From an uncultured Eisenbergiella sp. (GTDB lineage: Bacteria; Bacillota; Clostridia; Lachnospirales; Lachnospiraceae): DNA of 64,000 nucleotides. Positions 1 to 64,000 of the stretch are shown piece after piece. The notes under the pieces are model-generated. The model saw only the letters and a list, made by a program, of their open reading frames with translations, did no database searches and was not told the DNA's origin. Position 1 is the stretch's first letter. Every line of letters begins with the position of its first letter. A program made the translations under genes and the position numbers. The stretch lies in contig CANQFM010000005.1 in assembly GCA_947598825.1 (NCBI GenBank), positions 1 to 64,000 on the forward strand. Direction: 5' to 3'.

Positions 1-175
1 TAAGATGACCTTCTAAAATCTCCACACCTTTATAGCTACACAATTGCTTTATAATATCTCGCAGATCAGCTTTGTATTGATTATAAATTATTTTTCGTCT
101 ATACTTAGGGGTGAAGATGATGTGGTACTTACACATCCACTTCGTATGTGCAAGCGAATTCGTTTGCTTTGCCAT
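1..175 (-). CDS. tnpA: IS200/IS605 family transposase TnpA (5' part only)
   Basis: Reading the minus strand from the ATG at 175 gives a protein beginning MAKQTNSLAHTKWMCKYHII and continuing FTPKYRRK, the characteristic N-terminus of the small Y1 (HUH) transposases of the IS200 group. These single-strand transposases cut and join at hairpin ends. The gene runs off the left edge after 58 codons, so the catalytic HUH and Tyr motifs are not visible. A good ribosome binding site (GGAAAGGTG) precedes the ATG, and a TATAAT -10 is present on the minus strand at 219-224. It is not in the ORF track because it is truncated. Family assignment is firm; activity cannot be judged. Confidence 0.88.
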   Translation of the reverse strand, partial: MAKQTNSLAHTKWMCKYHIIFTPKYRRKIIYNQYKADLRDIIKQLCSYKGVEILEGHL

Positions 176-176
176 G

Positions 177-239
177 AAATCACCTTTCCTTTCTTTAAAT
201 AGTGGCCTGAACAACCCTATTATAGCGGAAAGGTGATTT
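177..239 (-). promoter_or_regulatory. 13-bp inverted repeat flanking the tnpA promoter and covering its RBS
   Basis: AAATCACCTTTCC at 177-189 is the exact reverse complement of GGAAAGGTGATTT at 227-239. The inner copy is the tnpA ribosome binding site region; the outer copy lies upstream of the minus-strand -10 (219-224). A transcript from the tnpA promoter would lack the outer arm and could be translated. A read-through transcript from outside would contain both arms and fold up the binding site. That matches the known protection of IS200 from impinging transcription; here it is inferred from sequence. Confidence 0.6.
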
Positions 240-344
240 TTTGTATAACAATCGTCGCGCACCCGCATAGCGGGTGGTTTAACGTTGAGTACGTTTCCGT
301 TTCTCTATTGAGAAACTCCAACGCACTCAACAGGGTCTATCCGA

Positions 345-397
345 CCCACAAAAGAAAAACAGACAAGGTGCGTTCCGAAAAGGGCGCACCTTGTCTG
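345..397 (-). terminator. Terminator of the ferredoxin gene
   Basis: A perfect 13-bp stem (CAGACAAGGTGCG 360-372 / CGCACCTTGTCTG 385-397) is followed on the minus strand by TTTTTCTTTT. It lies directly downstream of the minus-strand ferredoxin gene and separates it from the IS200 end. Confidence 0.85.
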
Positions 398-479
398 TCC
401 GTGAAATATGTTTTTCAACAGCGCCCCACAGCGGGCGCCGGAGATCCCTCTTCCCGTCTAAAGAGAAGGACCGTATGTG

Positions 480-650
480 TCAGCCTTCGGAAATCGCGCC
501 GACAGGGCAGGTTCCCGCACAGGAACCGCAGTCGATGCACATGCCGGGATCGATCTCGAACTTGCCGTCGCCCATGCTGATCGCGCCGACAGGGCAGACT
601 CCTTCGCAGGAACCGCAGGCAACACAGGAATCGCCGATTACATATGCCAT
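480..650 (-). CDS. 2[4Fe-4S] ferredoxin, 56 aa
   Basis: This gene is too short for the ORF track. The minus strand encodes MAYVIGDSCVACGSCEGVCP, then a second motif CIDCGSCAGTCPVGAIS, and ends EG-stop. The two CxxCxxCxxxCP motifs each bind one cubane cluster, so this is a clostridial-type bacterial ferredoxin carrying low-potential electrons in the cytoplasm. Length is typical of the family. The ATG at 650 is preceded by AAGGAGG with good spacing. A promoter is at 690-718 and a strong terminator follows, so it is probably monocistronic. Its neighbour pflA encodes a radical-SAM enzyme that needs a low-potential one-electron donor, so a role in PFL activation is plausible but inferred. Confidence 0.95.
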   Translation of the reverse strand: MAYVIGDSCVACGSCEGVCPVGAISMGDGKFEIDPGMCIDCGSCAGTCPVGAISEG

Positions 651-689
651 AATGATATCCTCCTTAAAAGATAAATGTAGTTAACTTGT

Positions 690-718
690 ATTTTAATATA
701 AAATCGAAGAATGTACAA
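690..718 (-). promoter_or_regulatory. Promoter of the ferredoxin gene
   Basis: On the minus strand TTGTAC (713-718) and TAAAAT (690-695) are separated by 17 bp, about 40 bp upstream of the ferredoxin ATG. An imperfect inverted repeat (TTAACTTGTA / TACAAGTGTTAA) overlaps it at 681-725 and could be an operator. Confidence 0.6.
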
Positions 719-767
719 GTGTTAATTGCACCCAATGGCACAGCCGATTGCGTCCAATGGCAGCCGG

Positions 768-1532
768 TCATTGTTTCGCTTCCAGTCCCTTTCGGCGGTC
801 GCGCAGCCCTTCCACGACGTGCTTTTTCAGTTCAATGGCCGTATCGGCGTTCATGGCGGGCAGGCCCTTGAGCCTATAATCCATGCCGAGTTTTTCGTAT
901 TTTACCTTGCCCATGGTGTGATAGGGAAGGATGTCCAGGGCCTTGAGGTTGGAAAACTGTCCGATGAAGTAGCCGAGCCGGTAGAGATAGACGGGATCGT
1001 CCGTCAGGGTGGGCACTACCACATGGCGGATCCACATATCCACCTTTTTTTCATCCAGATAATGGCAGAAAGCCAGGATGCCGTCGTTTGGCTGTGAGGT
1101 CAGTTCCCTGTGCTTGACCGGATCGATATGCTTGATATCCAGCATGACCAGATCCGTCAGCTCCATCAGGCGGTCCAGTTTTTTGAGCCAGTCCGGATTG
1201 CCGTCCGGATGGAAGGCGATGCCGGAAGTATCGATGCAGGTATGCACCTGATCCTTTTTGGCCAGCGTAAACAGGTCGATCAGAAAATCCACCTGCATCA
1301 GCGGTTCGCCGCCCGTGACGGTGATGCCGCCGCCTTTGTAAAAGCTTTGGTTGCGTTTGTACTGTTCATAGATCTCTGCAGGTTCCATCAGCGTGCCGCC
1401 GTCCATGGGCCAGGTGTCCGGGTTATGGCAATAGGCGCACCGCATGGGGCAGCCCTGTACGAAGACCACGAAGCGCACGCCGGGGCCGTCTACGGTGCCG
1501 AAGCTTTCGAGGGAATGTATTCTGCCTTTCAT
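768..1532 (-). CDS. pflA: Pyruvate formate-lyase activating enzyme (radical SAM)
   Basis: This 254-aa protein uses SAM and a [4Fe-4S] cluster to install the glycyl radical on pyruvate formate-lyase. The cluster motif CPMRCAYC is at residues 28-35 (CX3CX2C, Cys28, Cys32, Cys35), preceded by the family-typical start GRIHSLESFGTVDGPGVR and followed by the VTGGEPL glycine motif. Length matches the PflA family. The ATG at 1532 has GGAGG about 8 bases upstream. A sigma-A promoter is at 1590-1618. The target enzyme is encoded divergently about 2.6 kb away (4134-6753), with its glycyl-radical domain on a separate gene, so this activase must recognise a small free-standing substrate. Confidence 0.95.
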   Translation of the reverse strand: MKGRIHSLESFGTVDGPGVRFVVFVQGCPMRCAYCHNPDTWPMDGGTLMEPAEIYEQYKRNQSFYKGGGITVTGGEPLMQVDFLIDLFTLAKKDQVHTCIDTSGIAFHPDGNPDWLKKLDRLMELTDLVMLDIKHIDPVKHRELTSQPNDGILAFCHYLDEKKVDMWIRHVVVPTLTDDPVYLYRLGYFIGQFSNLKALDILPYHTMGKVKYEKLGMDYRLKGLPAMNADTAIELKKHVVEGLRDRRKGLEAKQ

Positions 1533-1589
1533 GTGACAAGTCCTCCGTTCTTTTTAAATCCCGCAAAAGGAATTGTTTTTCTTATGGAC

Positions 1590-1618
1590 AGTATACTATT
1601 TCCCGTGGAAAAATGCAA
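1590..1618 (-). promoter_or_regulatory. Promoter of pflA
   Basis: Minus strand TTGCAT (1613-1618), 17-bp spacer, TATACT (1590-1595). The -10 is part of the palindrome AGTATACT. It lies about 60 bp upstream of the pflA ATG. Confidence 0.7.
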
Positions 1619-1695
1619 CGCGGAAAGCGCCTGCGTATCGCTTTGCAAATGGCGCAGCCATACCGCTGCAGCAGGCAAAGATTTTTTTGTACAGG

Positions 1696-1724
1696 TTGTC
1701 AGAAAGAAAGGAATGTATTATACT
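1696..1724 (+). promoter_or_regulatory. Promoter of the DUF1858 gene
   Basis: TTGTCA (1696-1701), 17-bp spacer, TATACT (1719-1724), 38 bp upstream of the ATG at 1763. It is divergent from the pflA promoter. Confidence 0.75.
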
Positions 1725-1762
1725 AAGAACCGGATGAAGGAACCCAAAAGGAGGTGAGCCAT

Positions 1763-1954
1763 ATGGCCAAGTTTTCAAAGGATATGACGATCGGGGAAGC
1801 GCTGCAGGTGGATATTAACGCCGCCCCTGTCCTGATGGAGATCGGGATGCACTGTCTCGGCTGCCCTTCCGCTCAGGGAGAGACGCTGGAGGAGGCCGCC
1901 ATGGTGCATGGGATCCCCGTGGAGGAGCTGATGGAAAAGCTCAACGCGATCTGA
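1763..1954 (+). CDS. DUF1858 domain-containing small protein, 63 aa
   Basis: The protein begins [17 protein letters not shown] and contains the conserved [18 protein letters not shown] segment of the DUF1858 (ScdA/hybrid-cluster-associated) family, with a CxxC pair. In this family the cysteines may bind metal or sense redox state; the biochemical role is not established. The ORF track begins at an upstream GTG (1754), but that codon lies in the ribosome binding site AAAGGAGGTGAG, so the ATG at 1763 with 8-nt spacing is preferred. A strong terminator follows. The gene has its own promoter and lies between pflA and the sigma-factor operon. Confidence 0.85.
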
Positions 1955-1990
1955 GCAGGAAGGCGCGTTCATAAGGCAACGTATGTTTTT

Positions 1991-2032
1991 ACCATAAAAG
2001 GGGCAGATCCGAGGATCTGTCCCTTTTATGGT
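1991..2032. terminator. Bidirectional terminator-like hairpin
   Basis: ACCATAAAAGGGGCAGATCC and GATCTGTCCCTTTTATGGT form a stem of about 19 bp with one G-T wobble and a very short loop. A-rich and T-rich arms supply the U tract on either strand. It separates the DUF1858 gene from the sigma-factor operon. Confidence 0.8.
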
Positions 2033-2066
2033 GCGCGTAAAGCGCAGACAGAAAATGAAAAACGGA

Positions 2067-2096
2067 TGAAACCTTTTCCCCCTTTATTACCCTATA
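2067..2096 (+). promoter_or_regulatory. Possible ECF-type promoter (autoregulation)
   Basis: TGAAACC at 2067-2073 resembles the AAC-containing -35 element of many ECF sigma factors, and CTATA at 2092-2096 could be the -10. It lies upstream of an ECF sigma gene, as expected for autoregulation. No clear sigma-A promoter was seen in the same stretch. The assignment rests on a short motif. Confidence 0.4.
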
Positions 2097-2179
2097 CCAG
2101 TAAATAGAGAAATCTATTTTGAGGATATCCTGATTTTTTGGACGTCATCATGAGGGCGGCCAAAGCCGGAGGTTTATCG

Positions 2180-2701
2180 ATGCGACGGGAAGAACTTGAA
2201 CAAATGATCCGCACTTATGGCAGGGATTTATTTTCGTTCTGCTGCAGTATGACCTGCAGCCGTCAGGACGCGGAGGATCTTTATCAGGATACTTTTCTGA
2301 AACTCTATGAGATCGGGGAGAAAATATCCATAGAAAAGAATCCGAAAAGTTTCCTGATGGGCATCGCTTTCAATTTGTATCGGAATCACAGGCGCAAACA
2401 TTTTATCAGGGACAGGATCGCGGCAGAACCCGGCCGGACGGAGGAGATCGCAGCGCTTGCCGCGGCAAAAGGGCCTTCGACGGAGGAACAGGCGATCCTG
2501 CGGGAGAACTGCCTGGCCCTGCGGCGCGCGGTGGCAAAGCTGCCGGACAAGTATAAGATACCGATACTTTTATTCTATATGGAAGAATTGCCCATGAAAG
2601 AAATAGAGCGCATTCTGAGACTGCCGGGAGGGACTGTCAAGACCAGGCTGCGCCGGGCGAAAATGATCCTGAAACGGGAATTGGAGGGCGCACAGTCATG
2701 A
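2180..2701 (+). CDS. ECF-type RNA polymerase sigma-70 factor
   Basis: The 173-aa product has a sigma-70 region 2 in its N-terminal half (SRQDAEDLYQDTFLKLY, then KSFLMGIAFNLYRNHRRK) and a C-terminal region 4 helix-turn-helix (MKEIERILRLPGGTVKTRLRRAK). There is no region 1 or 3, so it is an extracytoplasmic-function factor that redirects RNA polymerase to a stress regulon. The ORF track starts at a TTG (2138); the ATG at 2180 has CGGAGG 7 nt upstream and is preferred, with the ATG at 2150 as alternative. Its stop overlaps the start of the next gene (ATGA), the usual arrangement for a sigma/anti-sigma pair. The regulon is unknown. Confidence 0.92.
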   Translation: MRREELEQMIRTYGRDLFSFCCSMTCSRQDAEDLYQDTFLKLYEIGEKISIEKNPKSFLMGIAFNLYRNHRRKHFIRDRIAAEPGRTEEIAALAAAKGPSTEEQAILRENCLALRRAVAKLPDKYKIPILLFYMEELPMKEIERILRLPGGTVKTRLRRAKMILKRELEGAQS

Positions 2702-3861
2702 AAGAAAATATGGATGAATTATTAAAACGGTCGCTGGCGCCGACGGAAACGCCTGCGGATCGTCTGAACCGCCAGATTCTATGGAAGATTGCATTGGAGG
2801 AAAAGAAGATTATGCGAAAAAAAACAAGCCGGAGAAAATTTTGTGCGGCTGCCAGCCTTTGTATACTGCTGCTCACTTCCGCTACGGCGTACGCCGCGTA
2901 CCGTTATCTGACGCCCGCCGAGGCGGCGCGGGAGTTGGAGGACGCTGCTCTTGCGAATGCTTTTGAGAGCGACGGCGCCGTTTTTGTCAATGAAACGCAG
3001 GAGAGCGGCGGATACCGGGTCACGCTGCTGGGAAGCGCCGCGGGCAAAAAGATCAGCGATTATTTATCCGTCCGTAACGGGGAGATCAGGGACGACCGGA
3101 TCTATACGGTGGTGGCCATCGAGCGTGCGGACGGGACGCCCATGCCGCCCACTTCGTCGGATGATTACGGAAACGAGCCTTTCTATGTCTCGCATTATGT
3201 CCGCGGCCTCGATCCAAAGGTATACAGCGTGATGAGCATGGGCGGCGGTTATTCTGCATTTGTGCAGGACGGGATCGAGTACCGGATCCTGGAAATGGAC
3301 AATCTGGAAATGTTTGCCGACAAAGGGATTTATGTGGGGGTAAACTCCGGTTCGTTTTATGACGCAAAGGCGTATTCCTTTGATGAAACTACCGGGGAGA
3401 TCGCGCGCAACGACCACTATGACGGGACGAACGCCCTTTTTGTCCTTCCCCTGGATCCCTCGAAGGCGGATCCCGAGGCGGCCGCCCTGTACCTGAAGCA
3501 GCTTCAGGATTCCTGGAAAAAAGAGGACGTTCCCGACGCGCAGGCCCAAAGCTCGGACGCAGACGCGTTTATGGCAAAGCTGACGCCCGATAATCTCGAC
3601 CTGTACGCGGCGCCCGCAGAGTACACTCGGATGACTGCCACGCCGGACGGCGGTGTGATATCTTACCGCTATGAAATGGAAAGCGGCGCAGGAGGAAGCG
3701 GGAGCATAGGAATCGACGAATTATTTCCTGACCACATTGCGGGGACGACTGCGATAGGCGGATACAGTTCGAGCGGCAGTCTCGACACGCTCAACATCGA
3801 GGTGTTCATTCTGAATGAGGACGGTACAGTCGGCTTCGTCATTTATCAGCCGAGGCTGTAA
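2698..3861 (+). CDS. Probable membrane-bound anti-sigma factor (DUF4179-like)
   Basis: This 387-aa protein has a short cytoplasmic N-terminus (about 47 residues, with the LNRQILWKIALEEKK helix), a single transmembrane helix at about 48-68 (CAAASLCILLLTSATAYAAY), and a large extracytoplasmic domain. This is the architecture of anti-sigma factors of the DUF4179/RsiV-like type, which hold their ECF sigma at the membrane until a signal is received. It overlaps the sigma gene by 4 bp and is almost certainly translationally coupled. The external domain has no motif I can name, so the signal sensed is unknown. A terminator lies just downstream. Confidence 0.8.
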   Translation: MKENMDELLKRSLAPTETPADRLNRQILWKIALEEKKIMRKKTSRRKFCAAASLCILLLTSATAYAAYRYLTPAEAARELEDAALANAFESDGAVFVNETQESGGYRVTLLGSAAGKKISDYLSVRNGEIRDDRIYTVVAIERADGTPMPPTSSDDYGNEPFYVSHYVRGLDPKVYSVMSMGGGYSAFVQDGIEYRILEMDNLEMFADKGIYVGVNSGSFYDAKAYSFDETTGEIARNDHYDGTNALFVLPLDPSKADPEAAALYLKQLQDSWKKEDVPDAQAQSSDADAFMAKLTPDNLDLYAAPAEYTRMTATPDGGVISYRYEMESGAGGSGSIGIDELFPDHIAGTTAIGGYSSSGSLDTLNIEVFILNEDGTVGFVIYQPRL

Positions 3862-3873
3862 CCCATATCAAAA

Positions 3874-3900
3874 ACGGGGCGTTTTTGCGCCCTGTTTTTC
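3874..3900 (+). terminator. Terminator of the sigma/anti-sigma operon
   Basis: An 8-bp stem ACGGGGCG / CGCCCTGT with one wobble, loop TTTTT(G), followed by TTTTTC. Confidence 0.75.
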
Positions 3901-3943
3901 TTCTGAAAAAATATCCAATAAAATAAAAAATAATTTGGCAAAA

Positions 3944-3972
3944 TTCACAAAATGTATATTGGAAAATGTGAA
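3944..3972. promoter_or_regulatory. Inverted repeat upstream of the pflB promoter
   Basis: TTCACA at 3944-3949 and TGTGAA at 3967-3972 form an inverted repeat with a 17-bp A+T-rich centre, about 30 bp upstream of the -35. The half-sites recall redox regulators (Rex uses TTGTGAA/TTCACAA) but the arrangement is inverted relative to a Rex site, so the regulator is not assigned. The rest of the 3901-4000 stretch is A+T-rich and holds no gene. Confidence 0.35.
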
Positions 3973-4001
3973 GTGTATAGAAAAAAGTACACCGCACACA
4001 C

Positions 4002-4030
4002 TTGACCTTGGACGGGCGGTAACTTATAAT
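4002..4030 (+). promoter_or_regulatory. Strong promoter of pflB
   Basis: TTGACC (4002-4007), 17-bp spacer, TATAAT (4025-4030). This near-consensus promoter gives a leader of about 97 nt before the pflB ATG at 4134. Confidence 0.85.
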
Positions 4031-4133
4031 AAAACTAAGGATTGGCGCAGTATCCTGCCGTATGACCGGCAGCGTATTTCAGACGCTGCGCCCTGTAACG
4101 ATCCACAATATTTTTTACAGGAGGCTTACCAAA

Positions 4134-6176
4134 ATGAGACCAGAATGGACAGGTTTTGTAGGCAACAAATGGGACAAAGAAGTCAATGTCCGCGACTTCA
4201 TCCAGAAGAACTACGAGCCCTATGAAGGCGACGATGCTTTCCTTGCCCCGCCTACACAGAACACGAAAGACCTGTGGAATCAGGTGCTGGAGCTGCAGAA
4301 GAAAGAGCGTGAGGTCGGCGGTGTCCTCGATATGGACACCAAGGTCATTTCCACGATCACCTCTCATGGCCCGGGCTATCTGGACAAGAGCAAAGAGACG
4401 ATCGTAGGTTTCCAGACAGACGCGCCCTTTAAGCGTTCCCTGCAGCCTTACGGCGGTATCCGCATGGCAGAGAAGGCCTGCGCGGATAACGGCTACACGG
4501 TGGACCCGGAGATTTCCGAGTTCTTCAACACCCACAGGAAAACACACAATGCAGGCTGCTTCGATGCCTACAATCCGGAGATGCGTGCCTGCCGTTCTTC
4601 CCATATCATTACCGGTCTGCCGGACGCTTACGGCCGCGGCCGTATTATCGGCGACTACAGGCGTATTGCCCTGTACGGCATTGACAGGCTGATCGAGGAT
4701 AAGGAAGAGCAGAAAGCTTCTACCGGCCGCGTGATGACCGACGACGTGATCCGTCTCCGTGAGGAGATCTCCGAGCAGATCAAGGCGTTGAAAGATATGA
4801 AGGTTATGGCTGCTTCCTACGGCTGCGATATTTCCAAACCCGCCGTTAACGTAAAAGAAGCGATCCAGTGGACCTATTTCGGATATCTGTGCGCGGTGAA
4901 GGAGCAGAACGGTGCGGCCATGTCCCTTGGACGTACTTCCACTTTCCTTGACATTTATGCGCAGAGAGACCTGGCTAACGGCACCTTTACCGAGGAGCAG
5001 ATCCAGGAGTTCGTCGATCACTTCATCATGAAGCTGCGCTGCATCAAGTTTGCCCGTACTCCTGAGTACAACCAGATCTTCGCCGGCGATCCCGTGTGGG
5101 TAACCGAGTCTCTGGGCGGCATGGGCGTTGACGGGCGTCCGATGGTGACGAAGATGAGCTTCCGTTACCTGCACACGCTGACCAACTTAGGCCCCGCTCC
5201 GGAACCCAACCTGACCGTGCTGTGGTCCACCAGGCTGCCTGAGAACTGGAAGAAATACTGCGCGAAGATGTCCATCCAGACTTCTTCCATCCAGTATGAG
5301 AACGACGACCTGATGCGTCCTGTCCATGGCGACGATTACGGCATCGCATGCTGCGTATCCTCCATGGTGATCGGTAAGGAAATGCAGTTCTTCGGCGCCC
5401 GCGCGAACCTGGCGAAGTGCCTGTTGTACGCGCTCAACGGCGGCGTAGACGAAGTGACCAAGAAGCAGGTCGGCCCGAAGTATCGCCCTGTGACCGGCGA
5501 TGTGCTGGATTACGACGATGTGATGAGCAAGTTCATAGATATGATGGAATGGCAGGCTGACGTATATGTCAATACCCTGAACATCATCCATTATATGCAT
5601 GACAAGTACTGCTATGAGAGAGCTGAGATGGCTCTGCATGACAGGGACGTGAAGAGATATTTCGCGACCGGCGTTGCGGGCCTGTCCATCGTGGCGGATT
5701 CCCTTTCCGCTATCAAGTATGCCAAGGTAGAAGTGGTCCGCGATGAGGACGGCGTGATCGTAGACTTCAAGACCACCGGCGACTTCCCGAAATACGGCAA
5801 CGATGATGACCGCGTGGACGAGATCGCACAGGAGATCGTACACAAGTTCATGACCGCTATCAGAAGACATCACACCTACAGGAACGGTATCCCTACCACC
5901 TCCATCCTGACCATTACCTCCAACGTGACCTACGGTAAGGCCACCGGTAATACGCCTGATGGACGCAGAAAAGGACAGCCTTTCGCTCCTGGTGCGAACC
6001 CGATGCATGGACGCGACACTCACGGCGCCATCGCTTCCCTGTCTTCCGTCTCCAAGCTGCCTTTCAAGGATGCGCAGGATGGTATCTCCAATACCTTCAC
6101 CATCATCCCCGGCGCGCTGGGCAAAGAAGACAAGATCTTCTCCGGCGACCTTGAAGTGGATCTTGATCTGAAATAA
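4134..6176 (+). CDS. pflB: Pyruvate formate-lyase catalytic subunit lacking the glycyl-radical domain
   Basis: The 680-aa product starts [20 protein letters not shown] and is clearly PFL (formate C-acetyltransferase), which splits pyruvate plus CoA into acetyl-CoA and formate. The catalytic cysteine pair is present in GIACCVSSM (Cys406-Cys407). Family members are normally about 740-760 aa and end with a domain containing RVSGYAV; this one stops after [26 protein letters not shown]. The missing domain is encoded separately at 6511-6753, so activity should require assembly of two polypeptides. The ORF-track start (4062) lies in the leader; ATG 4134 has ACAGGAGG upstream. Codon use looks highly optimised, as for an abundant enzyme. 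Confidence 0.93.
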
Positions 6177-6190
6177 CAGGGAAACGGATT

Positions 6191-6391
6191 ATGAATGAAA
6201 AAGAAATGATCGACGATCTCGTCAAGATGCTTGACGCCGGAATGGCGCAGGGCACGGGCCATGTGAACGTGGATTGTGACGACGGGAAATTGTCAAAAGA
6301 AGTGCAGACCCTTGGATGCACGGATTGTTCCAGGACTCCGTTGGCATGCAGCGTCCCTACGCTGCACCAGGGACTGGACGATTATGAGTAA
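6191..6391 (+). CDS. 66-aa Cys-containing protein between the two PFL halves
   Basis: This small gene starts 14 bp after the pflB stop, with a modest ribosome binding site (CAGGGAAACGG). Its N-terminal half, IDDLVKMLDAGMAQGTGHVNV, aligns by eye with [23 protein letters not shown] at the start of the glycyl-radical domain protein encoded downstream. It then diverges into a cysteine-bearing tail, GCTDCSRTPLACSVPTLHQG, and lacks RVSGYAV. It may therefore be a paralogous or pseudo-radical domain that docks on PflB in a regulatory or protective role. That is inference; I do not know a named family for it. Its position within the pfl transcript argues that it is real and co-expressed. Confidence 0.75.
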   Translation: MNEKEMIDDLVKMLDAGMAQGTGHVNVDCDDGKLSKEVQTLGCTDCSRTPLACSVPTLHQGLDDYE

Positions 6392-6408
6392 GCAGAACTT
6401 TTGCGGAC

Positions 6409-6433
6409 AGCCGGGCCGGTGATCCGGCCCCGG
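6409..6433 (+). terminator. G+C-rich hairpin between the 66-aa gene and the radical-domain gene
   Basis: GCCGGGCCGG and CCGGCCCCGGC form a strong stem with loop TGAT and one bulged C, followed by only a short T run (GTTTCC). It could act as a partial terminator or an mRNA-stability element setting the ratio of PflB to the radical-domain protein. Confidence 0.45.
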
Positions 6434-6510
6434 CGTTTCCAGCAAAGAAATGGCGGTGGATTTTTTGATCCGTACCGCGCATAATATAAGAAAAAGAGGA
6501 GGAAATTACC

Positions 6511-6753
6511 ATGGCTGAAAATCATGCACAGGTAGATAACCTGGTATCTTTACTGGATGGCTATGCAACCAAAGGCGGCCATCACCTTAATGTTAACGTG
6601 CTGAACAGAGACACGCTTCTGGATGCGCAGAAACATCCTGAGAAGTATCCTCAGTTGACCATCCGTGTTTCCGGCTATGCCGTAAACTTCATCAAGCTGA
6701 CTCCCGAGCAGCAGGCAGACGTTATCTCCAGAACCTTCCATGAGAGCATCTGA
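6511..6753 (+). CDS. Stand-alone glycyl-radical domain of pyruvate formate-lyase (GrcA/YfiD-like)
   Basis: The 80-aa product contains the complete PFL C-terminal signature: [17 protein letters not shown], then [18 protein letters not shown] with the radical glycine in RVSGYAV, and a typical end [11 protein letters not shown]. PflA (768-1532) should abstract hydrogen from this glycine. Free-standing versions (E. coli GrcA/YfiD) normally repair damaged full-length PFL; here no intact PFL is present, so this protein is presumably an essential subunit. The start ATG has a strong GAGGAGG site, and CATAATAT upstream may be a -10, so it may be expressed both from the pflB transcript and on its own. 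A strong terminator follows. Confidence 0.92.
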
Positions 6754-6773
6754 CCTCCCAGCAGGCAGCGCGT

Positions 6774-6835
6774 AAAACAAGATAAAAAGCCCTCGGCGGA
6801 AGCTTGCTTCCGACCGGGGCTTTTTATCTTGTTTT
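6774..6835. terminator. Strong bidirectional terminator after the pfl genes
   Basis: AAAACAAGATAAAAAGCCC and GGGCTTTTTATCTTGTTTT are perfectly complementary and enclose a second stem (CGGCGGAAGC / GCTTCCGACCG). The stem is about 28 bp long with U tracts on both strands. Confidence 0.9.
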
Positions 6836-6861
6836 AGATGGGGCGTGCGCCCCATCACCGA

Positions 6862-6966
6862 GTGAAGTGGCCGGAGGCCAAGCCTGCGAAGCAGGCGGCT
6901 TCACGAGGTGAGCGCTGCCGTACGGAGTGGCGCTATATAGGTGAGCGCCGCCGTGCGGAGTGACGC
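6862..6966. repeat. Three-way-junction palindrome and two 28-bp direct repeats
   Basis: 6862-6904 can fold as a three-way junction: GTGAAG/CTTCAC closes TGGCC-GGA-GGCCA and GCCTGC-GAA-GCAGGC. It is followed by two imperfect 28-bp direct repeats (6906-6933 and 6939-6966) sharing AGGTGAGCGC and CGGAGTG. No reading frame is evident. It looks like an extragenic palindromic repeat cluster; function unknown. Confidence 0.6.
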
Positions 6967-6971
6967 CGGAA

Positions 6972-7023
6972 AAGTAAAGCCCCCGGCGGAAAGCTCGCTT
7001 CCGGCCGGGGGTCTTTTATACTT
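6972..7023 (-). terminator. Terminator of mecA
   Basis: AAGTAAAGCCCCCGGCGGAAAG pairs with CTTCCGGCCGGGGGTCTTTTATACTT. On the minus strand it overlaps the mecA stop codon. Its core is nearly the same sequence as the terminator at 6774-6835. Confidence 0.8.
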
Positions 7024-7795
7024 GCGCCAGCATTTGCAGCGCTTTGCCATCAGATATCAGATCGTAATGCTCTTTGAAATATGCTTCGCTTCCCACGGCG
7101 GAACGCTCCAGCCTGCCATATTCGGAAACCACGTTGCAGATCCGGTTGAAGTCCTCCGCGGAAATGTTCTCCTCGCTTATGACAAGGGAGTATTTCCCCG
7201 TGCGGGTGTTTTTGTAGAGCGAGTTCCTGCCGTCGTAAAATCCGCAGGCGACATGGGCCAGACGGATCAGGTGGTGCATGGAGGAAAAGGTGAATATCCG
7301 GGCGCTGCCGACAGAGATGGCAGGCGATGCGTCGTCGCTTTTGGGAGCAGAGGCGGGAGACGGCGGGACATTCTTCTTCTGGCTGTTGGCCAACTCTGCC
7401 CGGCGGCTTTCCTGAATCTGGCGAAACAGATCGAAAATGCTGTCCGTGCTTTCCGATGCGCGGGAGGAATATTCATCGGGATCCGCGCCATCCTCATCGT
7501 CGTCAGCGGAGGGGGCAAACTTGGAAAATCTGGTGTCCAGCTCCTCCGGATCCTCTACCTTGGTAATGATCAGAACGATACAATCCGCATTGAGAGGGAT
7601 AGCTTCTATCATAAGGGGGATGTCATCCGCCTCAAATCCAAATTTCTGAGCGGCCTGCTGCATCATATCGCGAAAGAGGTTCTTCGCTTTTTCCGTGCCG
7701 TAGGCCAGTTCGCTGATCTTGAGTTCCCGATCTGCCAGGTCTGCTTTTGTAAGGGTACAGCGTATCTGATGGTCATTGACTTTTTCAATTTTCAT
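7016..7795 (-). CDS. mecA: MecA-family adaptor protein for the ClpC protease
   Basis: The 259-aa protein begins MKIEKVNDHQIRCTLTKADL and has the MecA layout: an N-terminal substrate-binding domain, an acidic low-complexity linker (DDDEDGADPDE, about 97-110), and a C-terminal domain (RIFTFSSMHHLIRLAHV, then YKNTRTGKYSLVI). MecA proteins hand substrates to ClpC/ClpP and in Bacillus control competence. Length is in the usual range. The start at 7795 is preceded by AAGGATGTG. It stands alone, opposite in direction to its neighbours, with a terminator overlapping its stop. No regulatory site was recognised upstream. Confidence 0.88.
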   Translation of the reverse strand: MKIEKVNDHQIRCTLTKADLADRELKISELAYGTEKAKNLFRDMMQQAAQKFGFEADDIPLMIEAIPLNADCIVLIITKVEDPEELDTRFSKFAPSADDDEDGADPDEYSSRASESTDSIFDLFRQIQESRRAELANSQKKNVPPSPASAPKSDDASPAISVGSARIFTFSSMHHLIRLAHVACGFYDGRNSLYKNTRTGKYSLVISEENISAEDFNRICNVVSEYGRLERSAVGSEAYFKEHYDLISDGKALQMLAQV

Positions 7796-7936
7796 AAATA
7801 ATCACATCCTTACTATATAAAATACTTCCCTACATTCTGAGTGTGACAAAAAAGCATCCTGTGAAAGTAATCATATCATAAAAGAGTGCAAAGTCAAGCA
7901 TGTGGACATACGGTTTCACTTTTTTTTAAGAAATGC

Positions 7937-7965
7937 TTGAAAATGCTTCCTGTATTGGGTATAAT
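7937..7965 (+). promoter_or_regulatory. Strong promoter of the candidate RNA
   Basis: TTGAAA (7937-7942), 17-bp spacer, TATAAT (7960-7965). It is followed by more than 400 bp without a convincing reading frame. Confidence 0.8.
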
Positions 7966-7971
7966 TGCGTA

Positions 7972-8180
7972 TAAGATCCGCAGACAATCCGTGCCGGAAA
8001 GGAGGCAGAAGAAGTCCCTATTGGCATGTGGGAATCACATGCCCGGCGCAAGAGGAATGCTTTTATTCCTAAAAACAGAAATGAACGCGGCAGATCTTGC
8101 CGCAGTGCTGATGCGGAACGGAAGGTGTCCGTTCCATCTTATTCTCACAATGTATATAGTATGAGAATGTCTTGCAGGTA
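7972..8180 (+). ncRNA. Unidentified structured RNA candidate, about 200 nt
   Basis: Downstream of a near-consensus promoter the sequence folds into a series of stems: GGCATGTG/CACATGCC (8023-8043), AGGAAT/ATTCCT (8053-8070), GCGGCA/TGCCGC (8087-8103), GGAACGG/CCGTTCC (8115-8135) and ATTCTCA/TGAGAAT (8141-8168). GCAGACA (7980-7986) can pair with TGTC-T-TGC (8168-8175) to close the whole structure. I could not match it to 6S, tmRNA, RNase P, SRP RNA or a known riboswitch by eye. It could instead be a long 5' leader for the gene at 8385, since no strong terminator follows; another possible -10 (TATAAT) is at 8228-8233. The ORF-track entry 7886-8164 in this stretch is judged spurious. Confidence 0.5.
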
Positions 8181-8384
8181 TATGTAACCTGTCGGTAATT
8201 CATTGAATCAATTTTTTCCAAACCACTTATAATTTAACCAATCACTTTTTATTATTTTTTGCGCCATTTTTTGCACTGTTTGCCGATCTTACCGCGTTAT
8301 ATTTTCATTTCGATCCGCTGTCGGAATATATATCACAGAGAAAATCTTTTTGGGAAAATAGCGGACCGGAGAAGGAGAAAACAC

Positions 8385-8600
8385 ATGGGAAGACTGCAAC
8401 CTGAAGCGTGGGAAAACCTGCTTTCTCAGATGGAAAGAGAGGGGGTCAGTTTTTATCTGAACGGAAGACGGTCGAGAGCAAAGGAGATCGTCAAAAAATG
8501 TTGTGTAAGTGAAAGGGCAGTTTATATGCCTGATTTCGTAACGGATGAAGAAGGAAAGCTACAGGAAGTCCGTTATGATGAAGTGAAGAAATGGCGGTAA
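8385..8600 (+). CDS. Small conserved-type protein of unknown function, 71 aa
   Basis: The ORF track starts at 8259, but the ATG at 8385 is directly behind GGAGAAGGAG and is preferred. The product MGRLQPEAWENLLSQMERE is basic in the middle (GRRSRAKEIVKKCC) and ends with VTDEEGKLQEVRYDEVKKWR. I see no domain I can name and no transmembrane segment. A strong terminator follows, so it is probably a single-gene unit, perhaps sharing the leader or RNA transcribed from 7965. No function is proposed. Confidence 0.7.
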   Translation: MGRLQPEAWENLLSQMEREGVSFYLNGRRSRAKEIVKKCCVSERAVYMPDFVTDEEGKLQEVRYDEVKKWR

Positions 8601-8636
8601 CGTTTTTTGGAACGGCTGCCGCCCCTGTCTGAAAAC

Positions 8637-8697
8637 GCCCGATCCGGTCTTTACGGAAGGAACCCCATGCATCCGTGGCCGGATCGGGCCTTTTTGA
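8637..8697 (+). terminator. Terminator
   Basis: GCCCGATCCGG (8637-8647) and CCGGATCGGGC (8679-8689) form an 11-bp perfect stem followed by CTTTTTG. Confidence 0.85.
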
Positions 8698-8834
8698 CAA
8701 GAATTTTCATTTTCTGTAAATCGGAGGCGGGGCGCAAAATTTGTCGGATAAGATCGAAAATAGTTGATGACTGCCCTGTTTTCATATGCTAGAATAGATA
8801 CAAAAGAAAACGGACGATGGAGCGTTATAACATA

Positions 8835-10520
8835 ATGAAAAAAATAATTCCGGCATTGATCGCCATTCTTCTTATCCTGCTGATCGGCGCAGGAGCCGCA
8901 GGATCTTATTTATATCAAAAATATTCCTACTCGAAGGAGCTGGCGGATTTGGATCAGTATTTTGGCCTGGCTGCGGCGGATGAGGCGGCCATTGTGTTAA
9001 ATCACGATTTTGCGCCGGAAAAGGGACTGATGAAAGACGGGCACTGTTATCTGGATCTGGAGACGGTGCATACTTATCTGAACGACAGGTTTTATGTGGA
9101 TTACCATGAAAAACTCCTGCTTTATACGCTGCCTGATGAGGTGGTGTCCCTGGGGCTTGGGGAGACGACGCCGGACGGTTATGTGGCCGCTTTTGAACAG
9201 GGGAATAAGGTCTATCTGGCGTTGGACTATGTAAAGCGGTATTCCGATTTCAATTATATGGTGTATACCCAGCCCAACCGCGTTATCCTGGAGACGGAGT
9301 GGGAGGAAGTGCAGACGGCCAGGGCGGCGAAGGATACTGCGGTTCGGTATCAGGGCGGCGTAAAGAGCGAGATTTTGACGCAGATTGTCAAGGGAGATCC
9401 GTTGACGGTTCTGGAGACGATGGAGAACTGGAGCTGCGTACAGACGACGGACGGTTATATCGGATATGTGGAGAATAAACGCCTGACGGATCTGACGCAG
9501 GAGACGCCGGCCAAGGATACCGGCTATGAGGCGCCGGACTATTCCGGAAATACCAGGGATCATAAGATCGATCTGGCGTGGCATCAGGTGAGTTCCGAGA
9601 GCGGTAACAGTACGTTCCCGGGCGTGATGGATGGGGTGTTGGGCGTCAATGTGGTATCGCCCACCTGGTTTTCCCTGTATGATAACGAAGGGACTGTGGA
9701 CAGCTTTGCCAGCCCGGCGTATGTGGAGGCCGCCCACGCCAGAGGGCTGGAGGTTTGGGCGCTGGTGGACGATTTCAGCCACAAGGCGGACAACGGCGTA
9801 GATCCGAAGGAAATACTGTCCTACACCAGCAAGCGCAGGGCGGTGATCGAGGTTCTGATGTCGGAGGCGCAGCGGTGCGGTTTTGACGGGATCAACGTGG
9901 ATTTTGAAAGCATCTCCGCGGACGCAGGGCAGGATTATATCCAGTTCATTCGGGAACTTTCCGTTGCCTGCCGTCAAAAGGGGCTGGTTTTGTCGGTGGA
10001 CAATTATGTGCCGATCAATTCCAACGCCCATTATGAATGGAAAGAGCAGGGCGTGATGGCGGACTATGTGATCATCATGGGCTACGACGAGCATTGGGGC
10101 GGCGGAAAGGAAGCCGGTTCCGTCGCGTCCCTCGGTTATGTGGAAAGGGGCATAAGCACGATGACAGAGTATGTCGATCCCAGGAAGGTCATTAACGGGA
10201 TCCCTCTCTATACGAGGATATGGACGACCAGCCCTGCAGGCGAGGTCACAAGCCAGGCGGTGGGGATCAAGGGCGCATCCGATTATCTGGTGAACCACGG
10301 CGTCGCATATGAATGGGATGAGACAACGGGACAGAATTATGCCGAGTTTGAGAGCGGGGATGGCAAGGTACAGGTCTGGCTGGAAGACGAACAATCTATC
10401 GCCGGCAAGATCGGCGTCATGAAACACTATGGATTGGGAGGCGTGGCGGCCTGGAAACTGGGCTTTGACGATGGGAGAGAGAACATTTGGAGCGTGATCG
10501 CCGCTTTTTTGGCGGACTGA
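8835..10520 (+). CDS. Secreted or anchored GH18 glycoside hydrolase with SH3-like domain
   Basis: The 561-aa protein has an N-terminal signal/anchor (MKKIIPALIAILLILLIGAG), an N-terminal stalk domain, an SH3b-like segment (about 175-225, VRYQGGVKSEIL to YVENKRL) and a C-terminal GH18 barrel. The catalytic DxxDxDxE-type motif is DGINVDFE, with Glu358 as the likely acid. GH18 proteins of this type (SleL/YaaH group) cleave peptidoglycan or spore cortex glycans. The ORF-track start is 8817; ATG 8835 gives a normal signal peptide and has ATGGAG upstream, but the earlier start cannot be excluded. An extended -10 (TGCTAGAAT, 8787-8795) is a likely promoter. The amidase gene follows. Confidence 0.88.
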   Translation: MKKIIPALIAILLILLIGAGAAGSYLYQKYSYSKELADLDQYFGLAAADEAAIVLNHDFAPEKGLMKDGHCYLDLETVHTYLNDRFYVDYHEKLLLYTLPDEVVSLGLGETTPDGYVAAFEQGNKVYLALDYVKRYSDFNYMVYTQPNRVILETEWEEVQTARAAKDTAVRYQGGVKSEILTQIVKGDPLTVLETMENWSCVQTTDGYIGYVENKRLTDLTQETPAKDTGYEAPDYSGNTRDHKIDLAWHQVSSESGNSTFPGVMDGVLGVNVVSPTWFSLYDNEGTVDSFASPAYVEAAHARGLEVWALVDDFSHKADNGVDPKEILSYTSKRRAVIEVLMSEAQRCGFDGINVDFESISADAGQDYIQFIRELSVACRQKGLVLSVDNYVPINSNAHYEWKEQGVMADYVIIMGYDEHWGGGKEAGSVASLGYVERGISTMTEYVDPRKVINGIPLYTRIWTTSPAGEVTSQAVGIKGASDYLVNHGVAYEWDETTGQNYAEFESGDGKVQVWLEDEQSIAGKIGVMKHYGLGGVAAWKLGFDDGRENIWSVIAAFLAD

Positions 10521-10586
10521 ATATGGAGGCGCGAGGCATAAAGGAAAAAGGGCCGCCATATACTGAAAAAAAACGCGGAGTTTTCG

Positions 10587-11333
10587 ATGCGTCACACATG
10601 GCAGAAGGATCTGATCAAAATATTGGGAACGGCGGTCTGTCTGACCGCCGTCTTTTTTGCGGGGAGACAGGCCGCCGTGATAACGGACGGCGCCGCGCAG
10701 AGCAAAACGGCGGCCCCGGGGGAGAATGACTACTCCAAAATGCAGAAATTCTGCGTGGTGATAGACGCAGGGCACGGCGGCGAAGATCCGGGAAAGGTGG
10801 GCGTAAACGGCGCGCTGGAAAAGGATATCAACCTGCAGATAGCCTGGCGGCTGGCCGCCCTGCTGCGTCAGGCGGATGTGAAGGTGGTCATGACGCGCAC
10901 CCGGGACAGCGGATTGCATGACGCAGGCGCCCGGAGCCGGAAGGTACAGGATATGAAACGGAGGATCGAGCTGATAGAGGAGGCGGCACCGGATATTGTG
11001 GTCAGCATACACCAGAACAGCTACAGCAGCGCATCCGTCAGGGGCGCCCAGGTTTTTTATTACACGGGCAGCAAAGAGGGAGAAGCCTTGGCAGAGCGGA
11101 TCCAGGATCGGATGATACAGGGGCTGGACCCGGACAACCGCCGCAAGGCCAAGGCCAATGACAGCTATTATCTGTTGAAAAAAACCAGCAGGCCGATCGT
11201 GATCGTGGAATGCGGCTTTTTGAGCAATCCCCAGGAAGAGGCGCTGCTCTGCGACGAATCCTATCAGGAGAAAGCGGCCTGGCAGATCCATTTGGGCATC
11301 CTGCAATATCTCAACGCTCATGCGTCAGACTGA
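10587..11333 (+). CDS. cwlD: N-acetylmuramoyl-L-alanine amidase (Amidase_3, CwlD-like)
   Basis: The 248-aa protein has an N-terminal membrane anchor (ILGTAVCLTAVFFAG) and a full Amidase_3 domain that cuts the amide bond between MurNAc and the stem peptide. The zinc ligands are visible: His63 in DAGHGG, Glu78 in ALEKDINL, His142 in SIHQN, and the catalytic Glu208 in VECGF. Size and anchor fit CwlD, which makes muramic-delta-lactam in spore cortex, but other small cell-wall amidases look similar. It follows the GH18 gene at 66 bp in the same direction, so the two may be one wall-hydrolase unit. The ATG has GCGGAG upstream. Confidence 0.85.
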   Translation: MRHTWQKDLIKILGTAVCLTAVFFAGRQAAVITDGAAQSKTAAPGENDYSKMQKFCVVIDAGHGGEDPGKVGVNGALEKDINLQIAWRLAALLRQADVKVVMTRTRDSGLHDAGARSRKVQDMKRRIELIEEAAPDIVVSIHQNSYSSASVRGAQVFYYTGSKEGEALAERIQDRMIQGLDPDNRRKAKANDSYYLLKKTSRPIVIVECGFLSNPQEEALLCDESYQEKAAWQIHLGILQYLNAHASD

Positions 11334-11405
11334 CGCACATGAAAGGCCTGGCAAATAGCGCCGCAAGGCGGTTATCACAGGAACGGGCAGTGGAGATTAA
11401 AACAG

Positions 11406-11434
11406 TTTACAACGGGAAAAAGCATGTGTATAAT
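11406..11434 (+). promoter_or_regulatory. Promoter of the surface-glycan operon
   Basis: TTTACA (11406-11411), 17-bp spacer, TATAAT (11429-11434), 41 bp before the first ATG of the operon at 11476. Confidence 0.75.
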
Positions 11435-11475
11435 TGAAAGGTGGCCAGGTACAAAAGAAAGGATGTCCGAAGAAA

Positions 11476-13041
11476 ATGCCAAAGAAAGACTATTTGTCAG
11501 TTCTTTTAAAGAGTTTATTGACAGGCACATTCTTGTATGTGTGGGTCCTTATCCTTTTTTTCCAGGAGTATGCCTGGCGGAAAAATCTGCTTCCAAACGC
11601 CGTATTGCTGATTGCGATACTGATCATTTTAGGGGGAATTTATTGGATCCGGAAAAGAGGAGGCAGAAATATTCGAAAATATCGGTTAAGTTCTAAACAG
11701 GAATTGTTTTGGCTGTTGGTCTTTTCGGCAACGCTATATGTGATTCAACTGGTGATCATCTGGAATGCGGGTTTTCGCACCGCCTGGGATCCCGGAGCGG
11801 TGTTATACGGCGCCCGTTATGCCGCCCAGCAGGACAGGGCAGGGATAGAGAGCATGGCATATTATTTTTCCGTTTATCCCAATAATCTGCTGCTGGTTTT
11901 TTTCTATGCGGTCATATTGCGGATCAATGCCATGGTCGGTTCGCCTATCTCTAACGGAACTTTGCTTCTGGCTTTCGTGCAGTGTATTCCGATCAGCTTT
12001 GGAGGGATTTTGCTGTTTCGTGTGGCCCGCCGTTTTGTAACGGGCCCTTTGGCCTGGCTTACCTATTGGTTTTACTGGCTATTGGCCGGACTGTCGGGGT
12101 GGATCATGATCCCCTACTCCGATTCCAGCGGCCTGCTCCTTCCGCTCTTTCTTTTCTGGCTCTATTTAAAGGATAAGGAGGTAGGGGACAGAAGAAAGAA
12201 GCTGCTCTTTTGCCTGCTTTTGTGCGCCGCCGCCTATGTGGGGTATTGGATCAAGCCCATGACCCTGATCGTGCTGATCGCTATCTGTCTGGTGGAAATA
12301 ATAAGGATGATAGGGAAAATAACGGCTGGGAAAAAACTTCGGGAAACAGGGATCCATTTGTATATGCTCTCTGCGGCGGCAGGTTTTTTGGCGGCTGCCC
12401 TTTGCGTCAATGCGGCTGTGAAAAGTATGGATTTCCCGGTGGTAACGGAAACGGTTTTAAGCTGGCAGCATCATATGATGCTGGGGGCGAATGAAAAATC
12501 TTCGGGCGGTTACAATCAGGAGGATTTCGATTTTTCCACAGCTTTTTCTGACCGGAAGGAGCAGAATCGCGCTGAACTGGCCGAAGTAAAGGAGCGGCTA
12601 AAGGAGATGGGATTCTCCGGTTACGGGCGTTTGTTTACCCGAAAAGCTGCCAAGAATTATCTGGACGGCTCTTTCGGTTGGGGAGGCGGGGCAACTTTTT
12701 ATACGGAGGTTTTTCCGGAACGGGCAAATCCGCTCTGTCCGCTGCTCCGTTCCCTTTATTATGACGATAAAGAGGACAATCTGTTTGGGTACTATGCCCA
12801 GTTCCGGCAGTTTGTATGGCTGGCGGTCCTTTTTGGCATAGCATTTGCGGCAGCAGGAAAGGCAGCCTTGAACACAGAAGAAAAGGTGTTGGTCCTGGCG
12901 GTGCTTGGCCTGATGCTGTATCTGCAGATCTTTGAGGCCCATCCGCGTTATCTTTTTACCTATGTTCCACTTTACGCCATATTGTCGGCAATAGGTTTCC
13001 GAAATTTGGGAAGCAGGGTATACGATGACAAACAAATATGA
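11476..13041 (+). CDS. Polytopic membrane protein, GT-C-type glycosyltransferase-like
   Basis: This 521-aa protein has about ten or more hydrophobic segments with an early extracytoplasmic loop carrying acidic residues (FRTAWDPGAVLYGARYAAQQ), as in dolichyl/undecaprenyl-phosphate-sugar-dependent GT-C enzymes. Such enzymes move a sugar from a polyprenyl-phosphate donor to a wall polymer outside the membrane. No exact family signature was found, so the call rests on topology and context. The ORF track starts at a TTG inside the -10 region; the ATG at 11476 (AAAGGATG upstream) is preferred. It opens an operon and overlaps the next gene by 17 bp. The GT2 and GtrA genes downstream would supply the lipid-linked sugar. 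Confidence 0.7.
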   Translation: MPKKDYLSVLLKSLLTGTFLYVWVLILFFQEYAWRKNLLPNAVLLIAILIILGGIYWIRKRGGRNIRKYRLSSKQELFWLLVFSATLYVIQLVIIWNAGFRTAWDPGAVLYGARYAAQQDRAGIESMAYYFSVYPNNLLLVFFYAVILRINAMVGSPISNGTLLLAFVQCIPISFGGILLFRVARRFVTGPLAWLTYWFYWLLAGLSGWIMIPYSDSSGLLLPLFLFWLYLKDKEVGDRRKKLLFCLLLCAAAYVGYWIKPMTLIVLIAICLVEIIRMIGKITAGKKLRETGIHLYMLSAAAGFLAAALCVNAAVKSMDFPVVTETVLSWQHHMMLGANEKSSGGYNQEDFDFSTAFSDRKEQNRAELAEVKERLKEMGFSGYGRLFTRKAAKNYLDGSFGWGGGATFYTEVFPERANPLCPLLRSLYYDDKEDNLFGYYAQFRQFVWLAVLFGIAFAAAGKAALNTEEKVLVLAVLGLMLYLQIFEAHPRYLFTYVPLYAILSAIGFRNLGSRVYDDKQI

Positions 13042-14164
13042 TAAGATCATTATAGGGGCGGGGCTCTATGGCTGTTATGCGGCGGATCTTTGTGGGGAAA
13101 GAGGAGAAAAGGTTCTTGTTCTGGAATATGAAAAAGAGCCTTTTTCGCGCGCGACCTATGTCAATCAGGCCAGGGTGCATATGGGGTATCATTATCCCAG
13201 AAGCCTGACCACGGCGCTCAAATCCGCCGGCTATTTTCGGAGATTTGTGCAGGACTATGGCTTCTGCATCCATGACAGCTTTGAACAGGTGTATGCCATG
13301 GCAGGGCAGTTTTCCTGGACGAACGCGGAGTGCTTCAAAGAGTTTTGCCGGGCGGCCCGGATCCGCTGCGAGGAAGTGCCGCCATCGCGCTTCTTTCAGC
13401 CGGGCATGTGTGACGGCGCTTTTTTGACAGAAGAATACACTTATGACGCGAAGCTGCTGCGCGACTGGTACAAGGAAAGGCTGGACGGGCGCGGAAACGT
13501 AAGTATTCTTTATAATGCCAGGATCGAAATGATCGTAAAAACGGACAGCGCCTTTGTGATCAGGATGGAGGATGGCTGTGAATACGAGACAGGCTATGTA
13601 TTAAACGCTTCCTATGCGTCGGTCAATCAGATCCTGGCTCGTGTGACGGGGGTTGAAACGACTCCTTTTCCCATTAAATATGAGCTGTGCGAGATCATCC
13701 TCTGCGATGCTTCAGAACGTTTGAAAGGGATCGGTATTACGGTAATGGATGGGCCGTTTTTTTCGATCATGCCTTTTGGGAGGACAGGCCTGCATTCGCT
13801 GACGGCTGTGACATTTACCCCGCATATGACTTCCCCTCAGGAATTGCCGCACTTTTCCTGCCAGGAAAAGCTTGCGGAAAAGGATGATGCCTGCAGCCCC
13901 CAAAACCTTGGAAACTGCAACCTATGCCCCCACAGGCCGCAGACAGCTTGGCCGTATATGTCGAGGCTTGCGCAAAAATATATGAAAGAGGAATACGGTT
14001 TTCGTTACCGCGAATCTTTATTTTCCATGAAACCGATCTTAAAGTCCTCCGAGGTGGACGATTCCAGGCCGACTGCGATCCGGGTATTGTGCGAAGCGCC
14101 CACGCTGGTCAGCGTACTGTCCGGTAAGATCAATACTGTGTACGATCTGGATTCGTATTTATAA
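13025..14164 (+). CDS. FAD-dependent oxidoreductase
   Basis: The 379-aa protein starts with a Rossmann nucleotide-binding fold, IIIGAGLYGCYAA (GxGxxG), ending in a ribose-binding Glu (VLVLEYE), followed by a glycine-oxidase/D-amino-acid-oxidase-like body. The substrate is not evident. It overlaps the preceding membrane protein by 17 bp and precedes two glycosyltransferases, so it probably modifies a sugar or lipid precursor in the glycan pathway; this is inferred from location only. A cysteine-rich patch (CSPQNLGNCNLCPHRPQ, near residue 290) is unusual for the family and could bind metal. Confidence 0.8.
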   Translation: MTNKYDKIIIGAGLYGCYAADLCGERGEKVLVLEYEKEPFSRATYVNQARVHMGYHYPRSLTTALKSAGYFRRFVQDYGFCIHDSFEQVYAMAGQFSWTNAECFKEFCRAARIRCEEVPPSRFFQPGMCDGAFLTEEYTYDAKLLRDWYKERLDGRGNVSILYNARIEMIVKTDSAFVIRMEDGCEYETGYVLNASYASVNQILARVTGVETTPFPIKYELCEIILCDASERLKGIGITVMDGPFFSIMPFGRTGLHSLTAVTFTPHMTSPQELPHFSCQEKLAEKDDACSPQNLGNCNLCPHRPQTAWPYMSRLAQKYMKEEYGFRYRESLFSMKPILKSSEVDDSRPTAIRVLCEAPTLVSVLSGKINTVYDLDSYL

Positions 14165-14193
14165 GGAAAGCGCAGAGAAATTCGAGCTGAAAA

Positions 14194-15162
14194 ATGGTGG
14201 GAAATAACAAAATGAGAGAGAACGGAAAAGAAAACAAATTCATCTCGGCAGTGGTGTATCTGCATAATGAAGGAGAAGCTGTGCGCGATTTCTTCGACAG
14301 GGTGATCGCTGTCTTTGAGGCGAATTTTGAACGGTACGAAATCGTCTGCGTCGATGATGGCTGCACGGATATCACCCTTGAAGTCCTCAGGGAATATCTG
14401 GAAACGCATCCGCTTAAGGCAATGGTCAGCGTTGTGCATATGAGTTTTTTCCACGGGCTGGAAAGCGCGATGAACGCAGGACGGGATCTGGCGATCGGGG
14501 ATTTTGTCTATGAGTTCGACAGCGTGAACGTGGACTATGATCCAAAGCTGGTCCTGGAAACGTATCATCGGATGTTGGAGGGCAACGATATCGTGGCCGC
14601 CACGGCGGGCAGGGCCGCACGGCTGTCCTCCCGTATTTTCTATGCGGTATATAATCAGACCAGCCGGGGGAAAAACAGGATCGGGGCAGAGACGTTCCGG
14701 CTCGTGTCGCGCCGGGCGATCAACCGGATCAAAGCCATGGGACAATATATTCCGTACCGCAAGGCCGTCTATGCGGGCTGCGGTCTGAGCAAGGCAGAGG
14801 TTTGTTACGAACCTGTCCGGCAGAAACGGCAGCACGGAAAGCAGAGGGCCGGCGAACGGGTCTCCCTGGCGCTGGATTCCTTTATTTATTTTACGAACGT
14901 GTTAGAACATCTGTCAGCCATCCTGTGCATTGTATTTTTGCTGTTCACGGTGGGCGTGGGTATATATATTATCCGGGATTACCTGATGGGCGGCCAGATC
15001 GTGGAGGGGTGGTTATCCACCATGGGTTTTCTGACGTTTGGCTTTTTTGGCGTCTTTGCTCTCCTTACCCTGACGCTGAAATACCTTTCGGTGATCTTAA
15101 ATCTGATCTTTAAACAGCAACGGTATCTGATCGCGGATATTGAAAAGGTGGCGGGAAAATGA
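14194..15162 (+). CDS. Family 2 glycosyltransferase with two C-terminal membrane helices
   Basis: The 322-aa protein has an N-terminal GT2 domain (FISAVVYLHNEGEAVRDFF, VCVDDGCTD) and two hydrophobic helices near the C-terminus (AILCIVFLLFTVGVGIYII; FLTFGFFGVFALLTLTL). This is the GtrB/polyprenyl-phosphate glycosyltransferase layout, which loads a sugar onto the lipid carrier. The usual metal-binding DxD position reads YEFDSVNVDYDP, an atypical version. The start at 14194 has only a weak ribosome binding site; an ATG at 14212 is the alternative. The stop overlaps the next start (ATGA). Confidence 0.85.
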   Translation: MVGNNKMRENGKENKFISAVVYLHNEGEAVRDFFDRVIAVFEANFERYEIVCVDDGCTDITLEVLREYLETHPLKAMVSVVHMSFFHGLESAMNAGRDLAIGDFVYEFDSVNVDYDPKLVLETYHRMLEGNDIVAATAGRAARLSSRIFYAVYNQTSRGKNRIGAETFRLVSRRAINRIKAMGQYIPYRKAVYAGCGLSKAEVCYEPVRQKRQHGKQRAGERVSLALDSFIYFTNVLEHLSAILCIVFLLFTVGVGIYIIRDYLMGGQIVEGWLSTMGFLTFGFFGVFALLTLTLKYLSVILNLIFKQQRYLIADIEKVAGK

Positions 15163-15914
15163 ACGGACAGACCATGCGTATCAATTTACTGTTTCCGGTT
15201 TTGAATGAAAGGTTCAGGCTCCGTAAGGGGATTGAGGGGACTGTGGCCTATGTGCGGCAGAATCTTTCGATCCCCTGCCGGCTGACGATTTTGGACAACG
15301 GTTCGGAGGATGAGACGCCCGAAATCGGGAAGGCTTTGGCGAAGGAATATGAGGAAGTCAGCTATGTGCGTATGGAGGAACGCGGCGTGGGCGTTGCGTT
15401 CCGCAGAGGGATAGAACAGAATACCTGCGAACTGGTAGGCTATATGGATATCGATCTTTCGACGGATCTGAAATATCTGAAAAAAACGGTTGAAGCGTTT
15501 GCAGCCGATCCGGAACTGCAATATGTAAATGGAAGCCGTTTTAGCAGAGGATCGGTCGTAAAGGGACGCAAATGGTATCGGAAGATCATTTCCGGAGGAT
15601 TGGTCTTTCTGTTGAAATCCATTTTTCATATGAAAGCCACAGACGCGGTATGCGGGTTTACGTTTCTCAGAAACGATGCGGCGCAGCGTTTGGTGAAGGA
15701 GTGCAGCCAGGATAACGGCTGGTTCTATACGATCGAATTTCTGCTGCGGGCGGAGCGGGACAACTTGAAGATATACGATATGCCGGTAGAGTGGCAGGAG
15801 GACTACAATACCACGGTAAAGATCCCCAGGACGATCAAAAATTATCTGACCCGCATGGTGAAACTGAAGAAAGCTTTCAGGGAAGAGGACAGGAGAAATG
15901 CTGAAACGAATTGA
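15159..15914 (+). CDS. Family 2 glycosyltransferase (dolichol-phosphate-mannose-synthase-like)
   Basis: The 251-aa soluble GT2 begins INLLFPVLNERFRLRKGIEG and has the nucleotide-binding ILDNGSEDET and the metal site YMDIDLSTD. These enzymes transfer a sugar from an NDP-sugar to a polyprenyl phosphate. There are no C-terminal helices, unlike its upstream neighbour, so the two are not duplicates of one function. It overlaps the upstream gene by 4 bp and the downstream aminotransferase by 17 bp, indicating tight translational coupling in the operon. Confidence 0.87.
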   Translation: MNGQTMRINLLFPVLNERFRLRKGIEGTVAYVRQNLSIPCRLTILDNGSEDETPEIGKALAKEYEEVSYVRMEERGVGVAFRRGIEQNTCELVGYMDIDLSTDLKYLKKTVEAFAADPELQYVNGSRFSRGSVVKGRKWYRKIISGGLVFLLKSIFHMKATDAVCGFTFLRNDAAQRLVKECSQDNGWFYTIEFLLRAERDNLKIYDMPVEWQEDYNTTVKIPRTIKNYLTRMVKLKKAFREEDRRNAETN

Positions 15915-16995
15915 CCTGACAAGGGATTATCGCAGGTATCGGGAGGAATATCAACAGGCAATAGAACTGGTCTGCAAGGAGAGCGCCTTCTCCGGAGGGA
16001 AATATGCGGATCAGTTTGACCGGGAGTTTGCGGCATTTTGCGGTGTGCCCTATGCCACCGGGGTGAATAACGGAACGACAGCGCTGCATTGCGCCATGAT
16101 GGCATTGGGGATCAAAGCGGGGGACGAGGTGATCGTACCGGCCAACACTTATATCGCTACCGCCTGGGCCGTTACCTATACCGGGGCGGTACCGGTCTTC
16201 GTGGACTGTACGGCCGATACATGGGAGATCGATCCGGAAAGGATAGAAGAAAAGATCACATCGCGGACGAAAGCCATTATAGGCGTGCATCTGTACGGAC
16301 AGCCCTTTGCCTTCGGGCAGGTGGAAAAAATTGCCAAAGAGCATGGTTTATACGTCGTAGAGGACTGCGCCCAGGCCCACGGCGCGAAGTATGAGGGAAG
16401 GATGGCCGGCAGCCTGGGGGAACTGGGGTGTTTTAGCTTTTATCCCGGGAAAAACCTGTACGCCTTTGGGGAAGGCGGAAGCGTGACCTGTTATAAAAAA
16501 GAGTATTATGATGCGATCAATGTGATCAAGAACCAGGGCTGCCGCGTGCAGTATCAGCATGAGAGGATCGGATATAATTACCGGCTGGAGGGCCTGCAGG
16601 GGGCGGTACTCAGCGTGGGGCTGCGTCATTTGCCGGAGTGGACGAAACGGAGGATCGAAATTGGGGAAACCTATCTTCGGGAGATCCGCAATCCCCGGTT
16701 TACCATGCAGGCGCATCCGGAGAATACGGAGCCGGTCTATCATCTTTTTGAAGTTATGGTGGAGGATCCGGCAGCCTTTTTACAATACATGGCGCGTCAG
16801 GGAATCGAATGCCATCGCCATTATCCGGTGCCCTGTCATCTGCAGAAGGCCTATGCCTCTTTGGGGTATCGGGAAGGAGACTGCCCCAACGCAGAGTTTT
16901 TGGCGAAACATTGCGCAACGCTGCCCCTGTTTCCTGAGATGACTCAGGAAGAGGTCGGCAGGGTGATAGAAGCCTGCAATCGTTATCAAGGTTAA
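15898..16995 (+). CDS. DegT/DnrJ/EryC1/StrS-family sugar aminotransferase
   Basis: The 365-aa protein is a PLP-dependent nucleotide-sugar aminotransferase. The PLP lysine is Lys185 in FSFYPGKNLYAFGEGG, and other family motifs are present (NNGTTALHCAMMALGI, VIVPANTYIATAWA, VVEDCAQAHGA). It would turn a keto-sugar nucleotide into an amino sugar, such as a deoxy-amino-hexose for a surface glycan. No dedicated 4,6-dehydratase is in the window, so the keto-sugar must come from elsewhere. It overlaps the upstream GT2 gene by 17 bp and GtrA follows by 5 bp. Confidence 0.92.
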   Translation: MLKRIDLTRDYRRYREEYQQAIELVCKESAFSGGKYADQFDREFAAFCGVPYATGVNNGTTALHCAMMALGIKAGDEVIVPANTYIATAWAVTYTGAVPVFVDCTADTWEIDPERIEEKITSRTKAIIGVHLYGQPFAFGQVEKIAKEHGLYVVEDCAQAHGAKYEGRMAGSLGELGCFSFYPGKNLYAFGEGGSVTCYKKEYYDAINVIKNQGCRVQYQHERIGYNYRLEGLQGAVLSVGLRHLPEWTKRRIEIGETYLREIRNPRFTMQAHPENTEPVYHLFEVMVEDPAAFLQYMARQGIECHRHYPVPCHLQKAYASLGYREGDCPNAEFLAKHCATLPLFPEMTQEEVGRVIEACNRYQG

Positions 16996-17000
16996 GAGCG

Positions 17001-17432
17001 ATGAAAAAGATGAAAAGAGTGCTTCTGTCGGAACAGGGAAGATTCCTTCTGGTGGGGGTCATGAATACGCTGATCGGGATGTCGGCTATGTTTATCGCGT
17101 ATAATGTATTTCATCTGGGGTACTGGCTTTCCAGCGCGATGGATTACATCATAGGCAGTATTTTCAGCTATTTTGCCAACAAATATTTTACATTCCGTTC
17201 CGACAGGAAATCTGCCGCGGAAGCGGTAAGGTTCGCGTTTCATATTCTGCTCTGTTATCTTGTGTCGTATAGCGTTGCGAAACCGTTGGTGAGCGCCGCG
17301 CTTCAAAGATTGCATTTCCCGGTTTCCGTGCTGGAGCAGATCAGTATGGTGTTTGGCATGTGTATTTTTGTCGTGTTGAATTATTTCGGCCAGAAATTTT
17401 TTGTGTTCCACAGGAAAAAAACGGAAGTATAA
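17001..17432 (+). CDS. GtrA-family membrane protein
   Basis: This 143-aa protein has four predicted membrane helices (LLVGVMNTLIGMSAMFIAYN; LSSAMDYIIGSIFSYFAN; FHILLCYLVSYSVAKPLV; SMVFGMCIFVVLNYFGQKF) and the family pattern YFANKYFTF. GtrA proteins are thought to flip a polyprenyl-phosphate-linked sugar across the membrane for attachment by a GT-C enzyme, which fits the genes at 11476 and 14194. It is the last gene of the operon, 5 bp after the aminotransferase. A promoter for the next gene begins 20 bp downstream, and no clear terminator was seen. Confidence 0.9.
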   Translation: MKKMKRVLLSEQGRFLLVGVMNTLIGMSAMFIAYNVFHLGYWLSSAMDYIIGSIFSYFANKYFTFRSDRKSAAEAVRFAFHILLCYLVSYSVAKPLVSAALQRLHFPVSVLEQISMVFGMCIFVVLNYFGQKFFVFHRKKTEV

Positions 17433-17451
17433 TGCGGGTTTGCAGATTTTT

Positions 17452-17480
17452 TTGCCAGGGCCTTCAGAATATGTTATAAT
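17452..17480 (+). promoter_or_regulatory. Promoter of the sua5 gene
   Basis: TTGCCA (17452-17457), 17-bp spacer, TATAAT (17475-17480), 33 bp upstream of the ATG at 17513. Confidence 0.75.
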
Positions 17481-17512
17481 GCTGGCAGGATTTGATCGGA
17501 CAGAGGTTTTGC

Positions 17513-18574
17513 ATGGAGACGATTCTGGAAAAAATTGAGAGAGACGCTCCGGACAGGGAGAAGATTCGGCGGGCCGGAAAGATCCTGCAAAACGGAGGGC
17601 TGGTGGCATTCCCGACGGAAACTGTATACGGCCTGGGAGGGGATGCGCTCAACCCTGCTTCCAGCCGCAGGATCTACGAGGCCAAGGGGAGGCCCTCGGA
17701 CAATCCGCTCATCGTACATATCTGCCGGTGGGAGGATATTTACCGGATCGCAGATCCCGTACCGGAAGCGGCGTACAGGCTGGCGCAGGCCTTTTGGCCG
17801 GGGCCTCTGACGATGATCCTGAATAAAAGGGATGCGGTCCCTTTGGAAACTACAGGAGGACTGGATACCGTTGCGGTGCGTTTTCCCTCCGATCCCATCG
17901 CCAGAGCGCTGATCGATGCGGCGGGCGGTTTTGTAGCTGCGCCCAGCGCCAACGCGTCGGGCAGGCCAAGCCCTACCGTTGCAGAGTATGTCCGGGAGGA
18001 CCTGGACGGGCGTATCGACATGATCCTGGACGGCGGCGAAGTGGGGATCGGCCTGGAGTCCACTATTGTGGATCTGACCGGCCCGGAACCGATGATCCTG
18101 CGCCCCGGTTATGTGACAAAGGAAATGCTGGAAACGGTGCTGGGCAGCGTGGATGTGGACAAAACGATCCTGGAGAAAGACTGTAAGCTTCGGCCGAAAG
18201 CGCCGGGAATGCGCTACCGGCATTATGCGCCCAGAGGCGTGCTGACGGTCGTGGAGGGGATGCCGGAGCAGGTGGCGGCCTATATTGAAGAGAAAAGCCG
18301 GGCGGCCAGATCGCGCGGGGAAAGGGTAGGGATCATCGCTACGGATGAGTCCGAAAGCCGGTACAGGGCGCGCAGCAGCGCGGACAGCATCAAGAGCGTC
18401 GGAAGCCGGACGGATGAAGACGCGGTGGCCAGAAGCCTTTATCGGATCCTGCGGGAATTTGACGATGAAGGGATGACGGTCATTTATTCGGAAGCCTTTG
18501 CCCAGAGCGGTTTGGGACAGGCTATCATGAACCGGCTGTTAAAAGCGGCGGGGCATCGCGTAGAGAAAGTGTGA
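17513..18574 (+). CDS. sua5: L-threonylcarbamoyladenylate synthase (Sua5/YwlC type)
   Basis: The 353-aa enzyme makes threonylcarbamoyl-AMP from threonine, bicarbonate and ATP, the first step of the t6A37 tRNA modification. The N-terminal YrdC domain shows GGLVAFPTETVYGLGGDA and KGRPSDNPLIVHI, followed by APSANASGRPSPT. A C-terminal Sua5 domain begins near residue 235 (APGMRYRHYAP). This two-domain length separates it from the short TsaC form. The ORF track begins at an upstream TTG; the ATG at 17513 has AGAGG 6 nt before it. It heads a likely operon with rpiB, upp and the deaminase. Confidence 0.93.
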   Translation: METILEKIERDAPDREKIRRAGKILQNGGLVAFPTETVYGLGGDALNPASSRRIYEAKGRPSDNPLIVHICRWEDIYRIADPVPEAAYRLAQAFWPGPLTMILNKRDAVPLETTGGLDTVAVRFPSDPIARALIDAAGGFVAAPSANASGRPSPTVAEYVREDLDGRIDMILDGGEVGIGLESTIVDLTGPEPMILRPGYVTKEMLETVLGSVDVDKTILEKDCKLRPKAPGMRYRHYAPRGVLTVVEGMPEQVAAYIEEKSRAARSRGERVGIIATDESESRYRARSSADSIKSVGSRTDEDAVARSLYRILREFDDEGMTVIYSEAFAQSGLGQAIMNRLLKAAGHRVEKV

Positions 18575-18650
18575 ACGTTTTTCAAAGGGCGCTGCGACGG
18601 CGGCGCCGCAGATGGCGTCACTCATAGAGGAAAGAAAAGGGGGAATTTGT

Positions 18651-19082
18651 ATGATCGCGCTGGCAAGCGACCATGGCGGTTACGATCTGAAGCGCCAGAT
18701 CATCGCCTGGCTGGAGGAAAAGGGGATCGGCTATCAGGATTTTGGCTGCTACCAAAAAGAGTCCTGCGACTATCCTGATTTCGGAAGGGCGGCGGCAGAA
18801 GCCGTGGCCAAAGGGGAATGTGAGAAAGGCGTGGTGATCTGCACCACCGGTATCGGCATCTCCATCGTGGCCAACAAAGTGAAAGGCATCCGCTGCGCGC
18901 TGTGTGCGGATACGGTATCCGCGCGGCTGACGCGGGAACACAACGACGCCAATATGCTGGCGATGGGAGCAGGCATCGTAGGCAGCAATCTGGCTTTGGG
19001 GATTTTGGAAACCTTTCTGAACACGCCTTTTTCCGGGGAAGAAAAACATGTCAGGCGGGTCGGAAAGATCGAACAACAGTGA
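18651..19082 (+). CDS. rpiB: Ribose-5-phosphate isomerase B
   Basis: The 143-aa enzyme interconverts ribose-5-phosphate and ribulose-5-phosphate in the pentose phosphate pathway. It shows the RpiB/LacAB start MIALASDHGGYDLK, the active-site Cys region GVVICTTGIGISIVANK and the conserved AREHN-like TREHNDANML. Length is normal. The ORF track starts at an ATG 39 nt upstream; the ATG at 18651 has AAAGGGGG before it and gives the canonical N-terminus. It lies 76 bp after sua5 and 51 bp before upp, which uses the PRPP derived from this sugar phosphate. Confidence 0.94.
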   Translation: MIALASDHGGYDLKRQIIAWLEEKGIGYQDFGCYQKESCDYPDFGRAAAEAVAKGECEKGVVICTTGIGISIVANKVKGIRCALCADTVSARLTREHNDANMLAMGAGIVGSNLALGILETFLNTPFSGEEKHVRRVGKIEQQ

Positions 19083-19133
19083 AGAAAGACGACAGAATAA
19101 AATACAAGTCCGCATATGCGGCAGGAGGGGAAA

Positions 19134-19763
19134 ATGGGAAATGTTGTAATCATGGATCATCCGCTGATCCAGCATAAAATCGGCCTGATCAGGAGAAAAG
19201 AAACCGGAACCAAGGATTTCCGTCAGACGATCGGAGAGATCGCCATGCTGATCTGCTTCGAGGCGACCAGGGGACTAGAGCTTTCCGACGTCGAGATCGA
19301 GACGCCGATCTGTAAAACCACGGCCAAGGAACTGAAAGGGCGCAAGATGGCGATCGTGCCGATCCTGCGGGCGGGCCTGGGCATGGTGGACGGCGTGCTG
19401 CGGCTCATTCCCGCGGCCAAGGTCGGCCATATTGGACTGTATCGCGATCCTGCGACGTTAAAGCCTGTGGAATATTACTGCAAACTGCCGGCGGACTGCG
19501 CGGAGCGGGAAGTGTTTGTGGTCGATCCCATGCTGGCCACGGGCGGATCTTCCGTGGCGGCGATCCAGATGCTCAAAGATAAGGGGTGCAAGCGGATCCA
19601 TTTCATGTGCATTATTGCCGCGCCGGAGGGCGTAAAGGCGATGCAGGCGGCGCATCCGGATGTGGATCTGTATATCGGCGCGCTGGATGATCATCTGAAC
19701 GATCACGGATATATCGTTCCCGGCCTGGGGGATGCCGGAGACAGGATTTTCGGTACGAAGTAA
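19134..19763 (+). CDS. upp: Uracil phosphoribosyltransferase
   Basis: The 209-aa enzyme salvages uracil by joining it to PRPP to give UMP. Family landmarks are [17 protein letters not shown] at the N-terminus, [13 protein letters not shown], and the PRPP-binding loop [10 protein letters not shown], with the uracil-binding [10 protein letters not shown] at the C-terminus. Length is exactly typical. ATG 19134 follows GCAGGAGGGG; the ORF-track start is 18 nt upstream and lies in that site. It sits between rpiB and the dCMP deaminase in a nucleotide-metabolism run. Confidence 0.97.
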
Positions 19764-19814
19764 GAAAAGCGGCGGCCGGCAGACAGGCCATTTGGGACGA
19801 AGGAGGAAGGAAAG

Positions 19815-20294
19815 ATGAAGCGTCAGGATTATATTTCCTGGGATGAGTATTTCATGGCGGTGGCCAAGCTGGCCGGGATGCGTTCCAAGGATCCCAACAC
19901 CCAGGTGGGCGCCTGCATTGTCAGCCAGGACAACAAGATCTTATCCATGGGGTATAATGGCCTGCCGATCGGCTGTTCCGATGATGAGTTTCCGTGGGAA
20001 CGGGAGGGGGAGGAACTGGAGACCAAATATCCTTATGTGACCCACAGCGAACTGAACGCCATCCTGAATTTCAGAGGAGGCAGTCTGGCAGACGCCAAGC
20101 TGTATGTGACGTTGTTTCCCTGCAACGAATGCGCGAAGGCGATCATCCAGAGCGGCATCCGGGAAGTGATCTTCGACAGCGACAAGTACGCGGACACGCC
20201 GTCCATGCGGGCGTCCAAGCGAATGTTTCGCGCGGCGGGGGTGGTTTACCGCCCCTACCAGCGCAGCGGGCGCGTGGTAAAAATGGAGTTATGA
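19815..20294 (+). CDS. comEB: Deoxycytidylate (dCMP) deaminase
   Basis: The 159-aa zinc enzyme deaminates dCMP to dUMP for thymidylate synthesis. The deaminase signatures are HSELNAI (zinc His and catalytic Glu) and PCNECAKAI (two zinc Cys), with the N-terminal SWDEYFMAVAKLAGMRSKDPN typical of ComEB. The insertion between the motifs is of normal length. The ATG has GGAGGAAGG upstream. It follows upp by 51 bp in the same direction and precedes the hydrolase by 16 bp. Confidence 0.93.
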   Translation: MKRQDYISWDEYFMAVAKLAGMRSKDPNTQVGACIVSQDNKILSMGYNGLPIGCSDDEFPWEREGEELETKYPYVTHSELNAILNFRGGSLADAKLYVTLFPCNECAKAIIQSGIREVIFDSDKYADTPSMRASKRMFRAAGVVYRPYQRSGRVVKMEL

Positions 20295-20310
20295 CGGAGG
20301 TTGGCATAGG

Positions 20311-21477
20311 ATGAAACCATTGTGGTACAGACTGGTTCTGTCCATTGTGGCGTGTTTTTTGTGTGCTGCGCTTCCTGTCCGCACGGTGCAGGCCAGCAAT
20401 GTAGACGCGCTCCGGCAGCAGATCAGCGCGGCGGAGGAACTCAAAAAATCGACAGAAAACGCCAAAGAGGCTACAGAGGAGAATATCGGAGGGCTCAACA
20501 GTGCCAAAAACTCCCTGCAGACCAAGCTGAACGGCCTGACGCAGGATCTGACCCAGATCAGCGAAAATCTGGAAGAGATCGAGAGCAATATCATTGCCAA
20601 AAACGAGGAGATCGCGGACACACAGCAGCGGCTGGAGCTGGCCAGACAGACGGAAGAGACGCAGTATGCGGATATGAAGCGAAGGCTCCGGTATCTATAT
20701 GCGGACAAGAACCAGTCTTATGTGGAAATGCTGGTCTCCGCCAAAAGCTTCGGAGATTTTTTAAACCAGAGCATTTATATTGAAAAGCTGCACGGCTATG
20801 ACAGGAAGATGTTTCTGCAGTATAAAGCGAACCGGGAAGCCATTGAGGAAATGGAGGCGCAACTGGAAGAGGAACGCGCCAACCTGGATGCACTCAAGAA
20901 GCAGGCGGAGGAGGAGAAAAGCAAGATCAGCGCCAACGTGAACAGCACCCGGAGCGGTATCGCGGGATACGCGGATCAGATCGCCGCGGCGGAAGCCCAG
21001 GCGGATCTGCTGGCCGATCAGATCAAGCAGCAGGAATCGGATATCGCCGCCCTCCAGAAACAGCTTGCCGAAGAGATCGCCAAATCCCGTCTGGCGGCGC
21101 AGTCAAAATGGCGGGATATTTCGGAAGTGACCTTTAGCGAAGAGGACCGGTATCTGCTGGCCAACCTGATCTACTGTGAGGCCGGTAACCAGCCCTACGA
21201 CGGGCAGGTGGCGGTAGGGGCCGTGGTCATCAACCGCGTTCTGAGTTCCGTTTATCCCAATACGGTTTCCGGAGTTATCTATCAGTATAAACAGTTTGCC
21301 CCCGTCCTGGACGGGCATCTGGCGCTGGCGCTGGCCAGCAACCGCGCGACGGCAGCCTGTTACCGGGCGGCGGATGAGGCCATGTCCGGATTTACCAACG
21401 TGGGCCAGTGCGTATACTTCCGCACGCCGATCCCCGGGCTCACGGGGATTCAGATCGGAGGCCACATTTTCTATTAA
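20311..21477 (+). CDS. Secreted coiled-coil cell-wall hydrolase (SleB/Hydrolase_2 domain)
   Basis: The 388-aa protein has a signal peptide ending near VRTVQA (about residue 27), a long coiled coil (about 30-255, like PcsB/CwlO-type wall hydrolases), and a C-terminal SleB-type domain beginning FSEEDRYLLANLIYCEAGNQ. The glutamate in YCEAG is the conserved catalytic residue of this lytic-transglycosylase-like domain, and VAVGAVVINRVLSSVYP follows. It should cleave peptidoglycan, with the coiled coil keeping it regulated at the membrane, as in FtsEX-controlled hydrolases. A terminator lies 37 bp downstream. Confidence 0.88.
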   Translation: MKPLWYRLVLSIVACFLCAALPVRTVQASNVDALRQQISAAEELKKSTENAKEATEENIGGLNSAKNSLQTKLNGLTQDLTQISENLEEIESNIIAKNEEIADTQQRLELARQTEETQYADMKRRLRYLYADKNQSYVEMLVSAKSFGDFLNQSIYIEKLHGYDRKMFLQYKANREAIEEMEAQLEEERANLDALKKQAEEEKSKISANVNSTRSGIAGYADQIAAAEAQADLLADQIKQQESDIAALQKQLAEEIAKSRLAAQSKWRDISEVTFSEEDRYLLANLIYCEAGNQPYDGQVAVGAVVINRVLSSVYPNTVSGVIYQYKQFAPVLDGHLALALASNRATAACYRAADEAMSGFTNVGQCVYFRTPIPGLTGIQIGGHIFY

Positions 21478-21513
21478 AGGCGTCATTGGATGTGAGGGAT
21501 ATTATAAAAAAGA

Positions 21514-21550
21514 CCGCCCTGCGGCACCAAAGAAGGTGCAGCCGTGGCGG
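21514..21550. terminator. Convergent terminator
   Basis: CCGCC...GCGGCACC and GGTGCAGCC...GGCGG form a stem between the convergent hydrolase and DUF402 genes. Flanking A/T runs on the left serve the minus strand. Confidence 0.65.
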
Positions 21551-21565
21551 CCTTAATATGTATAG

Positions 21566-22069
21566 TCATCCCCGGTCAAATTCTTCCAGCGGGGAGAGAA
21601 GGAGATCCAACTGCCCTTCATAGATCCTGGAAAGCAGGGCGTCCAGGGAACGCAGCGCCTGCTTGAGCTGGTCTGTCGTGATCAGCCCGGCATCCAGGGC
21701 AGCCGCCAGCTCGTCCAGATCCACCACCTGCACTTTGCCGTCCGGGTAAATGACGACGTCGGCCAACAGGTCCGTTACGATAAGGGAATTGGTATTTTCT
21801 TCATAACAGGAGGAAATAATATCACAATAACAGAACATGAGCGTATGATCAGCGCGGTAAAATCTGCTGATCTTATAGCCGTCTTCCAGGTAATAACAGG
21901 AAAAACCGTGATCCAGCTCCTTTTTCGGCCGGATCGTCTTCCAGGAGGTGACGATCAGACCGGTTTCCCGGCGCAGGATGGTATCCTGCAGCAGGGGAAC
22001 GCATTCCTCCGGGATCAGGCGTCTGCGGTAGAGATGAAGATCTGTCCGGTCATGCAGGCTGTTATCCAT
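21566..22069 (-). CDS. DUF402 domain-containing protein
   Basis: This 167-aa protein begins MDNSLHDRTDLHLYRRRLIP and contains the DUF402 core (DHGFSCYYLEDGYKISRFYRAD, then VTDLLADVVIYPDGKVQVVDLDEL). Related proteins (Ntdp, FomD) are metal-dependent nucleoside di/triphosphate phosphatases, and the acidic DLLADVVIYPDG stretch fits metal binding. Whether this one hydrolyses nucleotides is not known. ATG 22069 has AAAAAGGAG before it; the ORF-track start is 36 nt further out. It is divergent from the ATP-synthase operon. Confidence 0.82.
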   Translation of the reverse strand: MDNSLHDRTDLHLYRRRLIPEECVPLLQDTILRRETGLIVTSWKTIRPKKELDHGFSCYYLEDGYKISRFYRADHTLMFCYCDIISSCYEENTNSLIVTDLLADVVIYPDGKVQVVDLDELAAALDAGLITTDQLKQALRSLDALLSRIYEGQLDLLLSPLEEFDRG

Positions 22070-22228
22070 AGCGGCTCCTTTTTGAAAACAACGATGTCCC
22101 GTCAAATTGTCAGATTTTACATTAAAAAGCCAAAAGAAGTTATCTAAATTTTACCTTAGGCGGCATGGCGTGTCAATGATTACGGCGTTAAAAAATTGAA
22201 CAGATTCGAGGAAGCGCAGGAAAATGAG

Positions 22229-22257
22229 TGGACACGCATGGAAAAAACAGGTATAAT
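22229..22257 (+). promoter_or_regulatory. Promoter of the ATP synthase operon
   Basis: TGGACA (22229-22234), 17-bp spacer, TATAAT (22252-22257), 40 bp before the GTG start of atpZ. The ORF-track entry 22196-22387 overlaps it and is rejected. Confidence 0.75.
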
Positions 22258-22296
22258 CTATAAAGATATAGCGCGGAGGCGGAAAAGAGGTTTCCT

Positions 22297-22545
22297 GTGG
22301 CAAGACAGAGGTATCGCAGAACGGTTCTGCGCAGTCTGGCGCTCGTTTCGCAGTTTGGCATTACGATGCTGGTGCCGATGGCGCTGATGTTTGCGTTGGG
22401 CTGTTGGCTGGATCGGGTCTTTGACACGTCCTTCTGGACGGTGATCTTATTTTTTGTCGGCGCCCTGGCGGGTTTTGGCAGCGTATACCGCCTGGCGCGG
22501 CAGGTATATGACAGGCGGGAAGAATCTGGAAAGGAGTCCGAATGA
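22297..22545 (+). CDS. atpZ: AtpZ/AtpI-type small membrane protein of the ATP synthase operon
   Basis: The 82-aa protein uses a GTG start with AAGAGG upstream. It has two membrane helices (SQFGITMLVPMALMFALGCWL and FWTVILFFVGALAGFGSVYRL) and the G(C)WLDR pattern of AtpZ/AtpI-family proteins. These assist c-ring assembly or ion supply to the ATP synthase. It is the first gene of the operon and overlaps the next one by 4 bp. Confidence 0.82.
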   Translation: MARQRYRRTVLRSLALVSQFGITMLVPMALMFALGCWLDRVFDTSFWTVILFFVGALAGFGSVYRLARQVYDRREESGKESE

Positions 22546-22934
22546 TCTCTTTTTTCAGGAAGCTGGACGCCACGGTGAAGGAACTCTGGATCGGGATCGC
22601 GGTCTGGGGCGTTTTCGTCAGCCTGATCGCATTCTGGGTTGCGTCGGACCGGGTACGCTGCCTGGCGGGGATCTGGCTGGGCTGTTTGATGGGGGCCGCC
22701 GGAGTTTTTCATATGTGGAGTGTGCTGGACCGGGCGCTGGATCTGGGCGCCGGGGCGCAGCGGTATCTGACAATACGCAGCCTGGCCAGATACGGGATAT
22801 TTGTACTGCTCTTCATCTGTCTTGCGGTGACGGGCTGGGCCGATCCTTTCGCAGCTTTTTTTGGACTGATCGGCATGAAAGCGGCGGCCTATTTGCAGCC
22901 GGCGATTCATAAAGCGTTGGAAAAGAGGAGGTGA
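22542..22934 (+). CDS. atpI: ATP synthase subunit I (AtpI)
   Basis: The 130-aa protein has four hydrophobic segments (LWIGIAVWGVFVSLIAFWVA; CLAGIWLGCLMGAAGVF; YGIFVLLFICLAVTGWA; AAFFGLIGMKAAAYL). Position immediately before atpB and topology identify it as AtpI, a chaperone-like factor for c-ring assembly. Sequence conservation in this family is low, so the call depends mainly on context. It overlaps atpZ by 4 bp and is followed by atpB after 4 bp. Confidence 0.8.
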   Translation: MISFFRKLDATVKELWIGIAVWGVFVSLIAFWVASDRVRCLAGIWLGCLMGAAGVFHMWSVLDRALDLGAGAQRYLTIRSLARYGIFVLLFICLAVTGWADPFAAFFGLIGMKAAAYLQPAIHKALEKRR

Positions 22935-22938
22935 AGCT

Positions 22939-23655
22939 ATGGCGAATGGAATTATGCTGAGCGCTGACAATATCGACTTTATGATCCATGGGGTATTTTC
23001 CTATGATTTTTTCGGTCATAAGGTGTGGATCACAACCACTCACGTCTGCATGCTCATTGTCCTGCTCCTCATTATCGGGTTTGCCGTTGCGGCCAACCGG
23101 GCCATGAAGCGGGCCACGGAAGTGCCGGGAGCGTTTCAGAACGTCGTGGAGCTTGTGGTGGAGATGCTGGACAAAATGGTAAAAGCCGCCATGGGCAAAC
23201 ACGCGTTGAAATTTGCCAACTATATCGGATCGATCTTTATTTTTATCCTGATCTGCAATTTCTCCGGCCTGCTGGGGCTGCGGCCGCCTACCGCGGACTA
23301 CGGCGTGACCCTGCCGCTGGGGCTGATCACGTTTACGCTGATCCATTTCAATAAGTTCAAACACAAGAAAGTGAAAGGCGTGATCCGGGAGTTGTGCGAT
23401 CCCTGGCCTTTCTGGGCGCCGATCAATCTGATCTCCTATGTTGCGGTGCCCATCTCGCTTTCCCTGCGTCTGTTTGCCAATGTGCTTTCCGGCGTGGTCA
23501 TCATGGCGCTGGTATATGGGCTGATGTCCTTTCTCGCAATCGGCTGGCCCGCCGTGCTGCATGTTTATTTCGATCTGTTTTCGGGAGCGATACAGACCTA
23601 TGTTTTCTGTATGCTGACGATGACATACGTTTCCGACGCGATCGGGGACGACTAA
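22939..23655 (+). CDS. atpB: F0F1 ATP synthase subunit a
   Basis: The 238-aa membrane subunit carries the ion half-channels next to the c-ring. The essential arginine is in PISLSLRLFANVLSG. Earlier helices include IGSIFIFILICNFSGLLGL, and the C-terminal pair is typical. The start at 22939 has GAGGAGGTGAAG upstream. It is slightly shorter than E. coli AtpB but normal for Firmicutes. Confidence 0.96.
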   Translation: MANGIMLSADNIDFMIHGVFSYDFFGHKVWITTTHVCMLIVLLLIIGFAVAANRAMKRATEVPGAFQNVVELVVEMLDKMVKAAMGKHALKFANYIGSIFIFILICNFSGLLGLRPPTADYGVTLPLGLITFTLIHFNKFKHKKVKGVIRELCDPWPFWAPINLISYVAVPISLSLRLFANVLSGVVIMALVYGLMSFLAIGWPAVLHVYFDLFSGAIQTYVFCMLTMTYVSDAIGDD

Positions 23656-23700
23656 ACTATGGGGCGGCGCAGGGTGCTGCCCGTCAATTCAAACAAATAA

Positions 23701-23988
<288 letters not shown>

Positions 23989-24023
23989 GAGGAGCCTCAC
24001 AAAAAAGGAAGGAGGCATAAATC

Positions 24024-24565
24024 TTGCGTATTTTTGGAGCGGTGCTTCTGTCGGAGACGATGGAGCCCCGGCTGTTCGATCTGGACTTCCAACTGCTGTC
24101 GGACAGCATTCTGACCATCATCGCGGTCTTTGTGCTGTTTTTGGCGCTGTCCTACTTCCTGTTCAATCCGGCGCGGGAATTTCTGCGCAAACGGCAGGAA
24201 AAGATAGCGGGCGAACTGGAGGACGCGAAGACCAAAGAAGAAGAAGCCATCAAACTCAAGGAAGAATATGAAGCGAAGCTTGCCGACGTGGAAAAGGAAG
24301 CGGACAGGATCCTGGGCGAGGCCAGGAAGAAGGCGCGCGCCAACGAGGACCGTATCCTGGAAGAAGCGAAGGAAGAAGCGGCGCGGATCATTTCCAGGGC
24401 CAATGTGGAGGCCGAGCTGGAAAAGAAAAAGGCGGCCGACGAAGTGAAACGGGAGATGATCGTGATCGCTGCGGCGATGGCGGGCAGGATCGCGGGCGCT
24501 TCCATGAGCGAGGAGAAGCAGGATGCGCTTCTCGATGAAACGCTGCGTGAAATAGGAGAGAACAC

Positions 24566-24578
<13 letters not shown>
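24024..24578 (+). CDS. atpF: F0F1 ATP synthase subunit b
   Basis: The 184-aa stator subunit has one N-terminal membrane helix (ILTIIAVFVLFLALSYFLF), then a long charged helix (about 55-150) that dimerises as the peripheral stalk and ends with a delta-binding segment. The TTG at 24024 follows GGAAGGAGG with good spacing and is accepted; an ATG 36 nt later (MEPRLFDL) is the alternative. It overlaps atpH by 13 bp. Confidence 0.93.
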
Positions 24579-26637
<2,059 letters not shown>

Positions 26638-26653
26638 AAAGAGGTAAGGCAAT

Positions 26654-27502
26654 ATGGCTTCCATGAGAGATATTAAGCGGCGCAGGAGCAGCATAGAGAG
26701 TACCGGCCAGATCACCAAGGCGATGAAGCTGGTTTCCACGGTAAAGCTGCAGAAGGCCCGCGTGAAAGCCGAGCAGAACGCGCCCTATGCCGACAGCATG
26801 TATCGCACGGTACAGTCCATTCTGGAGCGGACTTGTGGCATCCGGCATCCCTATCTGCAGGGCGGCGACAGCGGCAGGAAGGCGGTCATCGTCATATCCT
26901 CCAACCGCGGCCTGGCGGGCGGGTATAACTCCAATGTGGTAAAACTCATCACCCAGGGCGAACTGGCGGGACAGGATCTGGATATCTATGCCGTGGGGAA
27001 AAAGGGCAGGGAAGGGCTGCAGCGGGCGGGATACCGTATCCGCCTGGACAGTTCCGATATCAGCGAAGAACCCGCCTATGCGGATGCGGCTGCCCTGAGC
27101 AGAGAGGTACTCAGCTCCTTTACGCGGGGGGAAGTGGGGGAGATATGGCTGGCCTATACATTTTTTAAAAATACGATCGTGCATGAGCCCCGGCTGATCC
27201 GGCTGCTCCCTGTTGAGAAGGAGGAGGAAGAAATTTCCGACCGGCTTCCCATGAACTTTGACGCTGAAGAGGAAAGCATCCTGGAGATGCTGATCCCGAC
27301 CTATGTAACCAGCCTTATTTACGGCGGCCTGTTGGAGTCCTCCGCCAGCGAAAACGGCGCGCGAATGCAGGCAATGGATTCAGCCACCGACAATGCGGAG
27401 GAAATGATCGAGGATCTGACCCTCTTGTATAACAGGGCGCGGCAAAGCTCCATCACGCAGGAGCTGACGGAGATCATTGCCGGCGCGCAGGCGATTTCCT
27501 GA
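26654..27502 (+). CDS. atpG: F0F1 ATP synthase subunit gamma
   Basis: The 282-aa central rotor shaft has the conserved start MASMRDIKRRRSSIESTGQI followed by TKAMKLVSTVKL, and the C-terminal helix NRARQSSITQELTEIIAGA. Length is normal. It follows atpA after 16 bp with AAAGAGG upstream. A 94-bp gap with a small hairpin precedes atpD. Confidence 0.97.
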   Translation: MASMRDIKRRRSSIESTGQITKAMKLVSTVKLQKARVKAEQNAPYADSMYRTVQSILERTCGIRHPYLQGGDSGRKAVIVISSNRGLAGGYNSNVVKLITQGELAGQDLDIYAVGKKGREGLQRAGYRIRLDSSDISEEPAYADAAALSREVLSSFTRGEVGEIWLAYTFFKNTIVHEPRLIRLLPVEKEEEEISDRLPMNFDAEEESILEMLIPTYVTSLIYGGLLESSASENGARMQAMDSATDNAEEMIEDLTLLYNRARQSSITQELTEIIAGAQAIS

Positions 27503-27587
27503 CGGAAACAGGCATGGCCTTTTGCCCGTCAGAGGAAAAGAAAGGACCGCGCTTCCCGCTTTTTTATGGCGGGCAAAAGCGGAATGA

Positions 27588-28988
<1,401 letters not shown>

Positions 28989-28998
28989 GAGTGCGGAT

Positions 28999-29403
28999 AT
29001 GGCAGAGGACAGAAGTTTCCGGATCAGGATCATCACACCGGAGCGCGTGTTTTATGAGGGCAGCGCGCTGATGGCTGAATTTAACACCTCGGAGGGGGAA
29101 CTGGGAATCTATCCCGGCCATATTCCGATGACGGTGATTTTAAAGCCGGGCGTACTGAAGCTGACGCAGCCGGAAGGGAAAAAGGAAGCGGCGCTGCATA
29201 CCGGTTTTGCGGAGATCCTGCCCGACGGTATCACGATCCTGGCGGAAGCGGCGGAGTGGCCCGGGGAGATCGACATTGCCCGGGCGCAGGCGGCGAAAGA
29301 GAGGGCGGAGGCCAGGATCCGGGAGCATAGAGCCGACACGGATATGGCCAGGGCTCAGACTGCGCTTTTGAGGGCGTTGGCCCGCATTGAGACATTACGG
29401 TAA
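28999..29403 (+). CDS. atpC: F0F1 ATP synthase subunit epsilon
   Basis: The 134-aa subunit has the N-terminal beta-sandwich (FRIRIITPERVFYEG, then EGELGIYPGHIPMTVIL) and a C-terminal two-helix region rich in Ala/Arg (AQAAKERAEARIREHRAD) that can inhibit the rotor. It is the last gene of the operon, with a terminator 9 bp after its stop. Confidence 0.95.
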   Translation: MAEDRSFRIRIITPERVFYEGSALMAEFNTSEGELGIYPGHIPMTVILKPGVLKLTQPEGKKEAALHTGFAEILPDGITILAEAAEWPGEIDIARAQAAKERAEARIREHRADTDMARAQTALLRALARIETLR

Positions 29404-29411
29404 CGGATTTG

Positions 29412-29438
29412 GGGGCTGCGTTAAGCGGCCCCTGTTTT
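29412..29438 (+). terminator. Terminator of the ATP synthase operon
   Basis: GGGGCTGC (29412-29419) and GCGGCCCC (29425-29432) pair with one wobble, loop GTTAA, followed by TGTTTT. Confidence 0.75.
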
Positions 29439-29469
29439 GCCAAAGGGGTATTGGGGGAGGCATAACGTT

Positions 29470-30411
29470 ATGAATGAGAAGGTTGAAAGAATCCTGAAAA
29501 ACACTCAAAAAGTCATCATTGGCAAGGAAGGGGTAACAAAGCTGGTGCTGGCCGCCATTCTGGCGGACGGGCATGTGCTTCTGGAGGATGTGCCCGGCAC
29601 GGGGAAAACGCGGCTGGCCCGTGCCCTGGCGGCAAGCATGGGGCTTTCTTTCGGAAGGGTTCAGTTTACGCCGGATATGCTTCCGGCGGATATCACGGGC
29701 CTGCATATCTACAATCGTCAGACCAATGCGTTTGAATTAAAGAAAGGGCCGGTCTTTACCAATATCCTTTTGGCGGATGAGATCAACCGGGCCACGCCCC
29801 GGACGCAGGCGGGGCTGTTGGAGTGTATGGAGGAAAGGCAGGTCACCATAGATGGAACGACCCTGCGGCTGGAGCAGCCTTTTTTAGTGATCGCCACGGA
29901 AAATCCGGTGGAGACGGCGGGCACCTTTCCTCTGCCGGAAGCGCAGATGGACCGTTTCCTGATGCAGTTATCCATGGGGCTGCCGGATCGGGAAGAGGAG
30001 ATCCGGATCCTGGAGACTTACCGGAACACAGATCCGCTGGAGGAGCTTGCCCCCGTCGTGGAGCAGGCGGATATCCTGCAGATGAAGAGGGAGACGCTGC
30101 AGCTCTATGTGCATCCGGCCGTAGAGGCGTATATGGTGGATCTGGCGGCCGCCACCCGGAGCAGCGATAAGACCGTGATGGGAGTGAGCCCCAGGGGAAC
30201 GCTGGCCCTGATGCGGGCGGCGAAGGGCTGGGCCTATCTGAGCGACCGCTCTTTTGTGACGCCGGATGATGTCAAGGCGGTGGTGGGCGCGGTATTTCCC
30301 CATCGTCTGGCCCTTTCTTACGGAAAGAACCGTTGGCGGGACAGTGTGAAGCTGGTGGAGGAAATCTGCGACCGGGTGCCGGTTCCCACAGAGGATTTTT
30401 CATCCCGCTGA
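29470..30411 (+). CDS. MoxR-family AAA+ ATPase
   Basis: The 313-aa ATPase begins MNEKVERILKNTQKVIIGKE and has the P-loop VPGTGKT (about 41-47), the Walker B region NILLADEINRATPRTQ and the sensor ATENPVETAGTFPLPEAQ. MoxR proteins act as chaperones that mature protein complexes, typically together with a DUF58 (VWA-like) partner, which is the next gene. The ORF-track start is upstream; ATG 29470 has GGGGGAGG before it. Confidence 0.93.
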   Translation: MNEKVERILKNTQKVIIGKEGVTKLVLAAILADGHVLLEDVPGTGKTRLARALAASMGLSFGRVQFTPDMLPADITGLHIYNRQTNAFELKKGPVFTNILLADEINRATPRTQAGLLECMEERQVTIDGTTLRLEQPFLVIATENPVETAGTFPLPEAQMDRFLMQLSMGLPDREEEIRILETYRNTDPLEELAPVVEQADILQMKRETLQLYVHPAVEAYMVDLAAATRSSDKTVMGVSPRGTLALMRAAKGWAYLSDRSFVTPDDVKAVVGAVFPHRLALSYGKNRWRDSVKLVEEICDRVPVPTEDFSSR

Positions 30412-30428
30412 TCTGAGAGGAAGTCGAA

Positions 30429-31571
30429 ATGATCATCGTATGGGTTATTTTGGGGGCCGCCGTTTTGCTTTTCCTCCAGGACAGGCTGTATGCGCATTAT
30501 TGGAATAAAAATCTGACGGTGGGCCTGGCGTTTGCGGAGGAGAGCGCGACGGAGGGGGATACGGGCGTTCTCTGCGAGACGGTGGAAAACCGCAAGATCC
30601 TTCCGCTGCCGGCGTTGAAAGTGAAGTTTGCCGTTTCCCGTTGCCTGATCTTTGAGGAGGCCGACGGCGGCAGCAGCGTGACGGATCAGTTTTACCGCAA
30701 CGATGTGCTTTCCGTTCGCCCTTATATGCGCCATGTGCGCAGGCTTTTCTTTCTCTGCAAAAAGCGCGGCTATTATACCATTACCGCGCTGGACGTGGTG
30801 GCGGGGAATCTGTTTCTGTCCCGGGAGCTGCCCATGAGCCTGAAATGCGACGCCCAGTTCTATGTCTATCCGCGGCCCTGGAAGGAGCAGTCTTTTCTGC
30901 GCACGCTGCAGAAGCTAAACGGGGAGATCTTAAGCAGGAGGCATTTGCTGGAGGATCCCTTTGAATACCGGGGAATCCGGGAGTATTTTCCCGGGGATGC
31001 CATGCGGGATATCAACTGGAAGGCCACGGCGCGTACGGGGGATCTGAAGGTCAATATGAAAAATTACACCGCTCTGAAGGCGGTGAGGCTGTTCGTCAAT
31101 CTGGAGGACGGCGCGCTGCTGCGCAGGGAGGATATGCTGGAAGCGTCCATCAGCATGGCGGCGGGGGCCGCCGCTTTTTTCCTGGATCAGGGCATTCGGA
31201 CAGCTTTATATACCAACGGGCCGGACATCCTGACGGGGGATCCTGTAGGCATGGAGGCGTCCAGCGGACCGGCCCATATGGAGACGATCAACCGGGGGCT
31301 GGCGCGCATCGACCTGTCGGAAAGTGCCCCCCGTTTTCGGATGCAGTTGGAGGAAAAGGTGCTGGGGGACGGAAACGGCGCCGGCGATGTATTTACGATC
31401 TTTATTTCCAATGATGCCCAGGACGATTTTCAGGACCTGCTCTGCGCATGTCTGGAAAAAGGGATGGGGTTTGCGTGGCTCTGTCCGGTACAGCATCCGG
31501 AAGAGAATGCCGTCCGCCCTGCCTTGGAAAAATATACGCATCAGATCGTGATCGATGGGGGGTGGGCCTGA
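30429..31571 (+). CDS. DUF58 domain-containing membrane-anchored protein
   Basis: The 380-aa protein has an N-terminal hydrophobic anchor (MIIVWVILGAAVLLFLQDRL), a middle beta-rich domain, and the DUF58 signature EDPFEYRGIREYFPGDAMRDINWKATARTGDL. DUF58 has a degenerate VWA fold and is the usual partner of MoxR ATPases, thought to help assemble membrane or periplasmic complexes. Its stop overlaps the next start by one base. Confidence 0.9.
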   Translation: MIIVWVILGAAVLLFLQDRLYAHYWNKNLTVGLAFAEESATEGDTGVLCETVENRKILPLPALKVKFAVSRCLIFEEADGGSSVTDQFYRNDVLSVRPYMRHVRRLFFLCKKRGYYTITALDVVAGNLFLSRELPMSLKCDAQFYVYPRPWKEQSFLRTLQKLNGEILSRRHLLEDPFEYRGIREYFPGDAMRDINWKATARTGDLKVNMKNYTALKAVRLFVNLEDGALLRREDMLEASISMAAGAAAFFLDQGIRTALYTNGPDILTGDPVGMEASSGPAHMETINRGLARIDLSESAPRFRMQLEEKVLGDGNGAGDVFTIFISNDAQDDFQDLLCACLEKGMGFAWLCPVQHPEENAVRPALEKYTHQIVIDGGWA

Positions 31572-32836
31572 TGGAGCAAAAACTGGCTGTGGCGAAGGAT
31601 ATGGTGGAGATCGGCCTGAATTTCCTGGTCGCATTTTGCCTGGAAACGCTGGCCTGCGCGGTCTTTTTCCCGGAGGGCGCCCCTTTGTACGCCCTCCTGC
31701 TTCCGATCCTGTATCCGATCCTGTTTTATATGTATCGCAAATGGCTCGAAAACAGTCTGCTGTTGTTTACCGTGGCGCATCTTGCCGTGGCCATGGCCCT
31801 GTTCTGGATCGCGGGATATTTGCCGATGCCGGTGTTCTGGAGGGCGGTCTATCTGATCACAGGGGCCGTTTACACGGTACGCTCCTTTCGGGTGAGGGTG
31901 ACTTCGGAGAGGGACGCAGAGGGGGAGATCGGGCCTATGGGCGCGGCATTTTTTGCGCTGCTTTCCTTTTTCCTCTGCGGTTATGTGGGACAGGAACAAA
32001 AATGCCGGACGATCATAGGGATCTGTTTTGCCTGGATCCTGGGCTATCTTCTGAAGGAGTATCTGCGCAATTTCATTCGTTACCTGGCGCTGAACAGAAA
32101 TTCGGCAGGCGTTCTGCCCAAGCAGAGTATTTTTCGGATGGGGATGCTTTCCGCCGGGGCCTACAGCGTTTTTTCCGTAGTGGTCCTGATCCTCTGCACC
32201 CGGACTTCCCTGGTGGGCGCCCTCACCGCAGGGATCAGGCGCATTCTGCTGGGAGTCCTGCGGATGATCGTATGGATACTCGCCCTGTTTGGCAGGGGAG
32301 GCGATCCCGTGACCACGGCACAGAACGCCCCGCAGGCAAACAATGAGATGATGCTTTTGAGCGAACCTGCGGAGGCGTCGATCTGGGCGAAGATCCTGGA
32401 GCAGGTCCTGATCGCAGCGGTGATGCTACTGATGCTGGCCGGGATCGTGTTTTTGACGGCGGCCCTGATCCGTTTTCTCATACGGGGCTTTTACGGGCGG
32501 GAAAAAAAGAAGCAAAAAATCGTATCGGCAGGGTATATGGAGGAACAGGAACGCCTGGACGGCGGCCCCAGGACGCGCAAAAAAAGCCTGCCTGCAGTCG
32601 GAGGCCCCCCGCAGATCCGGGTAAGGAGGATCTTCAGGAGGACGGTGCTGCGGACGGTTCCCGGGAAGGAAACGCTGCAGCTAAAAACGGCGGGAGAACT
32701 GGCAGGTCCGTCGGATCAGTGGGAAGGGCTGCGGAAGCTGTATGAACGCGCACGCTACAGCGCAGACAGGATTTCCAGGGAAGAGGCCAGGGAAGCGGAT
32801 AAACTTTCGAGACAGATCCTGCATAGTATAAAGTAA
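31571..32836 (+). CDS. Polytopic membrane protein of the MoxR-DUF58 operon
   Basis: The 421-aa protein has about six membrane helices in its N-terminal two thirds (for example LLLPILYPILFYMYRKWL and ILEQVLIAAVMLLMLAGIVFL). Its soluble basic C-terminus ends ETLQLKTAGELAG...LRKLYERARYSADRISREEA, like the DUF4129-type tails of MoxR-operon proteins. It lacks the transglutaminase-like domain that many relatives carry. The start at 31571 overlaps the DUF58 stop. Function is unknown; context suggests a wall or surface-assembly role. Confidence 0.75.
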   Translation: MEQKLAVAKDMVEIGLNFLVAFCLETLACAVFFPEGAPLYALLLPILYPILFYMYRKWLENSLLLFTVAHLAVAMALFWIAGYLPMPVFWRAVYLITGAVYTVRSFRVRVTSERDAEGEIGPMGAAFFALLSFFLCGYVGQEQKCRTIIGICFAWILGYLLKEYLRNFIRYLALNRNSAGVLPKQSIFRMGMLSAGAYSVFSVVVLILCTRTSLVGALTAGIRRILLGVLRMIVWILALFGRGGDPVTTAQNAPQANNEMMLLSEPAEASIWAKILEQVLIAAVMLLMLAGIVFLTAALIRFLIRGFYGREKKKQKIVSAGYMEEQERLDGGPRTRKKSLPAVGGPPQIRVRRIFRRTVLRTVPGKETLQLKTAGELAGPSDQWEGLRKLYERARYSADRISREEAREADKLSRQILHSIK

Positions 32837-32858
32837 CGACTGTCCGGAAGGGAAAGAC

Positions 32859-33245
32859 ATGAACCGTTATTCCAAAATACTGCCATTTTATATGACCTAT
32901 CCGATGCCGCTCTTTTATGAGGAAGAGGATAAGGCGATGCGGGATCTGGAGTATCTGCAGGAAATGTATCCGAAAGAATCCCGGAGATATCAGCAGAAGA
33001 TCAGCCGTCTCCTGGACCGGTTCGACTGCGATGGAAGCCTGATCTACGACGAATATCCGGATCGGCTGTCCATCTATAAAATGGCGCAGGATATCACGGC
33101 GGTGATCCGCAGGGAGGAAAAAGAGGCGGACCGTGAGATTACGGCGGAGGAGCTTCCCGGGATCACGGAGCTGATCCAGGTATTGATGTACAATGAGATA
33201 TTCAAACGCCGTCAGGCGAAAGGGACAGGTTTCTTAAAATTTTAG
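32859..33245 (+). CDS. Hypothetical protein, 128 aa
   Basis: This soluble charged protein starts MNRYSKILPFYMTYPMPLFY and is largely helical (MRDLEYLQEMYPKESRRYQQKISRLLDRFDCDGS, then AEELPGITELIQVLMYNEIF). I cannot name a family. It lies 22 bp after the MoxR-operon membrane protein with GGAAGGGAAAG before the ATG, and is followed by a terminator, so it is the last gene of that operon. Such a conserved-looking end gene may be a cytoplasmic accessory to the complex. Confidence 0.8.
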   Translation: MNRYSKILPFYMTYPMPLFYEEEDKAMRDLEYLQEMYPKESRRYQQKISRLLDRFDCDGSLIYDEYPDRLSIYKMAQDITAVIRREEKEADREITAEELPGITELIQVLMYNEIFKRRQAKGTGFLKF

Positions 33246-33276
33246 TTGTGAAACCGATACAAAAGCTATAGAATAG

Positions 33277-33307
33277 AACCGGAAGCGGCGCCCCCTCTTC
33301 CGGTTTT
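33277..33307 (+). terminator. Terminator of the MoxR operon
   Basis: AACCGGAAG (33277-33285) and CTTCCGGTT (33297-33305) form a 9-bp stem followed by TTG. Confidence 0.75.
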
Positions 33308-33345
33308 GTAGTATATGCGGGGTTTTGGATGGAAACGGGGATTTT

Positions 33346-34554
33346 ATGGAAGAACTGAGAGAACTGCTGCGGGAGTGCCTGACGCCAAATTTATATCAGA
33401 TCGTGCTGAGTGGCGCGACAGACCGGACAGCGCCTTTGCCGGCAGGGGAGGTCCGGCCGCTGCATCTTCCCGCGCAGAAGCGAAAGGTCCGGCCGGTCAT
33501 GCTCAAAGGCGAACTGCTTTTCCAGGTGACCAGCTATGACGGCAGCCAGGTCTTTCATGAAAATATGACTTCCCGGCAGGCGGCAGAAGCGCTGGCCTGG
33601 GATATGATGGCCCATTTTAAACAGTTGCAGGCGGAGGGCAGCGGTTTTTCCATGACTGTGGCGGTAAGCAAAAAGGGAAAGGTCACGGTGAAAAGAAAGA
33701 AGTCTTGCCAGGAAGAAACGCGGCGCGTGGAGTTGTCCCACAACCGGACCAAACGGTATCTTCTGCAGGAAGGCAAACCGGTTTTGTTCCTGGTGGATCT
33801 GGGGGTACAGACCCCGGATGGGCGGATCGTCCACAGCCGTTATGACAAATTCCGGCAGATCAACCGTTTTCTGGAATTTATTGAAGATATTCTGCCCATA
33901 CTCCCCAAAGACAGGGAAATTTCCATCCTGGATTTCGGCTGTGGGAAATCTTATCTGACGTTCGCCATGTATCATTATCTGCACGAGATACAGGGGCTTG
34001 CCCTGAAGATCACGGGGCTGGATCTGAAGGAGGACGTGATCGCCAACTGTAATGCGCTGGCGCAGCGGTACGGATACGACGGCCTGCATTTTCTGTGCGG
34101 GGATATCGCGGATTATGAGCAAAAAGAGAAGGTCGATATGGTGGTGACCCTGCATGCCTGTGATACGGCTACGGATCACGCCCTGTATAGGGCCGTGAAA
34201 TGGGGCGCAAGGGTGATCCTATCGGTTCCCCGCTGCCAGCATGAGCTGAATCGCAGGATTGAAAACAGGCAGTTGGAAGGAGCGCTGCGATACGGGCTGA
34301 TCAAGGAGCGGCTGTCCGCCCTTTTTACGGACGCGCTTCGCGCTGATCTGCTGGAAGAACAGGGATATGATACGCAGATTTTGGAATTTATCGACATGGA
34401 ACATACGCCGAAGAACATTTTGATCCGGGCGGTGAAACGGGAAAACCCAAAAACGGACAGAACTCGGAAAGAAAGCGAAGTCCTGTCCGGATTTTTACAC
34501 GCCAGGATCACTCTGCAGGATCTCCTGGAAGGGGATAGAGGAGAAGGGGTTTGA
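33346..34554 (+). CDS. Class I SAM-dependent methyltransferase
   Basis: The 402-aa protein has an N-terminal domain of unknown type (1-170), then a Rossmann methyltransferase fold: SAM-binding motif ISILDFGCGKSYLTFAMYH, the acidic ribose contact ITGLDLKEDVIANCN, and a later motif VVTLHACDTATDHAL. The HACD segment is typical of METTL25-like/RNA-methyltransferase-related families, but the substrate cannot be told. ATG 33346 is preferred to the track's TTG. Its stop overlaps the next gene's start codon. Confidence 0.82.
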   Translation: MEELRELLRECLTPNLYQIVLSGATDRTAPLPAGEVRPLHLPAQKRKVRPVMLKGELLFQVTSYDGSQVFHENMTSRQAAEALAWDMMAHFKQLQAEGSGFSMTVAVSKKGKVTVKRKKSCQEETRRVELSHNRTKRYLLQEGKPVLFLVDLGVQTPDGRIVHSRYDKFRQINRFLEFIEDILPILPKDREISILDFGCGKSYLTFAMYHYLHEIQGLALKITGLDLKEDVIANCNALAQRYGYDGLHFLCGDIADYEQKEKVDMVVTLHACDTATDHALYRAVKWGARVILSVPRCQHELNRRIENRQLEGALRYGLIKERLSALFTDALRADLLEEQGYDTQILEFIDMEHTPKNILIRAVKRENPKTDRTRKESEVLSGFLHARITLQDLLEGDRGEGV

Positions 34555-37073
34555 AGAAAGCGATATTAAAGGCGGCGGTCTTTATAGCGGTATTTTTGCT
34601 TTCCGTGATCGTGGTCGGATTTTTCATGAATCAGGGGAATACGGACATGACCGCGCAGATGAGCCGCGCTGCGCTGCCCACGATCGGCATTGTGGAGCAG
34701 GGACAGGAGATCAATCTGATGCGCGGCTATGTGGAGCGGATGGATACGGCCGGCATGCGGGAGAATATTACGCCGCTGGACGGGCAGCGGCAGGTAGACG
34801 CTACGATCCATACCTATGGCTGTAAGATCGGCGAGATCGCATACGAAGTACGAAGCGTGGACGGAAGCAGGCTGATCGAAAACACGCAGGTGACGCAGCG
34901 GACGGAGAAGGGAAACGACATTTCTATCTCCTTCCGGTTAAAGGATCTTATCGAGGCGGGCGAGGAGTATTGTCTTTTGTTCCGGCTGACGCTGGAGGAA
35001 GGGAAGGAGATCTGCTACTATACGCGGGTGATACAGGCGGATTACGCCCTGGCCCAGAAGCTGGATTTTATCACGCAGTTTTCGGAAGCTACGCTGGATT
35101 ACGATCAATTGCAGAAGCGGGAGTTTACGCGGAAACTGGAACCCAATTCTGACGGCGATAACAGCACGCTGGCCAAGGTGAACATTCACAGCAGCGCCAG
35201 ACAGGTGGCCTGGGCCGGCCTGCCTGTGAAACGGGAGACGCAGCCTGAGATACAGATCCGGGAGATCGCGCCCCAGACCGCTTCCGCCGTTTTATCTTAT
35301 GTCGTGAGCTATCCGTATAACGACAGGACGGTATATGCCTGGGTGAAAGAGTATTATCGCGTCCGCTGCACGGAGGATAACAGGTATCTGCTGGATTATG
35401 AAAGGACGGCGGAACAGTTTTTTGAGGAAACGGCGTCCAGCTTTACCAACGATAAGCTCAGCCTTGGCATCGTAGATCGGAACGTGGAAATGATGGAGTC
35501 CGACGGAGGCTCCGTGTTCGCCTTTTCCCAGGCGGGCACGCTTTACAGCTATAATATCGCGGATAATAAGATGGCGAAGCTGTTCTCCTTTTACGATGAA
35601 GAGGGCAACGATGCCCGGACCCTTTATGACGGCCATGAGTACAAGATCCTGCATGTGGACGAAACCGGAAACGTCACATTTCTGGTGTACGGGTATATGA
35701 ACCGGGGACGGCATGAGGGGCGCTGCGGCATCCAGGTCTGTTTTTACAGCAGCACGCTGAACGTGGTTGAAGAGATGGCCTTTCTCCCCTATGACAAATC
35801 CGGGGAAATCCTGAAAGCCGAGGTGGACAATCTCGCTTATGTGAACGGATCCAACGAGCTGTATCTGATCCTGGGCGGCGATATCCTCTGCATCAGGCTG
35901 GAAAATATGGAAAACGACGTGGTGGCCCGGAATATGGACGAGGGCAACTATCAGGTGGCAGGGGACGGCAGCATGATCGCCTGGCAGCAGGACGGAGGAG
36001 AAACGGGAGGCAGCGCCTTAGTTTTCATGGATTTAAACAGCGGGAAAGCTTCCCGGATCGAAGCCGGCCCAGGGAACCGTATCCGGCCCTTAGGGTTTAT
36101 GGGAGAGGATCTGATCTACGGGATCGCGTCGTCGGCGGATATTGCCGGGGACGCCCTCGGGTATGCGATCTTTCCCATGCACAGCGTTGTAATCTGCAAT
36201 TTCAGCGGGGGAGTGCTGAAAAATTACCGGCAGGAGGATATTTATGTAACGTCCTGTGAGATCGAGGGAAATCAGATCAATTTGGGACGGGTGAAGCGGA
36301 CGGAAAGCGGATTTGAAGATACCGATCCCGATCAGATCCTCTACAGCGACCAGGTCTCCGGCAGCCGAAACCGGGCGGAAACCGCAGTCACGGAAAACGT
36401 GCAGACGGTGGTACAGATCGCTCTGCAGGGGCAGACGGACGGGAAAAAGGTCCTGTTTTTAACGCCCAGGGAAGTATTGTTTGAAGGGAACCGGGATATT
36501 GTCCCGGAGACTGCAGACGGGCTGGAGCGCTACTATGTATACGGGAAAACCGGCGTGACCGATATTTTCTCTTCGCCTGCGGCTGCGGCGAAAGCGGCGT
36601 ATGAGGAAGCGGGAACGGTTGCCGCAGAGGATGGCAGTTATGTGTTTAAGCGCGACCGCCTGCATACGTCCAATCAGATCATGGCTCTTACCGCCAGGGG
36701 GATAGGAGAAGGGGAGAGCAGCCTTTCCGTCTGTCTGGACGCGATCCTGCGGTTCGAGGGAAAGACATCGGGCAGCGCTCAGCTTTTGGATTCCGGCAGG
36801 GATGTGATGACGATTCTGAGTTCGTCGCTGGAGGGAAGAAGGATTTTGAATCTGCAGGGGTGCAGCCTGAGTATGGTGCTGTACTACCCTGACCGGGAGA
36901 TCCCCGTCCTGGCGGTCCTGGAAGATGGCAGCGCCGTGCTGGTGACAGGCTTTAATGAGCAGAACGTGGTGCTGATGGATCCGGGGAAGGGAACCGTCTA
37001 TAAAATGGGGATGAACGATGCTGCCGAGTGGTTTTCCGAAAACGGGAATCGGTTCGTGGCCTACTGGAAGTAA
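34551..37073 (+). CDS. Large membrane-anchored extracytoplasmic protein with C39-like C-terminus
   Basis: The 840-aa protein has one N-terminal membrane helix (ILKAAVFIAVFLLSVIVVGFF) and then a long exported part that looks beta-propeller-like in the middle. The last 110 residues resemble a C39-like cysteine peptidase fold (IPVLAVLEDGSAVLVTGFN, VVLMDPGKGTVYKM, NGNRFVAYW). The expected histidine before VTGF is missing, so it is probably not a protease. The start is TTG at 34551, overlapping the methyltransferase stop, with GGAGAAGGGG close upstream. I cannot name the family; a surface or wall-related structural role is possible. Confidence 0.75.
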   Translation: MKKAILKAAVFIAVFLLSVIVVGFFMNQGNTDMTAQMSRAALPTIGIVEQGQEINLMRGYVERMDTAGMRENITPLDGQRQVDATIHTYGCKIGEIAYEVRSVDGSRLIENTQVTQRTEKGNDISISFRLKDLIEAGEEYCLLFRLTLEEGKEICYYTRVIQADYALAQKLDFITQFSEATLDYDQLQKREFTRKLEPNSDGDNSTLAKVNIHSSARQVAWAGLPVKRETQPEIQIREIAPQTASAVLSYVVSYPYNDRTVYAWVKEYYRVRCTEDNRYLLDYERTAEQFFEETASSFTNDKLSLGIVDRNVEMMESDGGSVFAFSQAGTLYSYNIADNKMAKLFSFYDEEGNDARTLYDGHEYKILHVDETGNVTFLVYGYMNRGRHEGRCGIQVCFYSSTLNVVEEMAFLPYDKSGEILKAEVDNLAYVNGSNELYLILGGDILCIRLENMENDVVARNMDEGNYQVAGDGSMIAWQQDGGETGGSALVFMDLNSGKASRIEAGPGNRIRPLGFMGEDLIYGIASSADIAGDALGYAIFPMHSVVICNFSGGVLKNYRQEDIYVTSCEIEGNQINLGRVKRTESGFEDTDPDQILYSDQVSGSRNRAETAVTENVQTVVQIALQGQTDGKKVLFLTPREVLFEGNRDIVPETADGLERYYVYGKTGVTDIFSSPAAAAKAAYEEAGTVAAEDGSYVFKRDRLHTSNQIMALTARGIGEGESSLSVCLDAILRFEGKTSGSAQLLDSGRDVMTILSSSLEGRRILNLQGCSLSMVLYYPDREIPVLAVLEDGSAVLVTGFNEQNVVLMDPGKGTVYKMGMNDAAEWFSENGNRFVAYWK

Positions 37074-37077
37074 AAAC

Positions 37078-37117
37078 AGGGCATCCTGCCGCTTTGGCTG
37101 GCGCAGGATGCCCTTTC
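37078..37117. terminator. Terminator
   Basis: AGGGCATCCTGC (37078-37089) and GCAGGATGCCCT (37103-37114) form a 12-bp stem followed by TTC. It lies between convergent genes. Confidence 0.8.
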
Positions 37118-37158
37118 AAAATCAATAAGCGAAAATCCCAGGGATTGGGCTGCGGTTT

Positions 37159-37731
37159 TTATACGGAAAAGAAACGCTCGCCGCGTTTTTGCAGGGCGAA
37201 TAGGAGGATCAGGCCAAAGACGCCGCAGGAGATGATCTCGCCGATCCCCACTGTGATGACGGAAAGCCACACCGGCACGATGCCGTAAGCGTATTTCAAT
37301 ACAGGAGGAATGATCACAGCGTTGGCGATGATGGGAGGGACAGGGGAAAGCCATTTATAAAGCTGCCTTTTTTTAAACGGCTTTTGTCCGGCAAAAGCTC
37401 CTGCCGTCATAGACGCCCCGGCAGGGGGATTCTGGCTGTGGTACGCTTTCCCGAGCAGCCAGGTGCCGATGGCGCCCAGGAGCGTCGGAAGCGGTCCGAA
37501 GACGATATCCGGCAGAGCGGAACCGATGACGATGTTTGCCAGCAGACACCCCACATACAGGCCGGGTATCGCGGCGGAGGAAAAAAAGGGAAGAACGGTG
37601 AGGGCTTCCGAGAAGCGGACCTGGATGCTGCTGCTGGCGATGCCGAGGGCATTGGCCAACAGGGTCAGCACTACATAAAGAGCAGCGATCATTGCCGCGT
37701 GGACGAGATACGTAACTTTTCTGTTATTCAT
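37159..37731 (-). CDS. queT: QueT-family transporter (ECF substrate-binding component)
   Basis: This 190-aa membrane protein has about five helices and the QueT pattern near the N-terminus (HAAMIAALYVVLTLLANALG, then SSSIQVRFSEALTVLPFF). QueT proteins are the S component of an energy-coupling-factor importer for queuosine precursors such as preQ1. The gene is preceded on its own strand by a preQ1-I-like riboswitch covering the ribosome binding site, which independently supports the substrate. A charged insert (AGQKPFKKRQLYKW) in the middle is longer than I would expect. The ECF ATPase and T component are not in the window. Confidence 0.9.
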   Translation of the reverse strand: MNNRKVTYLVHAAMIAALYVVLTLLANALGIASSSIQVRFSEALTVLPFFSSAAIPGLYVGCLLANIVIGSALPDIVFGPLPTLLGAIGTWLLGKAYHSQNPPAGASMTAGAFAGQKPFKKRQLYKWLSPVPPIIANAVIIPPVLKYAYGIVPVWLSVITVGIGEIISCGVFGLILLFALQKRGERFFSV

Positions 37732-37740
37732 TTGTTTTTC

Positions 37741-37783
37741 TCCTTTAGTTTTGTTTTACGTCAGGAAGGTCTCGAACTGACGG
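37741..37783 (-). promoter_or_regulatory. preQ1-I-like riboswitch of queT
   Basis: On the minus strand the leader reads CGTCAG-TTCGAGACCTTC-CTGACG followed by an A-rich tail TAAAACAAAACTA and then AAGGAG. A short stem with a C-rich loop and an A-rich tail that folds back to form a pseudoknot is the preQ1-I aptamer layout. The tail runs into the ribosome binding site, so ligand should block translation. A separate hairpin AGCCCGC/GCGGGCT (37799-37818) lies just upstream. Confidence 0.75.
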
Positions 37784-37830
37784 ATTGATTTGCCGCAAAG
37801 CCCGCAGGAATGCGGGCTGCAGCGATTTGG

Positions 37831-37859
37831 AGTATAACATAACATGATGAGAAATGCAA
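37831..37859 (-). promoter_or_regulatory. Promoter of queT
   Basis: Minus strand TTGCAT (37854-37859), 17-bp spacer, TATACT (37831-37836). It places the riboswitch entirely within the transcript leader. Confidence 0.75.
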
Positions 37860-38109
37860 GCAAAGTACCAGAAAAGTACCACGTTGGAAATCCCGATGCC
37901 CGATGCGTGACGTCATGTATTTTCTGAAAAGTAAAAAAATCCATTTTCTTTTGAGGCATGGACATATATACGTCCATGCCTTTTGTTATGCTGATACTGA
38001 AGATGGACAGCAGGACGGATGATGTCCGAAAAGACTGTCGGGATAAAAGAGAAAAGATGAAAACGTCCGCCACAGGACAGTAAAAACAGTGGAGAAAGGA
38101 TGGAAACTT

Positions 38110-39036
38110 ATGTTTTTATTTAACAACCTTCTCAGTGGGAGCGGTTTAACGCCGGGGTTCAGGAATATGGCGTCCGGCATCGGGCTCGCCTTTCATACGG
38201 GAAAAGCGGACCTGGGAAATGCGATCGGGCAGGCGCTGGACAATGCGGCCAGCAAGGCGGAGATCGATTATTTCAACCGGAAATTTGACAGTTTGAGCGA
38301 GGAAGAGAAGGAAGAACTGGCAAACGATGAGGAGAAGTTTGAACAGTTCGTGAGAGACACCAATGAAGAGTTGGGGATATATGAGGATGAGGACGAAGAT
38401 GAGGACGAGGAGGACGACGAAGACGAAGAGGATGAGGGTGAGGACGACGAAGACGATGAAGATGGAGAGGATGATGATGTAGAAGATGACGATGAGGACG
38501 AAGATAACGTCAGCGTTTCCCGGTCCTTCTGGAAGGTTTTCGGGAAGCCGGATGTGGAAAACGACACCACAGGTGCAGCAAAGAGCGGTGGCAGGAGCAA
38601 AGAAGAGGACGAAAAAGAACATCTCACGGATGAACGGCTGTCCAGGACGCTCCGGTATCTTGGCGGCGCGCTGGCCGGAAGGGTGCCGGGATACCTGTCG
38701 GATCTGACCGCCCTGGCTGTTTTATACGAGACCGGCCAGATCACGCTGGAACAGGTGTATGAAAATATGCCGCTGCAGGAAGGGGCGGACACCTCTGAAA
38801 TGGTCGGGATCCTGAACCTGGTCAGCATCACCCTCTGCGGGAAGCCGGTGAATAGCGCTGTCGGGCGGCCGAAGGCAAAGGCTTCTGAAAAGCTGAACAG
38901 CGCCGTTCTGTCCGTGCTGGAGTGTATGCGCGGGTATCAGAAGATTCTGACGAAAGATTCCGCCGGAAAGATGGACAGGATGATGGAGAACCTGCAAAAA
39001 CAGAAGCCTTCGGAGGAAAAGGAGAGGAAATCATGA
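38110..39036 (+). CDS. Protein with a long polyacidic tract, first gene of the AAA+/VWA operon
   Basis: The 308-aa protein begins MFLFNNLLSGSGLTPGFRNM. Residues about 93-134 are almost only Asp and Glu (EDEDEDEDEEDDEDEEDEGE and onward). The flanking parts are helical and without a named domain; the C-terminal half (LSRTLRYLGGALAGRVPGYL onward) looks globular. The DNA of the tract is a run of GAN/GAG triplets likely to vary in length. It overlaps the AAA+ ATPase gene by 4 bp, so it is a probable partner or substrate of that ATPase. ATG 38110 (GGATGG upstream) is preferred to the track start. No function is proposed. Confidence 0.8.
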   Translation: MFLFNNLLSGSGLTPGFRNMASGIGLAFHTGKADLGNAIGQALDNAASKAEIDYFNRKFDSLSEEEKEELANDEEKFEQFVRDTNEELGIYEDEDEDEDEEDDEDEEDEGEDDEDDEDGEDDDVEDDDEDEDNVSVSRSFWKVFGKPDVENDTTGAAKSGGRSKEEDEKEHLTDERLSRTLRYLGGALAGRVPGYLSDLTALAVLYETGQITLEQVYENMPLQEGADTSEMVGILNLVSITLCGKPVNSAVGRPKAKASEKLNSAVLSVLECMRGYQKILTKDSAGKMDRMMENLQKQKPSEEKERKS

Positions 39037-40103
39037 ATCTGCCGATCAGTGTCGATCAGGAAGGATTGATGAATGTACTGTTGAATATCGCGCCGATCCG
39101 TCCCGTCTTTATCTGGGGCGCGCCGGGCATCGGAAAGTCTGCGTTGGTGGAAAAGTTCGCGGACAGCGTGGGGCTGCCCTTCGTTTCGCTGTTGGGCAGC
39201 CAGCTTGCCCCGGAGGATATCATCGGCGTCCCCCGGATCGACGGGGATACCAGCGTGTTCCTGCCCCCGCGGACGATCGCCAGGAAGGAGCCCTACTGCC
39301 TGTTCCTGGATGAACTCAACGCCTGCGCGCAGGATGTACAGAAAGCGTTTTATTCCCTCATCCATGACAGGCGGGTCGGGGAATACCGCCTGCCGGAGGG
39401 CAGCGTGGTCATCGGCGCGGGGAACCGGTCGCAGGACAGCGCCATTGTAAAGACCATGTCCTCCGCCCTGGTGAACCGGATGTTCCATGTCCAGTTAAAA
39501 CCGGACGCAAGCCAGTGGCTGGCCTGGGGTTATGAGAACGGGTTGCATCCCTGGGTGCTGGAGTATATCACCCAGCGGCCCGACCATCTTTTTATGGAGC
39601 CGCCCAAAACGGAAGAACCCTATTCTACGCCTCGGTCCTGGCACCTGCTGAGCGACGCCCTGAAGGAATGGGGGCCCGGCATCCGGGAGGAAGAGCTGCG
39701 GATGCTGGCCTATGGCTGCCTGTCTTCCTCTCACGCGGGGATGTTCGTGGCCTATACCAAACAGGCGGGAAACAAGTTCTTGCTGGCGCAGATCATAGAC
39801 GGGACGCAGAAATGGCCGTCGAAGCCGGAGGAGCGGGACGTGCTGTACTTCCTCGCCCAGTCCTTCCGGGCCAGGCTGTGGCATGACTTGCCGCGGAACA
39901 GGCAGAAGCTGAACCGGGAAGCAGGGATGCTGGCGCACCGTGGGAAGGCATTGCTGAAGGAGCTGGCGGAGATCAACATGGAGTTTGCGCAGATGGTGGT
40001 GACGCCGGGGACGGACGGGGAGGAGGAAGGAAAGTGCCTGCCGGATTGGTTCTTGATGGAAGTCATTCGGGATATCCCCAGACTGATGACCAAAGCAGGA
40101 TAA
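39033..40103 (+). CDS. MoxR-like AAA+ ATPase (dynein-related AAA_5 type)
   Basis: The 356-aa ATPase has the P-loop GAPGIGKS (about 29-36), Walker B PYCLFLDELNA, and sensor GAGNRSQDSAIVKTM followed by the arginine finger region ALVNRM. This is the type normally paired with VWA-domain proteins, one of which is encoded next. Together they probably form a chaperone or remodelling pair. The ORF-track start is inside the previous gene; ATG 39033 has AAAAGGAGAGG upstream and overlaps the previous stop. Confidence 0.9.
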   Translation: MNLPISVDQEGLMNVLLNIAPIRPVFIWGAPGIGKSALVEKFADSVGLPFVSLLGSQLAPEDIIGVPRIDGDTSVFLPPRTIARKEPYCLFLDELNACAQDVQKAFYSLIHDRRVGEYRLPEGSVVIGAGNRSQDSAIVKTMSSALVNRMFHVQLKPDASQWLAWGYENGLHPWVLEYITQRPDHLFMEPPKTEEPYSTPRSWHLLSDALKEWGPGIREEELRMLAYGCLSSSHAGMFVAYTKQAGNKFLLAQIIDGTQKWPSKPEERDVLYFLAQSFRARLWHDLPRNRQKLNREAGMLAHRGKALLKELAEINMEFAQMVVTPGTDGEEEGKCLPDWFLMEVIRDIPRLMTKAG

Positions 40104-40169
40104 AGCGACGACTGAAAAGAGGACGGGCTGGCGGGACAGCAGAAAAGCCCAAGGAACGGGAGGTGTATC

Positions 40170-42023
40170 TTGGGGAAGCAAAAGAACGGGAAAAAACGAG
40201 ATCCGGCGCTGGAAGCTTTGGAGCAGGGGATCGAACGGCTGGAAAGCCACTGGCTGTACCGGTACAGCGGCTCCAGCATCCGGCTTTGCGGGAAGAGGGA
40301 ACTGGGAGAGAGGGCGTCAGTATTGGAGAGCGGCTTGATCTGCGTGAACCGGGACAGGATGCTGCCGCCGGAAGAATGGGCGTACATCCTGGCCCACCAG
40401 CGCCTGCACCTGACCTTTGAACACGACCGTTTCTATGCGCGGATGGCGGAGGAGGGGAAGGCCTTTCGGGAGGAACTGAAACCGTACCTCTGGAACCTGG
40501 CCTGCCGGATGTATAACGCGAAGTTTCTGGCGGAAATCCGGTTCGGTGGAGAACTGGCAGAGCTTCCCTCCTATATGGAGGAGATCGGGGACGAGGAAGA
40601 GCTTTACCTGCTTCTGGCGTCCCGGGAATTGACGGATGAGGAAAGGCGTCTGGCGGCCATATTTGACGAATACTGTTTTTACCGGCTCCCTGCGGAAGCC
40701 CTGCAGGTTTTTGGCAGGAAGGAACTGGAGGAAGAGGCGAAGGCAGGACGTTCCACGCAGCACCGAGGAGCGGAATTTACGAAATGGCTTGCCAGAAAGG
40801 CGGTATATATCCTTGCCGGAGAGGAAGAACCCCGCTATTCCTTTAACAGGGAAGGGCAGACGCGGGAGGCAGTACAGTGGTTCCTCTCCCGTTATCCGCT
40901 GCTGGGCAGCCTGGCGGCGGGATTTAAGGTGGTAGAGGATTTTAAGGCCTGCCGGGAGAGGGAGATCCAGATAGCGGCCGTTGACGTGACCCGGGCTGTG
41001 ATCTGGGTCAACCCGGCTGCAGGGCTGAGCGCGGAAGAATTGCGCTTCGTGCTGGCCCACGAATTTCTGCACGCAGGGCTTTTGCACCATGAGCGAAGGC
41101 AAGGGAGGGACGCTTTTCTCTGGAACGTTGCCTGCGACTTTGTGATCAACGGATGGCTGAAGGAGATGGGTGTAGGGGATATGCCGGATGGCTGCCTGTA
41201 TGAAGAATCCTTTGTGAACCTGTCGGCGGAGAGCATCTATGACATCCTGGCGGAGGACCTGCGCCGCGCCATGAAATACCAGACCTTCCGGGGATATGGT
41301 AAGGGGGATATCTGTGTAGGAGACGGTGTCGGGGGAACCGGGTTGAAAGACGGACTGGACAGAGATACCTTTTACCGGGAGGCGCTGGCCCAGGGGCTGG
41401 AATACCATCAGAACACAGGAAGGGGGCTTCTGCCAGCCGGACTGATAGAGGAGATCCGGGCGCTGGGGATGCCGCCGGTGCCATGGGACGTGAAGCTGGC
41501 GGAGTGGTTCGATGTCCATTTCCCTCTGCCGGAGCAAAAGCGCAGCTATGCCAGGGCCAGCCGGAGGCAGAGCGCCACGCCGGAGATTCCCAGACCGGGA
41601 AAGACGGAGCAGTGGGGGAAGGACAGGGACAGGACCTTTGGCGTGGTGCTGGACACTTCGGGCTCTATGGACGAACGGCTTCTGGGGAAAGCGCTGGGGA
41701 GTATCGCCAGCTATGCGCAGGCAAAAGAGGTGCGCTTTGTGCGGGTGGTATTCTGCGATGCTGCCGCATATGACGCGGGATATCTGGCGCCGGAGGAGAT
41801 CGCAGGAAAAGTGGAAGTGACAGGCAGGGGCGGCACGGTGCTGCAGCCGGGGATCGACTTTCTGGAGGATGCAAAGGATTTTCCGAAGGACGGGCCGGTG
41901 CTGGTCATCACGGACGGGCTGATCGAGGACAGGCTGGTGATCCATAGGGAACATGCGTTTCTGATTCCGCGAAAGGGAAAGCTGCCGTTTAAGCCCAAAG
42001 GGGAGGTGTTTTACCTTGCGTAA
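40170..42023 (+). CDS. DUF2201-type metallopeptidase/VWA protein with duplicated peptidase domain
   Basis: The 617-aa protein has two copies of a metallopeptidase-like domain and a C-terminal VWA-like domain. Copy 2 has an intact HExxH zinc motif, His297-EFL-His301 (LAHEFLHAGLLHHERR). Copy 1 has LAHQRLHLTFEHDRF at 74-88, with the catalytic Glu replaced by Gln77, so it is probably inactive. Each copy is followed by LWN(L/V)AC. The VWA domain has the MIDAS motif DTSGS (495-499). Partnership with the AAA+ ATPase upstream is typical. The TTG start at 40170 follows GGGAGGTG. Substrates are unknown. Confidence 0.85.
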   Translation: MGKQKNGKKRDPALEALEQGIERLESHWLYRYSGSSIRLCGKRELGERASVLESGLICVNRDRMLPPEEWAYILAHQRLHLTFEHDRFYARMAEEGKAFREELKPYLWNLACRMYNAKFLAEIRFGGELAELPSYMEEIGDEEELYLLLASRELTDEERRLAAIFDEYCFYRLPAEALQVFGRKELEEEAKAGRSTQHRGAEFTKWLARKAVYILAGEEEPRYSFNREGQTREAVQWFLSRYPLLGSLAAGFKVVEDFKACREREIQIAAVDVTRAVIWVNPAAGLSAEELRFVLAHEFLHAGLLHHERRQGRDAFLWNVACDFVINGWLKEMGVGDMPDGCLYEESFVNLSAESIYDILAEDLRRAMKYQTFRGYGKGDICVGDGVGGTGLKDGLDRDTFYREALAQGLEYHQNTGRGLLPAGLIEEIRALGMPPVPWDVKLAEWFDVHFPLPEQKRSYARASRRQSATPEIPRPGKTEQWGKDRDRTFGVVLDTSGSMDERLLGKALGSIASYAQAKEVRFVRVVFCDAAAYDAGYLAPEEIAGKVEVTGRGGTVLQPGIDFLEDAKDFPKDGPVLVITDGLIEDRLVIHREHAFLIPRKGKLPFKPKGEVFYLA

Positions 42024-42119
42024 AAATATAATGATTTTTCCTGACAGAGACAAAGGCATGTCCAGGCCCTTTGCTATAATAGAAATGAGGACCCCTTAAA
42101 TGGGCGGAGGAGGATTGCA

Positions 42120-43187
42120 ATGAAGAAAAGGATTTCCGTTATGTTAATCGCCATGTTGATGTTTTCCTTTTGCGCCTGTGGAACAGATGATATAACTGAC
42201 CAGGTTGCAAATGTTGTGCAGGCTGAGGATGAGCATATTCTTGCAGTAAAGGGCGGCTCCCCCAGTGCATATCCATCGAAAAAATTTGGAGAAGCATTTG
42301 ATAATTTTTTTGGTTCACCGACATGGAAATATTTTGAGGGAACAAAGGAAGGCACGGATGAAGACGGAGACGGCGAGCCGGATACTGTGGAGGAAAATGT
42401 GGATGTCGTTGAATTCACGGGTTACTGTACTTATCAGGATGTCAGGGTAAAAGCCCTGATACAGTTCACGTTGAGTAAAGACGATGATACGTTTGAGGCG
42501 ACATATCTTTCTTTCAATGACGTCCCGCAAAATATGCTCATGCTTGCCGGACTGCTGGAAGCCGTATTTTCGGATGGGGATACAGAGGATGTTCCTGTAG
42601 AAGATGTCACTATGGAAGATATTCCTGCAGAAGATACGTCTGATAATATGTCTCAGGAAAATGAGGATCCCCTGTTAGAGGAGTTTATTGCGCTGGTCTG
42701 TTCTTATGCGGATCCGCCTGATCTGGAGAACGATGCGTTAAGGGAGTATTTTCAGGAGGGATATGACAGCTGGGCAAGCGGGGAAAGCTATAGAAACATT
42801 ATTGTCGGTTCGGACGGCCATCTGATTATCCCCGACCATACGGCTGAATATGAGGGAACCTGGTGGGATGAATACAGCCAGAGATGCTATATGGAAATAC
42901 GCTGCGATGACGGGATCAACTATTCCATTGATATAAACTGGGGAAGCAGCGCGTGGGAGAATACGCATTGGTCATTCTATGGAACTTATGATGAGGTAGA
43001 TGGCGGTATCCATTATTACGGATGCAGAATCGAAGAAGTTTATTCAGAGGGCGGCGAAGTACAGGAAACATACAGTTATACCGACGGGGAAGGCCTTATT
43101 TGGCTGGGGGATGACGGTATGCTTTATTGGGAGGATTACACCGAGCAACAGGGGGAGGACTGTGTCTTTGCGCGGTCAGAAGGCTGA
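42120..43187 (+). CDS. Putative lipoprotein
   Basis: The 355-aa protein has a lipoprotein-type signal (MKKRISVMLIAMLMFSFCAC) with a cysteine near residue 17-19. An acidic low-complexity stretch (VPVEDVTMEDIPAEDTSDNM, near 160-180) links two domains: an N-terminal one (AYPSKKFGEAFDNFFGSPTW) and a Trp/Tyr-rich C-terminal one (YEGTWWDEYSQRCYMEIRCD). I cannot name a family. An extended -10 (TGCTATAAT, 42072-42080) is the likely promoter. It may be surface-exposed. Confidence 0.75.
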   Translation: MKKRISVMLIAMLMFSFCACGTDDITDQVANVVQAEDEHILAVKGGSPSAYPSKKFGEAFDNFFGSPTWKYFEGTKEGTDEDGDGEPDTVEENVDVVEFTGYCTYQDVRVKALIQFTLSKDDDTFEATYLSFNDVPQNMLMLAGLLEAVFSDGDTEDVPVEDVTMEDIPAEDTSDNMSQENEDPLLEEFIALVCSYADPPDLENDALREYFQEGYDSWASGESYRNIIVGSDGHLIIPDHTAEYEGTWWDEYSQRCYMEIRCDDGINYSIDINWGSSAWENTHWSFYGTYDEVDGGIHYYGCRIEEVYSEGGEVQETYSYTDGEGLIWLGDDGMLYWEDYTEQQGEDCVFARSEG

Positions 43188-43251
43188 ATGATGAGAAGGA
43201 AAAAGAACAGGTTGCGCTGAAAGAGATGGCGGAAAGGAAAATAAGGAAAAG

Positions 43252-44199
43252 ATGAAAAAAGAAAAAAAGGCTGTTAAAATCTGCGGAAGGCAGAGGTTCA
43301 TTTGTATCGTTGTATCGATTATTATTTTTGGATCCACCGGCTTACATGCATCTGCAGCGGGCAACAGTAGTTTAGAGGGTTCTACGGTAGAGAGCCCTAC
43401 CGGATATACCATTGCAGAATTCCCATATCAGAATACGAAAAAGGCGGATAAGCTTTTGAAAGTATTTCAGGAAGCGAAAAAGGCAGATCCGGAGAACCTC
43501 ATAAATATCGAGGTTTCCTCAAAGGGATTATTTGATACCAGCGACCAGTATAAACAAACGCTGGGTGCCGGGGACTATTTATACTATGGGGATATGAAGG
43601 ACGGAAAACCCGATGGAAAGGGTGTTCTTCTGGAGTATGCCTCCGTACTCAACGCGACCATTCCGGTGCTTCTGGGAGAATTTAAAGATGGACAACTGGA
43701 CGGATATGTGATCCGAATATCTGCCCTGACGGTACCGGAGGTCGCCAGTGAAGGGTTTTACAGCAAGGGAGAACGGGATGGGGATTATACCGGCTACAGC
43801 GATGGGCTGATGAACAGGGAGTATCTGAATTGCTATCCTGGGCTACTGGATGCATTTGAGGAGTATTTGCGGGGAGAACTGTATAAAGCCGGGTATGACG
43901 AGATCGTATGGGATGTTCCATTAATGCCTGTCTATGTCCAGGAACAGGGTACATATAACAAGGGTAAGATAACGGGAAAATGGACGGGGTATTTTTATGA
44001 CGGAACGGTTGCGGCAGAAATAAAAATGGATCGCAATGGGAAAACCGGAAAAGGGAAAATATATTATTCAAACGGGCAGGTCAAATATGATGGGGAGCTT
44101 CGTAACATGCAGTACGATGGAAAAGGAGCTTTATACAGAGAAGACGGCAGCCTGGAATACAAAGGAAAATTTAAAAACGGTCAGATCGATACGGATTGA
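43252..44199 (+). CDS. Secreted MORN-repeat-like protein
   Basis: The 315-aa protein has an N-terminal signal (FICIVVSIIIFGSTGLHASA) and repeated short GxYxxGxxxG-like units (YYGDMKDGKPDGKGVLLEY; GTYNKGKITGKWTGYFYDGT; KYDGELRNMQYDGKGALY; EYKGKFKNGQID), typical of MORN/YwqK-type repeats. Such repeats are structural and often mediate binding to surfaces or lipids. It follows the lipoprotein by 64 bp and precedes the 659-aa protein by 53 bp in the same direction. Confidence 0.8.
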   Translation: MKKEKKAVKICGRQRFICIVVSIIIFGSTGLHASAAGNSSLEGSTVESPTGYTIAEFPYQNTKKADKLLKVFQEAKKADPENLINIEVSSKGLFDTSDQYKQTLGAGDYLYYGDMKDGKPDGKGVLLEYASVLNATIPVLLGEFKDGQLDGYVIRISALTVPEVASEGFYSKGERDGDYTGYSDGLMNREYLNCYPGLLDAFEEYLRGELYKAGYDEIVWDVPLMPVYVQEQGTYNKGKITGKWTGYFYDGTVAAEIKMDRNGKTGKGKIYYSNGQVKYDGELRNMQYDGKGALYREDGSLEYKGKFKNGQIDTD

Positions 44200-44252
44200 G
44201 GGAACGTATACAGCCCGCCCGTATTCTTTGCAGGCCGCATAGGAGGTAACTT

Positions 44253-46232
44253 ATGTCAGCAAAAAAAGGGTCTTCTCTATTGAACGGTTGTGTTTTCTTT
44301 GGAGAGAAAATCGATTTTGACGCTGCGGAAATCAGATATATGGATCTGTTCAATATGGTCCCTGATGCAATACACAGCGTTGAAAAGCCTTTTTATGAAT
44401 GGTATGAAAAGCGCGGGGATATTGAAGAGGTCTTGAACCAATACAAGGCTTTCGCTCAAAAGACGCTCTCTTCCTACGCGATTCGTGCGCTGTTTCCGCA
44501 ACTGTCGGAAAATGAAATCTATGATATCAGCGAAAATACCTATGTCAGGGAATGCGTTGCGCTTTCGGATTCCGATCAGGCGTTCAGGGACGTCCGTAAG
44601 ACCTACCAGCAAATCCTGCAAAAACAGCAGGAGGCTGAGGAATACAGGGAAATACGAAAGGATAGCCGCGGTCGCTGGCAAGGCGGAGGCTTTGGCCTGG
44701 GCGGAGCGATCAAAGGGGCAACGCAGGCAGCGGCGATGAACGCGGTATCAGGACTGGGACACAGTCTGGTAAATGCGGTTGGGAATGCCGGTTCCTCAAT
44801 GGCGGCCAGCAGTTCTAAAAGGGAACTGTATAAACGGGCAAAGGACAGCCTTTTGATCGGTATCCAGAGAGATATGGCGAACCTCTTTGTCAGCCATATA
44901 GAATTGCTCAATCAGTATGAGGAAGAACTGGTCACGAATTCCTTTGATGAGGATAAAAGCAACGCCTTATTTGAAAATGCAAAAAAGCTGCCGGATAAAC
45001 GCGAACCCCTGTTGCAGCAGGCGTTTCTGGAGTGCCCATGGAATGAGCCGCTGATCAAATATTTATTTGCGAATTGTCCGGAAGGCCGTTCGGCGGCCGT
45101 AACGGCCGCTCAGGTTTTTTCCATTGATCTGCGGGATCAGATGGAGACGCTTTTGTCGTATGAATATACGGAAAAGGATAAGTCCTCTGAAGCGGCGGAA
45201 CGAAAGGCGCAGAAACGGATTCTTTCGCTGATGAAAAAATACGGGATCACGGAGAGTAAAACCCTGGACGCGTTGGAGAAAAATCTCTTAAACAGAGTCT
45301 GCGAGGGATACAAAGCTGCAGACGAATCCACCTGTGAAGCCATGAAAACTGCGGTGGCGACCTATGATGTCCAGGAGAAACTCAAGCCCGATTTTCTGTC
45401 GGCGTTGTCAACGAGGATAGAAGAGATCTGGAATACAGAGCTTGCACAGATCTGTCAGGGATATGAAACGGCTGATGAAAAGACCTGCGAGGAGATGATA
45501 GACGCCATAAACGCGCATCATGCTGGGGACAATTTTAAAACGCCGTTTCTTGAGAATCTCCATGAGCGGATAAAAAAAATCTGGGATGAGGAACTTGCGC
45601 GGATCTGTCAGGGATATGAAACGGCTGATGAAAAGACATGCAACGAGATGATAAATGCAGTAAACGCCCATCATGCCACGGAAGAACATAAGGCAGCGTT
45701 CCTAAAGAAAATACAGGCCCGGATAGAAACTATCTGGTCCGCAGAGGACGGAGAAATATTTGATAATCTGTATCTGCAGACGGATATCACGGATCCGAAG
45801 GCTGTTGCGGAGGCCATTGCGTACATAGAGGAAAAATCCCGGACGGCCTCGTCGGAAAAATATCTGAAAGCTTTGAAAAAATGCTCGCCGGAAGAGATCA
45901 AACGGGCCCGCCAGTACAAATATAGCATACGGCCAAAGCTGTATCCTATTTTAGCGGTGCTATGCGGCGGAAGTTTTATTTTTGGAGCGGCGCTTGCCGT
46001 TATCGGGGTCCCGCTGGCGATCCTGTTTTTGTGGTTGCGGTTCAGGATAAAGGCGGCATGGAATGACCTGACCCTAAACGGTTCCGTGATCCCTCTTGCC
46101 CTTTCCGAAAACATCCCGCGAAGTCCGCAAAAGGCAATAGAAGCAAAGGACGATCATGATGGCGATCGGCCATCCAGTTATTATGAACGGTATAGAGGCG
46201 GTAAGGACAGGAAAACGCCCGGAAAGAAATAA
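44253..46232 (+). CDS. 659-aa protein with three 51-aa repeats and C-terminal membrane helices
   Basis: The N-terminal domain (1-140) is helical and of unknown type. A Gly/Ala-rich hydrophobic stretch (GGGFGLGGAIKGATQAAAMN to GSSMAASS, about 147-190) could insert in a membrane. Three tandem 51-aa repeats follow (about 346-498; unit ICQGYETADEKTCEEMIDAI), and a membrane-helix pair (LYPILAVLCGGSFIFGAALAVIGVPLAILFLW) sits near the C-terminus. The start has AGGAGG upstream. I cannot name a family. The Gly/Ala hairpin recalls that of the protein at 49061. Confidence 0.75.
   Translation: MSAKKGSSLLNGCVFFGEKIDFDAAEIRYMDLFNMVPDAIHSVEKPFYEWYEKRGDIEEVLNQYKAFAQKTLSSYAIRALFPQLSENEIYDISENTYVRECVALSDSDQAFRDVRKTYQQILQKQQEAEEYREIRKDSRGRWQGGGFGLGGAIKGATQAAAMNAVSGLGHSLVNAVGNAGSSMAASSSKRELYKRAKDSLLIGIQRDMANLFVSHIELLNQYEEELVTNSFDEDKSNALFENAKKLPDKREPLLQQAFLECPWNEPLIKYLFANCPEGRSAAVTAAQVFSIDLRDQMETLLSYEYTEKDKSSEAAERKAQKRILSLMKKYGITESKTLDALEKNLLNRVCEGYKAADESTCEAMKTAVATYDVQEKLKPDFLSALSTRIEEIWNTELAQICQGYETADEKTCEEMIDAINAHHAGDNFKTPFLENLHERIKKIWDEELARICQGYETADEKTCNEMINAVNAHHATEEHKAAFLKKIQARIETIWSAEDGEIFDNLYLQTDITDPKAVAEAIAYIEEKSRTASSEKYLKALKKCSPEEIKRARQYKYSIRPKLYPILAVLCGGSFIFGAALAVIGVPLAILFLWLRFRIKAAWNDLTLNGSVIPLALSENIPRSPQKAIEAKDDHDGDRPSSYYERYRGGKDRKTPGKK
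45288..45746 (+). repeat. Three tandem 153-bp coding repeats
   Basis: Units start at about 45288, 45441 and 45594. Units 2 and 3 are very similar in DNA (both contain ATCTGTCAGGGATATGAAAC), showing recent duplication; unit 1 is more diverged. Each encodes 51 residues with two conserved cysteines. Confidence 0.8.
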
Positions 46233-46237
46233 CGGGA

Positions 46238-46268
46238 TAAAACAAGGGCTGCTTCAAACGGCAGCCCT
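46238..46268 (-). terminator. Terminator of the XRE regulator gene
   Basis: AGGGCTGC (46245-46252) and GCAGCCCT (46261-46268) form a stem; on the minus strand it is followed by TTGTTTT. Confidence 0.65.
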
Positions 46269-46311
46269 GATCGCCGCAAAGAATATAAAAGCAAAAAGAA
46301 GTCCTGCCCCG

Positions 46312-46545
46312 TCATTGGGGAAAAGTGAGCAGACGGTTTACCGGAACGCCGAGGGCGTCTGCAATATCCATCAGCGTTTCCAGAGAGATCGAGGTCGGCA
46401 TGTTGGGCGCTTCTATATTGCTCATATGCGTCCGACTGATCCCCACGGCCTCCGCCAGCTGCATCTGACTGATGCCGTTCAGTTTTCTGTAATATGCGAT
46501 ATTCAGGCCTAGTTTCTTATACTCTTGGTCATGTCTGGAATTCAC
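46312..46545 (-). CDS. XRE-family HTH transcriptional regulator, 77 aa
   Basis: The track gives a 211-aa ORF, but the real gene starts at the GTG at 46545, behind GAGGTGA. The product is an almost bare Cro/C1-type helix-turn-helix: LGLNIAYYRKLNGISQMQLAEAVGISRTHMSNIEA followed by a short dimerisation tail. The recognition helix region ISRTHMSNIE is complete. It is encoded opposite to the large accessory region on its right and could regulate it or itself. Its stop lies 80 bp from the stop of the convergent 659-aa gene. Confidence 0.87.
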   Translation of the reverse strand: MNSRHDQEYKKLGLNIAYYRKLNGISQMQLAEAVGISRTHMSNIEAPNMPTSISLETLMDIADALGVPVNRLLTFPQ

Positions 46546-46903
46546 AAATATCACCTCATGGTTAGTGTATCCGAATGACAGAAATTCATAAACAATATAA
46601 AAATATGCAAAAACAATACATATATTTGCAATATGAAAAGGAATATGATAAGATAAAAAAAGAGTTATTTGCGGTATTTTTATGTGGAAAAAAAGGAATG
46701 ATTGCGGTAAATTCATATCTAGTGTATAATTTATATATGTAAAGACGGAAGGAGGAAGTGAAAGCAGATCATTTGTAGAGAAGCGCTTTTGATTCCTCTT
46801 CTTTTTTTGTGAATATAGACAAAAACTGTCCATGCCGTTTGATAAAATGGCGTTATAAAATATAACCTGTTTCAGACAGGGAGCAGACAGAAAGGGACAG
46901 CCT
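46546..46903. other. Intergenic regulatory region between XRE and WYL genes
   Basis: No gene is seen in these 358 bp. The left part is A+T-rich with related motifs TATGCAAA and TTTGCAATA (46605-46640) that could be operators for the XRE regulator. A T run follows AGAAGCGCTTTTGATTCCTCTTC near 46780-46807. On the right, TTGATA and TATAAC with 16-bp spacing are a possible WYL promoter, followed by the palindrome CCTGT-TTCAG-ACAGG at 46866-46880. Confidence 0.4.
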
Positions 46904-47869
46904 ATGGACAGAGAAGAAAGTACAAAAATTAACAGGATTTTATCCATTTACGCGGAACTTACAGAGGGGCGCGTGGTCAACAAGGCAGAGATGGCCCAGC
47001 GGTTTGGCGTCAATGCCAGGAGCATCCAGCGGGATGTGGAGAGCATTCGGCGTTTCCTGGAGGATCGGGAAACGAAAAATGGGATCCGGAATGAACTGAT
47101 CTATGATTATCGAGAAAAAGGGTACCGGTTGGAGCAGCCGCAGGAATTGATGCTGACAAACGAGGAGGTCCTGGCGGTCTGCAAGATTCTGTTGGATAGC
47201 AGGGCCTTTGTCCGGCCGGAAATGATGGCGATGTTGGACAAGCTGGTCAGTTGTTCCGTTCCGAAGAAAAACCAGAAGATGGTAAACGACCTTCTCTCCA
47301 ACGAAAAATATCACTACATAGAGCCGCATCACGGGAAACGCTTCCTGGACCGGATGTGGCTGGCCGGACAGGCGATCCGAGAAAACCGGGTCATCCAGAT
47401 CAGCTATCGGAAGATGAAGGACCATGCGCAGGTCAGCCGCAGACTGGAACCGCTGGCGATCCTGTTTTCAGAGTATTATTTCTATTTGGTTGGCTTCATA
47501 GAGGATATTGACAGGGAGGAAGCCTTTCAGAATGCGAAGGATCCGTATCCCACGATTTATCGGATCGACCGGATCGATGAACTGAAGCTGCTGCCGGAAC
47601 ACTTTAAGATCCCCTATGCGGATCGGTTTGAAGAAGGCGAGTTCCGCAAGCGGGTGCAGTTCATGTATGGCGGACGGCTGCAGAGACTTCGGTTTGAATA
47701 CACCGGCCCTTCTGTGGAGGCGGTGCTGGACCGGCTGCCGACAGCGAGGATCCTGCGGGAAGAGGACGGGAAATATCTGATCCAGGCGGAGGTGTTCGGC
47801 GAAGGCGTGGAGATGTGGCTGAGGAGCCAGGGGGAGATGGTGCGGGATGTGGTGAGGAAGGAAATATAG
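46904..47869 (+). CDS. WYL-domain transcriptional regulator
   Basis: The 321-aa protein has an N-terminal winged HTH (NRILSIYAELTEGRVVNKAE, then FGVNARSIQRDVESIRRFLE) and a WYL domain (RRLEPLAILFSEYYFYLVGF) with a C-terminal WCX-like extension. WYL proteins bind small ligands or nucleic acids and often regulate phage-defence or conflict loci (BrxR/CapW type). It stands immediately upstream of, and in the same direction as, the A+T-rich island, 38 bp before its first gene, although its own composition is like the host chromosome. The ATG has AAAGGGAC upstream. Confidence 0.9.
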   Translation: MDREESTKINRILSIYAELTEGRVVNKAEMAQRFGVNARSIQRDVESIRRFLEDRETKNGIRNELIYDYREKGYRLEQPQELMLTNEEVLAVCKILLDSRAFVRPEMMAMLDKLVSCSVPKKNQKMVNDLLSNEKYHYIEPHHGKRFLDRMWLAGQAIRENRVIQISYRKMKDHAQVSRRLEPLAILFSEYYFYLVGFIEDIDREEAFQNAKDPYPTIYRIDRIDELKLLPEHFKIPYADRFEEGEFRKRVQFMYGGRLQRLRFEYTGPSVEAVLDRLPTARILREEDGKYLIQAEVFGEGVEMWLRSQGEMVRDVVRKEI

Positions 47870-47907
47870 TGATATAAAAAAATTAAAAAGAAAAGGAGAA
47901 TCGAGAG

Positions 47908-48642
47908 ATGAAGAATGTTTTTACGAATGAAAAAGTAACGATTGAGGAGCAGGAGATTTTGCTGTCAGAATCACTGAAGTTCACAGGATGTGAGGTGTTA
48001 TTTAAAAATTGCACTTTTAATGCGGGTGGAGAGGTTCTTTCCATTTTCCTGAATTCATGCTCGCGGGTGTTGGTATCGGGCTGTACGTTTTTGGATTTTA
48101 GTGCTCCCGTGTTTGTGGAAAGGGAAAACGGTCCCATGGTAATCTGGGACTCCATATTTAAGAATTGTATGGCCACAAATATAAAGTTGAAGGGAGCGGA
48201 AACTTATTATGGCGGTGTGATCCGTACGGAAAAGATAAAAGAAAATGCAACTAAACTGATTATGGATACTGCGTTTATTCAATGCGGATATCCCTCATCC
48301 AAAGACGGCATTATCGCCAATGGATATTGTGAAGTATATAATTGTAAATATGATTATTACGGGAAAGGGATAAAGACGGCTCCGGATGTTAAGAAAACTT
48401 ACTTTGATAAAAAAAATTCGTTTTCTTTTGTGACCATACCTCTTGAGACCATGTCTACTTTAACAAAGTCTCTTGGTACTCCATATCTGACTTTATTCCG
48501 ATATGAGACAAAGGGCAGAGGGAATGAAGTCATAAGCAAGCGAGAGGGGACAAAAGTGAGTTTTGGTACGGTGAGTTTTGGTACGAGTACGAACGAAAGG
48601 GCATGGCCTTTTGGATACAACAATAAAGAATCAGGAGAATAA
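47908..48642 (+). CDS. Beta-helix-like repeat protein
   Basis: The 244-aa protein is built of short repeats with alternating hydrophobic residues and Cys/Asn turns (VLFKNCTFNAGGEVLSIFLN; VLVSGCTFLDFSAPVFVE; MVIWDSIFKNCMATN), the pattern of right-handed parallel beta-helix folds. There is no signal peptide, so it is probably cytoplasmic. It is the first gene of the A+T-rich island. A decayed copy lies at 50963-51290. Near the 3' end the DNA has a 14-bp direct repeat (GAGTTTTGGTACG). Function unknown. Confidence 0.72.
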   Translation: MKNVFTNEKVTIEEQEILLSESLKFTGCEVLFKNCTFNAGGEVLSIFLNSCSRVLVSGCTFLDFSAPVFVERENGPMVIWDSIFKNCMATNIKLKGAETYYGGVIRTEKIKENATKLIMDTAFIQCGYPSSKDGIIANGYCEVYNCKYDYYGKGIKTAPDVKKTYFDKKNSFSFVTIPLETMSTLTKSLGTPYLTLFRYETKGRGNEVISKREGTKVSFGTVSFGTSTNERAWPFGYNNKESGE

Positions 48643-48646
48643 GTTT

Positions 48647-49051
48647 ATGAATGAAAAAGAAAAGATGAGTTACCTAAAGGCTTTGATGTATATTGCACTG
48701 GCGGACGACACCATCGAAGAAGGAGAGGAACAGTATTTAAATCAGATTGGTAATTTGTATGGATTACAAGAATCGCAAATATCTGAACTTAAAAACAGTT
48801 TGCTAAATAAGGAAGAATCCTTAGAGAATATTTTGAGTGAGATTCAAAAAAGAGAAACAAAGCTTATGTTATTATACGATTTGCTTGCTATTTGCTATAC
48901 TGACAATAATTATTCTATCATGGAAAAGCAAGGCATGAGAAATATCTGCGATATTTTAAAGATTGAGAGCGGTAAATTAACTGAAATGGAGCAAGTCATG
49001 CAGGAACAGGTAGAGTTACAGGAAAAAATAAACAAAATATTGGAAAGGTAA
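48647..49051 (+). CDS. TerB-like protein
   Basis: The 134-aa helical protein resembles the TerB domain: LKALMYIALADDTIEEGEEQYLNQIGNLYG matches the pattern of an acidic metal-site loop (DD.IEEGEE) between helices, and a second similar stretch (LAICYTDNNYSIMEKQGMRNI) follows. TerB-family proteins are membrane-associated scaffolds in tellurite-resistance and phage-defence-linked systems. ATG 48647 has AGGAGAA upstream. It lies 4 bp after the beta-helix gene and 9 bp before the membrane protein, so all are one operon. Confidence 0.75.
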   Translation: MNEKEKMSYLKALMYIALADDTIEEGEEQYLNQIGNLYGLQESQISELKNSLLNKEESLENILSEIQKRETKLMLLYDLLAICYTDNNYSIMEKQGMRNICDILKIESGKLTEMEQVMQEQVELQEKINKILER

Positions 49052-49060
49052 GGTAAGAAT

Positions 49061-49564
49061 ATGAAGTTCGGTAAAGTGGCTTGTTGTCTCTGTGCGGGCG
49101 CACTTTGTGTTGCTACTGGGGGGCTGGCGGCTCCAGCCATTGGCGCAGTGGTTGGCTCATCTGTTTTGGGTTTGTCAGGAGCTGCAGCAACTTCTGCCGG
49201 ATTGGCAGCATTGGGAGGCGGTTCCCTGGCTGTCGGTGGACTTGGAATGGCAGGAGGAACCGCATTGATCCAGGCGGTGGCTGGTGGAGTTGGATTGGTT
49301 AGTGCCGGAATTGTTTCAAATGCCGCTGAGGGGGCAAAATCAAAGAAGCAAAATAAAGAATTGAGGGAAGAATTACGGCAAGCCAATATCGATAATGCAA
49401 CAAAGCAGCGAGTTATTACCCAACTCAATTCCCAAATTGAGACCTTGAAAGAGGCACTAAAGGAGGAAAAAGGAAGAAGCAGGAAAAATCAAGAAAAAAT
49501 AAAATTGATGGAAGAACAGCTCAATGATTTGGAAAAGACGCTCCAGACTGCTTATGAGGCATGA
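49061..49564 (+). CDS. Gly/Ala-rich hydrophobic protein with C-terminal coiled coil
   Basis: Residues about 8-90 are a long Gly/Ala/Ser/Val-rich hydrophobic region (GGLAAPAIGAVVGSSVLGLS to GGVGLVSAGIVSNAAEG) able to form glycine-zipper membrane hairpins. Residues 95-165 are a charged coiled coil (NKELREELRQANIDNATKQR onward). Proteins of this build often insert in or tether to membranes. It lies 9 bp after the TerB-like gene. I cannot name a family; a membrane-perturbing or scaffold role is possible. Confidence 0.75.
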   Translation: MKFGKVACCLCAGALCVATGGLAAPAIGAVVGSSVLGLSGAAATSAGLAALGGGSLAVGGLGMAGGTALIQAVAGGVGLVSAGIVSNAAEGAKSKKQNKELREELRQANIDNATKQRVITQLNSQIETLKEALKEEKGRSRKNQEKIKLMEEQLNDLEKTLQTAYEA

Positions 49565-49575
49565 GGGACCATCTG

Positions 49576-50916
49576 ATGGATAAAGATAGTATAATTCTTA
49601 AGTATGAGCAGGAAGAGGTAAAAAGTGTTCAGAATGCCATACGGGAATTAAACAAGCAAAACAGCAAGCAAACAGAACAGTTAGACAATGTGCAGGAAAG
49701 AATAAATAAGCTATATGCTCTTGCAGGAAAACAACCTTTAGAATCCAAAAGTACGACAGTTGCTTTACCTGAGGATGAACCTTCAAAAGAGATTTTGAAC
49801 CCTATATGCAGTTATGATGATCTTTATATTAAAGCAAGGGCCTCATTGATTGGCAGAGGCCTCGATGTTGATAATTTAGACTATCATGACTTGGTTTCCA
49901 AAAATGAGCTTAGCGAAATTGAGAAGGAATTAAATCGACCATTATCCCAAAGGGAAAAATGGAAAAAGGCAGATTTTGTTGCTGTTTTTATCGCTGCATC
50001 CGTAGGAAGTTTGGCGGATATAGCCTTAGGGAACAGAAACAGTTCCATCACGGGAGCAAATACAGATTTCTCAAAATGGCTCAATGAATTTCATAAACAT
50101 GATGGCGGTGGGCCAATTGATTATCAGGGAAAGGGATTCGGAGGAGGTTATCATAGGGGGTTATCCAGAGGACATGATATACTTAGATTTGTAGAAGCCA
50201 TAATGATGTTCAAGAATGGTGAGTTTATTGGGGTGCGACATGAATATGGTAAGGCAATTAAAGTTGTTTCAAAAGTTAATCAATATGGAACCCCCTATGA
50301 ACAGTTGTCTGTAATTGAAGCAATTGTTAAATATGCTAGACATATGTTTGCGGATCTGTTTTCGACCTGTAGCCTTCCCTTTCCAGGAAGTTCCTTTTTG
50401 GCAGAATGTGATGATAGGCAGTTGCGAAAGTTTGCAGCGGATATGTATCAGAATGGTTTTAATTGCAAAAACATTATTTTGCAGTCATTATCAACTGTCA
50501 TTATTGAAGTGATAATAAGAATTTATTATTCTATACAATCCGTAAAACGTTATAAATGTGAAGTGGAATTGGCAGAGGATTATTCAAATTTTGAAGCGTT
50601 TAAAAGATTCTTCAAACCGGCGAACAAGGAAAAACTAAGAGAAATGCTTCTGGTTGCACATGCTATAGTAACTGCTGTAAATATCGGTAAGGTTATAATA
50701 AAAAAGTCTCCTTGGGAAATTAATATTACGGAGATATTTTCTGTAGTAAAATATGGCGTGATGGTTTTGAAAAGTACAATGAGCCGCAATTCAGAATATG
50801 CAAAACTTATTAGAAACTCAAATGAGATACATGAGAGATGGGAATTGCTAGAGAGAGAGATTTGTTATAGCCTTGAAGATGCCGCGAGAGGAACAACAGA
50901 GATATTAATTATATAA
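49576..50916 (+). CDS. 446-aa protein of unknown family with GGGYHRGLSRGHD motif
   Basis: An N-terminal coiled coil (about 1-50) is followed by a mostly helical body. A clustered motif FGGGYHRGLSRGHDILRFVE (about 190-212) has His-Arg and Gly-His-Asp residues that might form a metal or phosphate site, but no known HD-domain spacing is obvious. Later parts have hydrophobic helices (QSLSTVIIEVIIRIYYS; LLVAHAIVTAVNIGKV) that could contact the membrane. ATG 49576 has GAGGG 8 nt upstream; ATG 49561, overlapping the previous stop, is the alternative. The family was not recognised. Confidence 0.78.
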   Translation: MDKDSIILKYEQEEVKSVQNAIRELNKQNSKQTEQLDNVQERINKLYALAGKQPLESKSTTVALPEDEPSKEILNPICSYDDLYIKARASLIGRGLDVDNLDYHDLVSKNELSEIEKELNRPLSQREKWKKADFVAVFIAASVGSLADIALGNRNSSITGANTDFSKWLNEFHKHDGGGPIDYQGKGFGGGYHRGLSRGHDILRFVEAIMMFKNGEFIGVRHEYGKAIKVVSKVNQYGTPYEQLSVIEAIVKYARHMFADLFSTCSLPFPGSSFLAECDDRQLRKFAADMYQNGFNCKNIILQSLSTVIIEVIIRIYYSIQSVKRYKCEVELAEDYSNFEAFKRFFKPANKEKLREMLLVAHAIVTAVNIGKVIIKKSPWEINITEIFSVVKYGVMVLKSTMSRNSEYAKLIRNSNEIHERWELLEREICYSLEDAARGTTEILII

Positions 50917-50962
50917 ATAATCAATATTGGCCCCTTTTAGCTGGATTCAATAATTTGTGATC

Positions 50963-51290
50963 CTAAAATTGCACTTTTAATGCGGGTGGAAAGGGAAAAC
51001 GGTCCCATGGTAATCTGGGACTCCATATTTAAGAATTGTATGGCCACAAATATAAAGCTGAAAGAATCAGAAACTTATTATGGCGGTGTGATCCATACGG
51101 AAAAGAAAGCGCAACTAAACTGATTCTGATAAAAATAATTTGTTTTTTCAACTACGTGCATTTCTAATTTTAAAAAGCCTATACATCATACTAAATATCT
51201 AACTTTATTCCGAGATGGGACAAAAAGCAGTGGGAATGAAGTCATAAGCAAACGAGAGGAGGCAATAGTGAAGGTTTGTTGAGATAAATT
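50963..51290 (+). pseudogene. Decayed duplicate of the beta-helix gene at 47908
   Basis: Blocks of this stretch match 47908-48642 closely: TTGCACTTTTAATGCGGGTG, then GGGAAAACGGTCCCATGGTA, then ACTTATTATGGCGGTGTGAT, and GGGAATGAAGTCATAAGCAA near the end. An 89-bp segment of the parent (48031-48119) is missing between copies of GTGGA, which shifts the frame, and other parts are deleted or diverged. No intact reading frame remains. The copy brackets the TerB module with its parent. The rest of the 50917-51354 gap holds only the dynamin gene's leader. Confidence 0.85.
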
Positions 51291-51354
51291 ATGAATTCGA
51301 TAGGAATATAGAGACGGATGAAAAGAAAAATAAAGTGGTCAAGAGGTGGACGAG

Positions 51355-52704
51355 ATGAATACGGCAATTTTATCGGTTGCGCAAATAGTTATAAGCAATC
51401 CGATTATATACGATGAAGCAGAGACTAAAAAAGAATATTATAACCGATTGAATTCTTATATTCGAGCAGGACAGTGGAATCGGCGAAAATATGAGAAATC
51501 GGAATTATCAGCATATCAGAAAATACTCGTATCCAGTGAGATGGTGAAAGGGGTTCATGATATCTCGTATTACAGATATTATATTCTTCTGGATGTGATC
51601 CACATATTGGGGTATGAGGTTAAATTGACCGATAATGATAAATTTGAATCTCTGAAAGAAAAATATTTTTCCGATTTTGGATCAAAAGACGCTGAAAGGC
51701 AGTTCGTTAACAAGTTACTCGCAGCTTTTACAGGAAACGGAGAAGAAAAGTATAGAAAGGTAAAGGCGATTGCCAAAAGCAAGGCATTAGGAGATGCCGA
51801 ACAATATATCAGACTTGTACTTAAAAACCTGATGTTTATGGAAAAGAAACCGTCGGGAATTATGATTACGGCGACAATGAGTGCAGGAAAATCGACGTTT
51901 ATTAATGCACTTACCGGAAAATATGTTTGCTTGTCTCAAAATATGGCTTGTACCAGCAAAATACACCATATCGTGAACAAGGCATTTGAAGACGGCTATT
52001 CTTATGAATACGATCATGATCTTATCATGACGGCGGGCCGGGAAGAACTATTGAATGATAACACAGAAAATAATTCGGACAAAATTGTTGTAGGGACTCA
52101 TTTTGTTGGCCCTTTGGGTGCTCAGAGAATAATAATCAGCGACTCGCCTGGAGTGAATTACAGCGGGGATAAAGAACATGAGATTATAACGGATAAGCTT
52201 ATGAAGGGCCGTAATTATCATCTTCTGATCTATATTATGAATGCAACGCAGTTGGGAACCAATGATGAGGATGTTCATCTGGGATATGTAAAGAAAACCA
52301 TTGGAAGGACACCGGTACTATTTATAATGAATAAAATCGATGCTTTCAACGTAGAAGAGGAGGATTTTGAGGCGGCGATCCAGAGGCAGACCGATTATTT
52401 GAAGAAGAAAGGATTCAAAAATCCAATCGTTTGTCCGGTCTCTGCGAGGGCAGGATATTTGGGAAAACGTTATGAGATGGGAAATTTGTCAAGGGCAGAA
52501 CAGCGAGAATTTTACAACTATATAGATAAATTCGCTCAGATGAATCTGCCTGTCTATTACGGGAAAATGTTTAGGAAAATAAAAATAGCGAATGCGGACA
52601 GTGAAGAACTGCAACTGCAAAAAATGTGCGGATTAGCGTATGTAGAGAAAATAATTATAAAACTGATGACAGGAGGACAACAAAGTGGCACAGGTTTATG
52701 TTAA
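51355..52704 (+). CDS. Dynamin-like GTPase A
   Basis: The 449-aa protein has a GTPase domain starting near residue 168: P-loop ATMSAGKSTFINALTGK (Lys179), switch II/G3 IISDSPGVNYSG, and G4 NKIDAF. About 165 N-terminal residues are helical. Bacterial dynamin-like proteins hydrolyse GTP to remodel or fuse membranes and some protect against phage. The stalk after the GTPase domain is short, so it probably works as a heteromer with the larger GTPase next to it, which shares NATQLGTND/NGTQLSTND and NKxDxFN. ATG 51355 follows AAGAGGTG. It overlaps the next gene by 20 bp. Confidence 0.85.
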   Translation: MNTAILSVAQIVISNPIIYDEAETKKEYYNRLNSYIRAGQWNRRKYEKSELSAYQKILVSSEMVKGVHDISYYRYYILLDVIHILGYEVKLTDNDKFESLKEKYFSDFGSKDAERQFVNKLLAAFTGNGEEKYRKVKAIAKSKALGDAEQYIRLVLKNLMFMEKKPSGIMITATMSAGKSTFINALTGKYVCLSQNMACTSKIHHIVNKAFEDGYSYEYDHDLIMTAGREELLNDNTENNSDKIVVGTHFVGPLGAQRIIISDSPGVNYSGDKEHEIITDKLMKGRNYHLLIYIMNATQLGTNDEDVHLGYVKKTIGRTPVLFIMNKIDAFNVEEEDFEAAIQRQTDYLKKKGFKNPIVCPVSARAGYLGKRYEMGNLSRAEQREFYNYIDKFAQMNLPVYYGKMFRKIKIANADSEELQLQKMCGLAYVEKIIIKLMTGGQQSGTGLC

Positions 52705-55234
52705 GTACAATCCCTATCGTTTGGAAACACAGATTGATGTGAATGGGAACAGGATTGCTACAGACAGTATTTTATATAAGGTGGTAAAGGGAAAACGTTT
52801 GCAGGAATGGGTTGGAAAATTTCCCCAGATGTTAGTAGACGAACTTAATTCGGTAGATTTTGATATTGAATTTTATGGGTTGCCGCTTGACTGGGATGAT
52901 TTTGAGGATGTATTCAATTATGCGAAGGAGCAAGGCATAATAAAAAAACTTAATCTGAAATTTATAGAGGGGAAATCGGATGAGGCTATTAATGAGAAAA
53001 TAGTAGATATATTTACGGACCTTCGGGAAGGACCGATAGATGACTTTAGGGATTCTAAACTGGAAAAGGCATTTGCAAATATTAACCAGACGGTTTTTCC
53101 GATAAATGTTATTGCAACAATGAGTTCCGGTAAGTCTACGCTTATTAATGCTCTGTTGGGAAAAAGAATCATGCCGTCGAAAAATGAGGCTTGTACAGCG
53201 ACGATCACGGAAATACTGGACGATGATACAGAACAGTTCGCGGCTGTTGTATACAATGAGGATGAAGTGATACTTCAAGAGATACCGGAACTTAGCTACG
53301 AGATTATGAGTGAGCTGAATGATAACGAGGAGGTACACAGGATAACTGCAAGAGGAAATATTCCTTTCCTTGATGCGAGAAGTACGGCATTAATGCTGGT
53401 AGATACGCCCGGACCGAATAATTCGCAGAATCAGGCCCATAAAAATACAACCTACAGGGCAATTAATAACGATTCAAACAATCTGATCTTATATGTACTC
53501 AATGGCACTCAGTTGTCTACGAATGACGATGCTTCCCTGTTGTCATATGTGGCAGATCAGATTAAAAAAGGTGGCAAACAGGTTAGGGATCGTTTTATTT
53601 TTGTAATTAATAAAATGGATGGTTTTAATCCGGAAGAGGAGGACATCGGGAAAGCGATTAAGGCCGCTAAAAGATACCTGGGAGCATATGGGATCGAAGA
53701 TCCGCAGATTTTCCCGTGCTCTGCGTATACGGCACTTAATATTCGAACCTATTTGGATAAAATTGATATTGATAACCTTACGCGAAATGATGAAAGAAAG
53801 CTTCCGGCTGCCGCCAGAGACACGCTTCCTATGATCGATAAATTTATTGATTATGAATCGATGCATCTGGAGCAATATTCCACTTTATCGCCGAGTGCCC
53901 AGAGAGAACTTGATTTCAAATTGCGTCAGGCAGAAAAAAACGGGGACACAAAAGAACAAGCGCTGATACATTGCGGTATTTATTCTATAGAGGCCGCTAT
54001 CACTGCTTATGTAAAGAAATATGCGAAAACAAAAAAAGTAAAAGACCTGGTAGAATCCTTTCAGGAGGTCTTAGAGAGTACGCAGGTTTTGACGAAGGCA
54101 AAGACGCAGGTCGCGATGGATGAACAGGCGGCCAAGGCCGCTGTGGAACGTGCCGCTATAGTGAAGGAAAAAATAAAGGATGGAAAGGAAGCGGCAGAGT
54201 TTAAAAAAAGAATTGAGGCGTTGAATCCGATAGGCTCTATTGAAGAGCGTGCAGAAATCCTTAAGGCCGAATCGGCAAAAAAAACAGGGCTTGTTTTTCA
54301 GCCATATGGAGATGTTATAACAAATAAAGACGAAGCGAAGCGCCTAGTGTCCCAATTTACTCTGCATAGTTCAGATTCGATTGCAGAATTAACTGCGGAA
54401 CTGGAGAGTGTTATAAGAAGGGAGGTAATGGAGACCGGAGAGAAATTATTGAAAGAGTATCAGGAAAAGCTGGAAAAGATAGATGAAAATGCGGATGATA
54501 AAACGCTTGATTTCGGCACCGCGGATCTCATTAAGGGTGCACTCAATAATATGAAAGAAAGCGCGAAAGAATGGTGCTCTGATGATTTTGCGGCTGCAAC
54601 AGTGGAGGATGTGGGAGAGACGACCTATGAGGACCGGGTTTATTATGAAAAGGTCGGCCAGGAAGAGGAACAGGTGGTCGCCGGGACAGAAAAAGTGAAG
54701 ATCGGTACTAAAAAAGTAAAGGTCGGCTCGCACAAAGAATGGACAGGAACAAAATCAGTTCAGAATCCAAAGAAAAAAGGGTTGTTGGGAAAGCTAAAAT
54801 TTTGGCAGCCCGATTATATAGAGAAAGATGTTTATGAGACAGTCATCGATTATAAGGATGAGGATGTTTACGATACCGTAGTGAAATATAAAACGGTGAT
54901 GCGTGATATTTACGAGGAAAAGCACGAAAAAATCGAAAAGTTTTCGGTGGAGACTGCAGTTATCCAGACGGGATTGATCAGTAAGCTCAGAAGAAGTCTT
55001 GACGAAGGGATTGAGGATGCTTTGAAGTATGCCGAGGAGCAGATTGACAGAATCAAAACTCAGTTTTCTAAACTTTTTGATGAATTGGACATGCTGATCA
55101 AACAAAAGTACGAAGAACTGGAAAAGTGTGCAAGTGATCAACAGACAAAAGAGGCGGCACTGGAGCAGAATAAAAAACTGCTCGCCTGGATTGAGGCCTG
55201 TCAGGCTGAAATTGAAGATGTTCTTAACATTTAA
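52685..55234 (+). CDS. Dynamin-like GTPase B, large partner
   Basis: The 849-aa protein has a GTPase domain with P-loop ATMSSGKSTLINALLGK (Lys150), G3 LVDTPGPNNSQ and G4 NKMDGF. Long helical stalk segments follow (about 430-640 and 770-849). Between them, about 650-760, is a beta-rich stretch with a hydrophobic-basic centre (KKKGLLGKLKFWQPDY) flanked by repeating YEKV/YETV-type strands, which could be a membrane-inserting hairpin. It starts at GTG 52685 behind AGGAGG, inside the end of partner A. Together they form a paired dynamin set. Confidence 0.87.
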   Translation: MAQVYVKYNPYRLETQIDVNGNRIATDSILYKVVKGKRLQEWVGKFPQMLVDELNSVDFDIEFYGLPLDWDDFEDVFNYAKEQGIIKKLNLKFIEGKSDEAINEKIVDIFTDLREGPIDDFRDSKLEKAFANINQTVFPINVIATMSSGKSTLINALLGKRIMPSKNEACTATITEILDDDTEQFAAVVYNEDEVILQEIPELSYEIMSELNDNEEVHRITARGNIPFLDARSTALMLVDTPGPNNSQNQAHKNTTYRAINNDSNNLILYVLNGTQLSTNDDASLLSYVADQIKKGGKQVRDRFIFVINKMDGFNPEEEDIGKAIKAAKRYLGAYGIEDPQIFPCSAYTALNIRTYLDKIDIDNLTRNDERKLPAAARDTLPMIDKFIDYESMHLEQYSTLSPSAQRELDFKLRQAEKNGDTKEQALIHCGIYSIEAAITAYVKKYAKTKKVKDLVESFQEVLESTQVLTKAKTQVAMDEQAAKAAVERAAIVKEKIKDGKEAAEFKKRIEALNPIGSIEERAEILKAESAKKTGLVFQPYGDVITNKDEAKRLVSQFTLHSSDSIAELTAELESVIRREVMETGEKLLKEYQEKLEKIDENADDKTLDFGTADLIKGALNNMKESAKEWCSDDFAAATVEDVGETTYEDRVYYEKVGQEEEQVVAGTEKVKIGTKKVKVGSHKEWTGTKSVQNPKKKGLLGKLKFWQPDYIEKDVYETVIDYKDEDVYDTVVKYKTVMRDIYEEKHEKIEKFSVETAVIQTGLISKLRRSLDEGIEDALKYAEEQIDRIKTQFSKLFDELDMLIKQKYEELEKCASDQQTKEAALEQNKKLLAWIEACQAEIEDVLNI

Positions 55235-55251
55235 GGAAAGAAGGCGATAAA

Positions 55252-55890
55252 ATGCATGATGAAGTGAAGAAATGTGCTGAAAGAAATGATATAAAGGGGC
55301 TGCGGTACATATTTGTCGATGCTCTGGATGTAGATCCTACATTTGATAAATACAGAGAAGACTATGAATATTGCAAGCAGAAGACCGATATTTTTGATTC
55401 GCATCGGGAGATTTCGCCTTTGATTTCCAATAGAAGCCAATGGACGCTGCAATATTGGGAACAGCTCAAATTAGATTTGATGAAGAATTTTTCAGAAAAA
55501 AGATTTGAGCATATGATTTCAGTGGCGAGGGTGGTTTACGCTGAAAAGATATCCCGGCTGGAACAGGAACGGCAGAAGAAAGAACAGGAAGAAAGCAGAA
55601 AAAATGCAGTCGAACAAAAGAGAAGAAGTCCTGAACCAGTCGTGGATACCGTTCGGATGAAAGAAATGCAGGATCAGCGGATCGCTGAGGCACAAAAGAA
55701 GCTAGAGGAAGAGAATAAAAGAATTGAAGCGGAACAGGCTGAGCAGAGAGCAAGAATAGCGGCCGCGCAAAAGAATGATACGCGGTCAGATATACAGTAT
55801 GGGAGAAGTATGCAAAAAAAAGCGTTGGGGATTGTTCTGGTCGGGGTATTGCTGATAGCAATAATATTCATAATGGTGATACTGCATTAG
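55252..55890 (+). CDS. Tail-anchored coiled-coil protein
   Basis: The 212-aa protein has a small N-terminal domain (VKKCAERNDIKGLRYIFVDA), a long charged coiled coil (about 95-180, rich in Glu/Lys/Gln/Arg) and one C-terminal membrane helix (ALGIVLVGVLLIAIIFIMVIL) with nothing after it. This tail-anchored form would place the domain on the cytoplasmic face of the membrane. It lies 17 bp after dynamin B. It may be the membrane receptor or an effector for the dynamins; no family was recognised. Confidence 0.78.
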   Translation: MHDEVKKCAERNDIKGLRYIFVDALDVDPTFDKYREDYEYCKQKTDIFDSHREISPLISNRSQWTLQYWEQLKLDLMKNFSEKRFEHMISVARVVYAEKISRLEQERQKKEQEESRKNAVEQKRRSPEPVVDTVRMKEMQDQRIAEAQKKLEEENKRIEAEQAEQRARIAAAQKNDTRSDIQYGRSMQKKALGIVLVGVLLIAIIFIMVILH

Positions 55891-55934
55891 AACAATCCCT
55901 TGAAAAAACGATTCCGAGGCAAGAAAAAAGACTT

Positions 55935-56300
55935 TTGAAAAGCGCTGCATACGAAACGATAGTGTGGACAGACGAAATAAAGATAGAACGTTCAGTTGAC
56001 GGAAATTGGATATGGTGTACATTTTATATGAAAGAAAAAAGGGAATATCTGTATGAAAAGATACAGGACCAGAGAAGAATCGTGCAAATAGAAAATCACA
56101 GAGAAAGATGGAAATTGTGTCCAACAACCAAAACTTTCAATTATTTTGTTAAGCTGCAATTAGATGCAAACAATAAATATACCGGTTATTGTAAGGTGAT
56201 AGAAAAAAGGCTAGCAGATGTCAAGGGGATTCCTTTTCTTGGCACAAAAATTGAAGGCAATGACTGGAAGTATTACGGAAGGAGAAAAATGCAGACATGA
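55935..56300 (+). CDS. Hypothetical protein, 121 aa, coupled to the HerA-like gene
   Basis: The protein (ETIVWTDEIKIERSVDGNWI, then FVKLQLDANNKYTGYCKVIE) is soluble and beta-rich in appearance, without a known domain. The start is TTG at 55935 with only a distant GAGG, and the frame is open upstream, so the true start is uncertain. Its stop overlaps the ATG of the HerA-like gene (ATGA), which supports it being translated. Confidence 0.6.
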   Translation: MKSAAYETIVWTDEIKIERSVDGNWIWCTFYMKEKREYLYEKIQDQRRIVQIENHRERWKLCPTTKTFNYFVKLQLDANNKYTGYCKVIEKRLADVKGIPFLGTKIEGNDWKYYGRRKMQT

Positions 56301-59300
56301 GATTTGCAGATATGGAGAAAGCGGAAGCGATCAATCCGGGAAATGCTGCAATAACGCCTTCGCGGTTCCAGACAAAGCTGGATGACCGGCCGTATGCAGA
56401 GCCAGATCCAAAAAGTATGAGTCTTAATGTGTTGGAGGATAATCTGGGAAATTGTCTGAACATTATAGAAGATGAAGTAATGAAAGGATATGTAACGAGA
56501 TTAAACCAGCTGCCGATCGTTCAGCCGGAGGCTGTGATTGGTCAGAAACTGGGAGACATTCATTTCTTCAGGATTTCGGAGCTGGTTTATCAGGAAGATG
56601 AATTTTCTGCCGATAAGCTTGCCATGGTATTTCATACGCTGTCAAATAAACCCTGTACACTGGTATTGATGTTGAGAAGTGATGGGGAAAAGACAGATTT
56701 TTATCTTGGTGCAAGGCCAAACGGTTCAAATTCAGCCGGAACACTATTTCAAATGTTGAAACAAAGCTTATTGGGATTCTTCCCGGGCAGCCGGATATCA
56801 GAGTATTATGATGAGGATATGAGGAAGGATCTTGTGTCCGCTAAAGTTGGCTGCATATCGAGTGTGACGTGCATTGCTGATTATAAGCAAAATGAGAAAT
56901 GGATATCTGATAAGGAATTCATACAAGGGCTTGAAAAGTTTGTCTATACGATGGGAGGAAAGAGTTATACAGCGATCCTGATAGCGGACAGTGTTGAAAA
57001 TAATGAGTTGCTATGGCGGAAGCATGAATATGAACAGATTTATACACAAATCTCTCCTTTTGCAAATATGCAGATGAACTTTTCTGTTTCCGACGGAGGA
57101 AGCCTGGCCGTTGGAAACAGTGAAGGTTCGACAAGAAGTATTGCGCATACGGATACGAAAGGAATTTCAGCATCAAAGACGGAGGGATCAACGTATTCGA
57201 CGGGGACGAATGAGACAACAGGAAGTTCTGATACGCTTACGGATACGCATACGGAATCAAATTCTGTATCAAACGGAAAAACACATACAAAAGGAACGAC
57301 AGACGGGACCAGCAGAACGGTTACAAATGGATTTAATGTGGGGATGTATGCAGGCGGGGCGGGTGGTGGAGTATCGGCCGGAATATCTGCAGGATATAGT
57401 CATTCGGTCTCGAAAGGGACCAGCCATACGGATTCTGTGTCAGATTCCATTACTAAAACGTTGACCCATGGATTCAGTAATTCAAGTGGAACAAGCCATA
57501 GCAACAGTAAATCATCTGGAAAAACGGAAGGGAGAAGTATTTCAGCAAGCAAAGGGGTAGTTGCCAGTGAAAATACGTCGGATTCGATCAGTGATGCCTT
57601 TAATTTAGTTAATACAATGACCTTGACAGATTCTTTCGGAACTTCGAGAAGCATTGCTCTAAATTCTCGTAATATGACATTGGGCCTGGCCTTGGAGCGG
57701 ATCGAGAAACATCTGGAGCGGATTGAAGAATGCGAAAGCTTTGGTATGTGGAATTTTGCGGCATATTTTCTTGGGGAAACTGCAGCTGAGACGGAGACGG
57801 CGGCCAATATTTACAAATCAGTTATGGCAGGAACAGACAGCGGTATAGAGCGCAGCGCCATCAATTCATGGGTGGATGAAGAGGCTGTGAAGAGTCTTTT
57901 GAAATATATTCAAAGTTTTGTACACCCCCGGTTTGTATACAAAGGCTTCAGTTATGAAGAAGATCGATATGTTGCGGTGGATCCTTCCGCTTTGGTCAGT
58001 ACGAACGAACTGGCGATTCATATGGGAATGCCGCGGCATTCCGTCAGGGGGCTTCCCGTCGTGGAGCATGCGCAATTTGCGCAGGAAGTGATCGTCAGGC
58101 AGGAAAACAAAGCCGGGAAAATTAGATTGGGGAATATCTATAATCTTGGCCAGAAGACAAGTGCGGATTTGGAACTGGATGTGGAAAGCCTGACGATGCA
58201 TACTTTTGTAACAGGTTCCACAGGATCGGGGAAATCCAACACGATATATAAACTTCTCAGTGAACTGCGGAAAAAGGATGTAGCTTTTCTGGTGATTGAG
58301 CCGGCAAAAGGGGAGTATAAGAGTGCTTTTGGGTCAGACCCGGATGTACAAATATACGGAACCAATCCCAATTTGAAAGAGGCTCAAATGCTTAGGATCA
58401 ATCCTTTTCGGTTCCCGGCACATATTCATGTTCTGGAGCATTTGGACCGGTTAATTGAGATATTTAATGTTTGTTGGCCGATGTACGCAGCCATGCCAGC
58501 TATTTTAAAGGATTCCGTGGAAAGGGCTTATGTAGAATGTGGGTGGGATCTCGAATTATCTGAGAACAGATATGATAGTAGGTTGTTTCCGAATTTCAGA
58601 GATGTTGTGAAACAGATCAGACTGGTACTTAAAGAAAGTGATTATTCTAATGATAATAAAGGAGATTACACAGGTTCCCTTGTCACAAGGCTCAGGTCGT
58701 TGACGAATGGAATCAATGGTTTGATCTTTACGACAGATGATGTTGAGGATAGCCGGTTGTTTGATGAAAATTCGATCGTCGATCTCAGTCGTGTGGGTTC
58801 CGCAGAAACAAAGTCGTTAATCATGGGCTTTCTTGTTCTTAAACTACAGGAATACCGCATGGAGCAAAGAAGCGTCGGAGCCGGTATCAATGAACGGCTC
58901 CGTCATGTGACGGTATTGGAAGAGGCCCATAATCTGCTAAAGAGGGTGACAGCCGGGCAGGGCGGTGAAGGCGCAAATATGCTTGGGAAATCTGTTGAGA
59001 TGCTTGCCAATTCCATTGCTGAAATGAGGACATATGGAGAAGGATTTATAATTGCAGATCAGTCTCCTGGGCTGCTCGACATGTCTGCCATTAGGAATAC
59101 AAATACCAAAATCATTTTACGCCTGCCTGACATCGGTGACAGAGAATTGGTTGGAAAAGCGGCAGGACTGAATGATAAACAAATTACCGAGCTCACGAAA
59201 CTTGAAAAAGGTGTTGCTGCCGTTTCTCAAAGTGACTGGCTTGAACCGGTGCTTTGTCAGGTTGACAGGTTCGATGAATCAGAACTATTTTTTTTGCCGG

Positions 59301-59767
59301 GCCAGAAGGACAGGGTATTTTTAAATGGTATAGATAATCTGGAAGTGTCAAAGTCTTTACTGGAATGCATCATGAACAAAGGAATCTATCGTAAGGGAGA
59401 CAAAGCGGATTTACTTAAATTAAAGGATGCTGTTTTGAAATCCAAATTGGATTCGTCTGTTAAATGTGATTTTTTTAAATATTTAAATTCGGACACAAAC
59501 ATTGCGGTGAGTTCCCTGAGAAAACTTATTTATGATTTTCTGAAAGCGGAAAATGCGATAGATGCTTCAAGGCATTGCCGGGATATTGTTTCATGGGTGC
59601 ATTCTGTGGCAGAGAAGCTCGAACCTGACATCACACTTTATCCGAGTGAGCGGATCGATCTTATTATGGCGCTCTTGATTAATGAGAAAGCGCTGCAGGA
59701 TGAATCCTATAACGATATACTCAATAGATTTACCGAGGTTTACGAGATGAAGGGAGGCGTGTATTAA
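56297..59767 (+). CDS. HerA/FtsK-like P-loop ATPase with Ser/Thr/Gly-rich insert, 1156 aa
   Basis: The C-terminal half is a hexameric HerA/VirB4-type ATPase: Walker A GSTGSGKSNT (640-649), Walker B VTVLEEAHN (about 871-879), and the family motifs VIEPAKGEYKSAF and IIADQSPGLL. The N-terminal part (1-260) is of unknown fold. Between lies a low-complexity Ser/Thr/Gly/Asn-rich region (about 263-435, including NVGMYAGGAGGGVSAGISAG). HerA ATPases move DNA or protein substrates; the insert is unusual. The next gene encodes an HNH toxin, so this may be its export or loading motor, or a DNA-translocating effector; both are inference. Confidence 0.88.
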   Translation: MRFADMEKAEAINPGNAAITPSRFQTKLDDRPYAEPDPKSMSLNVLEDNLGNCLNIIEDEVMKGYVTRLNQLPIVQPEAVIGQKLGDIHFFRISELVYQEDEFSADKLAMVFHTLSNKPCTLVLMLRSDGEKTDFYLGARPNGSNSAGTLFQMLKQSLLGFFPGSRISEYYDEDMRKDLVSAKVGCISSVTCIADYKQNEKWISDKEFIQGLEKFVYTMGGKSYTAILIADSVENNELLWRKHEYEQIYTQISPFANMQMNFSVSDGGSLAVGNSEGSTRSIAHTDTKGISASKTEGSTYSTGTNETTGSSDTLTDTHTESNSVSNGKTHTKGTTDGTSRTVTNGFNVGMYAGGAGGGVSAGISAGYSHSVSKGTSHTDSVSDSITKTLTHGFSNSSGTSHSNSKSSGKTEGRSISASKGVVASENTSDSISDAFNLVNTMTLTDSFGTSRSIALNSRNMTLGLALERIEKHLERIEECESFGMWNFAAYFLGETAAETETAANIYKSVMAGTDSGIERSAINSWVDEEAVKSLLKYIQSFVHPRFVYKGFSYEEDRYVAVDPSALVSTNELAIHMGMPRHSVRGLPVVEHAQFAQEVIVRQENKAGKIRLGNIYNLGQKTSADLELDVESLTMHTFVTGSTGSGKSNTIYKLLSELRKKDVAFLVIEPAKGEYKSAFGSDPDVQIYGTNPNLKEAQMLRINPFRFPAHIHVLEHLDRLIEIFNVCWPMYAAMPAILKDSVERAYVECGWDLELSENRYDSRLFPNFRDVVKQIRLVLKESDYSNDNKGDYTGSLVTRLRSLTNGINGLIFTTDDVEDSRLFDENSIVDLSRVGSAETKSLIMGFLVLKLQEYRMEQRSVGAGINERLRHVTVLEEAHNLLKRVTAGQGGEGANMLGKSVEMLANSIAEMRTYGEGFIIADQSPGLLDMSAIRNTNTKIILRLPDIGDRELVGKAAGLNDKQITELTKLEKGVAAVSQSDWLEPVLCQVDRFDESELFFLPGQKDRVFLNGIDNLEVSKSLLECIMNKGIYRKGDKADLLKLKDAVLKSKLDSSVKCDFFKYLNSDTNIAVSSLRKLIYDFLKAENAIDASRHCRDIVSWVHSVAEKLEPDITLYPSERIDLIMALLINEKALQDESYNDILNRFTEVYEMKGGVY

Positions 59768-60390
59768 TGCCCGAAAACTTTTCAAAAAATGAGATTAAGG
59801 AAATATCCAGTCCGGAGGTAGAGAACTATAGGGAAATTAAACCGGAAGGGGATATGACGCTTGAAAAAGCACGGGATTTTTGGGATAATATTTTCAAAGA
59901 TGCCACAGTAGAAGATGAAACGATACAAGAGTCTTCAAAAACAGATGGAAAGGAAAAGCTGGAGAGTGAGCTGAAAGAGGTGGTGGAAGATTATGTTCAG
60001 GATTTAAAGGATAAATCTGATTGTCCTGAAACAGTTCCAGACTCCCCATTTGAAGTTGATGATCTGGAAAGAATCTCCCCGGAAGAGAATGCAAAAATGC
60101 GGGAAGAGTTTTATGATGTAAAAGATCAGTTGAAGAAAGAGTGGGAACAGATCAACGAAAGGTCATGGCCCAAATATGAAGAGGATGTTTATTCGTCCAA
60201 CGGAAAGCTCATAAGGGAAAAGGGAAGCGATTATGATGCGCATCATATACAACCGCTGGGAATGGGCGGCAAAAATGAGGCATCCAATATCACGCCGCTG
60301 CATGCAGAAGAACATTATGACAAACAGGGTATTCATGCACCGGACAGCCCATATTCAAGAATGAATCAGATATTAGGAGGAATGGATTGA
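59767..60390 (+). CDS. HNH-nuclease toxin-like protein
   Basis: The 207-aa protein has an acidic, disordered-looking N-terminus (with TLEKARDFWDNIF, about 31-43) and a C-terminal HNH-type nuclease domain: SDYDAHHIQPLGMGGKNEAS then NITPLHAEEHYDKQGIH, with the metal-binding His residues in place. This domain type is common at the C-terminus of polymorphic toxins that cut DNA or RNA. It overlaps the HerA-like gene by one base, and its stop overlaps the start of the SUKH-like immunity gene. No signal peptide is present. Confidence 0.87.
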   Translation: MPENFSKNEIKEISSPEVENYREIKPEGDMTLEKARDFWDNIFKDATVEDETIQESSKTDGKEKLESELKEVVEDYVQDLKDKSDCPETVPDSPFEVDDLERISPEENAKMREEFYDVKDQLKKEWEQINERSWPKYEEDVYSSNGKLIREKGSDYDAHHIQPLGMGGKNEASNITPLHAEEHYDKQGIHAPDSPYSRMNQILGGMD

Positions 60391-60749
60391 TGATGCCAGA
60401 AAAATATTTTGAGATGATCATGAATGAAAATGTGGATAATGAAAAAGTTCAGAAAATGGAAGGTTTATATGGCACAGCCTTACCTGTGATTATTCAGAAG
60501 CTTATATCATACGCTGCGGAAACTGTTTTCCTGAGCAATGGTGTGAGGATATTGTCGTATGATGAGATCATCGATGCTGGAAAGGACCTTCATGTGGATT
60601 TTATAGGAAAGAAAATACTGCCAGTTGCCGATTGCGGAGAAAATGATTTTATTGTATATCATTTGGTTGCCGGAATCTGGTCAAAATATAATATTATCGA
60701 TGAAGTGGCATTTTCAAAGAAAAGCGACCTGATGGAGTTGCTGAAATAG
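60390..60749 (+). CDS. SUKH (SMI1/KNR4)-family immunity protein
   Basis: The 119-aa protein has the SUKH fold pattern: VRILSYDEIIDAG in the first half, the G-N-D-F motif ADCGENDFIVYHLVAGIWSK, then YNIIDEVAFSKKSDLMELL. SUKH proteins neutralise nuclease toxins of polymorphic toxin systems by direct binding, which fits the HNH gene immediately upstream. The ATG at 60390 (overlapping the toxin stop) or 60393 is the start; AGGAGG is upstream. Confidence 0.85.
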   Translation: MMPEKYFEMIMNENVDNEKVQKMEGLYGTALPVIIQKLISYAAETVFLSNGVRILSYDEIIDAGKDLHVDFIGKKILPVADCGENDFIVYHLVAGIWSKYNIIDEVAFSKKSDLMELLK

Positions 60750-60896
60750 TTCGCAGAATGTTTGTATTGTGTTTATGAAAGCGGACAGGCTGATAGTTCG
60801 AGGGAATTCGTTAGTAATGACAGTTCCTCAGAGAAATATTTTTTCGGACGGTTTGAAGAAAAGAACAGGAAAATAGCTGAAAAGTATCAATTATAA
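60750..60896 (+). pseudogene. In-frame 48-codon remnant after the immunity gene
   Basis: Directly after the SUKH TAG stop the same frame stays open for 48 codons (AECLYCVYESGQADSSREFV, ending GRFEEKNRKIAEKYQL) before TAA. There is no start codon or ribosome binding site. It may be the tail of a lost gene such as another immunity protein; chance openness cannot be excluded. Confidence 0.3.
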
Positions 60897-60911
60897 ATGA
60901 TACCTATGAAC

Positions 60912-60944
60912 CCGTGCGGCAGGCCAATCTACCGCACGGATTTT
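60912..60944 (+). terminator. Terminator at the end of the island
   Basis: CCGTGCGG (60912-60919) and CCGCACGG (60932-60939) form an 8-bp stem followed by ATTTTAT. This G+C-rich stem marks the return to host-like composition. Confidence 0.75.
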
Positions 60945-60960
60945 ATGATCTGGGGCGCCC

Positions 60961-61485
60961 TCACCCCAGCTTTTCCGGCTCCGGATAGTCGACGCCGAAG
61001 GTTTCCACCGTTATGGACTGTATCCGCTGCGGGAAGCGGGGCCTGTCGTTCCAGTCAGTGGACGTTTCCGCGATGGCGTCCACAACGTCCATGCCGTCCG
61101 TCACCTTGCCGAAGGCCGCATACTGGCCGTCTAAGTGGGGCGCATCCTTATGCATGATGAAAAACTGGCTTCCGGCGGAATCGGGATCCATGGCACGGGC
61201 CATGGAGAGGACCCCTGCGGTGTGCTTTAGATCGTTTTGGAAGCCGTTGGCGGCAAATTCCCCTTTGATGCTGTAGCCGGGGCCGCCGCAGCCGTTCCCT
61301 TCGGGATCGCCGCCCTGGATCATGAAACCGCTGATCACGCGATGGAAGATCAGGCCGTCATAAAATTTCTTCTGAATGAGGCTGATAAAATTGCGCACCG
61401 ATTCCGGCGCGGTTTCGGGATAGAGTTCCGCCCGGATGACGCCGCCGTCTTCCATAGTAATGGTAACAATAGGATTTTGTGCCAT
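60961..61485 (-). CDS. Cyclophilin-type peptidyl-prolyl cis-trans isomerase
   Basis: The 174-aa protein begins MAQNPIVTITMEDGGVIRAE and has the cyclophilin core FHRVISGFMIQGGDPEGNGCGGPG, then SMARAMDPDSAGSQFFIMH and AAFGKVTDGMDVVDAI. It catalyses proline isomerisation in the cytoplasm; there is no signal peptide. The track's start (61617) is further out; ATG 61485 follows AGGAAAGGAAG. It is divergent from the GNAT gene. Confidence 0.95.
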   Translation of the reverse strand: MAQNPIVTITMEDGGVIRAELYPETAPESVRNFISLIQKKFYDGLIFHRVISGFMIQGGDPEGNGCGGPGYSIKGEFAANGFQNDLKHTAGVLSMARAMDPDSAGSQFFIMHKDAPHLDGQYAAFGKVTDGMDVVDAIAETSTDWNDRPRFPQRIQSITVETFGVDYPEPEKLG

Positions 61486-61670
61486 AAAATCTTCCTTTCC
61501 TGTAAAAAATGTATTAAGATGACAGAGGGGCCGCCCTGTTTTACAAGGGCGCTTTCCGTTTATGACTATTGTATAGGAAAAAAGCTCCGCCGTAAAGATA
61601 AAAAAAGCGATCCGCAAAAACGGAAACGGTCCGCGAAAGGGGCAGGCGGTTCTTTTGAAAGGGGAAGATC

Positions 61671-62513
61671 ATGAAAAAGGCCGTCGCACCAGATGCCGGG
61701 CAGGGAAGAAAGGGAACCGTGTGGCTCACCGATGAGCCGGACACGGCGCTTTTTTTGCACGGAAAGGGCGAATGCGTTCTTTTCCTGGAGACGCGGGAAA
61801 ATGCGGATATCTGGCTGCCGGGGATCCAATGGCGCGCCCAGGTGCCGGAAGGGGCCGGAGGGCCAGAGTCCTGGGAGGAATGGCTTTCTTTGGATTTTCT
61901 GAAGCAAGTCTGGCAGCGCTTCGCCGGTATTCCCTGGAGGATCTGGGAAAGCGACAGGCTCCTTTTGCGGGAAATGACGGAAACAGATGCAGAGGCGATC
62001 CTGCGTCTGTGGGAGGACAGGGAGATCGCCCGTTTTATGGAAGAACTGCCTCGGGAGAAAGGATCGCTGCAGGAGAAGATCCGGGATCACATCCGGTATA
62101 TGTACGGTTTTTTCGGGTTCGGGATCTGGATCGTGGAACGAAAAGCGGATCCGGGAGACAAACAAAGCGGACAGGGCGCAGCGCGGATGCCCAGGGAAGA
62201 GGGCCCTGTGATCGGGCTGGCGGGAATGCAGCTCAGGGATGGGTATGAGGAGCCGGAACTGGGATTTTGTATCGCGGGGCCTTACAGGCGCAGCGGATAT
62301 GCGACAGAGGCCTGCAGAGCAGTCCTTGAATACGGATTTGAAGAACTGGAACTGTCGTCGGTTCGCGCCGTGGTACATCGGGATAACAGCATTTCGCTGC
62401 GGCTCTGTGAAAAACTCGGCTTTCGGGAGGATCGGCAAAGGCCCCTGGCAGATGGGGCGCTGGTGAACATGAGAATGGAAAAAAACCAGGCTGTCCCGGA
62501 TTTGGCGGGATAG
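61671..62513 (+). CDS. GNAT-family N-acetyltransferase (RimJ/RimL type)
   Basis: The 280-aa protein has an N-terminal region of about 90 residues without a known motif and a RimJ/L-type GNAT domain: ESDRLLLREMTETDAEAILR, the acetyl-CoA-binding GPYRRSGYATEACRAVLEYG, and RDNSISLRLCEKLGF. Such enzymes acetylate ribosomal proteins, antibiotics or other amines; the substrate is unknown. A loop with KADPGDKQSGQGAARMPREE is longer than usual. The ATG follows AAAGGGGAAG. Confidence 0.9.
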   Translation: MKKAVAPDAGQGRKGTVWLTDEPDTALFLHGKGECVLFLETRENADIWLPGIQWRAQVPEGAGGPESWEEWLSLDFLKQVWQRFAGIPWRIWESDRLLLREMTETDAEAILRLWEDREIARFMEELPREKGSLQEKIRDHIRYMYGFFGFGIWIVERKADPGDKQSGQGAARMPREEGPVIGLAGMQLRDGYEEPELGFCIAGPYRRSGYATEACRAVLEYGFEELELSSVRAVVHRDNSISLRLCEKLGFREDRQRPLADGALVNMRMEKNQAVPDLAG

Positions 62514-62526
62514 CCTGGCGAGTGGA

Positions 62527-62548
62527 TGCGCCTGACGGCGCATTTTTT
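62527..62548 (+). terminator. Terminator after the GNAT gene
   Basis: TGCGCC-TGAC-GGCGCA followed by TTTTTT. Confidence 0.85.
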
Positions 62549-62572
62549 CTGATTTCGGGTTAAGAAGGCAGA

Positions 62573-63589
62573 TCAGCCCTTCATCCTGCGGATGGCCTCT
62601 TCCTGCACTTCGATCACCCGGTCACACCAGGCGTCGAACTCAGGGTCTTCGATCTGACATTCGGGATGGGAGAGGACATAGTCCACCGCGTCCTTTACGC
62701 CCTGATCGAAGCGGATCGTAGCGGTAAATCCCGGTACCAGGCGTTTGAGCTTGCTGTTGTCGAAGACGACGCTGTGGGTCTTGTCCCCCAAAAGCCCGTC
62801 GCCCGCGTCGTAGTAATCCACGGCCGCGAGGAAAGAGGAAGTGACATAATAGGGCCGCAGGGTGACGCCCAGGGCCCGGGCAAGCGCCTGATAGATCTGG
62901 TTCCATGTCAGAGTCTCGTCGCTGGTGATCTGGACCGCTTCGCCGATGGCATGGATGTTGCCCATCAGACCGACAAAGGCTTTGGCGAAGTCGCGGCTGT
63001 CTGTCATCGTCCAGAGGGAACTGCCGTCGCCGTGGATCAGGACCGGTTTGCCCTCCAGCATCCGCTTGATGACCTGATAGCTGCCCTTTTTGCCCTGCAG
63101 CCCCACCGGTACGCTGCGCTCGCAGTAAGTATGGCTGGGCCGGACGATGGTGACAGGAAAGCCTTCCTCGCGGTACAGCTTCATCAGATAGTCTTCTCCG
63201 GCGATCTTATTGCGGGAATATTCCCAGTAGGGATTGGCCAGGGGCGTGCCTTCGGTGATCCGGTAATCGGAAAACGGCTTCTGGTAAGCGGAAGCGGAAC
63301 TGATATAGATAAACTGTTTTGTTTTTCCGCGAAAAAGCCGATAATCCCGTTCCAACTGGGCGGGAACAAAGGCGATAAAGTCGGCGACCACATCGAAGGT
63401 CTGGCCCTCTAGCTGCGCGGCGACATAGGACTCGTCATTGATATCCGCCAGGACGATATGGGCGCCCTCCGGCAGCTCATCGTTGCGGCTGCCCCGGTTG
63501 ATGAGCCATAGTTCGTGCCCCTCCTGCAGCAGTTTTTTGGAGATGGCGGTGCTGATAGTGCCGGTTCCCCCAATGAACAACGCTTTCAT
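62573..63589 (-). CDS. NAD-dependent epimerase/dehydratase family protein (SDR)
   Basis: The 338-aa protein starts with a Rossmann fold MKALFIGGTGTISTAISKKL (GxxGxxG-like), has the SDR active-site YSRNK (YxxxK) and an upstream IYISSASAYQKP. Extended/atypical SDRs of this type act on nucleotide sugars or related substrates; this one cannot be assigned further. It stands alone on the minus strand, with the bioY gene upstream on the same strand after about 125 bp of gene-free sequence. Confidence 0.88.
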   Translation of the reverse strand: MKALFIGGTGTISTAISKKLLQEGHELWLINRGSRNDELPEGAHIVLADINDESYVAAQLEGQTFDVVADFIAFVPAQLERDYRLFRGKTKQFIYISSASAYQKPFSDYRITEGTPLANPYWEYSRNKIAGEDYLMKLYREEGFPVTIVRPSHTYCERSVPVGLQGKKGSYQVIKRMLEGKPVLIHGDGSSLWTMTDSRDFAKAFVGLMGNIHAIGEAVQITSDETLTWNQIYQALARALGVTLRPYYVTSSFLAAVDYYDAGDGLLGDKTHSVVFDNSKLKRLVPGFTATIRFDQGVKDAVDYVLSHPECQIEDPEFDAWCDRVIEVQEEAIRRMKG

Positions 63590-63715
63590 AATAATACCCC
63601 CTTATACATTTTTTTTCAGTATAGAACCAAACGGGAGTTCCTGTCAATCGCGCGGGGAGAGAAAGGGAAACCGAAGCGGGGAGAAAAGGGGAAACCAAAG
63701 CGACGATGACCGGGC

Positions 63716-64000
63716 CTAGCGCATGACCCGGGAAGCCCCGATGCGTTTTGCCAGCAGAAAGGCCAGCCCAAGCTTGCAAAGATCCGGGATCACAAAAGGG
63801 AAGACGCACCACGCCAGGGCCGTGGCCAGCCCAATGGGAGCTTCCGTGCGGGCATAGACGATCATAAACCATGCGGTTCCAAAGGCATAGCAGGTCAAAA
63901 GGCCGAGCAGCATGGAGATGAGTTCCACCCATACTTTTTTCCCCAGGAGCGCGACGGCGGCCCAATAGATCAGGCCGATCAAAAGAAACCCCACCATATA
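63716..64000 (-). CDS. bioY: BioY-family biotin transporter (C-terminal part)
   Basis: The visible 95 codons encode the last helices of a BioY protein: LLIGLIYWAAVALLGKKVWV, GLLTCYAFGTAWFMIVYART, and the end FVIPDLCKLGLAFLLAKRIG. BioY is the substrate-binding part of biotin ECF importers. The 5' end lies beyond the right edge of the window, so the start and any regulatory site are not visible. Confidence 0.88.
   Translation of the reverse strand, partial: YMVGFLLIGLIYWAAVALLGKKVWVELISMLLGLLTCYAFGTAWFMIVYARTEAPIGLATALAWCVFPFVIPDLCKLGLAFLLAKRIGASRVMR

Follow-up and report, generated by a model that had tools for sequence, protein, structure and literature searches.

A tandem metallopeptidase/VWA protein with a putative pseudo-peptidase copy, and its association with MoxR and RNA-repair genes

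Results and discussion

Gene content of the locus

The window, by which we mean the whole 64,000-nucleotide stretch of DNA that was analysed, carries on its forward strand an ORF of 617 amino acids (40170..42023) that encodes a tandem DUF2201_N metallopeptidase/VWA protein. Translation is predicted to begin at a TTG codon, which is preceded by a GGGAGG sequence resembling a ribosome binding site. The product consists of an N-terminal pseudo-metallopeptidase domain (copy 1, amino acids 8-204; 40191..40781, + strand), a second and apparently live DUF2201_N metallopeptidase domain (copy 2, amino acids 231-469; 40860..41576, + strand), and a DUF2201 VWA domain (41643..42020, + strand) whose MIDAS sequence, DTSGSM, conforms to the pattern DxSxS. 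Copy 2 matches PF13203 with E=1.8e-22 (80.7 bits against a cut-off of 23.2), and the VWA domain matches PF09967 with E=8.5e-7 (29.6 bits against 26.4) over amino acids 492-566. Copy 1 went unrecognised in the same Pfam scan of the window protein, and is supported instead by hhalign, by the PF13203 matches of its homologues, and by a structural model with its fold match. PADLOC, which we used to look for membership in known defence systems, matched the tandem protein to no family. We regard these domain assignments as firm; the mechanism proposed below is an inference.

Directly upstream lies a gene for a MoxR-type AAA+ ATPase (39033..40103, + strand; product beginning MNLPISV), the partner of the VWA protein, which matches AAA_5 with E=2.8e-12 when scored on the longer ORF 38922-40103. 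It is preceded by a gene for an acidic protein of 315 amino acids (38089..39036, + strand); the stop codon of this gene overlaps the start codon of moxR (ATGA), and the two genes therefore probably belong to one operon. This upstream gene occupies the position at which the close relatives L053 and L054 carry rtcB. Its product is an orphan that belongs to no Pfam family and has no relative in the homologous loci or plasmids, with weak matches only, in 2 of 299 genomes of the family. Since it lacks real homologues, we ruled it out as a conserved third part of the module.

The tandem gene is carried by just one of the 13 genomes of its genus. The genome of a sister species (G695) matches the window up to position 37757 and resumes at 60968, with approximately 1.2 kb in between, which places the gene on a genomic island of 23 kb (37758..60967) that the sister species lacks. 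Other genes of this island encode a WYL regulator (46904-47866), a BnzB-like protein (49561-50910), two tandem dynamin-family GTPases (51346-55231) and a HerA/DUF87 ATPase (56297-59764), and we consider this company defence-like. G+C content drops to approximately 0.38-0.43 across 48-60 kb. A second, ordinary MoxR/DUF58 cluster is located just outside the island at 29437-37070.

The two peptidase-like domains share one origin

A preliminary description of this DNA had proposed that the protein encoded at 40170-42023 contains an internal duplication, on the basis of two pairs of motifs. All four are present where they were reported: AYILAHQRLHLTFEHDRF at amino acid 71 (40380) and LWNLAC at amino acid 107 (40488) of copy 1, and RFVLAHEFLHAGLLHHER at amino acid 292 (41043) and LWNVAC at amino acid 317 (41118) of copy 2, an arrangement in which Gln77 of copy 1 corresponds to Glu298 of copy 2. 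An LWN motif does follow in both copies, but copy 1 reaches it 36 residues after the start of the first motif and copy 2 after 25, a looser agreement than the similar spacing originally suggested.

The duplication itself is well borne out. Local alignment of the two halves of the window protein gives a score of 86, whereas none of 2000 shuffles exceeds 59, and profile-profile comparison (hhalign) of the copy-1 and copy-2 families gives a probability of 99.5 with E=3e-22. Among the copy-1 domains of homologues, 82 of 86 match PF13203 at E<=1 (best 1.4e-10), although the copy 1 of the window is not one of them. When copy 1 is modelled by itself with AlphaFold (pLDDT 86, pTM 0.84), its best viral structural matches are phage DUF2201 metallopeptidase/VWA-like proteins, with a probability of 1.00, a TM-score of approximately 0.5 and E-values of 0.005-0.015. 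A fold search of the PDB with copy 1 returned nothing at E<=0.001, and its best match, the M48 peptidase BepA (E=2.7), is unusable. In a model of the full-length protein (pLDDT 85.2, pTM 0.60), both copies follow the order helix, strand, helix, strand, strand, HxxxH helix, helix, WNxAC helix; plasmid rows were left out of the alignments used for structure models. The profile, PF13203 and structural matches together exclude an unrelated fold for copy 1, the outcome that would have spoken against a duplication.

In a domain tree that includes single-copy relatives, copy 1 and copy 2 each form one clade (SH-aLRT 97 and 98, respectively), from which we conclude that the duplication occurred once and early, before the spread of the gene over phyla. 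This tree is built on few columns, and it supports the two clades rather than any deeper order. Judged from their sequences, copies 1 and 2 are the products of one old duplication.

Copy 1 lacks the general base and keeps the surrounding site

A scan of genome contigs with the single window protein yielded no matches, whereas the same scan with an alignment recovered 578 relatives. Our set of full-length homologues (n=96, including the window) draws on genomes of the family and phylum, cyanobacterial and Actinomycetota plasmids, and GTDB species genomes. Copy 2 carries the motif HEFLH (amino acids 297-301; 41058..41072, + strand) with the catalytic Glu298, followed by H306 and D323; H297, E298, H301, H306 and D323 are each invariant (96/96). 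The HExxH zinc motif is thus present in copy 2 of every homologue, and is absent from copy 1 in 95 of the 96.

In the window, the corresponding segment of copy 1 is HQRLH (amino acids 76-80; 40395..40409, + strand), a relic of the metal motif in which Gln replaces Glu. Conservation of this Gln across homologues had been put forward as a check, and it does not hold: position 77 is Cys in 64 sequences, Asn in 9, Gln in 7, Ala in 5, Leu in 5, Gly in 2, Ser in 2, Glu in 1 and Asp in 1. We therefore discarded Gln as a conserved signature of copy 1. At least 18 changes at this position are required on the tree, and only one of them is to Glu. That change belongs to L008, which has HExxH in both copies, a state that had been named in advance as contrary to the idea of a dead copy. 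Because it is a single change on a terminal branch, nested among Ser, Asn, Asp and Cys types, we take it for a late reversion rather than a refutation, and two live copies are rejected as the state of the family.

The positions of copy 1 that are equivalent to metal ligands behave very differently from position 77, being kept in 94-100% of homologues. His80, His85 (40422..40424, + strand; the counterpart of His306) and Glu142 (40593..40595, + strand; the counterpart of Glu354 of copy 2 in the profile alignment) are invariant in all 96, His76 is retained in 95 and Asp113 in 90. When the 195 columns are ranked by conservation, all five fall in the top 18 (hypergeometric p=4e-6). The third metal ligand would be a His, the Asp or the Glu. 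The exceptions include L056, where His76 is Leu, and the window itself, where the segment WNLACR (amino acids 108-113; 40491..40508, + strand) ends in Arg rather than Asp. Copy 1 of the window is also atypical in having Gln77 and in the change of GHFD to EHDR; by median identity it ranks eighth lowest of the 96, in the company of more distant lineages.

Copy 1 is, on this pattern of substitution, a pseudo-peptidase that has long lacked the catalytic residue alone while keeping the residues of the metal site. The preliminary description was accordingly right that a copy without the catalytic Glu sits beside an intact one, although 'dead' applies to the general base and not to the rest of the site. 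Its further suggestion, that such a copy may gate substrates or regulate the AAA+/VWA complex, was made without reference to the RNA-repair neighbours of the family described below. The pattern points to a site constrained for a non-catalytic use, most simply the binding of a metal or another ligand. It might instead be argued that copy 1 is a structural scaffold that serves dimerisation or the docking of MoxR, and that its conserved residues hold the fold and bind no metal. Residues with no ligand role, including W70, F119, A111 and C112, are indeed equally conserved, and both Arg113 of the window and Leu in place of His76 in L056 count in favour of a scaffold. Invariance of His80, His85 and Glu142 in a domain that is mostly less than 40% identical nevertheless exceeds the usual needs of a fold, and we find the scaffold explanation rather unlikely.

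Several single-copy relatives in DUF2201 likewise retain HxxxHxxxxH without Glu, and the base has therefore been lost repeatedly in this family. One of them is a second DUF2201/VWA paralogue of the window genome (L164; G000 contig C9, approximately 63266-63685), a single-copy protein with the motif HSLLH and no catalytic Glu. Two further variants were observed. In a homologue encoded beside MoxR on a Deinococcus plasmid (L036, 4783-7086), the zinc motif of copy 2 is gone as well (AELALH), and this protein is possibly non-catalytic as a whole. In L011 (G025 contig C6), a MoxR AAA domain is fused in frame straight to copy 2 and copy 1 is absent, which reflects either a natural deletion or a misassembly.

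Genes adjoining the tandem family

An AAA+ partner had been proposed from the window alone, and the wider family agrees: a MoxR ATPase gene lies directly 5′ of the tandem gene in 84 of the 88 loci with enough upstream sequence. The other recurrent neighbours are genes of RNA repair. A gene for the RNA ligase RtcB is found within a few kb, on either side of the MoxR/tandem pair, in 22 of 61 loci with >=2.3 kb upstream, and the tree requires a minimum of 12 gains or losses of this adjacency. PrfH is directly 5′ in at least five loci, and a kinase-phosphatase-RNA ligase (Pnkp-ligase) gene adjoins the tandem gene in L054, which is among the closest relatives of the window. Tpt1/KptA, Thg1, an ADP-ribosylglycohydrolase and a macro domain are further neighbours of the tandem gene. 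RtcB was identified at 1e-51, and identifications were also obtained for RF-1/PrfH, Tpt1/KptA, the kinase-phosphatase-ligase and Thg1. In addition, a small Cys-rich, CCCH-like protein of approximately 60 amino acids, with the pattern PCKYYxxxGxCxKGxxxxHxxYCQHCxKYxPRA, is encoded beside MoxR, about 1.2-1.4 kb 5′ of the tandem gene, in 11 loci (L056, L055, L064, L068, L074, L069, L071, L098, L106, L097 and L125); the one member scanned matched no Pfam family.

Co-occurrence was assessed in 299 genomes of the family, one per genus. RtcB is encoded in 14 of 16 genomes that have the tandem gene and in 70 of 283 others (Fisher p=5.9e-7, with phylogeny uncorrected beyond the choice of one genome per genus). 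Genomes with only single-copy DUF2201 matches have RtcB at the background frequency (3/10), so the link to RtcB does not extend to DUF2201 genes in general. RtcB was found beside no single-copy locus, as the four hits listed proved to be tandem-form loci. Both adjacency and genome co-occurrence, as read from gene content, thus link the tandem family to RtcB and other RNA-repair genes, and its relatives adjoin RNA-repair enzymes far above chance by statistics that are uncorrected for phylogeny.

These associations need not reflect a shared function. The tandem protein could be a general MoxR/VWA chaperone-peptidase whose substrate has nothing to do with RNA, brought close to RtcB by mobile defence islands in which unrelated systems cluster. 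The window locus would fit such an origin, given the BnzB-like protein, the two dynamin-family GTPases and the HerA ATPase on its island and the single occurrence among 13 genomes of the genus, and RtcB is not nearby in over half of the testable tandem loci. Clustering of unrelated systems does not readily account for a genome-wide enrichment of RtcB that is seen with the tandem form but is absent with the single-copy form, nor for the recurrence of several further RNA-repair enzymes beside the tandem gene, and we judge this explanation unlikely.

The main rival accepts the link with RtcB and assigns the complex a different task: it would mature RtcB or another metalloenzyme by metal loading or activation in the manner of NorQD, with copy 1 holding the metal and the peptidase activity of copy 2 being secondary. 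RtcB is a metal-dependent ligase that elsewhere needs the helper Archease (PMC3973293), and MoxR/VWA pairs are known to insert metal, as when NorQD puts iron into nitric oxide reductase (PMC13036017). Retention of the copy-1 ligand positions while the base position is free to vary would suit a metal carrier, as would the adjacency to and co-occurrence with RtcB. Against these points, a catalytic Glu kept in copy 2 of all 96 homologues would be superfluous for a pure metal carrier, and the tandem gene also occurs in genomes that lack RtcB. The window genome is one of these, since RtcB was found neither in the window nor anywhere else in that genome (completeness 99.6%). On balance, metal loading of RtcB seems to us improbable. 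Because RtcB is missing, a role in RNA repair as described here cannot be direct in the window genome.

A proposed mechanism

We favour, at a probability of about one half, the view that the tandem protein is a remodelling peptidase of the MoxR/VWA type, that its copy 1 serves as a recognition domain built on a non-catalytic metal site, and that it acts in responses to RNA damage. By analogy with NorQD, a MoxR hexamer would bind the VWA domain and strain or remodel it. Copy 1, metal-bound and non-catalytic, would dock a target or the end of a peptide, either holding the target for the live copy 2 or keeping it away from copy 2, which would cut once MoxR turns over ATP. Given the RNA-repair neighbours, the target would most likely be a protein on damaged RNA or on a stalled ribosome, or else RtcB itself, and the module would clear or activate the repair machinery. 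Detachment of the module from RtcB may have followed in the window genome, with copy 1 drifting (Gln77, Arg113).

A broader formulation is more tentative. The family might constitute a so far undescribed branch of the RNA-damage response, in which a MoxR AAA+/VWA peptidase, whose receptor domain is metal-bound and non-catalytic, strips or activates proteins on broken RNA or ribosomes together with RtcB (and PrfH, Tpt1, Thg1 or Pnkp-ligase), and which has spread on mobile islands over Bacillota, Cyanobacteria and Actinomycetota. If the RtcB link is functional, bacterial RNA repair, so far described in terms of ligases, end-healing enzymes and a release factor, would gain an AAA+ remodelling or proteolytic step. 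The tandem pair also offers a clean natural test of why a pseudo-enzyme is kept, as the general base alone has been lost while the rest of the site is conserved across phyla.

Comparison with known systems

Two components of this picture are known, namely MoxR encoded beside a metallopeptidase-VWA fusion (PMC7824862) and dead peptidases in MoxR-vWA conflict systems (PMC7159879). In the literature that we searched, the tandem live/pseudo form and its link to RtcB are not described; we make no claim of priority.

In group 2.2 jumbo phages and N4-like phages, a gene beside MoxR encodes a fusion of an N-terminal metallopeptidase with a vWA co-chaperone, and a role in virion assembly has been proposed for this pair (PMC7824862). 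Phage homologues of the tandem protein were found here, and the bacterial form differs in having two copies and an RNA-repair neighbourhood. The DUF2201 metallopeptidase/VWA relatives of N4-like phages (for example NC_070874.1, and phrog_1314) carry the annotation 'HNH endonuclease', which is probably wrong. An unverified 'Bacteriophage sp.' record, MT835968.1 (L035), gave a 49% match and is nearly identical to the bacterial locus L006 over the tandem gene and the gene downstream. On account of this near-identity the record is probably mislabelled bacterial chromosomal DNA, and a phage origin through it was rejected.

In the ternary conflict systems that contain MoxR-vWA (VMAP and others), the peptidase domains are often dead (PMC7159879). 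The MoxR-vWA core is common to these systems and the tandem locus, which differs in fusing the peptidase pair to the VWA protein itself. At the window locus we recognised neither VMAP nor any other third component, and the upstream gene there is the orphan noted above. RtcB-PrfH RNA-repair systems overlap with the module in that PrfH and RtcB adjoin it in several loci, and the accounts of these systems that we examined do not give a MoxR/VWA peptidase as an accessory (PMC6514570). Minigluzincins, which consist of one small domain, are represented by MJ1213; the profiles of both copies match it over a short stretch only, around HExxH.

NorD is not known to contain HExxH peptidase domains. NorQ/NorD-type pairs otherwise share with the tandem module a MoxR hexamer with a VWA partner, and the full tandem model weakly matches NorD (9qhd); the target of NorD is a metalloenzyme. 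The VWA partner of NorQD plugs the MoxR ring, and a twisted linker remodels the target (PMC9976466, PMC13036017). Closest in domain content are the single-copy DUF2201 proteins that occur with MoxR, which have the same metallopeptidase and VWA domains (PF13203 and PF09967) and include relatives of approximately 400 amino acids in Bacillota genomes. These proteins have one peptidase domain, to which the tandem form adds an N-terminal copy without the base, and the association with RtcB is confined to the tandem form.
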